Source: a virus. From it: a stretch of 36,758 bases of DNA. Under the pieces are notes generated by a model, which worked only from the letters and a program-made list of their open reading frames with translations, ran no database searches and had not been told where the DNA came from. The stretch spans positions 1-36,758 of the IMG/VR virus record IMGVR_UViG_3300035698_003651. One strand, 5' to 3'. Shown one piece after another: positions 1 through 36,758 of this stretch; positions within the stretch are counted from its first letter, which is position 1, and each line of letters starts with the position of its first letter. The translations under genes were made by a program, and so were the position numbers.

Positions 1-127
1 ACTATCGGAAGAAAGATTTGATGAAGTCAAACGTATTGTAAAAGATGGAAAAGTCCCCGCAGGACAGGAACTAGTGGCACTACGAGTGGCTGAAGAGTTA
101 GATAAAATAGATGCCCAGAAGGTTGAA
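1..127. repeat. Terminal direct repeat, left copy
   Basis: These 127 bases are identical to 36632-36758. A protein-coding frame runs through the junction without interruption when the two copies are merged. This shows a circular or terminally redundant molecule of about 36,631 bp. An overlap of exactly 127 bases equals a common assembler k-mer length, so it is more probably an assembly overlap of a circular graph than a biological terminal repeat. Confidence 0.95.
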
Positions 128-142
128 GAAGAAAAGAAATAG
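2..142 (+). CDS. Hypothetical protein, C-terminal part (continues from 36423)
   Basis: This is the last part of a 116-residue protein whose start is at 36423 near the right end. Codons here run from CTA at 2-4 to the TAG at 140-142, and the reading frame matches the right-end copy exactly across the 127-bp overlap. The C-terminus is strongly charged and helical (many Glu, Lys and Asp, ending VEEEKK). I recognise no family. It sits at the end of the portal-fibre block, directly before the promoter of the protease-capsid block, so a small virion or assembly role is possible, but that is inference from position only. Confidence 0.8.
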   Translation, partial: LSEERFDEVKRIVKDGKVPAGQELVALRVAEELDKIDAQKVEEEKK

Positions 143-151
143 CTCTAGGTC

Positions 152-181
152 TTGACGTATATATAAGCTGTGATGTAAAAT
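152..181 (+). promoter_or_regulatory. Sigma-70-like promoter of the capsid-tail operon
   Basis: TTGACG at 152-157 and TAAAAT at 176-181 are separated by 18 bases, a good match to a -35/-10 pair. The predicted transcript would begin near 188 and run into the hairpin element at 204-244 before reaching the protease gene at 259. It is the only promoter-like sequence I see ahead of the eleven-kilobase head-tail-lysis operon. Confidence 0.6.
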
Positions 182-203
182 AGAAGTACAATATATTCAC
201 CTA

Positions 204-244
204 CCCGAAAACGGGCGGTTTCCGTATGGAACACCGCCTTTTTT
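204..244 (+). promoter_or_regulatory. Attenuator-like double hairpin, copy A
   Basis: Two overlapping structures are visible. A mini-hairpin CCCG-AAAA-CGGG lies at 204-215. A longer stem pairs 214-223 with 228-238 around the tetraloop GTAT (224-227), with one bulged base, and is followed by six T (239-244). The mini-hairpin shares bases 214-215 with the foot of the long stem, so the two compete. Because the element lies between the promoter at 152-181 and the first gene at 259, an unconditional terminator would silence the operon. Conditional termination or antitermination is inferred. A sister element is at 29448-29488. Confidence 0.6.
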
Positions 245-258
245 CTTAGCAAAAAAAC

Positions 259-987
259 ATGGAGAAACAACAGATTACAGCCAATATAAAGGCTGTCAAA
301 GATGGAAAACTTACAGGTGCTGTCGCATCTACAGGGGATGTAGACAGAGATGGGGAATCAATCAATCCCAATGGATGGAATCTTGAGAATTTTAAGAAGA
401 ATCCAGTCATTTTATTCGGACATGATCCTCATAGCCTGCCAATCGGTAAAGCAACTGACATCAGAATGCAAGGCAACGAACTTCTATTCGATGCCGAGTT
501 TGCTGTTAAAGAGAATCCTTTTGCAAAGATGGTCAGCGAAATGTTTGAGGGCAAGTTTCTGAATACATTTAGTGTTGGTTTCCTACCACAGGAACAGGGT
601 GATGATGGACGTATAGAGAGTGCTGAACTACTTGAGATTTCTGCTGTGGGTGTACCATCTAATCCTAATGCCGTTGCTACAAGAAGTGCTGAGGCGAATA
701 TAGAAATGATGTATAAGAGCTTCAAGAAACCTGAACTGAAACCAGTAAAGATTACGGACTCAGAAGAGAAAGACATCAAGAATTTCATTGATCAGTGTGA
801 ATTAGTTAAATCTGCCGCAAAGGCGATACTTAGCAAAGCCATTGTTGAGCCGCCCAAGAAGGCAGTTAAACCAAAGGTCGAGAAGCGTACGAGCAACAGA
901 CAAGAAGAAGCCAAATGCCGTACGAGGTTGATTGCTAAAACTATAAGTAGATCAGCCGATTTATTAAATAAGGAATTAAAAAAATGA
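259..987 (+). CDS. HK97-type prohead protease
   Basis: Maturation protease of the capsid (U35/HK97 prohead protease family, PF04586), which cleaves the capsid precursor and itself during head assembly. The 242-residue protein shows the expected landmarks: GHD with candidate catalytic His55, FSVGF with candidate nucleophile Ser105, and the conserved LLEIS (124-128) and VPSNPNA (132-138) segment. The last 80 residues are basic and probably form a removable scaffold-like tail. Length is at the upper end of the family. It begins the operon after the double hairpin, with an A-rich leader and no Shine-Dalgarno sequence, and its stop overlaps the capsid start by four bases (ATGA). Confidence 0.93.
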   Translation: MEKQQITANIKAVKDGKLTGAVASTGDVDRDGESINPNGWNLENFKKNPVILFGHDPHSLPIGKATDIRMQGNELLFDAEFAVKENPFAKMVSEMFEGKFLNTFSVGFLPQEQGDDGRIESAELLEISAVGVPSNPNAVATRSAEANIEMMYKSFKKPELKPVKITDSEEKDIKNFIDQCELVKSAAKAILSKAIVEPPKKAVKPKVEKRTSNRQEEAKCRTRLIAKTISRSADLLNKELKK

Positions 988-2252
988 CAGAAGAAAAAAT
1001 AGAACCTAAAGAAGAGGAAGTGAAAGAGGAAGAAGTTAAGGAAGAACCTAAAGAGGTTGTTGAAGAACCCAAGGAAGAAGTAGCTCCCGAACCAAAGGAA
1101 GAGCCTAAGAAAGAAGACGAGGAAGAAGTAGCTGAAAAAATCGCTAAGAGTATTACAGCACTCGTTGACGAAAAGGTTGAAGCAAGAGACAAGGCTCAAA
1201 AGGAAGCTAACGATCGCCTAGAGAAGATGTCAGCTCCAAGCTCTGTAGAAAAGGTTTGTATCTACAAATCACAGAAGAGCAAGGAAAATAGTATCTTTAT
1301 GGAAAAAGAAGTTGCCGAAAATCTCGGTAGATACATTCTTGCTGTAAAGAACAAAGATTATCGAATGGCTGACAAGTGGGCTGTTAAACTTGAGGTACAC
1401 AACGAGACCACAGCCGCAGAAGGTGGTTATCTTGTTCCTGAAATATGGGCAAATACCATCGTGCGAATGTGTGATGATATGGCGGTTATCCGACCAATAT
1501 CAAAGGTTGTTCAAATTACTTCAAACTCATTCCATGTTCCTGTACAGGCTACGAATCCGAAAGCTGAATGGAGATCAGAGAGTGCAGTTAAAGCAAGTAC
1601 AACTGTTGAGTTCACAGAGATTGAACTTACACCGTACTCATTGGCTGCAAAGACAGTTCTTACAGAAGAATTGTCAGACGATGCTCTGATTGATGTTGTT
1701 AGCTTCATCTCGGAAAGACTGGCTCGTGCATTGGTAACAGAGGAAGAAAGAACATTCGCAGTAGGTAATGGTGCAGGTCAGCCAACAGGTATTGACAACT
1801 ATACCTTTACTCAAGTGGATGCAAACTTCGCACTTACTCACGGAATCTTTAGCCGAGCAATGTACACACTATCGCAGTGCTACAGAAATAATGCGACTTG
1901 GATGATGAACGCAGATACTATTCGAAGAGTTGTTGGACTATCTGACACAACTGGCCAGCCAATCTACAACTTCTATAACAGTGCAAGTGGCCCAACATTG
2001 ATGGGACGACCTGTTATCGAGCAAAACGATCTACCAAGTGACCGAATATTCTTCGGTGACTTCAACGAGTATTGGATTGCACAACGAAAAGGTATCAGTG
2101 TCAGAACTTCCACAGAAGCAAGTTACTCAAGTAATGGTAGCTTGGTATCAATGTGGGAACAGAACGAATTGGGAATCATCGCTGAGGAAAGAGTTGACGC
2201 AGAACTTACGACTACAAATGCATTTGTTGAAATAATCAACGTGCATAACTAG
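984..2252 (+). CDS. Major capsid protein, HK97 fold
   Basis: Shell subunit of the head (Phage_capsid family, PF05065). The first 85 or so residues are an extremely acidic and lysine-rich helical segment (runs of KEEE, EEPK), the usual delta or scaffold domain removed by the protease encoded just upstream. The capsid body starts around residue 100 and contains typical family features: GGYLVPE near 145, a strand-rich segment with WRSESA, then LTEELSDDALIDVVSFISERL, and the glycine-rich VGNGAGQPTGI. Total length of 422 residues fits precursor capsids with a delta domain. The start codon overlaps the protease stop (984-987), consistent with translational coupling. Confidence 0.95.
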   Translation: MTEEKIEPKEEEVKEEEVKEEPKEVVEEPKEEVAPEPKEEPKKEDEEEVAEKIAKSITALVDEKVEARDKAQKEANDRLEKMSAPSSVEKVCIYKSQKSKENSIFMEKEVAENLGRYILAVKNKDYRMADKWAVKLEVHNETTAAEGGYLVPEIWANTIVRMCDDMAVIRPISKVVQITSNSFHVPVQATNPKAEWRSESAVKASTTVEFTEIELTPYSLAAKTVLTEELSDDALIDVVSFISERLARALVTEEERTFAVGNGAGQPTGIDNYTFTQVDANFALTHGIFSRAMYTLSQCYRNNATWMMNADTIRRVVGLSDTTGQPIYNFYNSASGPTLMGRPVIEQNDLPSDRIFFGDFNEYWIAQRKGISVRTSTEASYSSNGSLVSMWEQNELGIIAEERVDAELTTTNAFVEIINVHN

Positions 2253-2268
2253 GATTAATATCCTTTCT

Positions 2269-2301
2269 CGCTCGCTTGGTTATGGCTTATCCAGGCGGGC
2301 G
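2269..2301 (+). promoter_or_regulatory. Strong hairpin after the capsid gene
   Basis: Bases 2269-2279 pair with 2291-2301 over 11 base pairs, two of them G-U, around an 11-base loop. No T-tract follows, so it is not a typical intrinsic terminator. It lies 17 bases after the capsid stop, where an RNA-stabilising or processing hairpin would let the cell make more capsid than connector protein. The function is inferred from structure and position. Confidence 0.5.
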
Positions 2302-2315
2302 GACTAAGGAAATTA

Positions 2316-2405
2316 ATGATGAAGTATTTAAACAAGATTATGTTCGCCTTGAAACGCAAGAAAAAGAAAAAGAAGCGTAAGAAAGGCGAGTATGTAACCA
2401 AATAA
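2316..2405 (+). CDS. Small very basic protein
   Basis: A 29-residue reading frame starting ATG ATG AAG, with AAGGA seven bases upstream as a possible ribosome site, and ending two bases before the connector gene. The middle is an almost unbroken run of Lys and Arg (KRKKKKKKRKKG). It could bind nucleic acid or the acidic capsid delta domain, but no family is recognised. A second frame at 2282-2380 (32 residues, MAYPGGRTKEIND...) overlaps it; that frame starts inside the hairpin and is less convincing. Either, both or neither may be expressed. Confidence 0.4.
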   Translation: MMKYLNKIMFALKRKKKKKKRKKGEYVTK

Positions 2406-2407
2406 TC

Positions 2408-3028
2408 ATGGCACTTCTTAGTTATGCATTGACAATAGTAGCTAGAGTTAAAGATTTTATGGATGTAACTGTGGCTGGAGATGACACACTCATTGAGAAC
2501 CTGATTAACAGTGTTACGGATTTTGTTGAGGAGTTCTGTAATAGACGATTCAAACTTACGGCATACACGAACGAACTCTATGACGGAAATGATTATGATT
2601 CATTGCTGTTGGATAATTACCCGATCGATACTGACGAGACCTTCACGCTACAGAGACGAACAGAGATAACAAACAGTAGCTCAGGCTTCGATACTATTGA
2701 ATCTGATCTATACCATGTCAAAGCTGTCGAAGGGATTATCCAATATGTACCTGGCTTCAAGTTCCACGATTACCCACAGCATTACAGAGTTACGTTCACA
2801 GCAGGATATGATTACGATAACGCTGCAACATATCTTTCAGATGTAGGAGCGGCTGATCTGGAATGGGCGACATGGAAGCTCGTGTCAACTGCATACAACA
2901 ATAGAAAGGTATCGATAAACGCGGAGTCAGAAAGTATAGGGGATTATTCGATTACTTGGGCAAAGGAAATTAAACAAGATCCGCTTATTAGTGAAATCCT
3001 GCACAAGTACAAGCGACCAATTTTATGA
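2408..3028 (+). CDS. Head-tail connector, gp6-like
   Basis: Adaptor that forms the ring under the portal (phage gp6-like / QLRG head-tail connector family, PF05135). The N-terminus has the typical amphipathic helices of this family (VKDFMDVTVAGDDTLIENLI followed by VTDFVEEFCNRRF), a beta-rich centre, and an ATWKLVSTAYNNRKV helix near the C-terminus. At 206 residues it is longer than many gp6 proteins but within range for connectors with an inserted beta domain. It is the first of four small connector and completion genes in the canonical order, and its stop overlaps the next start (3025-3028). Confidence 0.82.
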   Translation: MALLSYALTIVARVKDFMDVTVAGDDTLIENLINSVTDFVEEFCNRRFKLTAYTNELYDGNDYDSLLLDNYPIDTDETFTLQRRTEITNSSSGFDTIESDLYHVKAVEGIIQYVPGFKFHDYPQHYRVTFTAGYDYDNAATYLSDVGAADLEWATWKLVSTAYNNRKVSINAESESIGDYSITWAKEIKQDPLISEILHKYKRPIL

Positions 3029-3345
3029 GCATAGAGCATTTTTTCAATCAGGCAATTGTCATTGTTAGGCAAGAGGACATCGGATCAGGTAAGACCAACT
3101 ATGTAAGTACAGGAACTTATGATGCACACGTTCAGCAGATACAAGATATCCAGTCAGATAGTGGAGAGTACGCCTCACCTAGTGTAAGCCATAAAGCGTG
3201 GACTGATGTTAATGCGGACATATCGGTTGGGGATCGTGTGATCGATGCGTCAGGTACTGAGTACGATGTGGTTGGAGTGAACGAGGAAGAGAAGGGGATT
3301 GCGATGAATGAACACAAGGCAGTTTACTTGAGCATAAAGAAATAG
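3025..3345 (+). CDS. Head-tail stopper / joining protein
   Basis: Short beta-rich protein of 106 residues in the slot normally occupied by the head closure protein, between the gp6-like connector and the gp10-like protein. The pattern of an N-terminal amphipathic segment, strands separated by polar turns, and ISVGDRVIDASGTEYDVVGV resembles the SPP1 gp16 / phage head-tail joining family (PF05521). Its expected role is to seal the connector after packaging. The start codon overlaps the preceding stop by four bases, and the stop is immediately followed by the next ATG. The assignment rests on synteny plus moderate sequence resemblance. Confidence 0.7.
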   Translation: MSIEHFFNQAIVIVRQEDIGSGKTNYVSTGTYDAHVQQIQDIQSDSGEYASPSVSHKAWTDVNADISVGDRVIDASGTEYDVVGVNEEEKGIAMNEHKAVYLSIKK

Positions 3346-3711
3346 ATGGCAACTGGAAGTGTAAAAATTGTAGGTCTTGATAGTCTAATCAAGGGATTCG
3401 ATACAGCCCCAGTTGAAAAGGAAATCAACAAGGCTATTAAAAAGTCTGTGGCAGACTTACACCGACAAAGTGCTGTGAAGACACCCGTTGATACTGGACG
3501 ATTAAAAGGTGGATATATAGAACGTGCTAAGGGTATGGTGGGTGAATTGGAAAATCCAATTGAATACGGAGTATATGTTCATGAGGGAACGAGCAGGATG
3601 CCAAAAAGACCGTTTATGCAAGAAGGTATAGATGCTGCTACTTCGTCAATAGAGCGACACTTTAATACAGCTATGCAGAATATAGTTAAATCAATAGCGA
3701 GTAAACGATAA
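3346..3711 (+). CDS. HK97 gp10-like tail completion protein
   Basis: Belongs to the HK97-gp10-like family (PF04883). The 121 residues contain the family core: a helix with conserved basic residues followed by TPVDTGRLKGGY, then an IEYGVYVHEGTSRMPKRPFM stretch and a C-terminal helix. Proteins of this family sit at the head-tail interface and are needed for completing tails or joining them to heads. The gene starts with no gap after the previous stop and shares one base with the next gene's start. Confidence 0.88.
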   Translation: MATGSVKIVGLDSLIKGFDTAPVEKEINKAIKKSVADLHRQSAVKTPVDTGRLKGGYIERAKGMVGELENPIEYGVYVHEGTSRMPKRPFMQEGIDAATSSIERHFNTAMQNIVKSIASKR

Positions 3712-4145
3712 TGGCAGAAACATATCAGACAATTAAAGATTTTATAAAGACTAAGCTGGATGCCATTACGTCATTGCAAGAGGTTTCGGGTTATCCGGAG
3801 CTAGACTTTAAAGGTTACCCTGCAGTTGTTCTTATTCCATTAGAAGGTGACGGGGACTACGAAACGAATGTCGAAGATGAACGAAGTTATATCTTTTCTA
3901 TCCATGTCTATTACAAGTATGAACAAGTTAGTAAAGTTGATGCCCTAGATAGAACGTATGATGCTATTGACGATATACTAGATTCGTTTGCAGAGGATAA
4001 AGACTTATCTGGTATATCATTACCAGCTAAGAAGTTATTGATAGGAGTTGAGCCAGTACACGCAGGGTGGGAAGAGATAGCAGAGCAGTCACTTATAAGA
4101 TCTACTATCGAGCTAAACGTTCGAATAAGTGTAGATAATACATAA
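3711..4145 (+). CDS. Tail terminator-like protein
   Basis: A 144-residue protein at the tail terminator position, between the gp10-like protein and the tail tube. An N-terminal helix (ETYQTIKDFIKTKLDAI) is followed by beta strands and a helix (ALDRTYDAIDDILDSF), the layout seen in ring-forming tail completion and terminator proteins. Such proteins cap the end of the tail tube and bind the head. No diagnostic motif can be read directly, so the call is mainly by synteny and secondary-structure pattern. Confidence 0.62.
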   Translation: MAETYQTIKDFIKTKLDAITSLQEVSGYPELDFKGYPAVVLIPLEGDGDYETNVEDERSYIFSIHVYYKYEQVSKVDALDRTYDAIDDILDSFAEDKDLSGISLPAKKLLIGVEPVHAGWEEIAEQSLIRSTIELNVRISVDNT

Positions 4146-4161
4146 TAAATAATATAAAACT

Positions 4162-5148
4162 ATGGCAAAAGCAATCGGTAGACTAGTCAATATAGGATTA
4201 GGCAAGGAAGGCACAAGAGGAACGGCAGCAGCCGCAACTCACTGGCTTCCTAAGACAGAACTTACATTCCAAGACAAGCGGGATAAAGTCGAGTCAAGCG
4301 AATCATTGGGAGTGATAGACGAATTTCACGAGGCGTTCACAGTAGCGTGTTACGCAGAGGGTGATATTAATGGTGAGATCAGAGACAAGTCATTCGGGAT
4401 GCTCCTCTATGGTCTACTTGGAACTGTGTCGTCAGCAGTTAATGAAACGACTGCGTACGATCACACATTTACCCTAGACAATGACAGCAACTCGCATCAG
4501 AGTTTGTCAATTTCAGTTGATGACCCAGCACAGGGACAAGACTTTCTATTCAAGTTGGCGATGCTAAGTTCGCTTACTATTGATGCTAACCTGGGTGAGA
4601 TATCAACGTTTAGTTCAAACTTTATCTCAAAGAAAGCGAATGATTGGACAGCACTTACAGCTTCTTACACGCTTGAGAATAAGTTTGTATCAAGAATGAT
4701 CAAGGTGAAACTTGCGGCTAACATCGCAGGACTTGCAGCTGCATCAGAGATAGACATAAAGTCAGTCTCACTTACAGTCGCTAAGAACCTAACAAGAGAT
4801 CATCTACTTGGAACGTGTGATCCAGAGGACATTCACAATCAGCAGTTTAATGTTGAAGGTGAGATGGTTATAAATCTTGAGAACACAACTTACAAGGACT
4901 ACTACCTAGACAACACATATCGAGCAATGCAGATCGACATGCTCAATACCGAAGTCACGATTGGTGCAACCTCAAACCCAGAACTAAAGATCCAACTCCC
5001 ACGAGTTGAGTTCATGGACTGGACACCAGAGAGACCAAACAATGAACTCTCAACACAGACGATAGGATTTAAGGGGTACTATGATGTGACGAATGATCAG
5101 AACAGTATTCATCAGATTATCCTGACGAATGAGACAACCTCTTACTAA
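4162..5148 (+). CDS. Major tail tube protein
   Basis: A 328-residue beta-rich protein directly upstream of the frameshifting chaperone and the tape measure, the invariant position of the tail tube subunit in long-tailed phages. It carries the LGKEGTRGTAAAATHWLP N-terminal segment common to tube proteins of this type, and a polar strand-rich body with many Asn, Ser and Thr. It should polymerise around the tape measure to form the conduit for DNA. The leader is A/T-rich with no Shine-Dalgarno sequence. Confidence 0.82.
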   Translation: MAKAIGRLVNIGLGKEGTRGTAAAATHWLPKTELTFQDKRDKVESSESLGVIDEFHEAFTVACYAEGDINGEIRDKSFGMLLYGLLGTVSSAVNETTAYDHTFTLDNDSNSHQSLSISVDDPAQGQDFLFKLAMLSSLTIDANLGEISTFSSNFISKKANDWTALTASYTLENKFVSRMIKVKLAANIAGLAAASEIDIKSVSLTVAKNLTRDHLLGTCDPEDIHNQQFNVEGEMVINLENTTYKDYYLDNTYRAMQIDMLNTEVTIGATSNPELKIQLPRVEFMDWTPERPNNELSTQTIGFKGYYDVTNDQNSIHQIILTNETTSY

Positions 5149-5164
5149 CTAACATAAAAGCCAA

Positions 5165-5464
5165 ATGAAACTAGAAGACATTCGAGGAACAATTAAAATC
5201 GATCTTCCTTCCTTCAAGGATCAGAGCATAGAAGTCTATGATGACTTGTTAGTGAAGGACACAAAGGAACTAGATGCAATCAATAAGAAAGAGAACAATC
5301 CATTTGACTCAGGTATTGAGATGTTGCTACGACTCGCTAAGAGCTGGACATTTGATGATGAACTCACGAAAGAGAATATCGAAATGCTTCCAAACAAAGA
5401 TCTACAGATTGTGATGAAAGAAGTGGCAAAGATCATCAAGCCAGATGATAAAAAAAAAGACTAA
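5165..5464 (+). CDS. Tail assembly chaperone, short form (gpG-like)
   Basis: A 99-residue acidic and helical protein between the tail tube and the tape measure. In long-tailed phages this position encodes two overlapping chaperones made by a programmed frameshift, functionally equivalent to lambda G and GT, which coat the tape measure before the tube polymerises. The short form ends IIKPDDKKKD, with the last lysines encoded by a run of nine A. Translation that does not slip stops at 5462-5464. Confidence 0.82.
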   Translation: MKLEDIRGTIKIDLPSFKDQSIEVYDDLLVKDTKELDAINKKENNPFDSGIEMLLRLAKSWTFDDELTKENIEMLPNKDLQIVMKEVAKIIKPDDKKKD

Positions 5465-5604
5465 CGGAAGCTGAATATGTACTATGCAAAGAGATGGGCT
5501 GGACTTCACAGGAATTGTATAGTCAGCCCTCCTCTTTTATCAAGGACTGTTTAGACATAATGCATGTCAGAGGTAAGCGGATGGAAATGGAAATGAAGAA
5601 ATAA
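5165..5604 (+). CDS. Tail assembly chaperone, -1 frameshift form (gpGT-like)
   Basis: After the A-run at 5450-5458, moving back one base opens a frame that continues for 48 codons to TAA at 5602-5604, reading RLTEAEYVLCKEMGWTSQEL and ending in MEMEMKK. The segment LCKEMGWTSQELYSQPSSF is typical of the T-domain of such chaperones, which recruits tail tube subunits. The +1 frame closes within six codons, so -1 is the productive shift. Without frameshifting, 140 bases before the tape measure would have no gene. The extended product is about 146 residues. Confidence 0.82.
5450..5459 (+). promoter_or_regulatory. Slippery site for -1 ribosomal frameshift
   Basis: Nine A followed by G. The zero frame reads AAA AAA AAA GAC TAA. 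A -1 slip on the AAA AAA tRNA pair gives AAA AGA CTA and leads into the T-domain frame. The A-AAA-AAG arrangement is a classic tandem slippage heptamer. No stable downstream pseudoknot is obvious by eye, which is common for A-rich sites. Confidence 0.8.
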
Positions 5605-5620
5605 GAAGGGAACAAGCTCT

Positions 5621-7333
5621 ATGGCAGACGCAACTAAAAAATTACTAATTCAGATTGACGCTAAGGATAATGCTAGCCGCAAGCTGAATAGGATGGGTAA
5701 GCAGACTAAGAAGACTAGTAAACTTATGGGTGGCATGAAGACCGCTGTTGGTGGACTTGTCGGTGCTTTGGGTGTAGCTGGTTTGGTTGGTGGAGCTACG
5801 CTTGCCATAAAGGCATTTGCATCATGGGAGCAGTCAATGGCTAATGTCAAGACTCTCCTTGGTGGTGATGAACAGAAGGCAAGAGATTTGCAGGATGCTA
5901 TGAAGGGTATGCTAAAGACAATGCCAGTAAAGGCAGAGGAGCTTGGTGCTGCTGCCTATCAAGTACTGTCTGCTGGAATTACAGATACAACTGAGGCAAC
6001 GGTAGCATTAGAGCAGTCGGTCAAACTAGCAAAAGCTGGGATGTCAACTACAGAAGAAGCGACTGGATTGCTTACAGTTGCGATGAATGCTTTTAAGGGT
6101 GAAGGGTTAAGTACCGAGAAAATATCTGATATTCTTTTTAAGACAGTTAAAAATGGTATCACTACTGTTGCCGATCTATCACAAGCATTCGGAAAACAGG
6201 CTGGTAATGCCGCCGCAGCCAATATCACACTTATCGATATGCAGGCAGCGACAGCCGCACTAACTACCATCACTGGTAAAACATCAGAAAGCCAAAACGC
6301 ATTGGCACAGGTATTCCTTGAGCTTACACAAGCTGGTGGAAAACTAGCATCAGGGTTAGAGGCTGGTGGATCAAGTCTGGATGCGTTGAACGCAGCAATT
6401 GGTGAAGAAGGCTTGGTTGGTGGTATGCAAACAATCAGAGATGAGATGGGATTAACCGATACTGAGTTCAAGAACATATTTAGTTCCGCTGAAGGTGGTA
6501 ACGCTGTGTTCCAATTATTAACTTCAGGTACGGAGGCTTATGAGAAGGCACTCGAAGATATGAATGGAGAGGTCGGTGAACTGGACCGAGCATATCAAGA
6601 TTCAACTGCAACGCTAACGGCTTGGTGGCAATTACTGGTTAATAATGTAACCCTCGGAGTAATTAATGCGGGTGATGCAATTAAAGATGCAACCAAAAGA
6701 TCTGAAGACCAAAGTGGGGCAATCACTTTCCTAAAAGATGAATGGGAAAATTGGAAAAAGCAGATGTCAGAGACATTGGAAATAATCTTCGGCACTTCCG
6801 ATGGAGCAGTTATACTAACTGGGGTAATGACTGGATTAATACTTACGGTTGGTACTTTTATTCAAATATCTGCATTCTTTATCAAGATATTTGGTTTTAT
6901 AGTAGAAGCCATATATACGGCTGTGGAGGCAGTACAAAAGTTAGACGGAGCTTTGCATACTTTCCAAGATACTATTAGAAATCTTAGTGGGCTTGGTAAG
7001 CTACAAGATATTATGCAAGGAGCTCCAATCTTTGGTAGGAGTGAGTCAAGGGCTGGACATACTGGAGGTTTATTCTATCAACACGGAGGCTTCGCACCTC
7101 GTGGTACAGACTCAGTACCAGCAGTTCTTTCACCTGGTGAGATGGTATTAAATAGAGGTCAGCAAAAGAGAATGTTTAATATGCTTGCAGGTCGTGAAGG
7201 TGAGGGCGGAGGAGTAACCGAAGTAAACTTCAATAATGTAAATGTGAGAAACGATCAGGATTTAGAAACAATAACGAACAAGGTTGAAGAAACACTGGGT
7301 CGCAGACTTGAACTAGCTAATAGGGGATTATAA
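5621..7333 (+). CDS. Tail tape measure protein
   Basis: Sets tail length and is ejected ahead of the DNA. The 570 residues begin with a coiled-coil-like basic segment, then the TP901-type core (PhageMin_Tail, PF10145) from about residue 70 to 260, including FASWEQSMANVKTLLGG and the helical repeats around LSQAFGKQAGNAAAANITL. A hydrophobic segment near residues 395-440 (VILTGVMTGLILTVGTFI and following) provides the membrane-spanning part. The C-terminus has the characteristic HGGFAPRGTDSVPAVLSPGE and MVLNRGQ motif. At roughly 0.15 nm per residue the tail would be about 85 nm long. A weak GAAGGGA lies upstream of the start; the stop shares a base with the next start (TAATG). Confidence 0.92.
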   Translation: MADATKKLLIQIDAKDNASRKLNRMGKQTKKTSKLMGGMKTAVGGLVGALGVAGLVGGATLAIKAFASWEQSMANVKTLLGGDEQKARDLQDAMKGMLKTMPVKAEELGAAAYQVLSAGITDTTEATVALEQSVKLAKAGMSTTEEATGLLTVAMNAFKGEGLSTEKISDILFKTVKNGITTVADLSQAFGKQAGNAAAANITLIDMQAATAALTTITGKTSESQNALAQVFLELTQAGGKLASGLEAGGSSLDALNAAIGEEGLVGGMQTIRDEMGLTDTEFKNIFSSAEGGNAVFQLLTSGTEAYEKALEDMNGEVGELDRAYQDSTATLTAWWQLLVNNVTLGVINAGDAIKDATKRSEDQSGAITFLKDEWENWKKQMSETLEIIFGTSDGAVILTGVMTGLILTVGTFIQISAFFIKIFGFIVEAIYTAVEAVQKLDGALHTFQDTIRNLSGLGKLQDIMQGAPIFGRSESRAGHTGGLFYQHGGFAPRGTDSVPAVLSPGEMVLNRGQQKRMFNMLAGREGEGGGVTEVNFNNVNVRNDQDLETITNKVEETLGRRLELANRGL

Positions 7334-8136
7334 TGAGAAGAACAGTAACATTTGACGCATTCGACTTACAGGACACTACGTATCAGACGAAGGACTTTAT
7401 GCATGAGTCTATGAATAATCGTGAAATCGGTTATCAACGATTAGCTGACAGGGATGGTCAGAAACTTGTCAAAGATCACTTCGATGCGAAAACCATAACC
7501 CTTATTGGTCGTGTGAAAGGAACTGATATTGATGATCTTGAGAGTAAGATTGATAGTTTAAAGGAAGTGCTTGCACGCAAGGAGCGTAATTTAGATATAG
7601 AATACGCAAGCGGTACTCGAAGATATACTGCGAGCGTTACTGATTACACAATCGAACGTAAGCATTTTCACATGACATTTGCTCCATATAAGATTGTATT
7701 TAAAGTTGCCAATCCTCCTTATGGTACAGCCCTAGATACCTCTACGGCAGATTTTGCAGCGATCGCAGCTCCAGGCTGGAGTGGTAAAGGGGTTTCCACT
7801 GGAACTGGAACGTGGGAAGGTAATTACGGCTTCACAGGCTCTGCTCCGCCGATGCCTACGATTCAATTGACAGTTAATGCTGAAACTAACCTGAACAAGC
7901 TAACGTTCACGAACGTATCAAGTAATAGTGCTATCTCTATTGAGCGTGACTTTTCTGCTGGTGAGGTCTTGGAAATCAATGTCGATGACTACACTGTAAC
8001 AGTAGATACTGTAGCCGTAGACTTTACCGGTACTTTCCCAGAGTTCGTAGCAGATGGCAATGAGTTTAAACTAGCCGTGAGATGCAATACGTGTAATCTT
8101 ACTTTGAAGATGATTTATTATCCGTTCTATTACTAA
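7333..8136 (+). CDS. Distal tail protein (Dit)
   Basis: Ring protein joining the tail tube to the tip complex (Sipho_tail / Dit family, PF05709). The 267 residues begin with the typical short strand and FDLQDTTYQTKDF, then a conserved-looking helix-strand region (DDLESKIDSLKEVLARKERNLDIEY is a family-like helix split across two turns), and end in a beta-sandwich C-domain with KLTFTNVSSNSAISIERDF. It lies directly after the tape measure and before the tail hub, the standard order. The start codon overlaps the tape measure stop. Confidence 0.82.
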   Translation: MRRTVTFDAFDLQDTTYQTKDFMHESMNNREIGYQRLADRDGQKLVKDHFDAKTITLIGRVKGTDIDDLESKIDSLKEVLARKERNLDIEYASGTRRYTASVTDYTIERKHFHMTFAPYKIVFKVANPPYGTALDTSTADFAAIAAPGWSGKGVSTGTGTWEGNYGFTGSAPPMPTIQLTVNAETNLNKLTFTNVSSNSAISIERDFSAGEVLEINVDDYTVTVDTVAVDFTGTFPEFVADGNEFKLAVRCNTCNLTLKMIYYPFYY

Positions 8137-8141
8137 TATGT

Positions 8142-9347
8142 ATGTCTGGAGATGTCAAAGACATAAAGGGAAAGCGATTCTTTTACAAGGTATACAATAC
8201 CGATGGCAGTTTTAATACAGTATGGCAGAAGGATGTAGTGAATACTCCCAGATTTCGGTGGGAAATAAATGGTGGTCAGAACGAGATGATAATAGAATTA
8301 GCAAGACCATCAACAGACTTCGGTGAAGCTGACGATGTGAGGATAAATAATGAAGTGAAGCTCTTTACACATGACGAAGTTAATGGAACTCGGCAACTAT
8401 ATCACGGGATTATAAGAGGTTATGAACCATTTATTGAGGATTCAGAACAGCTTATACGAGTAAACTTGATGCCATACTTTATAAGATTTGGTGATGAATT
8501 AGTAAAGGATAGTGGCGATACTACTGTTGTAAGAAATTCGTCAGAGCCAGCTCAGATGATGCGGGATATGGTTGAATTATTGGATGCTGGATTCAATGGA
8601 AGACCGATTGAAAATACTGGAACTACAGTATCATACACATTCAGTTATGTTTCGTATCGTGAATCACTAGATAAGATTGTTCAGCTTGCTCCCCTTAACT
8701 GGTTCTATACAGTGGATGGTAATGATAATGTTATATTCAGAGAGTCAGATTTAAACACAGTTGATCACGAACTCTGGGTTGGGAAAGAAATTAAGAGTGT
8801 AGGAGCAACCAAGCGAGTTGATAACATGGTCAATGCTGTATATTTCTTAGGTGGTGGTGATCCTCCCCTATACAATCTATATGAACGTGAAGCCAGTATA
8901 TCTGAATATGGAAGACGAGAATATAAGATGAAAGATACACGAGTTACAATCGATGCTACTGCTCAAACTATGGCTGAGAGAATCTTGGATGAACGAGATT
9001 CGCCAAATAATCTTATGGATATTACAGTGGTTTCGAATGCACTGGATAATTCAAGAGGATATGACATTGATAGCATTATGCCTGGCGACGTGATACAGGT
9101 CAGACATCCAGATATGGAATTACGTGAGAGTCTGTGGGATGCAATGATTTGGGATGTAGATCACTGGGACTACAACATTCTGTACTCACTTGGTCAGCCT
9201 ATGCAAGTTGAACGTATTGATTATTTCTTTGATGAGGTACGCTTAACACTTTCAACTAGAATTGAAGACGTGACAAAGAGAATTGAAGATATTAGTCGCA
9301 ATAGCGACACCACTGATTCTGAGAATATACCAACTACACCAAGTTAA
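8142..9347 (+). CDS. Tail hub / Tal-like protein
   Basis: A 401-residue protein following Dit, in the position of the tail hub or tail-associated protein (gp27-like fold family). The N-terminal 200 residues show alternating strands with ELARPSTDFGEADDV and IRGYEPFIEDSEQLIRV, resembling hub domains that form the trimer at the tail tip. The last segment is polar and ends in a coiled-coil-like DVTKRIEDISRNSDTTDSE. No peptidase or lysozyme motif is visible, so host-wall digestion at entry must lie elsewhere or be absent. Identity is by position and moderate resemblance. Confidence 0.7.
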   Translation: MSGDVKDIKGKRFFYKVYNTDGSFNTVWQKDVVNTPRFRWEINGGQNEMIIELARPSTDFGEADDVRINNEVKLFTHDEVNGTRQLYHGIIRGYEPFIEDSEQLIRVNLMPYFIRFGDELVKDSGDTTVVRNSSEPAQMMRDMVELLDAGFNGRPIENTGTTVSYTFSYVSYRESLDKIVQLAPLNWFYTVDGNDNVIFRESDLNTVDHELWVGKEIKSVGATKRVDNMVNAVYFLGGGDPPLYNLYEREASISEYGRREYKMKDTRVTIDATAQTMAERILDERDSPNNLMDITVVSNALDNSRGYDIDSIMPGDVIQVRHPDMELRESLWDAMIWDVDHWDYNILYSLGQPMQVERIDYFFDEVRLTLSTRIEDVTKRIEDISRNSDTTDSENIPTTPS

Positions 9348-9359
9348 TAATTAAAATAT

Positions 9360-10076
9360 ATGAGAGAACTAACTACATTCACGGCTGGTACTAAGGCTAA
9401 GTCGTCAGAAGTAAATGGAAATACAACCTTTCTCGATCCAGAACAGGTAGGTATTTACTATGTTCATAACTACGATAATGACATACAAACAGCGATTGAT
9501 GCTGCTGCGACGGGCGGTAATGTGGTTTTAGGGGTTGGTACTTATAATATAACGACACCTCTTACAATCACAACTGACGGAATAAAAATAATAGGGAGTG
9601 GTAATGGGTCGCTTATAAAGGATAATGGATTGATAAATACAGAGTGTATGATTAGTTTAGATGCCGATTATGTAACTCTACGGGATTTCAGATTAGCAGG
9701 TAATGATACTGACAAGGTTGATGGAATACGAACTACGACTGGAGAGGACTGTGGGGCTCTTAGAATGAATAATGTTAGAATACATAATGTTAACGGACAA
9801 GCTATCAGATTAGAACCAAGTACCAATCAATTTTCTGTTAATATTCAAGCGTGTCTTTTAGCTAACAACGACATGCAGTACAACACCACTTACTTCAATC
9901 AATTACAGGATAGTCAGATAATAGGAAACACAATAATATGCACTGGTGCAGCGGGTGCTCAAAACAGCATAGCATTAGGTGCTAGTACGGGAGCAAATGC
10001 TGTTATAGGTAATACTCTTGATGATGGAGTTAGCGATTTGGGAGCAAACACTGTAGCCAATAATCCCGCAACCTAA
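9360..10076 (+). CDS. Beta-helix tail protein (pectate-lyase-like)
   Basis: A 238-residue probable tail fibre or spike. The N-terminus FTAGTKAKSSEVNGNT matches a short motif often found at the start of phage fibre proteins. From about residue 35 the sequence reads AIDAAATGGNVVLGVGTYNI, then repeats of the form DYVTLRDFRLAGND, MNNVRIHNVNGQAIRL and SQIIGNTIICTGA, the coil pattern of right-handed parallel beta-helices in the pectate lyase superfamily. It may bind or cut a surface polysaccharide; catalytic residues cannot be identified by eye. It is much shorter than typical tailspikes, with no separate C-terminal trimerisation domain. Confidence 0.75.
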   Translation: MRELTTFTAGTKAKSSEVNGNTTFLDPEQVGIYYVHNYDNDIQTAIDAAATGGNVVLGVGTYNITTPLTITTDGIKIIGSGNGSLIKDNGLINTECMISLDADYVTLRDFRLAGNDTDKVDGIRTTTGEDCGALRMNNVRIHNVNGQAIRLEPSTNQFSVNIQACLLANNDMQYNTTYFNQLQDSQIIGNTIICTGAAGAQNSIALGASTGANAVIGNTLDDGVSDLGANTVANNPAT

Positions 10077-10315
10077 TGACTCAAAACAGCGGACAATCTG
10101 TAACATGGAAAGCATTCGGTATATTCGTATCTATTAGCTTGGCTATCCTTGCGATACTGGGTACAGTATTATCGAAGGAACAGCAAGATATGACCGAAAT
10201 AAGAGTTGATGTAGCAAGTATAGAAAATGATGTGTCATGGATTAAAGATGAACTTGAAGATAGGTGCAATGTAAATTGTCTTAATCCATTAAGTAAGAAT
10301 GATGTTTCCAATTAA
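10076..10315 (+). CDS. Small membrane protein, holin- or XhlA-like
   Basis: A 79-residue protein with one predicted membrane helix at about residues 12-32 (AFGIFVSISLAILAILGTVL), followed by a coiled-coil-like segment with Glu and Asp heptads (TEIRVDVASIENDVSWIKDEL). The layout, with a helix anchor and a soluble coiled coil, resembles haemolysin XhlA-type lysis proteins, although those usually have the coiled coil first. It begins the lysis module, shares a base with the preceding stop and overlaps the M23 peptidase gene by 17 bases. Confidence 0.55.
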   Translation: MTQNSGQSVTWKAFGIFVSISLAILAILGTVLSKEQQDMTEIRVDVASIENDVSWIKDELEDRCNVNCLNPLSKNDVSN

Positions 10316-11021
10316 AGACATTATAGCGTACGGTTATCGATTTATGCAGAAGACTTGGTACACTCTACACCATTTAGGTTTAGATATTATCGCAATGATT
10401 GGTACTTGTATACAATCTCCGGAAGCTATGACCATTCACGCCATTGGTAAAACATCAGTTCTTGGTAATTACGTTGTAGGTCGTGGTCACGTAAGCGGTA
10501 ACTGGCACAGATTCTTACACGGCAAGGATGGAAGTATAGCGGTTAGTCTGAAGCAGAACATTAAGCTAGGTGACAAGTTAATGGAAGTAGGTAATACGGG
10601 TTGGTCTACAGCCCCTCATCTTCACTGGGATATTTGTAAGGGTCACCACTCACTCAAAGAAGTCTTGACAGCTAAAGTTCCAATCAAAGATTATATCGAT
10701 CCAATGACATTTCATATACCCATTAAAGACAACGACATGATAAAAACATATTACTACATCACGAAGGGACAACCAGGGCTTTCAAGGTATCCCAAAAAGT
10801 CTACTGTAAGAGTAAATCCAAACAGGAAGATATTAAACGTAATGCAAATTACTAAGCCAAGTTTTAAGAACAGATTTAATTCACGAGGAACACTTACTGA
10901 GGTTGCGACTAACAAGGATTTAACACCTAAAGAAAACTGGATAGACGCTGGGCAGTTCCACGGCCTTGCAGAAAAGAACGGTTGGAAGCCAGCTAAACTT
11001 AGTAGGGTTATGGGATATTAA
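10299..11021 (+). CDS. M23-family peptidoglycan endopeptidase (lysis enzyme)
   Basis: Zinc peptidase of the M23/LytM family (PF01551). The N-terminal 140 residues hold the expected ligands: H25 and D29 in HHLGLDI, a probable catalytic His74 in RFLHGKDG, and the HLH motif (H107, H109) in TAPHLHWDI. The remaining 100 residues form a separate basic domain with SRYPKKSTVRVNPNRKI and a C-terminal WIDAGQFHGLAEKNGWK, possibly for wall binding. It has no signal peptide, so release would depend on a holin, which fits the membrane proteins on both sides. Two consecutive ATG codons (10299 and 10302) could start it. Confidence 0.88.
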   Translation: MMFPIKDIIAYGYRFMQKTWYTLHHLGLDIIAMIGTCIQSPEAMTIHAIGKTSVLGNYVVGRGHVSGNWHRFLHGKDGSIAVSLKQNIKLGDKLMEVGNTGWSTAPHLHWDICKGHHSLKEVLTAKVPIKDYIDPMTFHIPIKDNDMIKTYYYITKGQPGLSRYPKKSTVRVNPNRKILNVMQITKPSFKNRFNSRGTLTEVATNKDLTPKENWIDAGQFHGLAEKNGWKPAKLSRVMGY

Positions 11022-11035
11022 TTAACTTGAAATAA

Positions 11036-11293
11036 ATGACAGAACTAATCATCGGCGGAGCAGTTGTCTCCATAGTAATTGGGGGGATAGTAGAGGTATC
11101 AAAGCGTGCAGGATTTCCTACTAAGTATGCAGGATTGATGGCAATCGGCATTGGTGCTTTAGTGGGAGTGGGCGTAATACTACAAGGTGGACTAGAGTTC
11201 ACTTGGCTAGAAGCGATTGTGATGGGTGTTGTTTCAGGACTTGTTGCGGCAGGAGCATATTCAGGCGGAAAAGCTATGATCAAGAAGAAATAA
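11036..11293 (+). CDS. Holin-like membrane protein
   Basis: An 85-residue protein with three hydrophobic stretches at about 4-20, 33-50 and 58-77 separated by short loops, and a basic C-terminus (KAMIKKK). Size, number of membrane segments and charged tail fit class I holins, which form lesions to release the adjacent M23 enzyme. No family-specific motif is readable. It is the last gene of the rightward operon, and a strong terminator follows seven bases after its stop. Confidence 0.65.
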   Translation: MTELIIGGAVVSIVIGGIVEVSKRAGFPTKYAGLMAIGIGALVGVGVILQGGLEFTWLEAIVMGVVSGLVAAGAYSGGKAMIKKK

Positions 11294-11299
11294 AAAGAT

Positions 11300-11322
11300 C
11301 AGCCCCGAAAGGGGCTGTCTTT
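11300..11322. terminator. Bidirectional intrinsic terminator
   Basis: CAGCCCC pairs with GGGGCTG around a GAAA loop (11300-11317). On the plus strand it is followed by TCTTT, and on the minus strand by ATCTTTTT. It therefore ends both the rightward head-tail-lysis operon and the leftward small-gene operon that converge here. Confidence 0.85.
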
Positions 11323-11323
11323 A

Positions 11324-11348
11324 GTTAACCTACTTACTACTGGTTAAC
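11324..11348. promoter_or_regulatory. Perfect inverted repeat GTTAACC-N11-GGTTAAC
   Basis: A 7-bp perfect palindrome with an 11-base spacer in the convergent intergenic region, just right of the terminator. It could be an operator-like protein site or an extra RNA hairpin. No promoter is visible nearby, so a role in termination or RNA stability is as likely as repression. Confidence 0.35.
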
Positions 11349-11374
11349 ATTAGGATTAAAGTAAATGGAGGTTT

Positions 11375-11589
<215 letters not shown>

Positions 11590-11602
<13 letters not shown>

Positions 11603-11967
11603 ATTGATACATTATTTATTGATTCTTTAGCCTCCTCTGTGCAAGGGATAACCTCTATAATCTCCGTGAGTGTATGTTCACCCTGAATAGGTGCTGGGAA
11701 CTTGCACTCGTTGGGCTTACTTACGCCATCGTTGGCAAGTTGCGATAATGTGGATGCACCAACCCAATACCATAAACGTCTTGACTCTACTAATATGCCC
11801 TCTTTGCCATCTCGTTCCTTTAGATAACCAGCAAATACTCCCGCGGAATAGGTACGCAAAATTACATACTCCATACCTTTGTACTTTTTTGCTGGCTTAC
11901 TTTCCCCTAATTGTCCTTTGATTTTCTCATAGGTTTCATCGGAAACCTCAATTGTTTTCGTCATCAT
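11590..11967 (-). CDS. DUF6948-like phage protein
   Basis: A 125-residue protein of a family common in phage accessory regions. Family-like segments I recognise are TYSAGVFAGYL, the aromatic SRRLWYWVGASTLSQLA, then CKFPAPIQGEHTLTEIIEVI and PCTEEAKESI. The molecular function of this family is not known to me. It is preceded by a non-Shine-Dalgarno leader that is part of a 24-base repeat (11961-11984), and it is followed by the overlapping dipeptide repeat gene. Confidence 0.72.
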
Positions 11968-11984
11968 TTTATCTTAATTGATTA
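11961..11984 (-). repeat. 24-base repeated gene-start leader, copy 1
   Basis: Identical to 12218-12241. On the minus strand it reads as a stop codon TAA, an A/T-rich stretch and ATG ATG, so it carries the translation start of the DUF6948-like gene and the stop of the gene before it. There is no Shine-Dalgarno sequence. Duplicated leaders like this mark where small gene cassettes have been copied or exchanged. Confidence 0.85.
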
Positions 11985-12224
11985 GTCTCTGCCGAAGTAT
12001 GAATTATAATCTTCTTCGGAGGTATCTTTATATTTCTTATGCTTCATTTGGGGGTCTATCTTAAACCATATACGATAGTTGCCATGAGCATCCCACTTCA
12101 TATACTCTACCAAATCACATTGTTTACATGCCCTGATATGCCCTCCCACCGCAGAGGTAGTATCTTGAATCATTTTCATCTTATGCCCCCCTAGTTTGTG
12201 TTTGATTCTCATCCAAATCATCAT
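11982..12224 (-). CDS. Hypothetical protein with a CxxC motif
   Basis: An 80-residue basic protein, not recognised. It has a single CKQC pair in the centre with nearby histidines (GGHKM and GGHIRACKQC), which could bind a metal, followed by an aromatic strand segment (YRIWFKID) and an acidic C-terminus. It starts MMIWMR inside the second copy of the 24-base leader repeat, and its TAA stop is the first codon of the other copy. Confidence 0.55.
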   Translation of the reverse strand: MMIWMRIKHKLGGHKMKMIQDTTSAVGGHIRACKQCDLVEYMKWDAHGNYRIWFKIDPQMKHKKYKDTSEEDYNSYFGRD

Positions 12225-12241
12225 TTTATCTTAATTGATTA
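12218..12241 (-). repeat. 24-base repeated gene-start leader, copy 2
   Basis: Exact copy of 11961-11984. Here the same bases also encode the last residues (NQLR) and stop of the upstream 73-residue protein, whereas in copy 1 the upstream gene stops at the first TAA of the repeat. The shared start-leader in different coding contexts points to duplication rather than chance. Confidence 0.85.
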
Positions 12242-12447
12242 AAGTCTTCGTCGGTTGTTAGGTTTTGGAGGATGTCTTTTTGATTTACTTGGGCGAAAGG
12301 TTTTACTTTATAAAGATTATCTCTGCTATCATATATCCAGTTTCCTTTTGATATTGCTGCACTACCAACCATCATCTGGAATACAGATTTTCTATCTTTA
12401 ACCACCACCACATCTCCAATTTTAGCCCTCGGCTTTGGTGTTGTCAT
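12226..12447 (-). CDS. Hypothetical small beta-rich protein
   Basis: A 73-residue protein, not recognised. The N-terminal KPRAKIGDVVVVKDRKSVFQ and following WIYDSRDNLYKVKPF give an alternating strand pattern with a glycine-aspartate turn, similar in outline to small SH3 or KOW-like barrels, but this is only a shape impression. It lies within the leftward small-gene operon between a zinc-ribbon gene and the CxxC protein. Confidence 0.55.
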   Translation of the reverse strand: MTTPKPRAKIGDVVVVKDRKSVFQMMVGSAAISKGNWIYDSRDNLYKVKPFAQVNQKDILQNLTTDEDFNQLR

Positions 12448-12502
12448 TTTTTACTTTAGTTAGCATTGAACCATTAACATATCTTTAATTTAGATAGGTT
12501 AT

Positions 12503-12658
12503 TTACAAATAAAAATCCCTCGGCTCAGTAACGTCTTTTTCCTCGCCACATATATCGCACTTACCTTTGTGCCAAGTACTACAATCGAACTGCTTCTTGC
12601 TCAGTCGCTTTCCACAGTCCTGGCATAGCCAAGTTATTTGCTTTCCCCTGTATTGCAT
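12503..12658 (-). CDS. Zinc-ribbon protein
   Basis: A 51-residue protein with two clean metal-binding knuckles: CQDCGKRL (residues 12-19) and KCDICGEEKDV near residue 35, with a WH between them. The arrangement C-x2-C...C-x2-C is that of a stand-alone zinc ribbon, usually involved in protein or nucleic-acid contacts. The start overlaps the end of the 90-residue gene by 25 bases, which suggests translational coupling. Confidence 0.68.
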   Translation of the reverse strand: MQYRGKQITWLCQDCGKRLSKKQFDCSTWHKGKCDICGEEKDVTEPRDFYL

Positions 12659-12906
12659 TTCTTTAAGTTCTTTAGATTATCGAGTCTCCTTTTTGCAATC
12701 CAGTCTCCTGCTTCAATCGAGCTTCTCGAGCACCCAAGTAATTCGTCTATTGTTTGGGAGAGGATTCCTATTGCATAACCACCTAACAAGAAGGCACTGC
12801 CTCGCTCCTTATTACCCTTGGGGAATAGTCGTTCAGTTTCAACAACAAGGACTATTTTAGCCGCCTCCAGCTTCCTCTCTTTGTAGGTTTTTATTGTGTT
12901 GTTCAT
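12634..12906 (-). CDS. Hypothetical helical protein
   Basis: A 90-residue protein, not recognised. It is mainly helical and basic, with KERKLEAAKIVLVVETERLF, a glycine-containing central helix (FLLGGYAIGILSQTIDELLG) and a polar C-terminus. The central hydrophobic stretch is too short and polar for a secure membrane call. It is preceded by an A/T-rich leader without Shine-Dalgarno and overlaps the downstream zinc-ribbon gene. Confidence 0.5.
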   Translation of the reverse strand: MNNTIKTYKERKLEAAKIVLVVETERLFPKGNKERGSAFLLGGYAIGILSQTIDELLGCSRSSIEAGDWIAKRRLDNLKNLKKCNTGESK

Positions 12907-12927
12907 TAAGATATTGAATCATTGCTT

Positions 12928-13006
12928 TTATTTAATATATTTCTTAACCAACTCACCATACTTCTTACCCCATTTCTCGCAGGCTTCTGCAGATATAGTT
13001 TTTCAT
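12928..13006 (-). pseudogene. Short gene interrupted by a one-base frameshift
   Basis: A 79-base stretch with the standard minus-strand leader (AAACAAATG) and an ATG at 13006. The ATG frame ends after 13 codons. If one A of the five-A run right after the ATG is ignored, the frame reads MKTISAEACEKWGKKYGELV and continues to a stop at 12928-12930, giving a plausible 25-residue helical peptide. It may be a sequencing or assembly error, a broken gene or a frameshifting site; its short length limits confidence. Confidence 0.3.
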
Positions 13007-13010
13007 TTGT

Positions 13011-13196
13011 TTATTTTATTACTTTCCAAAGACACGATCCCCACTCACCTTTCCCTAGTCCGTTCTTCGTTGGCTCAGGATATTTCTCTGGGTGTGGCAT
13101 TAGATAATCTCCGCTGATACAACTCGGAAAATAGAATGGGCCGTACCATTTCTTAGTATACTTCTGCCATGCCATGAGCTTGATTGACTTCTTCAT
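13011..13196 (-). CDS. Hypothetical aromatic-rich small protein
   Basis: A 61-residue protein, not recognised, with many Trp, Tyr, Phe, Pro and Lys residues (KKWYGPFYFPSCISGDY, then HPEKYPEP and GKGEWGSCLWK). Its start codon shares a base with the stop of the SSB-tailed zinc protein upstream (TAATG), a strong sign of coupling and of genuine expression. No function can be inferred. Confidence 0.5.
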   Translation of the reverse strand: MKKSIKLMAWQKYTKKWYGPFYFPSCISGDYLMPHPEKYPEPTKNGLGKGEWGSCLWKVIK

Positions 13197-13564
13197 TAGA
13201 AAGGTAAATCTTCAACAACTATTTCCTCAGCATCATTGTTACCTTCACCTGCTGTTGTGGGATGTTCTGTAGGTTGTGCAGGCTTGTTTGGTCGTGGCAC
13301 TGATGCCATCTTCTGCTTGTACCACTTCAGTGCGGTCTCTGCTCCGTCAGCGTTGAACATTCCATTGTTGTCAAACGCTCCCTTTAAGATCGCAAGTATC
13401 GTTATTGATTTCTTATCTCTAGGAGACTTTGATCCATTAGTCGTTCCCTCTTTATCCTTCTTTACTTTCCAGCAAGGCTTACACCAGAAGCCGAACTTTC
13501 CCATCTCCATTGGCTTGTTGCAAGTCTGACATACTGGAATCTCTGTTGTTTGTTGCGTTGTCAT
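13196..13564 (-). CDS. Zinc-binding protein with an SSB-like acidic C-terminal tip
   Basis: A 122-residue protein. Residues 12-33 contain two knuckles (CQTCNKPM and FWCKPCWK), followed by a short helical region (DKKSITILAILKGAF and ADGAETALKWYKQKM). A disordered Pro-rich linker then leads to EEIVVEDLPF at the extreme C-terminus. Bacterial single-stranded DNA-binding proteins end in an acidic tip such as DDDIPF that recruits replication and repair partners. The same acidic-hydrophobic-Pro-Phe ending here suggests it docks onto the host replication machinery, an inference. There is no OB-fold of normal length. The leader is CGAAACAAATG. Confidence 0.6.
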   Translation of the reverse strand: MTTQQTTEIPVCQTCNKPMEMGKFGFWCKPCWKVKKDKEGTTNGSKSPRDKKSITILAILKGAFDNNGMFNADGAETALKWYKQKMASVPRPNKPAQPTEHPTTAGEGNNDAEEIVVEDLPF

Positions 13565-13646
13565 TTGTTTCGTTTATTTGATTAAATAAAACTTTATCTA
13601 CTATACTTTTATTATCCATTATGAATTGTACGAGTTCGTAGTTCAT
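13479..13646 (-). CDS. Small hypothetical protein overlapping the zinc protein gene
   Basis: A 55-residue frame that starts MNYELVQFIMDNKS with an ATGA overlap at the stop of the 3D-domain frame. It runs 86 bases into the following gene in another frame before stopping. The first 25 residues are a credible helix, while the Asn/Ser/Gln-rich rest may be a by-product of reading the next gene out of frame. The four-base overlap with the 3D gene is the main support. Confidence 0.35.
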   Translation of the reverse strand: MNYELVQFIMDNKSIVDKVLFNQINETNDNATNNRDSSMSDLQQANGDGKVRLLV

Positions 13647-13924
13647 TTGATTATAGTTACTTTGACTTGTCTTCTTCCCCAAGCGATTGCAGAGGGACAA
13701 TCTGTCCACAAATCGATGATACGACCTCTAATAGCCCCACCTGTATCTGAAGCAATACCTCGTCCATATCCTTCAATATCAAGTTCTGTTCCGAGCGGGA
13801 TAACCTCTGGGTCAACAGAAACAGTCCCTCGACCTGCACTTGTACCAGTCGCAGTCGTTCCTGTAAGGCAGTAAGCAGTTGCTTCGTAGATTCCTTCTTC
13901 ATAGTTGTTAGAGTTTAACTCATT
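13643..13924 (-). CDS. 3D-domain (MltA-like) wall protein with no usable start codon
   Basis: The open frame from 13924 to the TGA at 13643-13645 clearly encodes a 3D domain (PF06725): TAYCLTGTTATG, GRGTVSVDPEVIPLGTELDI, GYGRGIASDTGGAIRGRIID and the closing WGRRQVKVTIIK. The three conserved aspartates lie in VDPEV, SDTGG and IIDLW. Such domains are related to lytic transglycosylases and cut or bind peptidoglycan. The frame has a TAG at 13925-13927 and no ATG, GTG or TTG before the domain. An ATG at 13900-13902 is in another frame, and adding one base after ATGAAGAA would join it. An assembly error, a start-proximal frameshift or a decayed gene are all possible. Confidence 0.7.
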   Translation of the reverse strand, partial: NELNSNNYEEGIYEATAYCLTGTTATGTSAGRGTVSVDPEVIPLGTELDIEGYGRGIASDTGGAIRGRIIDLWTDCPSAIAWGRRQVKVTIIK

Positions 13925-13959
13925 CTAGCATAGACCTCGCTTGGACTGTTAATAACTTT

Positions 13960-13987
13960 AAAATCGGCTTATACTAGCTGATTTTTT
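13960..13987. terminator. Bidirectional terminator-like hairpin
   Basis: A stem of about nine pairs (13961-13969 with 13976-13984, one G-U) with a six-base loop. It is followed by a run of T on the plus strand and TTTTAAA on the minus strand. It separates the membrane-protein gene at 14058-14342 from the 3D-domain gene, dividing the leftward small-gene block into two parts. Downstream on the minus strand (13925-13950) there are weak promoter-like hexamers but no convincing pair. Confidence 0.55.
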
Positions 13988-14057
13988 GCTAGTTAGGTCT
14001 AAGCGAAGCCCAGTTGATAGAACTGATAGTTATGTCAGGATATAGGTGTAAGAACGC

Positions 14058-14342
14058 CTATGCAACAGTTATATCCTCGTGTAAGGGCAAATATGCCTGT
14101 TTAACGGGGCTTCGGGGTTCATCTGGGCATATTACAACATCCAGTCCACACGGGTCAGGAGCTTCATAATTCAGATCTGGGGGAACTTGGTTAAGTTCTA
14201 CTTCTTCCCCTGTCATATCCTCGATTAAACGCTCTTGATCTTCTCTATCGACTGTGCGTGGAGTGAATATCAATACCAGTATTATTATCGCTATTCCTAC
14301 TGCCATCACTACTGTCCACTCGATCCAGTTTGTTTTTGGCAT
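14058..14342 (-). CDS. Membrane-anchored protein with CGLDVVIC motif
   Basis: A 94-residue protein with a membrane helix at residues 9-28 (WTVVMAVGIAIIILVLIFT) and an acidic extracytoplasmic part containing PCGLDVVICPDEP. A CGL-x2-V-x-C signature like this often precedes 3D or RlpA-type wall domains in phage proteins, to my recollection. Here the 3D domain is encoded 130 bases downstream in a separate frame, so the two may be halves of what is one protein elsewhere. The leader is TAAAACAAATG. Confidence 0.55.
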   Translation of the reverse strand: MPKTNWIEWTVVMAVGIAIIILVLIFTPRTVDREDQERLIEDMTGEEVELNQVPPDLNYEAPDPCGLDVVICPDEPRSPVKQAYLPLHEDITVA

Positions 14343-14424
14343 TTGTTTTATTTAATGGATCAAAGTCTCCATAGTTATCTATGCCTTCCCAGTATTCCTC
14401 TGATGTTTCTGATGAGTTAAGCAT
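14245..14424 (-). CDS. Small acidic hypothetical protein overlapping the membrane gene
   Basis: A 59-residue frame beginning MLNSSETSEEYWEGIDNYGD, whose last half overlaps the start of the membrane-anchored gene in another frame by about 98 bases. The first 25 residues look protein-like (acidic, aromatic), while the Asn/Ser-rich remainder may reflect out-of-frame reading. It starts just after the ribbon-helix-helix gene stop, consistent with operon spacing. Confidence 0.35.
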   Translation of the reverse strand: MLNSSETSEEYWEGIDNYGDFDPLNKTNAKNKLDRVDSSDGSRNSDNNTGIDIHSTHSR

Positions 14425-14426
14425 GG

Positions 14427-14576
14427 TTATAAACTTAGTATCGCTTTCTCAATAAACGTTCGTAATGGTAAATCCAGAGCAGCCGCTTTCATGCGAGCAA
14501 CCTTTCGTGATGACTTACTGATGGTAACCATTGTAAGTTCCTTCTTGATTTTGTTGTCTTTAATTTCAGTTTTCAT
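14427..14576 (-). CDS. Ribbon-helix-helix-like DNA-binding protein
   Basis: A 49-residue protein: a charged N-terminus, then TMVTISKSSRKVARMKAAAL (strand, helix) and DLPLRTFIEKAILSL (second helix). This is the strand-helix-helix layout of Arc/CopG-type ribbon-helix-helix repressors, which dimerise through the strand to bind DNA. It is the only recognisable candidate regulator in the genome and lies near the start of the leftward operon. Its start overlaps the stop of the zinc-ribbon gene by 11 bases. Confidence 0.6.
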   Translation of the reverse strand: MKTEIKDNKIKKELTMVTISKSSRKVARMKAAALDLPLRTFIEKAILSL

Positions 14577-14691
14577 TGTTTCCTAAGTTATCTGATTCAG
14601 CTCCACAGTAGTCGCAATAAGCTTCTCCGTTGTATTCGTAGAACAGCTCATCGTGTTTACATACTGGGCATGTTTCGTGGATGTCGTTCAT
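14566..14691 (-). CDS. Zinc-ribbon miniprotein
   Basis: A 41-residue protein made almost entirely of a zinc ribbon: TCPVCKHDELFYEYNGEAY followed by CDYCGAE, giving C-x2-C-x14-C-x2-C. Such miniproteins are frequent in phage accessory regions and probably act as protein adaptors. It overlaps the ribbon-helix-helix gene and follows the membrane protein gene by one base. Confidence 0.65.
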   Translation of the reverse strand: MNDIHETCPVCKHDELFYEYNGEAYCDYCGAESDNLGNNEN

Positions 14692-14692
14692 A

Positions 14693-14869
14693 TTAGTTTA
14701 TGAATCGTTTACAATAAGGACAGTACAGTCTCTCTGGCAATGCGTAGATTAGGAATAAAGCCAAGAATCCTATCCCGAAGGTACAGAGACCAAGGACAAC
14801 CGCTAGTGCGATGATCCAACCTTTACCTTTTCGTCTGAGCACTGATAGCTCATGTTGACATACGTTCAT
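14693..14869 (-). CDS. Membrane protein with C-terminal CPYC
   Basis: A 58-residue protein, first gene of the leftward operon. A basic N-terminus (VLRRKGKG) is followed by one or two closely spaced membrane helices (WIIALAVVLGLCTFGIGFLA, then LFLIYAL) and a terminal YCPYCKRFI knuckle; an additional Cys-His pair lies at residues 4-6 (CQH). The layout is a membrane anchor flanked by a possible shared zinc site. It has the leader CCAAACAAATG and is preceded by the promoter at 14897-14924. Confidence 0.6.
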   Translation of the reverse strand: MNVCQHELSVLRRKGKGWIIALAVVLGLCTFGIGFLALFLIYALPERLYCPYCKRFIN

Positions 14870-14896
14870 TTGTTTGGATTAATTGATTACACTTGT

Positions 14897-14924
14897 ATTA
14901 TATATGTTATAGATATAATGTAAA
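14897..14924 (-). promoter_or_regulatory. Promoter of the leftward small-gene operon
   Basis: On the minus strand TTTACA (14924-14919) and TATAAT (14902-14897) are 16 bases apart, a near-consensus sigma-70 pair. It points at the gene starting at 14869 and is divergent from the promoter at 14949-14976. Confidence 0.7.
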
Positions 14925-14933
14925 GCTATCTCC

Positions 14934-14942
14934 TGTGCATAA
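14934..14942 (-). other. DnaA-box-like site between divergent promoters (candidate origin region)
   Basis: TTATGCACA on the minus strand fits the degenerate DnaA-box consensus TTWTNCACA. It lies in a short A/T-rich region between divergent promoters, where the direction of transcription changes. A second match, TTTTCCACA, is on the plus strand at 16181-16189. With no replication genes in the genome, a host-initiated origin here is attractive, but a 9-mer of this degeneracy can occur by chance. Confidence 0.3.
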
Positions 14943-14948
14943 CTCCAT

Positions 14949-14976
14949 TTGCATGATCTGCTAAGTAGTATACAAT
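14949..14976 (+). promoter_or_regulatory. Promoter of the structured-RNA region
   Basis: TTGCAT at 14949-14954 and TACAAT at 14971-14976, 16 bases apart. Transcription would start near 14983, a few bases before the long stem-loop at 14992-15079, and continue into the tRNA-like RNA. Confidence 0.55.
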
Positions 14977-14991
14977 AAGGCTGTGGGTTAC

Positions 14992-15079
14992 ATTACAATG
15001 ACAATTAGATAGACACAGAACCTTCGATTAGATGGGTGAAAACCCACGAAGTATTGCATTGTCTATCTAGTCATGTAAT
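14992..15079 (+). ncRNA. Long bulged stem-loop RNA, candidate cis-regulatory or noncoding RNA
   Basis: The arms 14992-15014 and 15061-15079 form 19 base pairs interrupted only by a one-base and a three-base bulge on the 5' side. Inside is a second hairpin in which 15022-15026 pairs with 15047-15051 and TGGGT pairs with ACCCA around a GAAA tetraloop. The segment GATGGG at 15031-15036 could instead pair with CCCATC at 15082-15087, just before GAGGGTTTTT. A switch between folds is therefore possible. There is no reading frame. I do not recognise a known class. Confidence 0.5.
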
Positions 15080-15106
15080 CGCCCATCTACTTGAGGGTTT
15101 TTATAT

Positions 15107-15300
15107 GGCAAGGTGGCGGAAAGGGTAGACGCTAGAAAATGCCGTAAAGCAGTGGGGAGTGTACACAATCCATTGTGTTGCGAGGGTCGTTGTGCTTATC
15201 TGACTGGATGAGGTAGCCTATAAGGATTTACTTATAGGAGTAACATAACAGGCCATTGAACTAGACCCATGCTAGGTTCGATTCCTAGCCCTTGCCACCA
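15107..15300 (+). ncRNA. tRNA-like RNA with a long insertion and encoded CCA
   Basis: GGCAAGG (15107-15113) pairs with CCTTGCC (15290-15296), followed by ACCA. A tRNA-type D-arm follows (GCG and CGC around an AAAGGGTAGA-type loop), and a T-arm with loop TTCGATT and six-base stem is at 15271-15289. The D-arm and acceptor resemble tRNA-Leu. No normal anticodon arm fits, however: about 100 extra bases intervene, with hairpins at 15163-15178 and 15217-15238, and a helix in which 15132-15143 pairs with 15251-15264. It could be an intron-bearing tRNA, a tmRNA-like molecule without a recognisable tag, or a new tRNA mimic. Confidence 0.6.
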
Positions 15301-15308
15301 ATACACTT

Positions 15309-15482
15309 ATGAAAACATTAAAGGACAAACTATGCCCATTCTGGCGAAAGAAGTGCCTCTTAAATGAGTGTGCTTTTTATATTGAATATAGAACCAAGCG
15401 AAAGAAATTCAACACCAAACTCGGTACAAGAGAGGATGTTATTGATGTGAATGGAGAGTGTCGATATTTGAGTAAGAGATAA
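15309..15482 (+). CDS. Small cysteine-rich hypothetical protein
   Basis: A 57-residue protein starting nine bases after the tRNA-like RNA: MKTLKDKLCPFWRKKC, then NECAFYIEYRTKRKK and a late GECRYLS. Four cysteines spaced CPxxxxxC-x4-C...C suggest a metal site or disulphide knot, as in many short uncharacterised phage and mobile-element proteins. The -1 frame after its stop stays open for 25 codons and ends with PEDFGCIHWEKKV, which looks protein-like, so a longer or frameshifted ancestor is possible. Confidence 0.5.
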   Translation: MKTLKDKLCPFWRKKCLLNECAFYIEYRTKRKKFNTKLGTREDVIDVNGECRYLSKR

Positions 15483-15846
15483 GCAGTGGGCATGTAGAGA
15501 TAGAGGAATTACCTGAAGACTTCGGTTGCATTCATTGGGAAAAGAAAGTTTAAATACAACGATTTAGTAAACAGTTTTCGGGGCTTCTGTCTTTTCAAAA
15601 ACTCCGACAAAGTCTTCGGGCGTATTCTCTACAGGGTAAATACGTCTGCATCTAGGGATGGTGAAACTGGGCTCTGACCCACCGCCGTCAACCCAGTCCC
15701 TGCATTGATACTTAACACTAGGTATTATCGCAGGCTATCTCTACTAAGGTGTGACTAACAGTAATACTACTATTTCTTTATAAAGCTTTAAACGACTACC
15801 GTGCGATAAAGCAGGGTATAGGGCGGTTATATCTTAATCTAAACAT
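15483..15846 (+). other. Gene-free stretch with hairpins
   Basis: No convincing coding frame. Two clear RNA hairpins are visible: CGTATT/AATACG at 15621-15644 and ACTGGG/CCCAGT at 15666-15697. The latter is extended by AGGG (15654-15657) with CCCT (15698-15701). A GAAGACTTC near 15517 and an AGTCTTCGG near 15611 could also pair. It continues the structured-RNA character of the preceding 500 bases and may be part of the same long noncoding transcript. Confidence 0.4.
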
Positions 15847-16104
15847 ATGAAGACAACAAAGATCAATATCAGAAGTCCTCTTACGGGAATCTGTAGACAG
15901 TATGGACTAACTGAAGCAGTGGGAATAGCCGCGGACAAGACAGAAGACAGAACAGAGATTTATGTTAAGGAAGAATATTGGGGGAGTTACACGAAAGAAG
16001 AAATACTTAATGCTCCATTGAAGAGATTCGGTACAAGGGGTGGGTTCAAAGCAATGCATATTGTAAGAAGGAAGACAGATATTGACAAGCAGAAGCTCCT
16101 GTGA
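15847..16104 (+). CDS. Hypothetical protein
   Basis: An 85-residue basic protein with the start MKTTKINIRSPLTGICRQYG, then an alpha-beta pattern (EIYVKEEYWGSYTKEEILNA) and a basic C-terminus (MHIVRRKTDIDKQKLL). No family recognised. It has an A/T-rich leader with no Shine-Dalgarno sequence, and it stands alone between two structured-RNA regions. A small DNA- or RNA-associated role would fit its charge, but this is speculation. Confidence 0.5.
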   Translation: MKTTKINIRSPLTGICRQYGLTEAVGIAADKTEDRTEIYVKEEYWGSYTKEEILNAPLKRFGTRGGFKAMHIVRRKTDIDKQKLL

Positions 16105-16311
16105 TATTAGTGAAATGAACAAAAGTTGTTATCTTAGCTTGGTAATAGCAGTATTTGACCTTTACTCGAAAGAGAGAGGATTTTCCACAGCCCCCTCCAA
16201 TGGCTAGTAAACATTTTAAAGCGGGAATATGTCGGCGGTAGAGGTGGTTCACTACCTTAAACCGTACTCAGGCTTAATCTCCGTTTGCTGGCTACTAGAG
16301 GGGGTTTGTGT
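16105..16311 (+). other. Gene-free stretch before the packaging genes
   Basis: No coding frame of note. It contains a DnaA-box-like TTTTCCACA (16181-16189). It also holds an imperfect inverted repeat in which CCCCCTC near 16191 matches GAGGGGG near 16298, with TGGCTA copies beside each arm. The region ends in an extended -10 promoter element. A packaging initiation site upstream of the terminase genes would be plausible here, but nothing diagnostic is visible. Confidence 0.35.
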
Positions 16312-16317
16312 TATACT
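16309..16317 (+). promoter_or_regulatory. Extended -10 promoter of the packaging genes
   Basis: TGT-TATACT matches an extended -10 (TGn plus TATAAT-like). No good -35 hexamer is spaced correctly, as is usual for extended -10 promoters. Transcription would begin near 16324, exactly at the start of the multi-helix leader. Confidence 0.55.
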
Positions 16318-16325
16318 AATTACTC

Positions 16326-16412
16326 GGCGGGGTGTACGGCCAGATACCTTCAGGGCAGCTTCCAGTCCGCAACGGAACTAGCCAAGGATCTCCACACCTC
16401 CTACACCCCGCC
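16326..16412 (+). ncRNA. Multi-helix structured leader before HNH-terminase genes
   Basis: An 11-bp perfect closing stem joins 16326-16336 and 16402-16412. Within it, 16342-16350 pairs with 16384-16391 (eight pairs, one bulge), 16354-16356 pairs with 16381-16383, and 16364-16369 pairs with 16373-16379 around a CAA loop. The 5' strand of the closing stem has a second possible partner, ACACCTC at 16394-16400, so two alternative closures exist. The RNA ends nine bases before the HNH start codon. It looks like a riboswitch, ribozyme or protein-binding leader; no known class is recognised. Confidence 0.62.
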
Positions 16413-16420
16413 TCATTCCT

Positions 16421-16783
16421 ATGACAAAATATCAAATCAAAGAACTAGATAAACTTTTAAGAGAAGCGTGCTTTGCTAGAGATGGACATAAATGCTTGAA
16501 GTGTCCAAAGACAACTACACTAGCACCATCACACATCTATCCAAAAGGTGAGTATCGCAAGATGAGATGGGACTTGGATAATGTAAAAACATTGTGTTGG
16601 AGATGTCACATGCAGTGGTGGCATAAGAACCCTATTGAAGCATGGGAATGGCTAAGGGACACACTTGAACCAGAACGCCTTGAGAGGCTCAAAATGAGGG
16701 CACAGTACATTGATCCAACTTCGTTAGACTATAATCTTATTAAATTGTATTTACAAAAGGAGATAGAAAAGTATGAAGAATAA
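16421..16783 (+). CDS. HNH endonuclease next to terminase
   Basis: A 120-residue HNH-type nuclease. A first knuckle KCLKCPKT lies near residue 25, the catalytic-type PSHIYPKG near residue 38, then RWDLDNVKTLCWRCHMQWWH, which matches the NinG-like HNH arrangement with a second CxxC. HNH proteins beside terminases are known to be required for terminase activity and packaging in several phages with cohesive ends, so a DNA-processing role in packaging is likely. It is the first gene after the multi-helix leader. Confidence 0.85.
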   Translation: MTKYQIKELDKLLREACFARDGHKCLKCPKTTTLAPSHIYPKGEYRKMRWDLDNVKTLCWRCHMQWWHKNPIEAWEWLRDTLEPERLERLKMRAQYIDPTSLDYNLIKLYLQKEIEKYEE

Positions 16784-16815
16784 ACGAAAACCTTGTCCAG
16801 GATGTCCATAAAACT

Positions 16816-17193
16816 ATGGAGAAGAATAAGGTCGGAAGACCAGAGGTGATCACAGAAGAAGTGATCCGTCAATTAGATACAGCATTTAGCTGGGGGTGTA
16901 GTGACCTCGAGGCTTGTCTTCATGCGAATATTTCTAAGACAGCGTTATATGATTACCAGAAAGATCATCCTGAATTTACGGAGCGAAAAGAGCTGTTGAA
17001 GGGTAACCCTGTACTACAGGCTAGGGCATCAGTGGTTAAGAAGATACAGTGGGACGCTGATCTAGCACTGAAGTTTCTTGAACGAAAGAAGAAGGATGAG
17101 TTTAGCTTAAAGCAAGAGGTGGCTATTGAGACTAGTGAGCCTATACGTATTCAAATAGAAAAGATTGATAATGAAAAAGATGAAACCAAGTAA
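16816..17193 (+). CDS. Terminase small subunit
   Basis: DNA-recognition subunit of the packaging motor. The 125 residues begin with VGRPEVITEEVIRQL, typical of small terminases, followed by a helix-turn-helix (CLHANISKTALYDYQKDHPE) and a helix where oligomerisation would occur (ASVVKKIQWDADLALKFLER). The C-terminal KKDEFSLKQEVAIE segment is common in this family and may contact the large subunit. It precedes the large subunit gene as usual. Confidence 0.85.
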   Translation: MEKNKVGRPEVITEEVIRQLDTAFSWGCSDLEACLHANISKTALYDYQKDHPEFTERKELLKGNPVLQARASVVKKIQWDADLALKFLERKKKDEFSLKQEVAIETSEPIRIQIEKIDNEKDETK

Positions 17194-17320
17194 AAGGATC
17201 GAACAGATAAGGTGGGAGGCTGAGGAGGTACTGGGAAAAAGAGATGTACACGAGATGTACATACAGTCAATAATCACTTATCTTGATGAATCTGATAAAA
17301 GTAAACAAGAAAATATATAA
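17171..17320 (+). CDS. Small helical protein between the terminase genes
   Basis: A 49-residue frame beginning MKKMKPSKRIEQIRWEAEEV that overlaps the last 23 bases of the small terminase and the first 35 of the large one. It covers the gap between them and reads as a basic-acidic helix pair ending YLDESDKSKQENI. Its composition looks protein-like, and without it the 90-base gap would be empty in a compact region, but no family is recognised. Confidence 0.45.
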   Translation: MKKMKPSKRIEQIRWEAEEVLGKRDVHEMYIQSIITYLDESDKSKQENI

Positions 17321-18455
17321 CTTCCTACTCGATACGAAGAAGCGTAAGAACTTCTTACTGGGTGGAGCTGGCTCTGGAAAGAGTTATGCTATCGCTCAGT
17401 TTTTAATTTTGAATAAACTATATAGCGAGAGTAATATTAGAATACTAGTTGTTAGTAAGGTTAGGCCATCGGTTAAGATTCCATATCAACTGGTGTTAGA
17501 CTTGCTGGCAGAGTACGGATTCGATTATAAGCTTAATAAGACTGATCTTGAGATTCGGAATGGCAGTAACATAATGTACTTCAAGGGATTGGATGATCCA
17601 GAGAAGATTAAATCAGCTGAGTTTAACTATATATGGTGTGAGGAGGCGACATCATTGAATATTAATGACTATCGCCAGCTCAACCTTAGAATGAGACGTA
17701 AGAATCAACATGGTATGAATCAGATGTATTTGTCGTTCAATCCGATTGATATGCAGAATTACCTGTATGAAATCGTTGAAAACCCAATGAGCGAGATGGC
17801 AGTACATAGATCGATGTATAAAGACAACGCATTCCTACAACAGGAATATATTAAAGAACTTGAAGAACTAAAGAATCAGGATGCGACCTATAACAAGATA
17901 TATGCTTTAGGTGAATGGGCTACACCGACTGATCTGATCTATACCAACTGGGATATAGTAGACAAGAAGCCAGACAAGATTGATGAGACGATCTACGGGC
18001 TGGACTTCGGATTTAATAATCCATCAGCATTAGTGAGGATCGATGTATGCGACAAGGAGCTGTATATAAGCGAGGATCTATATCAGACTGAACTTACTAA
18101 CCAAGATTTGATCGGGAGACTTGAGAGTTTAATTAAAGACAAGAAAGAGATATACGCTGACTGTGCAGAGCCTGCTAGAATTGAGGAGATAAAGCGTGCA
18201 GGGTTCAACGTGAAGGAATCTGACAAGGATGTGAATAAGGGTATAGACTCTGTGAAGACGATGAAAGTACATATTATGGACTCATCTGTCAACTTGATTA
18301 AAGAGATACGAGGATATAAATGGAAGCAGGACAAGGATAGCAATGTACTCGATGAACCCGTCAAGTTCAACGATCACCTCTTAGATGCCCTTAGATATGC
18401 GGTATATACGCATCTGGGGAAAACTAGACCTGAACCTAAATTGTTCTTCGTATAG
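17286..18455 (+). CDS. Terminase large subunit
   Basis: ATPase-nuclease of the packaging motor, Terminase_3 type. Walker A GGAGSGKS is at residues 26-33. The Walker B region is YIWCEEAT (115-122) with the acidic pair at 119-120. The RNase H-like nuclease domain begins at TIYGLDFGF (Asp240), continues with IYADCAEPA (Asp292), and ends with the conserved NDHLLDALRYAV. The 389-residue length is standard. An upstream in-frame TTG at 17283 gives one more residue, but the ATG at 17286 is the better start. A promoter follows its stop. Confidence 0.93.
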   Translation: MNLIKVNKKIYNFLLDTKKRKNFLLGGAGSGKSYAIAQFLILNKLYSESNIRILVVSKVRPSVKIPYQLVLDLLAEYGFDYKLNKTDLEIRNGSNIMYFKGLDDPEKIKSAEFNYIWCEEATSLNINDYRQLNLRMRRKNQHGMNQMYLSFNPIDMQNYLYEIVENPMSEMAVHRSMYKDNAFLQQEYIKELEELKNQDATYNKIYALGEWATPTDLIYTNWDIVDKKPDKIDETIYGLDFGFNNPSALVRIDVCDKELYISEDLYQTELTNQDLIGRLESLIKDKKEIYADCAEPARIEEIKRAGFNVKESDKDVNKGIDSVKTMKVHIMDSSVNLIKEIRGYKWKQDKDSNVLDEPVKFNDHLLDALRYAVYTHLGKTRPEPKLFFV

Positions 18456-18469
18456 TAGTGTGGTATAAT
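18441..18469 (+). promoter_or_regulatory. Promoter of the glycan island, probably giving a leaderless transcript
   Basis: TTGTTC (18441-18446), 17 bases, then TATAAT (18464-18469), with TGG directly before the -10. The expected start site about seven bases further is at 18476-18478, and the next gene's ATG is at 18478-18480. The mRNA would thus have no, or almost no, 5' untranslated leader. The TGGTATAAT box is shared with the portal promoter at 29428-29433. Confidence 0.65.
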
Positions 18470-18477
18470 CAATGTAG

Positions 18478-18735
18478 ATGAAAAGCCTTAAACAAAAAAT
18501 TGATGGATTCCTCCAGCGAAAGACGGAGCGATTTGCTTGTAGAATAGCGATGTTAACAGCTCGCTATGTAATAGATGCTGTGTTTGGCGAGGTAGGTATG
18601 GATGAGCTAAAGCAATGCAAAGATAAGAGTTCATGTGCTAAAATATATTTGAAAACTATTGATAAAAGACTAGGCACAATTAACGAACGCTGGTATGGCT
18701 CCGGAGAAAATAAAATTAACAACAAGCTGGGATGA
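18478..18735 (+). CDS. Hypothetical helical protein
   Basis: An 85-residue protein, first gene of the island and probably translated from a leaderless transcript. It is helical and basic (LKQKIDGFLQRKTERF, then IAMLTARYVIDAVFG), with three cysteines (C21, CKDKSSC) and a final WYGSGENK. No family is recognised. The last 41 bases overlap the deacetylase gene, which suggests coupled expression. Confidence 0.55.
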   Translation: MKSLKQKIDGFLQRKTERFACRIAMLTARYVIDAVFGEVGMDELKQCKDKSSCAKIYLKTIDKRLGTINERWYGSGENKINNKLG

Positions 18736-19312
18736 TTATAGCGAGCATAACGAACGGCTCGCTTTAATGTTACTTAAATACAAGATACCTGTTATTTGGT
18801 TTATCGAATGCAACCAAAAAGAAGCATGGAATCAGATTGTAGAATACGATGGCGTAGGGTTCGAGATAGGCTCTCACACAGTCAATCATCAACTCCTGCG
18901 TCCTTGTGATAAAGAAACGCAGTGGTATGAGATCAGTGAAAGCAAGGCGATGATAGAGAATGTTATTAATAAGCCAGTTGAATGGTTCTGTTATCCGAGA
19001 GGTAGATATAGTGAGGAGACTGTAAAGATGGTGAAGAAGGCTGGTTACAAGTATGCAAGAACAACAAGTCTTGGTAAGGTGGATAAACGGAATCCACATA
19101 AACTGAAGACAACAGGTCATATATATCAGCGTAAAGAGTATAACTTCCTTGATTTCTATAGCTGGATTCAGAATCAGTTATTGAAGGGTGAAACAGACAT
19201 CCATATATGGGGTCATGCACAAGAGATCGAGAAGCATAATGATTGGGATAAGCTGAAGGATTTGTTCCAATATTTAGAGGATAATTATGACTGGGATAAG
19301 CTAAAACAATAA
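18695..19312 (+). CDS. NodB-type polysaccharide deacetylase
   Basis: Carbohydrate esterase family 4 (PF01522), which removes N- or O-acetyl groups from amino-sugar polymers. The 205 residues show motif 1 TTSWDDY with Asp13 and Asp14, motif 2 GSHTVNH with metal ligands His61 and His65, motif 3 FCYPRGRYS (98-106) and the late HIWGHA with His174. Motif 1 is a variant of the usual TFDDG, but the Asp-His-His metal triad is intact. There is no signal peptide, so it would act inside the cell, on a lipid-linked or nucleotide-linked sugar or on glycan attached to a protein, rather than on mature peptidoglycan. Confidence 0.85.
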   Translation: MAPEKIKLTTSWDDYSEHNERLALMLLKYKIPVIWFIECNQKEAWNQIVEYDGVGFEIGSHTVNHQLLRPCDKETQWYEISESKAMIENVINKPVEWFCYPRGRYSEETVKMVKKAGYKYARTTSLGKVDKRNPHKLKTTGHIYQRKEYNFLDFYSWIQNQLLKGETDIHIWGHAQEIEKHNDWDKLKDLFQYLEDNYDWDKLKQ

Positions 19313-19415
19313 CCACTCCCCCACTCCACTTGGGTCTCCCCTGTTTCTAACTTTTGGCTTATCTTAGCAAAAGTAACGGGTGAACTGAATGAGTAGGGGA
19401 GAGTAGGGGACTACC
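19313..19415 (+). promoter_or_regulatory. Structured leader before the first glycosyltransferase
   Basis: Contains a seven-base-pair hairpin ACTTTTG/CAAAAGT (19350-19374, 11-base loop) flanked on the left by C-rich blocks (CACTCCCCC and CTCCCC) and on the right by a tandem duplicate of GAGTAGGGGA (19391-19410). The second GGGGA is placed like a Shine-Dalgarno sequence eight bases before the ATG at 19416. The C-rich blocks could pair with either GGGGA copy and hide the ribosome site. Regulation of translation is inferred. Confidence 0.4.
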
Positions 19416-20276
19416 ATGAAACTATACATAGCAAACGACAGTAAGCAGACATTAGGTGGAGGCTGGACTTTCCTAGCCAACCTAGTTCAAGGACTACAAC
19501 GTGTTGATGACGTTGAGCTTTGCTATGATTACAGCGAAGCTGATACCGTTCTACTTCCTTCTTCAAGCATGGTGAACCCAGCAACAGTTGAGAAGTGTTC
19601 AAATGAGGGTAAGAAGATCTTTCTAAGGATCGATAACATGCCACGCAACAGTAGGAATCGGAACACAGGCAGTAGCAGGCTGGCACAGTACGCAAGGATA
19701 GCTGATGGTGTCATCTTCCAGTCGCAATGGGCTAAGGAGTATATAGGCTGGTGGCTAGAGAACATTGAAGACATCTCACTTAAGGGCAGAACAACAGTCA
19801 TTATAAATGGCGTTGATCTAGCAGTCTTTAACAGAAAGAATCAAGCACATAATAACAATATCTATCTTTACTCAAGATATAATAAGGACGAAACTAAGCG
19901 TTGGGAAGAGGCATGGTATCAGTTCCAAATGATATGGCGTGAGAATAGAAATGCACGATTGTGGATTGTTGGAAGATTCTCAAAAGAACAAATAGAATAT
20001 GGCTTTGACTTCTTTCAAGGTGAGAGAATTGAGTATAAGGGGACGGTCTCAAACCCTCATGAAATGTCTGGGATCTTGAAACAAGTAGGTACGCTGATTG
20101 CACCTTACTTCAACGATGCTTGCTCAAATGCAGTGTTAGAGGCTAGAGCTTGTGGGTGTAAGGTACTGACTAATACAAGCGGTGGAATGCCAGATGTGAT
20201 GGACGAGAATTTAGATATAAGTTTGGAAAGAATGACAAAAGAGTATATTATGTTTATGAATGGGGGTAAGTGGTAG
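19416..20276 (+). CDS. GT-B glycosyltransferase (GT4-like)
   Basis: A 286-residue retaining-type glycosyltransferase. The N-terminal domain starts MKLYIANDSKQTLGGGWTFL with the donor-side glycine loop. The C-terminal domain contains the conserved NDACSNAVLEARACGCKVLT, equivalent to the E-x7-E region of Glycos_transf_1, followed by TSGGMPDVM. It would transfer a sugar from a nucleotide donor to an unknown acceptor. At 286 residues it is shorter than the usual 350-400, with a compact N-terminal domain. It has one of the few Shine-Dalgarno-like leaders in the genome. Confidence 0.82.
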   Translation: MKLYIANDSKQTLGGGWTFLANLVQGLQRVDDVELCYDYSEADTVLLPSSSMVNPATVEKCSNEGKKIFLRIDNMPRNSRNRNTGSSRLAQYARIADGVIFQSQWAKEYIGWWLENIEDISLKGRTTVIINGVDLAVFNRKNQAHNNNIYLYSRYNKDETKRWEEAWYQFQMIWRENRNARLWIVGRFSKEQIEYGFDFFQGERIEYKGTVSNPHEMSGILKQVGTLIAPYFNDACSNAVLEARACGCKVLTNTSGGMPDVMDENLDISLERMTKEYIMFMNGGKW

Positions 20277-20285
20277 GGAGGGAAC

Positions 20286-20573
20286 ATGCTTACTGAAGTG
20301 CTGTTGTCGTGGCCGATGGTAGCAAGACCAGTTGGACTAGGTGGCCTGATGGTTAACCAAGAATTGGAGGAAATGCCAGTGAAGAAGCATTACGTCATCA
20401 TCGTTGTGGGTGAGAGGTTCGAGCCTCGTGCCTACAAGATTGACTGGCAGAACAACACGACCATGAGTGTGCGTGCGAAGATCGAGGTTGAATACCTCAA
20501 GGAGAGTGAAACGGGTTACGTCTTTGTCTCCGAAGGTCGAGGGTTGATCCCACTTCTGACTGTTGTCAATTAG
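20286..20573 (+). CDS. Hypothetical protein with atypical base composition
   Basis: The longest frame is 95 residues from ATG 20286. A perfect GGAGG at 20366-20370 sits eight bases before GTG 20379, so the real product may be the shorter VKKHYVIIVVGERFEPRAYK form of 64 residues, a compact beta-rich protein. The sequence is visibly richer in G and C than its neighbours and uses codons such as GTC, GTG and ATC, which suggests a recent arrival from a different genome. No family is recognised. Confidence 0.5.
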   Translation: MLTEVLLSWPMVARPVGLGGLMVNQELEEMPVKKHYVIIVVGERFEPRAYKIDWQNNTTMSVRAKIEVEYLKESETGYVFVSEGRGLIPLLTVVN

Positions 20574-20601
20574 CAAATCCACTAACCCCCTTCCCCCCTA
20601 T

Positions 20602-20991
20602 ATGGGCTATACAGCAAGACATCATTGGAAACTAGGATGGAAGCTTTATGAAACAGGTAGAGAATACTTCAATTTATGGAAGGTAGGCGAGAGTAGAGAA
20701 AAGCTTGGTTGCGATACGATAATCACTGAATATTGGAGAATGGAATTGTCGTGGTATTTCAGCTTTAAATATAAGCATATAATCTTGTGTCTCAAGAAGC
20801 CGTGGTGTTGGTACTGGAGTATAGAATTGGATGCCCCGTATCGAAAGTTAAGACAATGGATTATTGTTAAGGCCACTAATTATTGGCATAGGCGAATAGA
20901 ACCAGAACGCAAAAGAAGAGGTGATCTTGGATCGGGTCGAACTATTGCGTGGACTAAGTATGTATATTGGAAAAATTTAATCATTAACTAA
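20602..20991 (+). CDS. Hypothetical aromatic-rich protein
   Basis: A 129-residue protein from ATG 20602; an upstream TTG at 20563 would lie inside the preceding gene's end and a C-rich stretch, so it is less likely. It is exceptionally rich in Trp, Tyr, His and Arg (RHHWKLGWKLYETGREYF, then CLKKPWCWYWSIELD and YWHRRIEPERKRRG). No family or motif is recognised. The basic aromatic surface could bind nucleic acid or carbohydrate; neither is supported further. Confidence 0.5.
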   Translation: MGYTARHHWKLGWKLYETGREYFNLWKVGESREKLGCDTIITEYWRMELSWYFSFKYKHIILCLKKPWCWYWSIELDAPYRKLRQWIIVKATNYWHRRIEPERKRRGDLGSGRTIAWTKYVYWKNLIIN

Positions 20992-20996
20992 ATAAG

Positions 20997-21179
20997 ATGA
21001 TAGAAGAAAAGAAACCAGAACTTACTCCAGAGCAAAAGAAGGCTCAGGATGTAGCTAAGAAAGTAGAATCACTTGGTAAGACGCTAGGTCTTATGCGAGA
21101 GACAGTAGATAAGCCAAAGGTTTACGAAGCTATGAAGCCGTATCTCAAAGCAGAGATTGACGAGCTATTAAAAATCTAA
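20997..21179 (+). CDS. Small charged helical protein
   Basis: A 60-residue protein (MIEEKKPELTPEQKKAQDVA at the start), almost entirely charged and helical, ending KAEIDELLKI. It has no recognisable family. It shares one base with the start of the next methyltransferase gene and is preceded by an A/T-rich leader. It may be a partner or chaperone of an adjacent enzyme, by position only. Confidence 0.5.
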   Translation: MIEEKKPELTPEQKKAQDVAKKVESLGKTLGLMRETVDKPKVYEAMKPYLKAEIDELLKI

Positions 21180-21724
21180 TGTCTTACTTCAGAGAACAAC
21201 TCGAAGACTATCTATCGAAACTCACAGTCAAATGCGATGTGGTTTACGACTTCGGTGGTTCTCAAAAGCCAGTACAGGACAGGGTCAACTACTGGAAGGT
21301 TAAGGATTACAAGATATATGATCTTCCGGAGTATGACCTGAATAGGCGGTGGGCAATAGAGGATGTGAGACCAAAGTGCGATATAGCTTTCTGTTTGGAA
21401 GTTATGGAGTATATTTGGAATCCACTTATTGCCCTTCGTAATATACATGAGGCTATCAATGACAAGGGAATACTCATAATATCATTTCCTTTTATTTACC
21501 CTCATCACAACCCAGAGGGTATGGATTGTTTAAGATATACCAAATGGGGTGCGGTTACGCTACTCAAGAAGGCAGGCTTCGAGATAGACGAGGTTGAATC
21601 AAGATACGCCACAAGGGGTTCTGGAGCATTGCAGGACTTCTTTTCTTTTGAAGGTATGAAGCGATGTAAGACTTACGATGGGCATAACGAAATTGGTTAT
21701 ATGATTAAAGCTAGAAAGAAATGA
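21179..21724 (+). CDS. Class I SAM-dependent methyltransferase
   Basis: A 181-residue methyltransferase (Methyltransf_11-like). Motif I is degenerate, VVYDFGGSQKP, at about residues 20-30. The later core is clear: KCDIAFCLEVMEYIWNPL (motif around residue 70) and the post-motif strand KGILIISFPFIY, followed by LLKKAGFEI. It probably methylates a sugar or small molecule in the island's pathway; the substrate is unknown. The gene shares a base with the gene before it and overlaps the next by four. Confidence 0.78.
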   Translation: MSYFREQLEDYLSKLTVKCDVVYDFGGSQKPVQDRVNYWKVKDYKIYDLPEYDLNRRWAIEDVRPKCDIAFCLEVMEYIWNPLIALRNIHEAINDKGILIISFPFIYPHHNPEGMDCLRYTKWGAVTLLKKAGFEIDEVESRYATRGSGALQDFFSFEGMKRCKTYDGHNEIGYMIKARKK

Positions 21725-22281
21725 GACCAGCAAACTATAAAAACCAGTACATAAAGCTTCAATGTAACCAAGATCATACCCGTGAGTTGTATGAGACTAT
21801 TTCGGAGATCGCAAAAGAGAGTAACTATGTAGACGCTCTTGAAATTGGAACAGCTTGGGGTATATCAACCATCGCCATACTACACAATGGAAAGGGTGAT
21901 CTGACAAGTGTTGATAAGTCAGAATACCAAAACACAGAAAATCAAGTTATTGATTACGGGTATATGGGTCAGTGGCGATTCATGCAAAAGCCTTCAGAAG
22001 AAGCATTACCCGAACTCCTAAAGGCGGGATATAAGTATGATCTAATCTGTATTGATGGTGATCATAGATATGAATATGTCAAGAATGATCTTAAATACGC
22101 AGTAAAGATGTTAAAGAAGGACGGGGTTATTATTGTTGACGACTACAATCACAAGAAGAACAAGCAGATCGGTGGAGACAAGTACGGGGTGAAGAAGGCA
22201 GTTGATGAGATTGTGAAGCGATTAGGATTAAGCATAGAGGTTTATGATAAAGCTCATGGGATTGTAAAACTATGGAGATGA
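21721..22281 (+). CDS. Class I methyltransferase (Methyltransf_24-like)
   Basis: A 186-residue enzyme with motif I VDALEIGTAWGISTIAIL (residues 37-54), the acidic strand LTSVDKSE, then YDLICIDGDHRYEYVKNDL, which is the signature segment of Methyltransf_24 enzymes, and GVIIVDDYNH. These often modify sugars or O-antigen-like glycans. Metal-ligand type aspartates occur in DGDH and DDYNH. Stop and start overlap with neighbours on both sides, so the three genes are probably translated together. Confidence 0.83.
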   Translation: MRPANYKNQYIKLQCNQDHTRELYETISEIAKESNYVDALEIGTAWGISTIAILHNGKGDLTSVDKSEYQNTENQVIDYGYMGQWRFMQKPSEEALPELLKAGYKYDLICIDGDHRYEYVKNDLKYAVKMLKKDGVIIVDDYNHKKNKQIGGDKYGVKKAVDEIVKRLGLSIEVYDKAHGIVKLWR

Positions 22282-22820
22282 ATGCCTATGTAACGTCAAT
22301 CGGTGAGAAGACAACTGACATCTGCTGTGAACAGTTAAGGCGTTACGGGTTTAACGTTATACTACTAGATAAGAAGGAGAGCTGGGTTGATAAGTATAAG
22401 CGGTTCATTAACATGGCAGAGGGCAACTGCTTGAGGGTTGATGCAGATGTAATAGTAAACAGCAAGATAAAGATGATCCATGGCTTTCAGACAGATGATG
22501 ACTATCTACTGGTTGATTTCCACACATACGATTTCTATAAGAACGATCTATCCGTTTCAGCACCAGTCTATTACAAAGCTGAGGCGATAAAGATGATTAA
22601 AGAAAGGCTTGATGAGATTGAGGATGTTAGACCAGAGGCTACGCTGTCAAGGAAGGTTGTCGGTAGCAGGAAAGGTACTAGCGAACTGATAGTCGGTATG
22701 CATGGCTTCTTTCAAACAGAGGATCACCTGCATGAGGCTGAAGCTAACAAGATCAAGCGTGGACAAATAGAGAAGTATGGATATGACTTTAGATTAGCAG
22801 AGAAAATGCTTAAACTATGA
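22272..22820 (+). CDS. GT-A-like transferase with a DxD motif
   Basis: A 182-residue protein opening MEMNAYVTSIGEKTTDICCE, with a Rossmann-like strand NVILLDKKES and the segment CLRVDADVIVN containing DAD, the nucleotide-sugar metal motif of GT-A folds. It is shorter than complete GT-A enzymes (about 220-260) but retains the donor site. The overlap of ten bases with the upstream methyltransferase and four with the next gene indicates one operon. Confidence 0.65.
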   Translation: MEMNAYVTSIGEKTTDICCEQLRRYGFNVILLDKKESWVDKYKRFINMAEGNCLRVDADVIVNSKIKMIHGFQTDDDYLLVDFHTYDFYKNDLSVSAPVYYKAEAIKMIKERLDEIEDVRPEATLSRKVVGSRKGTSELIVGMHGFFQTEDHLHEAEANKIKRGQIEKYGYDFRLAEKMLKL

Positions 22821-23638
22821 AGATAGCAATATTCACAACTGTTACTGGGCCAGATTACTGGCAGTACGCTTGGAAGGAAGCGATAGATTGCTATGCAGAC
22901 TTCGCAGACTTCGTTGGTGTGGTATGTGGGTGTAAGGAAGACACGTCACTTGTTAAGAAGCACGGCAAGGGCAAGCCATGCTATCTGCATTGGCCTCTTG
23001 AGTGGAACTGGCAGGAGTTACCGAATCATTTAAACTATGGACTGGACTTTTGTAAGACCGAGGATAAGTTCGATTGGATTATAAAGACTGATATAGATTA
23101 CTTCTTTCATGAAGACGCATTTGATGAGCTGAAGAAACAGTTAGCTGATGCACAAGCGAATGACTACCCTGTTGCATCGTGTCTGAAGCTTAATATGATG
23201 TGTCAAGACGTAGGTCACAAGAAGACTAGAGTACCGATAGCGGTCAATGCAAAGTATGCTGATCAGATAGAGTACGGCAAGCCAAGTGATGAAGATACCG
23301 ACTGGTGTGTACCTATATGGAAGAAAGACAAGAAGGTTGTGAAGAAAGTATGGAATACTGGTGTGAATGTATACAACTATGACAGCTATTTCAGGACTAA
23401 AGACATACAAAAGGAGGCGTTCCATCGCTTTAGTAAAGCATATAAGACAAAGACAGATGGTTGGAAGTGGGGTAATACCCCCGATGTATCGATGGATCTA
23501 TGGGTTAATATGATGAAGAGTAGGCTAAAGATCACGGGCAATCACCCACGCAAGCATCCAAAGTACATTAAAGATAGGATTAACAAGCTAAAGCCCGAAG
23601 AATGGGGATATAATAACTGGGGACTATGGAAAACCTAA
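22817..23638 (+). CDS. GT-A glycosyltransferase-like protein
   Basis: A 273-residue protein with an N-terminal strand MKIAIFTTVTGPDYWQYAWK, typical of phage and bacterial GT-A enzymes. A DxD-type motif in DWIIKTDIDYFFHED lies near residue 95, with downstream acidic and aromatic residues and a basic C-terminus rich in Trp (KPEEWGYNNWGLWKT). The donor and acceptor are unknown. The 3' end overlaps the next gene by 13 bases. Confidence 0.72.
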   Translation: MKIAIFTTVTGPDYWQYAWKEAIDCYADFADFVGVVCGCKEDTSLVKKHGKGKPCYLHWPLEWNWQELPNHLNYGLDFCKTEDKFDWIIKTDIDYFFHEDAFDELKKQLADAQANDYPVASCLKLNMMCQDVGHKKTRVPIAVNAKYADQIEYGKPSDEDTDWCVPIWKKDKKVVKKVWNTGVNVYNYDSYFRTKDIQKEAFHRFSKAYKTKTDGWKWGNTPDVSMDLWVNMMKSRLKITGNHPRKHPKYIKDRINKLKPEEWGYNNWGLWKT

Positions 23639-24684
23639 ACTATTTCTACAACGATAGAAAGGACAATATTAAAGGACATTGGAGTGTTTTGATCTGGAAG
23701 CCAGAGGAGATCAATATGCTGATTGGTACTACTATACCTAAAAGGCATTGCCTTAAACTACTCCGCCAGGACACAGAGACACTTGATTCAATGATAGGCA
23801 GACTCGATTATGTAACAAGTGTTAGAGATCTGATACTCATACAGAATATCTTTGCAACACACGGATTAGCCCCAAGAGTCTATAAGACATGGGAGCTTAT
23901 ACATAAAGGAAAGAAGCGATACGCACTAGAGGTGGATTATCTTGGCAAGTACGATCCTAAGTTTAAGATAGGTGGGGTAAAGGATAGGGTAGCTGGGTTA
24001 TGTGAGCTGTATCACATCAAACCATACGAACAAGACTTAGGTGAGCCATTTAATTATGTTGGTGGTAAGTTTGTAGACTTTCATGGCTGGAAGATAGATA
24101 GAAAGAAATACAAGAAGGATCTGATAAGAAGGATCAACGACATAACCCACTTCGGTAAGTCGATGAATGGAGTAAGGGTCGCCTATCAAGGGACTGAGGA
24201 CTTCAATGGTAAGCGTAAGACTGAAGATCGATTGAGGAAGCTGGGTAAGATAGATTTTAAAGGCAAGACTGTACTAGACATCGGTTGTAACCTCGGAGTG
24301 TTCTGTATCGAGGCGATGAAGGGCGGAGCGAAGTCGGTGCGTGGCTGGGATAAACCAGAGGTGATACAGCTTGCTAAGGAATGGGCTAATTTGAATGAAC
24401 ATTGGGAGATTAGATATTATGGTACAGATATAACTACAGTAGGATGCTGCAGTGTGGTCTTTGACATCGTATTCTTCTTAGCTATGGAGGATTACCTCGG
24501 TATACCTAAGTGGCTACATGATAGCGTTGGTGATGTAATGTACTTCGAGGGTCATGACTATAGTGACAATGCTAAGTTAAGAGCAGAGCTTGAGAAGCAT
24601 TACACAATAGAGGATCTAGGATTTACAGACGATAGAGGTAAACGCATGCTATTAAAATGTACGAATGATAAGCGGAAGGCATAA
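23626..24684 (+). CDS. Two-domain protein: kinase-like N-terminus and SAM methyltransferase
   Basis: A 352-residue protein. The C-terminal half is a class I methyltransferase with motif I KTVLDIGCNLGVFCIEAM at about residues 213-230, then SVRGWDKPEVIQLAKEW and a GHDYSDNAKL region. The N-terminal half (CLKLLRQDTETLDSMIGR, then ATHGLAPRVYKTWEL and YALEVDYLGKY) resembles the N-lobe and hinge of small-molecule or LPS-type kinases, but a catalytic HxD loop is not evident. It may therefore be a binding domain. This combination would couple two modifications of one glycan. Confidence 0.7.
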   Translation: MENLNYFYNDRKDNIKGHWSVLIWKPEEINMLIGTTIPKRHCLKLLRQDTETLDSMIGRLDYVTSVRDLILIQNIFATHGLAPRVYKTWELIHKGKKRYALEVDYLGKYDPKFKIGGVKDRVAGLCELYHIKPYEQDLGEPFNYVGGKFVDFHGWKIDRKKYKKDLIRRINDITHFGKSMNGVRVAYQGTEDFNGKRKTEDRLRKLGKIDFKGKTVLDIGCNLGVFCIEAMKGGAKSVRGWDKPEVIQLAKEWANLNEHWEIRYYGTDITTVGCCSVVFDIVFFLAMEDYLGIPKWLHDSVGDVMYFEGHDYSDNAKLRAELEKHYTIEDLGFTDDRGKRMLLKCTNDKRKA

Positions 24685-25001
24685 GTGTATATTCCTACAC
24701 CCGAATAAGTGTGGTGGCAAAACAATTGAGAAACTAGTGTTTGATGTTGGATGTGAAATTGGAAGTAGCGATCACAGGTTCATTAATGAATATAGAGAGA
24801 CTTATGGAGACGAGGTTGTAGACTCGTATTTCAAGTTCATGTTCTGTCGTAATCCGTGGGACAGAATGGTATCAATGTATTTTAAAAGAGTACAGTTAAA
24901 TAATAAGAAGATGCCATCATTTAAAACCTTCTTGAAAAACGTAGATACTAACAGTTGTCTAAAAAGATGATATAGATTATTTCGGCTATAAATTTAAATA
25001 A
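24665..25001 (+). CDS. Shortened sulfotransferase, 3' end out of frame
   Basis: Residues 13-20 (PNKCGGKT) form the 5' PAPS-binding loop and CRNPWDRMVS (61-70) the 3' phosphate site of the Sulfotransfer_2 family (PF03567). Those enzymes transfer sulfate from PAPS to sugars. The frame stops at 24968-24970 after 101 residues, about half of the usual length. Skipping one A of the run 24961-24965 continues to TAA at 24999-25001 with DDIDYFGYKFK, which matches the usual end of such enzymes. The gene therefore seems to have an internal deletion plus a one-base shift; activity is doubtful. Confidence 0.72.
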
Positions 25002-25005
25002 ATAT

Positions 25006-26622
25006 ATGAACATTCTAATCACGCCAGACGTTTGGGGTTGGGCAATAGGTAATCTATGTCAGACTATTATAAAACATCAGAAGCATAGGTTTAACTTCCT
25101 AGCTTTTCCAATGCATCCGAGACAAGTACCGCTTGAGATATGTAGAATACAGAAGTATTTAGACGACGAATGGACTGATGGGCATATTGATTTATGGCAT
25201 CACCATTATTACAGAAGCTCTGAACAAGCACTTGAGTTAGAGCCAAGACTTAGAAAAATACCATCTCTGATAACGGTACACGGACACCAGAACATCAGTA
25301 AGATTGACTGGAAGTATTATGATCGGGCTACCATTGCGACAAAGTGGGGTGTTGCAGAGATAGGTAATAAAACGAAGATTCCAGTTGATCATATTCCTAA
25401 GGGTGTTGATCTTGATAGATTAGAATACATCAAAGAGCCAACAAAAGAGAAAACTGTTGGATATGTCGGAAGGGTAGTACCTTGGAAGAATCTAGCTAAG
25501 ATAGCAAAGACTTGTAAGCGGTTGGGCTACAAGGTGGTTGGATCAGGTTATGTAGATAAGCCTAGATACTGGCAGGATGAGGTTGATAAATCAGTGGTAG
25601 ATTTCAATGGCGGAGTAGGTCGTGGTAAAGAGCCATCAATGCATGATAAGGACAGGCTATATGAAGATATGGCTGTATTTGTCATGTACTCCACAGGGGA
25701 AAGAGAGACTGGTACGATACCGTTACTTGAAGCAATGGCAAGGGGAGTTCCAGTCATGGCTACTGAACAGGGAATGGCGAGGGACTTAATAGAGGACGGA
25801 AAGAATGGGGTGGTCTTCAATGAAGACAACTTCGAGCAGAAACTCAAAGAATTAATGGAGAACGAAGATTTGAAAAAGAAATACAGAGAAGCGGCAAGGA
25901 AAACAGTCATTAAGTACAACGAAAAGAGATATGCAAGAGAAATGGCTAAGAGTATTTATAAGACACTATATCCGGAGAACCACATGGTCTCGGTTGTCAT
26001 TCCTACGTTTGAAAGATCAGAGAAATTGATCGATATTATTATCTCAATAGACGAACAGGACTATCCTGCAAAGGAAATAATTGTTGTAGATGACAACTCA
26101 CAGGACAATCAGATGACAAGACTGGCATGTAAGAAATTACGCATGAAATTGCGTACTCCCATAATATACATAAATACTAAGCAAATAGGCTATAATCTCG
26201 CTCTAGCACGCAATTTGGGGGCGATAGAGGCATTAGGTGAGCAACTAGTGTTCCTTGATGATAGGTATAAGATGACTAAAGGGTCGCTTACGGAGATCGC
26301 TAAATGTCATGGTAAAGAGAAACTCTGGCACTGGGGGAGAAAGATAGTGAAGGGTAAGGAGATTATAAAGAAAGGATTTGTCGAAAACTTTAGCTGGGTG
26401 AGCCGTAATCAATTCATGTACTTCGGTATGTTCAATGAACGGATGAAGTTTTATGGCGGTATATCGCAAGATGTAAGAGAAAGGTGGGCTAAGTTTGGTG
26501 GCGACTTCAACTGCGTTCCCGAAGCTAAGGTAGAACAGGTGGTATCGTCATGGAGTAAGTGGAATAAACTAGACGAGATATGGAAAGCTAAAGAATTACT
26601 TAGACAAATGTACGGTGAATAA
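25006..26622 (+). CDS. Bifunctional GT4-GT2 glycosyltransferase
   Basis: A 538-residue fusion. Residues 1 to about 320 form a GT-B enzyme (VDHIPKGVDLDRL, TVGYVGRVVPWKNLAKIAKT, and GTIPLLEAMARGVPVMATEQ as the E-x7-E region). Residues 325 to the end form a GT2 domain (MVSVVIPTFERSEKLIDIII, EIIVVDDNSQD as nucleotide site, LVFLDDRYKM as DxD equivalent). Two transfers by one chain would build a disaccharide. GT4-GT2 fusions occur in bacterial glycan loci. It uses the AAATAAATATATG leader. Confidence 0.85.
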   Translation: MNILITPDVWGWAIGNLCQTIIKHQKHRFNFLAFPMHPRQVPLEICRIQKYLDDEWTDGHIDLWHHHYYRSSEQALELEPRLRKIPSLITVHGHQNISKIDWKYYDRATIATKWGVAEIGNKTKIPVDHIPKGVDLDRLEYIKEPTKEKTVGYVGRVVPWKNLAKIAKTCKRLGYKVVGSGYVDKPRYWQDEVDKSVVDFNGGVGRGKEPSMHDKDRLYEDMAVFVMYSTGERETGTIPLLEAMARGVPVMATEQGMARDLIEDGKNGVVFNEDNFEQKLKELMENEDLKKKYREAARKTVIKYNEKRYAREMAKSIYKTLYPENHMVSVVIPTFERSEKLIDIIISIDEQDYPAKEIIVVDDNSQDNQMTRLACKKLRMKLRTPIIYINTKQIGYNLALARNLGAIEALGEQLVFLDDRYKMTKGSLTEIAKCHGKEKLWHWGRKIVKGKEIIKKGFVENFSWVSRNQFMYFGMFNERMKFYGGISQDVRERWAKFGGDFNCVPEAKVEQVVSSWSKWNKLDEIWKAKELLRQMYGE

Positions 26623-27112
26623 ACCTGACGGGAAAGACCTAGACAATCCGATGATGTTGACACGAGAGATCGAGGCGATTGATAAGATCATTGCTGAAAC
26701 TAAACCTCAGATCTGTTTGGAGTTTGGTGCTGGTGGATCGACAGTCTACTTCCCAAAGAAACACGATTGTATAAAACAATGGCTGTCAATCGAGGAGAAT
26801 GGTCGATATGCTAAGGCTCTTGGTGAAAAGGTGGACAAGGAAAAGGTAGCACTTATATGGGCATCGGATCAGTCAGCATGGTTTAGTGATTCAGTCAAGT
26901 ACCAGCCAAAACGTTACGGTTTAATACTAGTTGATGGATTACAGAGAGGTGCGTGCTTACGGGCTGGCAGGGAGCTATTGAAAGATGGCGGGGTCATGTT
27001 ACTTCACGACTTTGATAGGGATATGTATAAAGAGGACTTAAAAGAGTTCAAGGTACATCCATTATGTGAGAAGGATAAGAGCGGTAGTAGAGGTCTAGCA
27101 ATCATTAAATAA
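26615..27112 (+). CDS. Class I methyltransferase-like protein
   Basis: A 165-residue enzyme. Motif I is ICLEFGAGGSTVYFP at about residues 32-46, followed by WLSIEENGRYAKAL, then RYGLILVDGLQRGACLRAG and GGVMLLHDFDRD. The pattern resembles small sugar or polysaccharide O-methyltransferases. The start is GTG at 26615, overlapping the fusion gene by eight bases; an ATG at 26651 is the alternative and would still keep the whole core. Confidence 0.72.
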   Translation: MNKPDGKDLDNPMMLTREIEAIDKIIAETKPQICLEFGAGGSTVYFPKKHDCIKQWLSIEENGRYAKALGEKVDKEKVALIWASDQSAWFSDSVKYQPKRYGLILVDGLQRGACLRAGRELLKDGGVMLLHDFDRDMYKEDLKEFKVHPLCEKDKSGSRGLAIIK

Positions 27113-27116
27113 ATAT

Positions 27117-27395
27117 ATGAAAAGTCCAATCAGTAGCTTTGAGGGAACGGCTATATTCCCGCCTTGGCAGGTAAAAGAGATTTTATGTGAGAACGGGCTG
27201 GCTAAGAGTAAGAGCGAAGCCCAAAGATTCCTCGAACAGAAAGGCGTTTATATTGATGGCGAGCAGGTTGATCACGAAACAGCATTATGTCTCGATGCAG
27301 AGAAGTTAAAGAAGGGCGTGGTAATTAGATGTGGCAAGTGGCATCACAAACGATTTATAACATTAAGCGTAAAGAAATGGAAAAAAGAAAGCTAA
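27117..27395 (+). CDS. Stand-alone S4 RNA-binding domain protein
   Basis: A 92-residue protein whose core, LAKSKSEAQRFLEQKGVYID, then GEQVDHETAL and the closing VVIRCGKWHHKRF, matches the S4 domain, particularly the C-terminal S4 of tyrosyl-tRNA synthetases (PF01479 type). S4 domains bind structured RNA. It is odd to find one between glycosyltransferase genes; a link with the genome's own tRNA-like RNA is a tempting but untested idea. The start has the AAATAAATATATG leader. Confidence 0.75.
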   Translation: MKSPISSFEGTAIFPPWQVKEILCENGLAKSKSEAQRFLEQKGVYIDGEQVDHETALCLDAEKLKKGVVIRCGKWHHKRFITLSVKKWKKES

Positions 27396-28396
27396 AGATC
27401 GTAGGTACAACTTGGCACGTCATGCATCAGACCAGAATATTCGATGCCCTGAAAGATGACGCAGACTTCTATTTGATACATAACTCTTGGCGTAGTTGGC
27501 AAAGAAAAGAGTTTCAAGATGCTAGACCATTGCCTGAGAATGTGAAGTTTGTCAGTGCGTATGAGCCTGGCAAGTATGATTTTGCTATTCTTCATATAGA
27601 TCAGCAGGCTGTAAATACATCTATACATAAGGGGCAGATTTATAGGGAGTTCAACAATACTATTCAGGACATTCCAAAGGTTGTTATAAATCATGGTTCA
27701 CCCGTATATCCAGAGTACTGTAAGGAAGTGGGGATGACCGATAAGGAAGCAGAGAGTATCGTAAGGGCTGACATTAGGTCAATGGTCAAGGGTAATAAAA
27801 TGGTAGTTAACTCACATAAAGCTGCAGAGATGTGGGGGTGGGGCTATCCAATCGTTCACGGAATGAAAACGGATCAGTTCTACGATCTACCCAAACACCC
27901 ACGAGTATTCACTGCCCTATCCCCTGGTGGACTAGATGATTATTACAACCGCCACACAATGAATAAGGTAATGAATATACTCGATCAAGAATACGGCAGA
28001 ACGGCATTGTGGGCTAAAATAAACTGTAATCAAGGTGGTGACTTCGAGAATTACAAGAATATAATGGGATCAAGCTTACTCTATCTTGACACGTCAATCA
28101 AAACTCCAATGAACTCAGCTAGAACAGAAGCTATGCTGTCTGGTTGTTGTGTAGTTCAGGTAGAAGGTGCTCACGATCTTGAGAGATTTGCTAAAGACGG
28201 TGAGAATATGGTACTTGTCAAGAACGATCCCGAAAGTATTGCATCTGTGTGTATGGATCTAATGGGTGAGAGATATGAGGAAGCTGTAAAGATCGGACAG
28301 GCTGGAAAGAAGATGGCACAGGAGAGATTCTGCCCTGAGAAGCTAAGAGAACAATGGCTTGCGTTTATTAAAGATGAATTAAAACTAAATGTATGA
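27377..28396 (+). CDS. GT-B glycosyltransferase-like protein
   Basis: A 339-residue protein from ATG 27377 (MEKRKLKIVGTTWHVMHQTR); an earlier ATG at 27329 lies well inside the S4 gene and is less likely. The C-terminal half has MNSARTEAMLSGCCVVQVE, an E-containing donor motif like that of GT4-type enzymes, and an ERFAKDGENMVLV turn. The N-terminal half includes the acceptor-like VVINHGSPVYPEYC. The overlap with the S4 gene is 19 bases and with the next gene four. Confidence 0.75.
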   Translation: MEKRKLKIVGTTWHVMHQTRIFDALKDDADFYLIHNSWRSWQRKEFQDARPLPENVKFVSAYEPGKYDFAILHIDQQAVNTSIHKGQIYREFNNTIQDIPKVVINHGSPVYPEYCKEVGMTDKEAESIVRADIRSMVKGNKMVVNSHKAAEMWGWGYPIVHGMKTDQFYDLPKHPRVFTALSPGGLDDYYNRHTMNKVMNILDQEYGRTALWAKINCNQGGDFENYKNIMGSSLLYLDTSIKTPMNSARTEAMLSGCCVVQVEGAHDLERFAKDGENMVLVKNDPESIASVCMDLMGERYEEAVKIGQAGKKMAQERFCPEKLREQWLAFIKDELKLNV

Positions 28397-29268
28397 ACGT
28401 TAAAATCATTCCATTCGACAAGTTTCACGGGAGGACTCACGGCACAATAGGATCGTCTATACTGCGTGCTTATTGGCTCGCTGACAAATGGGACGAAGCT
28501 AGTATTTGGAATCAAGGAGAAGACGCTGATGTATTTATTCTTCAAAAGGTCTACTGGTACGAATGGATGAAGGACTGCAAGAAGCCAATCATCCTTGATC
28601 TTTGCGACCCAGATCATTGGAAGTATGACAAAAATCTTGATCGAGAAGAACTGAAGGTAGCGGAACTAGATGGATTAGTTGATGCGATAACTTGTTCATC
28701 AGAAGCATTGACCAAAGAGATAAAGAAATATGTAAAGAAAATCCCAGTTATAACAATTGAGGATAGGGTCAATCTTAATCTTATTCCAAAGCCTAAAAAG
28801 CATACAGAGCAGGCAGAATGGGTGGTATGGTTTGGTTATTCTGGTAATGCAAGAGAGATATTTAAACATAGGCATATTGTAGACTCCATTGCAAAGTCTA
28901 ACTTAAACCTAAAGATTATATCAGAGTCTAGGTTCACGCTACAGGATGACTTTGCGTGTGAGATAGAGAATATTGACTTTGATTGGGATAACTTTGCTTA
29001 TCAGCTACAAGAAGCTGATATGGTTGTTAATCCTAAGCTCCCAACTAAGCAATTCCAGTTTAAATCTAATAACAAAACATATATCTCGTGGGCTCACGGA
29101 CTTCCTGTAGCCAATAGCGGTGATGACATGAGACGACTTCTTGATCCAGTGGAACGACAGAAAGAAGCGGACGAGAAATACGAACTCGTGAAGAAAGAAC
29201 ATATTATAGAGAAGTCGATAGAACAATATAAACAGTTAATTAAAGAAATATGCGGAAAGCAGAAATGA
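28393..29268 (+). CDS. GT-B-fold protein, probable glycosyltransferase
   Basis: A 291-residue protein: IIPFDKFHGRTHGTIGSSIL at the start, PIILDLCDPDHWKYDKN as a phage GT-B-like segment, AITCSSEALTKEIKKYVKKI (typical of the first-domain end in GT-B enzymes), WVVWFGYSGNAREIFKHR at the second-domain start, and ISWAHGLPVANSGDDM near the donor site. The canonical E-x7-E is not clear, so activity could be lost or atypical. It ends the island and overlaps the next small gene by four bases. Confidence 0.68.
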   Translation: MNVKIIPFDKFHGRTHGTIGSSILRAYWLADKWDEASIWNQGEDADVFILQKVYWYEWMKDCKKPIILDLCDPDHWKYDKNLDREELKVAELDGLVDAITCSSEALTKEIKKYVKKIPVITIEDRVNLNLIPKPKKHTEQAEWVVWFGYSGNAREIFKHRHIVDSIAKSNLNLKIISESRFTLQDDFACEIENIDFDWDNFAYQLQEADMVVNPKLPTKQFQFKSNNKTYISWAHGLPVANSGDDMRRLLDPVERQKEADEKYELVKKEHIIEKSIEQYKQLIKEICGKQK

Positions 29269-29420
29269 CAACCTTCTCAATTACCCCGTGCGAGAAGAAG
29301 TTTATACAATACTGTAGAGAGTACGGATATCTTGAAATTAAACTAACTATACACAATGGAGAGCCTACAATGGCTCGTGAAGTAGAGCGTAGTATACGCT
29401 TTGACTTGTCAGATGATTAG
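29265..29420 (+). CDS. DUF2292-like small protein
   Basis: A 51-residue protein: a short helix (TPCEKKFIQYCREY) then GYLEIKLTIHNGEPTMAREV and ERSIRFDL. The glycine-strand-HNGEP turn and a final basic strand match the YezD/DUF2292 pattern (Gly-x-hydrophobic strand, H-x-G-x-hydrophobic). Function of that family is not established. Its ATG overlaps the glycosyltransferase stop, so it is the last gene of the island, directly before the portal promoter. Confidence 0.58.
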   Translation: MTTFSITPCEKKFIQYCREYGYLEIKLTIHNGEPTMAREVERSIRFDLSDD

Positions 29421-29433
29421 GTAGTGGTATAAT
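29406..29433 (+). promoter_or_regulatory. Promoter of the portal-fibre block
   Basis: TTGTCA (29406-29411), 16 bases, then TATAAT (29428-29433) preceded by TGG, the same TGGTATAAT as at 18461-18469. The expected start site is about 29440, so transcription enters the double hairpin at 29448-29488 before reaching the portal start at 29499. Confidence 0.68.
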
Positions 29434-29447
29434 TAAGATCACCTTAG

Positions 29448-29488
29448 CCGAAAACGGAGAGGAAACGTATGTTTTTCTCCGTTTTTTT
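29448..29488 (+). promoter_or_regulatory. Attenuator-like double hairpin, copy B
   Basis: A mini-hairpin CCG-AAAA-CGG (29448-29457) shares its right arm with the foot of a longer hairpin. In the longer hairpin, 29455-29466 pairs with 29471-29481 over 11 pairs with one bulge around the tetraloop GTAT (29467-29470), followed by seven T (29482-29488). Layout, loop sequence, bulge and T-tract are the same as at 204-244, although the stem sequences differ. This compensatory difference argues that the structure, not the sequence, is conserved. Confidence 0.62.
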
Positions 29489-29498
29489 AATCAAAATT

Positions 29499-31811
29499 AT
29501 GCCAAATAGACTACAAAAGACCCTCCAAAAATGGCTCGGAGTTCCGCATAGACAAGCGGAAAAAGCGAAAGTGAGGCGTGGATCAGTGCCATTTACGGAT
29601 TCAGCATCAATTGGGCAACCAGAATACGCTGATATGAAGCTCCAAGCACAGATGGAGCAGTATAAATCGTGGGTTTATGCGTGTATTAGACGAATAGCAG
29701 ACGAACTCGCCACGATAGAATTAAGGTTATACAAAAAGAAGACAGATGATAACAGTGAAGAAGTTACAGAACACCCTGCGTTGGATGTGATTAATTTTGG
29801 CAACAACCAGATGACCAAATCTCAACTATTATCGATATATGGTTCTATGAGTCAGCTATCGGGTGAAAATTACTGGTGGATTATTAAGTCTGGCACAGAA
29901 CCGCAGATGATATTCCCCTACTTCAACCCTGCAAACATATCAGTTAATACAAAGAACCAATTTATCTCTAGTTTCACTTATGGCGTACCAGGCACAGGGC
30001 AGACGATTGATTTCAAGACTGATGAGATGATCCAGTTTAAAAAGATCGATCCACTCAATGCTTATAGAGGTACAAGTCCCGTTAAGTCTGCGGGTATTGA
30101 TATTGATATTGAACAGGAATCTAATAAGTTCAATTGGAACTTCTTTAAAAATGGAGCTCAGGTTGGTGGAATGCTCTCGACAGATCAGGAGCTTTCAGAC
30201 ACTACAAGAGAGCGATTACTTAAACTATTTGAAAGTAAACATCAAGGTGGAAAGAATGCTCACAAGACAATGGTTGTGGAGCAAGGTTTAGATTACAAGC
30301 AAATTGCAGAGACACATCAAGATATGCAATTCAACGATCAGCAGAAGTTTGCACGAGATAAGATACTCGCAATCTTCGGAGTCCCGAAGTCTGTACTAGG
30401 CATTGTAGAGGATGTGAACAGAGCTAATGCAGAGGCTAGTAACTTTGTGTTCATGCGGTACACAGTCAAGCCAGCGATGCGAGAGTTTGTAGATCAACTC
30501 AACGAATTTTATCTGCCGATGTTCACTGGCACAGAGGATATGTACTTTGACTTCGATGATCCAGTACCAGAGGATGTTGAGGCTAGAAATAAAGTTAACG
30601 CTACTGCACTTTCATCTGGTTGGAGATCTATAAATGAAGTACGACAAGAGGAAGGACGTGATCCAGTTAAAGGTGGTGATGCTCTATGGATGCCAGCTAA
30701 TCAATTACAGGTAGCTTCAACCGATGACTCTGAAGCAGTAGAAGCTCCGAAAGAAGAGAAGCACGTTATGAAAAAGTACGGTAAGCCACGAAATCAGAAG
30801 ATTAAAGAGACTATTGAAGGGCATAAACATATATTCAAGAAGATGTTGCCTAAGAGAAAGTTTGACGAGTCTAAAGTCAAATCGAACTGGGCTTTAAAAT
30901 ATTGGTCAAACAAAATGGTAAAGACCGACAAGCGAGAGGCTGAGTGGAAGAAAAGACTATTGGTAGAATGGAAGAAACAAGCTGACAGGGTTATAAAGAC
31001 TGTGATGAAGAAAGCTCCACGTTCAAAGAGCATTGAATTTCTTTTCGACCTAGTAAAAGAGAACAAGATTATGGCAGCCGCCTTCGGAGGTTCATACCTT
31101 AGTATACTAGAACAGTTTGGTGAGGAAGGCTTAAACACAATTGGACTAAGTGGCTTCGATACAGCTGATGAGATGATTAACTATATTGATAAGATGGACT
31201 TGAAGTTCGCTAACTCCATGAACATAGAGACCAGAGAGAGGATCAGGAATATAATCAAAGAAGGAATTACAGATGGGCAACCAATCAACACCGTTAGGGA
31301 CAATCTTGATACGATCTTTAAGGACAAGATAAGATCTGCAAAGATCGCAAGGACAGAAGTGTCGAGGGTATCTAACTACGGGACTAAGCAGGGATGGATT
31401 CAGTCTGGTGTTGTCGATAGGATTGAGTGGTTGACGGCTGGAGATGAAAGAGTGTGTCCTTTCTGTACGAGCATGATGGATAAATCACAAACGAATGGTA
31501 AGACGATCGACATTCAAGACAACTTCTTTGAACTCGGTGATGTAATTAACGCTGTTGACAAGAATACTGGGAAGTCAGTAAGCATGAAGATAGACTATGA
31601 GCCGATACAAATGGGAGCATTGCATGTCAATTGTAGGTGTACTGCTATCCCAATCACTACCTCAAAGTCAGGTCTTGTGATCGCTAGGAAGAACCTCAAG
31701 CAAGAGAGTGATGAAGCTGATCGAAAGAAAACCGAAGCAGATGAAAAGCTGAAGGTTGTCCGCAAAGAACAAGCTCAACTAGAGAAATTTAAAGAAGAGC
31801 TAAATGAATAA
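29499..31811 (+). CDS. Portal protein fused to a MuF-like domain
   Basis: A 770-residue protein from ATG 29499; a start at 29469 would put the first ten residues inside the terminator-like hairpin. Residues up to about 420 are an HK97-type portal (PF04860): YKSWVYACIRRIADELATIE, GENYWWIIKSGTEPQMIFPY, GTSPVKSAG and KILAIFGVPKSVLGI. A linker is followed by a MuF / minor head domain (PF04233) at about 560-690 with RSAKIARTEVSRVSNYGTKQ, then DERVCPFCTSMMD and GALHVNCRC, containing possible zinc ligands. The tail is a long charged helix. The portal is the DNA channel; MuF proteins are virion components, often injected. Confidence 0.9.
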   Translation: MPNRLQKTLQKWLGVPHRQAEKAKVRRGSVPFTDSASIGQPEYADMKLQAQMEQYKSWVYACIRRIADELATIELRLYKKKTDDNSEEVTEHPALDVINFGNNQMTKSQLLSIYGSMSQLSGENYWWIIKSGTEPQMIFPYFNPANISVNTKNQFISSFTYGVPGTGQTIDFKTDEMIQFKKIDPLNAYRGTSPVKSAGIDIDIEQESNKFNWNFFKNGAQVGGMLSTDQELSDTTRERLLKLFESKHQGGKNAHKTMVVEQGLDYKQIAETHQDMQFNDQQKFARDKILAIFGVPKSVLGIVEDVNRANAEASNFVFMRYTVKPAMREFVDQLNEFYLPMFTGTEDMYFDFDDPVPEDVEARNKVNATALSSGWRSINEVRQEEGRDPVKGGDALWMPANQLQVASTDDSEAVEAPKEEKHVMKKYGKPRNQKIKETIEGHKHIFKKMLPKRKFDESKVKSNWALKYWSNKMVKTDKREAEWKKRLLVEWKKQADRVIKTVMKKAPRSKSIEFLFDLVKENKIMAAAFGGSYLSILEQFGEEGLNTIGLSGFDTADEMINYIDKMDLKFANSMNIETRERIRNIIKEGITDGQPINTVRDNLDTIFKDKIRSAKIARTEVSRVSNYGTKQGWIQSGVVDRIEWLTAGDERVCPFCTSMMDKSQTNGKTIDIQDNFFELGDVINAVDKNTGKSVSMKIDYEPIQMGALHVNCRCTAIPITTSKSGLVIARKNLKQESDEADRKKTEADEKLKVVRKEQAQLEKFKEELNE

Positions 31812-32610
31812 GCAAGAACTCAAAGAAATTAAAGAGAATGTCAGACACAAGAAGCTGATAACGACTTTGAATAACATCAGCAAAGAACTCAAGGGACAAG
31901 ATAAGGAGGTCGTAAAGGCAGTCGAGAAAGTTTTGAGTGGCAAGACAGAAATTACTGTCAACAAACCAGATGAAGTTAGTGTGAAGAACTTCCCCGAACA
32001 GAAAGAAGTTAAGATCCCCGAGTACCCTACCGAGATAAAGGTAACCAACTTCCCAGAACAACAACAGTTCCCCAAGATTCCAGAGATTAAAATACCAGAT
32101 AAGGTAGAAGTGAAGAAGCCGAGCTGGTTTAAATCATTCAGCGATAACAGGATTGTCAAACAAGTGACGACCTCAGCGTTAGCGATTATCAACGGATTTA
32201 AAATCGCGTTAGAGGAACATGAAGAACCGAAGAATGCTCTTGCCGTTAAGCTGATTGATGAGAATGGGAACGTATATACAGCGTGGAGCGGTGGAGGTGG
32301 CGGAGGCGGTGGTATAACTGGTCCGATAGAGATTAAAGCTCCTAGTGTATGCGGTAATGGTCAAACAACTGTTGCTGCCGCAGGTACAGCTGTTGTTTTA
32401 GCCGCCGCAACCAATTGTAAGTCGGTAACTGTCAAAGCCCTAGCTGGTAACTCGGCTAATGTGTATGTGGGAAGTGCGACTGTCACGGCTGCCAATGGAT
32501 TTGTGCTTGATAACGGAGATACAGTCTCAATAGATATAGACAACTTGGATGATATATATATTGACGTTGATACCAACGGAGAGGGTGTTTCATATATTTA
32601 CGTCCAGTAA
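31804..32610 (+). CDS. Probable virion protein with Pro-rich linker and Gly8 tract
   Basis: A 268-residue protein in three parts: an N-terminal helical coil (LKEIKENVRHKKLITTLNNI), a repeat-like stretch of short strands separated by Pro (VKNFPEQKEVKIPEYP, then IKVTNFPEQ and IPEIKIPDKVEVKKP), and after a run of eight Gly a C-terminal beta domain (VTVKALAGNSANVYVGSATV, then DTVSIDIDNLDDIYIDV). The pattern fits a head-attached fibre or decoration protein; I recognise the VTNFPEQ type repeat as frequent in phage structural proteins. Its start overlaps the portal stop, linking it to the head. Confidence 0.62.
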   Translation: MNKQELKEIKENVRHKKLITTLNNISKELKGQDKEVVKAVEKVLSGKTEITVNKPDEVSVKNFPEQKEVKIPEYPTEIKVTNFPEQQQFPKIPEIKIPDKVEVKKPSWFKSFSDNRIVKQVTTSALAIINGFKIALEEHEEPKNALAVKLIDENGNVYTAWSGGGGGGGGITGPIEIKAPSVCGNGQTTVAAAGTAVVLAAATNCKSVTVKALAGNSANVYVGSATVTAANGFVLDNGDTVSIDIDNLDDIYIDVDTNGEGVSYIYVQ

Positions 32611-32623
32611 GGAGAACTAATTA

Positions 32624-35600
32624 ATGTCAGGCATAGGGCGAACACAAGCTACTAATAGTTTTGCTGATGATTTCGTCAGTAGAGATTTTGTTAATGGATC
32701 GTTTAAGGAAACATTTGATGCCCTAGTCACAAGTGCTGGAGGTGTTGTTACAATGTCACTCGAACAAAGTGGTGGTGGTGATCTGAATATGCAGTTCAGT
32801 GATGGCGATACGCTACTTGATACAACACCAGCCGTTACGATAGCCCTGACAGTAGGGAGTGACGCATCACCACGGGCTAATTATATTTACATACCGATAG
32901 CGACTAAAGTTTTAACCTTATCCATTGTAGGATTTCCAGCAACCGAACATATCAAGGTTGGGTATTTTTTCGTACCTAGTGCTGCTTATGTTGCGAGTGA
33001 TGGGTGTTATATTAACCAGAACTGGAACGATCACTTGATGGGAACTAACAATGAGGGTCACATGTTGCACATGGCAGAACGTGCCAGACGTGATGGGGCG
33101 TATTATTTCTCAGGCATAGACCCTAATGGCAATGACCAAGCCGCAGCTTCGTCTTATTTTGATTATGTTGGAGCAACCGAGAGTTACTTCATGTCAACGG
33201 CTGGTATCGTCTATCAAATGCACCAACACGCTACACTAGCTATCGACAGTCGTGTCGGCTCAGGTGATATTCACGTTGCAAATTGGCTTGGCGATAACTA
33301 CCACGATATACACAACCTTGCTGATATAGTCGCTGATAGTGCTGGCGGAGCTTTGAATAACAAATACTTTAATCTGTTCTTCTTCGCTGTTTGTAACAAG
33401 ACTGGTGAGTATTCACCAATGATGTGTATGTTGCCTAGCGGTAGTTATTCGTCTGCCTCCTCAGCCCAGAATGATGTTGATGGATATGATAATCTTGATA
33501 TGCCAAGACAGTTCAGCTTGGATTCATCGACTGGTGTACCCGTGTGTCGTATGACCCTGAGGTGGTCTGGTGGTACAAATACACTTACTCATATATCAAC
33601 AACAGATCTAAGAACTGGCGGTATCACAGCTTCGGGTGGAGGGACTGGGTCGCTTACCAACTTTGCTGATAATCAGTTTACAGTATTTGATGAAGCGGAC
33701 ATTACAAAGATAATGGCGTTTGATGTGGGTACTGATATCACGACTGGTACAACACGGACTTACATAGTACCCGACAATGATGGAACACTTGCCCTGCTTG
33801 ATGGTGTTGCAGGCGGACAGCTTCTCAATGGCGGAGTTAATGCTGGTGATGACCTAACGCTACAATCCACTAGTGACGCTACTAAGGGTGAGATTATAGC
33901 AAACGATGATTTTAAGGCATTGGCTAATGTTGGAATAGGAACTGCACCATCTTACCCACTACATCTTTCATCGGCTAGTGATGACGCTGTGTTTATGACA
34001 ATGGCACTCAATGCGGCGGCGGCTGCTTCTACTGGAATGACCTATCAGTTTACAACGGCGGGTGCAGGTACAGACCCAATAACAGGATTATATTGCCAGA
34101 TGCTTGCTGGTACAACTACTACTGGTCAAGCAGCTGCTCTTAACTTAGAGAACAATACAACAGGTGCAGAATCAATCGGTGGGCGTATGGTTGTTAGTGG
34201 AGCTGCGACAGACAATATTGGGTTACTGCTTTCTGCCTCGAATGGTACAGACCAGAATATGGCCTTCTCTGCTGTTTCAACACTTCCAGTAGCTTCTTCA
34301 GATACTATTGTTCAAGCTGTTAAGATTGAAGCTACCACAGGCGGTACATCGGCAACTTGTGAACCCCACACTTTCTATGGAACTTTAGGTGGTACATTTA
34401 CTTCTGCAAAAGATAGTCATGGAATGCAGTTTGTTAATAATGTGACTAATACTGGTGGTGGGTTTACTGAAGGTGCAAGGTTTTGTACATATACTATTGC
34501 CAATTCTTGTAATAAGGGATTGGATTTGTATGCTGCTAATGGTGTGAAGAACTATGGTTTTATATCTACAGCCGAGAGTCCTAGTTATGGTTCTTGTACT
34601 GATAATTATGGTGGTATACTTATTGCTCGTAATGCGACTGTTACAAACGAAGCTGTTCGAGCAACATCAACGCTAGCGGCCGCAGCTGGCTCTCCCGTAC
34701 AGGGACACTATTTCAAAACCACTGCTGCGGGAAGTGCCAAGCATTGGCAGCGTGGTATTTATAGCGAATTGGCAGACGGCTACTCTGGAAGCGGTACTAC
34801 CGCTGCAATATACGCAAACAACCTTAATGTTAATGAAGGTACTGGTACTGATATTGGACTTTTGTGTGAGGGTAATGATTATGCCCTCCATGCTAGTAGC
34901 CTTGGCGTTGGGGATGGAAACATACTTGTTGATGGTTCAGCTACAATCGGCGGAGGTTATGGAAGTACGGGAGTTACTATAAGTGCTACTGGTAACATAC
35001 AAGCTGATGGCGTGTTGACAATTGATGGAGCGGCCACTTTAAATAATGATGGTGGTGATGCTGACGTTACTATTAAGGGTCAGACGGATGATAACTTATT
35101 ATGGACTGATGCTTCAGTAGACCAAGTTTTGATAGGAACAACTGGATTGGCTGCACCTTATTTTCAGGCTGAGAAACTCGAGGCGTTTGAGACTTTATCT
35201 GGTAATAGTAAGGTTGCCTATTCGTTTGCGGCAGATTTAGGTACGAGTTGTACTGGCGGTAATTATCAGTCAAATTTGGGGGTGAGGTGTAAAGCAACAA
35301 CAACAACGGTAGATACCTATTACTATTCAGGAGATATTGAGTGTGTGATGAGTGCTGACTGTACGGAAGGACACGGCATTGGGTCTTATTCCTCTGCTAG
35401 TGTTGCGGCGGGTGGAAAGGTGCAGACACTTCATGGCATAGAGGCGTTCGCATACACAGAGGGAACTGGTGTTAGTAATGCTGCTGTGGACACTTGTGCA
35501 TCTGCTTACTTCCACGGGCCAGTTAAGGGTGAGGCAGGGGATACGTTGACTAATGCTTACGCTGCTTATTTTGCAGCACCTACGCACGGTGATACACTCA

Positions 35601-36040
35601 ACTATTCAATCCGAGCGGCTGGGGATGTATTGTTTGAGGGCGAGATTGAGGGTAAAGCAGCTTATTTTGATGGTTGTGAGAACAATGGAGCGGCTTCTAC
35701 TCAGTACCTTGATATGAACAATGGTACGATAATGGCTGCTAATCGTGGCTACCCAATGATGCGGGATGGGTCTATTACTGGTGTGGCTGGGCTAGTTACA
35801 GTGGCGGGTTACGCGGGTGCAGGAACTTGTGAGATACAAGCCAGAATAAGTGGTAGTGAAGTATTTAAGACGAGTATCACCATTGATGGTAATGGCAAGA
35901 AGACCAACCAAACCACTCAGGCTAGGGGTACGGATACCTTTAGTGCTGGCGACAGCTTAGAGATATACTTCGAGAAGACATCAGGAACGTACAGTGCTGG
36001 TTATCCAACTGGCATTATAGAAGTTATTTATGACGATTAA
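32624..36040 (+). CDS. Large fibre-like structural protein
   Basis: An 1138-residue, Gly, Ser, Thr and Ala-rich, beta-dominated protein, the largest gene here. It has a relatively ordered N-terminal domain (residues 1-350, ADDFVSRDFVNGSFKETFDA and onward, with many Trp, His, Tyr), a long repetitive centre with coil-like turns (IGTAPSYPLHLSS near 440, similar to phage fibre cores), and a C-terminal head domain (residues 1040-1138, MMRDGSITGVAGLV and FSAGDSLEIYFEK) resembling receptor-binding beta sandwiches. It has a GGAG ribosome site, unusual in this genome. It probably binds the host; attachment to the head or tail is not clear. Confidence 0.72.
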   Translation: MSGIGRTQATNSFADDFVSRDFVNGSFKETFDALVTSAGGVVTMSLEQSGGGDLNMQFSDGDTLLDTTPAVTIALTVGSDASPRANYIYIPIATKVLTLSIVGFPATEHIKVGYFFVPSAAYVASDGCYINQNWNDHLMGTNNEGHMLHMAERARRDGAYYFSGIDPNGNDQAAASSYFDYVGATESYFMSTAGIVYQMHQHATLAIDSRVGSGDIHVANWLGDNYHDIHNLADIVADSAGGALNNKYFNLFFFAVCNKTGEYSPMMCMLPSGSYSSASSAQNDVDGYDNLDMPRQFSLDSSTGVPVCRMTLRWSGGTNTLTHISTTDLRTGGITASGGGTGSLTNFADNQFTVFDEADITKIMAFDVGTDITTGTTRTYIVPDNDGTLALLDGVAGGQLLNGGVNAGDDLTLQSTSDATKGEIIANDDFKALANVGIGTAPSYPLHLSSASDDAVFMTMALNAAAAASTGMTYQFTTAGAGTDPITGLYCQMLAGTTTTGQAAALNLENNTTGAESIGGRMVVSGAATDNIGLLLSASNGTDQNMAFSAVSTLPVASSDTIVQAVKIEATTGGTSATCEPHTFYGTLGGTFTSAKDSHGMQFVNNVTNTGGGFTEGARFCTYTIANSCNKGLDLYAANGVKNYGFISTAESPSYGSCTDNYGGILIARNATVTNEAVRATSTLAAAAGSPVQGHYFKTTAAGSAKHWQRGIYSELADGYSGSGTTAAIYANNLNVNEGTGTDIGLLCEGNDYALHASSLGVGDGNILVDGSATIGGGYGSTGVTISATGNIQADGVLTIDGAATLNNDGGDADVTIKGQTDDNLLWTDASVDQVLIGTTGLAAPYFQAEKLEAFETLSGNSKVAYSFAADLGTSCTGGNYQSNLGVRCKATTTTVDTYYYSGDIECVMSADCTEGHGIGSYSSASVAAGGKVQTLHGIEAFAYTEGTGVSNAAVDTCASAYFHGPVKGEAGDTLTNAYAAYFAAPTHGDTLNYSIRAAGDVLFEGEIEGKAAYFDGCENNGAASTQYLDMNNGTIMAANRGYPMMRDGSITGVAGLVTVAGYAGAGTCEIQARISGSEVFKTSITIDGNGKKTNQTTQARGTDTFSAGDSLEIYFEKTSGTYSAGYPTGIIEVIYDD

Positions 36041-36049
36041 ACAAAACAC

Positions 36050-36406
36050 ATGGGACTACAAAAAGCATATTCAAGGGCATCGGGAACAGACTTCCCTGAA
36101 GCCTATCACAAGATTATCAAAATTTGCACTGACAAGTTGCAGGGTAAAGTTAAGTTGAGCGTAGCAACATACAAGGACAAAGAATTCGCCGATGCTGGGA
36201 ATCCTTACGACCATTCATCGAATCATACAACTACTGAAGATGCGTTTAATGCAGAGTTTGTTGATGCTACAAAGACAATGTCGGCTTTAGATGCAAGTCT
36301 TCAGGCTGGCTATGAGTGCTTGAAGGATAAGTCGAAACTTGAAATAATAGCGGTAGGTCAAGAAGATGATTGTTATTATGATGCTGAAGATATATTAGAG
36401 GATTAA
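36050..36406 (+). CDS. Hypothetical protein after the fibre gene
   Basis: A 118-residue mostly helical protein: LQKAYSRASGTDFPEAYHKI, a short strand VKLSVATYKDKEF, then NAEFVDATKTMSALDASLQA and an acidic C-terminus with CYYDAEDILED. No family is recognised. The position directly after the large fibre gene suggests a fibre-associated or assembly role, such as a chaperone, but only by context. Confidence 0.6.
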   Translation: MGLQKAYSRASGTDFPEAYHKIIKICTDKLQGKVKLSVATYKDKEFADAGNPYDHSSNHTTTEDAFNAEFVDATKTMSALDASLQAGYECLKDKSKLEIIAVGQEDDCYYDAEDILED

Positions 36407-36422
36407 TAAATTAAATGAATAT

Positions 36423-36758
36423 ATGAGAACAATGAACCTGGTTTTGGATTACAAACTATCAGAGCAACTCAAGAAGGCAGGAACAAAGGCGGAGGTAATC
36501 ACTCTTAACTATTTAGTAGAAGCTCGTAAGGCTTTGTATGCGGGTGGCCAATCACTAGAACAGGCTAAGTTATGGGGTCGTATATTAGATGATTGTTATG
36601 ATAAGAATGGTGTTGCCATTAAGGAATTAGAACTATCGGAAGAAAGATTTGATGAAGTCAAACGTATTGTAAAAGATGGAAAAGTCCCCGCAGGACAGGA
36701 ACTAGTGGCACTACGAGTGGCTGAAGAGTTAGATAAAATAGATGCCCAGAAGGTTGAA
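36423..36758 (+). CDS. Hypothetical protein, N-terminal part (continues at position 2)
   Basis: The first 112 residues of a 116-residue protein whose last codons are at 128-142 on the other side of the junction. It reads as three or four helices (LVLDYKLSEQLKKAGTKAEV, then TLNYLVEARKALYAGG and SLEQAKLWGRILDDCYD) with a charged end. No family recognised. It has the AAATGAATATATG-type leader. It closes the portal-fibre block before the protease promoter. Confidence 0.8.
   Translation, partial: MRTMNLVLDYKLSEQLKKAGTKAEVITLNYLVEARKALYAGGQSLEQAKLWGRILDDCYDKNGVAIKELELSEERFDEVKRIVKDGKVPAGQELVALRVAEELDKIDAQKVE
36632..36758. repeat. Terminal direct repeat, right copy
   Basis: Identical to bases 1-127. 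See the left copy for interpretation: the sequence is a closed circle or a redundant linear molecule, and the two ends can be merged to give one intact gene. Confidence 0.95.

Follow-up and report, generated by a model that had tools for sequence, protein, structure and literature searches.

A candidate family of phage RNAs with an exchangeable head on a tRNA-Leu-like frame

The window, the whole 36.8-kb stretch analysed here, is an IMG/VR phage record encoding a tape measure, a portal, a major head protein and a terminase of siphovirus type, and it carries at 15107–15300 a tRNA-like element. This element is probably best explained as belonging to a phage RNA family in which a tRNA-Leu-like chassis bears an exchanged structured head. 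We are highly confident that an RNA family of this identity exists outside all databases and programs tested, and confident that the window belongs to it. The strongest proof that the element is real is comparative, as hundreds of phages carry this frame and their acceptors show compensatory changes.

The element in the window

The original prediction of a 194-nt tRNA-like RNA at 15107–15300 is confirmed: the acceptor stem is complete, the D-arm is of the tRNA-Leu type, and both a T-arm and, as had been claimed, an encoded CCA (as ACCA) are present. The parts of the element are as follows.

15107–15113, + strand: acceptor 5' strand GGCAAGG (sequence; family covariation)
15116–15132, + strand: D-arm GCG-GAAAGGGTAGA-CGC of the bacterial tRNA-Leu type (sequence, shuffles, relatives)
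15133–15270, + strand: variable head in the place of the anticodon arm, 138 nt (sequence)
15143–15182, + strand: predicted hairpin CGUAA...UUGCG within the insert (energy model only)
15184–15188, + strand: 5' strand of helix P (S2), GGGTC (helix searches of the insert)
15218–15238, + strand: perfect 8-bp hairpin CCTATAAG/CTTATAGG within the insert (folding)
15264–15270, + strand: 3' strand of helix P, GACCC, then the family AU, abutting the T-stem (helix searches)
15271–15289, + strand: T-arm with 6-bp stem GCTAGG/CCTAGC and loop TTCGATT (sequence)
15290–15300, + strand: acceptor 3' strand CCTTGCC followed by ACCA at 15297–15300 (sequence)

All seven acceptor pairs (15107–15113 with 15290–15296) and all three D-stem pairs (15116–15118 with 15130–15132) are formed, and the D-loop is that of bacterial tRNA-Leu. 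While the acceptor, D and T arms of a canonical tRNA are all present, its anticodon arm (5-bp stem, 7-nt loop) is missing and an insert stands instead. Where about 100 bases had been proposed to replace this arm, 138 nt separate the D-stem from the T-stem, an excess of about 105 over a genuine tRNA-Leu. The proposed six-pair T-stem is likewise found (15271–15276 with 15284–15289, 6/6, loop UUCGAUU), so that acceptor and T-stem add up to 13 bp rather than the canonical 12, in the window as in the family. Helix P ends right at the AU, a family feature, with CCCAT preceding the T-stem; for the crossing helix S1 the window offers several competing candidates, none of them backed by relatives.

Dinucleotide shuffling of the window (200 shuffles, one strand) readily yields a bare acceptor-plus-T-arm frame, which turned up 155 times. 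Not one shuffle contained the D-arm core, alone or within the frame, and of the T-loop...CCA motif the window has one copy where 0.00 are expected. Folding gave the element an MFE z of −3.3; its global MFE structure does not contain the tRNA frame, which costs 3.2 kcal/mol to impose. At the element in the window, ARAGORN returned no match in tRNA, tmRNA or intron (-i0,3000) mode, and the random-looking anticodons obtained with a lowered threshold overlapped only parts of it and were discarded. Neither Rfam 15, at gathering and relaxed thresholds, nor group I and group II intron models placed a family on it. An exact T-arm search for relatives of the window found none, and searches via terminase and portal led to distant TerL homologues only, none with tRNAs. 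Compared with the phage's own genome as a possible antisense or copy, the insert showed no long complementarity and did no better than shuffles.

Relatives, covariation and the exchanged head

A pattern combining a tRNA-Leu D-arm with a distant T-arm was run on viral contigs, and in the matching phage contigs the acceptor strand next to the D-arm has its pairing partner 3' of a T-arm that lies too far off. Most window-like matches share three features that the pattern did not request, namely a T-stem of 6 bp, an AU just ahead of that stem and a T-loop usually reading UGCAAAU. With one member as the query, BLAST returned matches, mostly unannotated, in Lactobacillus phage phiJL-1, Leuconostoc phages Ln-9 and LN34, Listeria phages B054 and LmoS_188, Bacillus phage phi3T, the thermophile phage D6E and others, and further searches added Listeria PSA and LP-101 and Enterococcus EH-TP1. 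Pattern scans of viral contigs, run for two classes of insert length, gave at least 120 matches per class. GTDB genomes contributed 48 matches, mostly from Lactobacillales, Bacillales and Clostridia, and the exact pattern was matched in 12 of 301 Lactobacillaceae genomes. The host phages are mostly those of Firmicutes. No description of the family was found in the literature, which was covered only in part, and an earlier mention is possible.

The parsed family comprises at least 293 distinct members from viral contigs, isolated phages and Firmicute prophages; the 7-bp acceptor, with 161 sequences, is 98% paired. Among these 293, the insert ranges from 23 to 246 nt (median 65) and ends in AU in 288, the discriminator base is A in 154, T in 83, C in 34 and G in 22, and CCA is encoded in 4. 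Since members were found via D-arm and T-loop anchors, the conservation of these letters is partly by construction, and the evidence consists of the pattern together with pairing tests. The window has the 7-bp acceptor, the tRNA-Leu D-arm and the 6-bp T-stem preceded by AU that characterise the family, while its UUCGAUU T-loop, long insert and encoded ACCA are all atypical of the family mode. It is bridged to that mode by EH-TP1, with the same T-loop, and D6E, with a 120-nt insert, in both of which its AAAGGG D-loop recurs. A second set of frames (acceptor AGTCAGG, 5-bp T-stem, insert of 36–146 nt; contigs L016, L023, L085 and others) was regarded as a separate family and not included; it also covers L021, L043, L053, L059 and L093, sometimes with two elements per contig that differ in insert, and related frames with a nested T-arm occur in L014, L059 and L095. 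Two tRNA-like elements on one contig stretch, usually with unlike heads, were seen in L052, L120, L156, L160, L197, L210, L279, L355 and others.

In the pairing test, sequences were chosen by their D-arm and T-loop letters alone and the seven bases flanking the frame were compared. Across 95 different acceptors, 97.7% of the acceptor cells were paired, against 32–44% when slid by 1–3 bases and 53% with permuted partners, and pair counting gave an acceptor covariation of 0.673 against 0.156 when shuffled. Compensated changes are also seen in the D-stem, with GAG/CTC in LN34 and ACG/CGT in PSA. This comparison of sequences shows that selection acts on the acceptor, D and T frame as an RNA fold.

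No sequence motif common to all heads was found across the family inserts. Ahead of the AU, the last bases of the insert take part in a helix some 7 bp long that is stronger than in shuffles and whose partner strand typically starts 10–15 nt 3' of the D-stem, and the linker between the D-stem and this helix pairs with the helix loop above the level of shuffles (p about 6e-6), mostly starting 3–4 nt past the D-stem. Four inserts from Listeria and Enterococcus phages can be aligned; in these, compensatory changes affect 8 of 14 pairs, and the pairs so compensated make up two crossing helices and one inner hairpin. The same helix crossing is backed in at least two other insert groups. Where it can be aligned, the insert is thus an H-type pseudoknot, as it apparently is in most relatives. 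Given the missing common motif and the absence of long self-genome complementarity of the window insert, no target is suggested.

Heads are also swapped as units. In 27 of 107 pairs (not all mutually independent) in which both 60-nt flanks are at least 85% identical, the inserts are less than 65% identical, and these swaps fall in several separate acceptor lineages. Leuconostoc phage Ln-9, for example, has flanks 94–99% identical to those of six relatives and the same acceptor, while the inserts share 45% identity and are unrelated sequences of 73 and 44 nt. Identical heads are found on differing acceptors as well. These exchanges point to a tRNA chassis that stays constant while its head is swapped, although heads might also be traded without selection for diversity, by recombination at the D and T arms, which are conserved.

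Genomic setting

Downstream of the element the window encodes three genes of the packaging region.

16421–16783, + strand: HNH endonuclease, a family-typical neighbour (phrog_144)
16816–17193, + strand: terminase small subunit, TerS (phrog_4102)
17283–18455, + strand: terminase large subunit, TerL (phrog_3717 / phrog_2)

They lie 1.1–2 kb from the element and on its strand, as is usual for the family, where HNH, TerS, TerL and portal follow downstream in the same orientation (TerL agrees in strand with the element in 36/36) and, where neighbours are recognised, a RinA/ArpU-type late activator (phrog_36/248) lies 0.2–0.3 kb upstream. The annotated phages with a matching locus are PSA, LP-101, PK3.5, H1-Guo and EH-TP1; no late activator was identified upstream of the window element. 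Other members are placed differently: the phi3T element sits away from the packaging genes, between yonN and yonK, some members lie inside tRNA clusters, and the phiJL-1 element reaches to within a few bases of the record end, those of Leuconostoc phages to about 100–150 bp from it. Promoters are not enriched upstream of the elements, so that the element may be only part of longer transcripts, and a terminator follows it in 29/154 cases compared with 7/258 in the control.

In Listeria phages (L295, L289, L296, L298) rliG/rli62 (RF02415, RF01486) lies just upstream and mcrA RNA (RF03010) just downstream of the element; these share the intergenic locus and are different RNAs. Listeria phage A118 keeps rliG and lacks the tRNA-like element, which makes the element accessory rather than generally absent; its absence from relatives with conserved neighbours, named in the original prediction as a refutation, thus counts against it only mildly. 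In strain EGD-e, both rliG and rli62 were reported as sRNAs carried by prophage A118 (PMC3556495), and secreted RNA was reported to be enriched in rliG (PMC6786865). These reports show only that transcription of the locus occurs in a related phage.

Several further observations concern the surroundings of these elements. In the window, a long and highly stable hairpin at 14990–15082 (−30.5 kcal/mol, z −6.3) stands just 5' of the element and is possibly a second RNA of the locus, like rliG/rli62 in Listeria phages, and a small cysteine-rich reading frame of about 58 aa follows at 15310–15482, roughly 10 bases past the ACCA. Between TerL and portal, an odd place in a siphovirus, 18695–29268 holds about 11 kb of glycosyltransferase- and methyltransferase-like genes, and the portal protein of 780 aa (29469–31811) carries in its C-terminal half a fused head-morphogenesis domain. 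Elsewhere, a DUF3800-VIII RNA occurs nearby in phi3T (L112) and ROOL and drum RNAs in L077, and one element is carried by a phage-plasmid, Bacillus paralicheniformis plasmid p1 (L288), where HNH and TerS genes follow downstream and a gene for an RNA ligase lies roughly 3 kb away.

Relation to known RNAs and possible functions

The family shares with bacterial tRNA-Leu the D-arm (TGGCGGAA..GGTAGACGC), the acceptor, the T-arm and the elbow bases, and differs from it in the lost anticodon arm, the 6-bp T-stem with its 13-bp stack, the mostly UGCAAAU T-loop, the pseudoknot head and the varying discriminator and CCA. Because the latter two vary, the members are unlikely to decode as tRNAs or, taken as a family, to be charged, while processing is likely. 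LeuRS requires A73. The idea of a tRNA mimic survives in kind, the acceptor/D/T frame being selected as RNA, whereas across the family the RNAs are unlikely to be recognised by LeuRS or to depend on a CCA in the gene. An intron-containing tRNA, also raised originally, does not fit: ARAGORN in intron mode found nothing in the window and 1/174 relatives (default tRNA mode, 0/174), group I and II models did not match, the inserts of relatives go down to 23 nt and no anticodon stem can be re-formed. That the window holds a decayed or intron-bearing tRNA-Leu gene of one phage, as its tRNA-Leu-type D-arm and ACCA might suggest, is very improbable given that hundreds of relatives share its non-tRNA layout and its 6-bp T-stem, and as a general account it is refuted by the family covariation.

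With tmRNA (ssrA) the family has in common a tRNA-like end domain and one or more pseudoknots replacing the anticodon arm. The proposal of a tmRNA-like molecule nevertheless finds no support, since the 3-bp D-stem is intact, most members measure about 90–120 nt, no tag or conserved reading frame is seen, and neither ARAGORN in tmRNA mode (-m, 0/174 relatives) nor the Rfam tmRNA models at gathering detect them. Bacterial Y RNA (YrlA) is a small RNA with a tRNA-mimic module; the family, compared with it via the Rfam scan alone, has its free ends at the acceptor stem. The tRNA-like structure of the TYMV type has a pseudoknot, and mascRNA is a tRNA-like processing signal, but the former has its pseudoknot in the acceptor arm, the latter has none, and both come from eukaryote hosts.

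The leading rival holds that the frame only signals RNase P and RNase Z to split middle and late transcripts, comparable to mascRNA or mitochondrial tRNA punctuation, while the anticodon region drifts. For RNase P and RNase Z, the acceptor/T stack and the elbow are the main requirements, and the conserved parts of the family are those read by these enzymes, whereas acceptor sequence, discriminator and CCA are free to vary; the same-strand position at a transcript boundary and the lack of upstream promoter enrichment agree with such a mark. Nevertheless, we regard it as rather unlikely, as inserts retain covarying crossing helices and are replaced as whole units in near-identical flanks, unlike drift, the D-arm is unnecessary for processing, members such as that of phi3T and those in tRNA clusters lie elsewhere, and a terminator already follows 29 of 154 elements.

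Two further explanations appear distinctly improbable, each to about the same degree. An RNA encoded near packaging genes is known from phi29, whose structured pRNA lacks a tRNA frame, unlike the family, and a role in DNA packaging or in the choice of DNA ends would account for a site beside cos or terminase: the element lies upstream of HNH-TerS-TerL and close to the record ends in phiJL-1 and the Leuconostoc phages. Such a role is at odds with its absence from A118 despite the conserved rliG upstream and with the distant phi3T copy, and it provides no reason for whole-head swaps between phages with the same flanks. The D and T arms could instead be homology handles by which early and late genome halves are traded, the RNA itself doing little, and many pairs indeed share one flank only and break at the element. 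Exchange with both flanks kept in several lineages speaks against this, and acceptor and pseudoknot have changed in a strongly compensatory way, which requires the RNA to be under selection.

The favoured reading of a tRNA-Leu-like chassis with an exchanged head would work as follows. The chassis would consist of the acceptor, D-arm, elbow and 13-bp acceptor-plus-T helix, with the anticodon arm swapped for an independently exchanged head. Host RNase P and RNase Z would excise the RNA from its transcript in the fashion of a tRNA, the tRNA fold would stabilise the mature RNA, and this RNA would then work in trans via its head, for which we see an even chance. Since heads are exchanged, their target might be under conflict, be it a host defence factor, a takeover factor or a rival phage. 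A role against host or rival is a tentative suggestion, and so is the idea of a plug-in slot, in which traded pseudoknot heads would inhibit or decoy host or rival factors and form a modular system of counter-defence or takeover that rides on host tRNA maturation.

If the favoured reading is true, a common class of phage RNAs has been overlooked, because tRNA finders reject its members and no Rfam model covers them, a tRNA body can carry exchangeable structured heads, and the natural head swaps would be directly testable in the isolated phages phi3T, Ln-9/LN34 and PSA. Even under the more modest reading as a processing signal, the family would represent a new use of host tRNA enzymes by phages at the boundary between middle and late transcripts.
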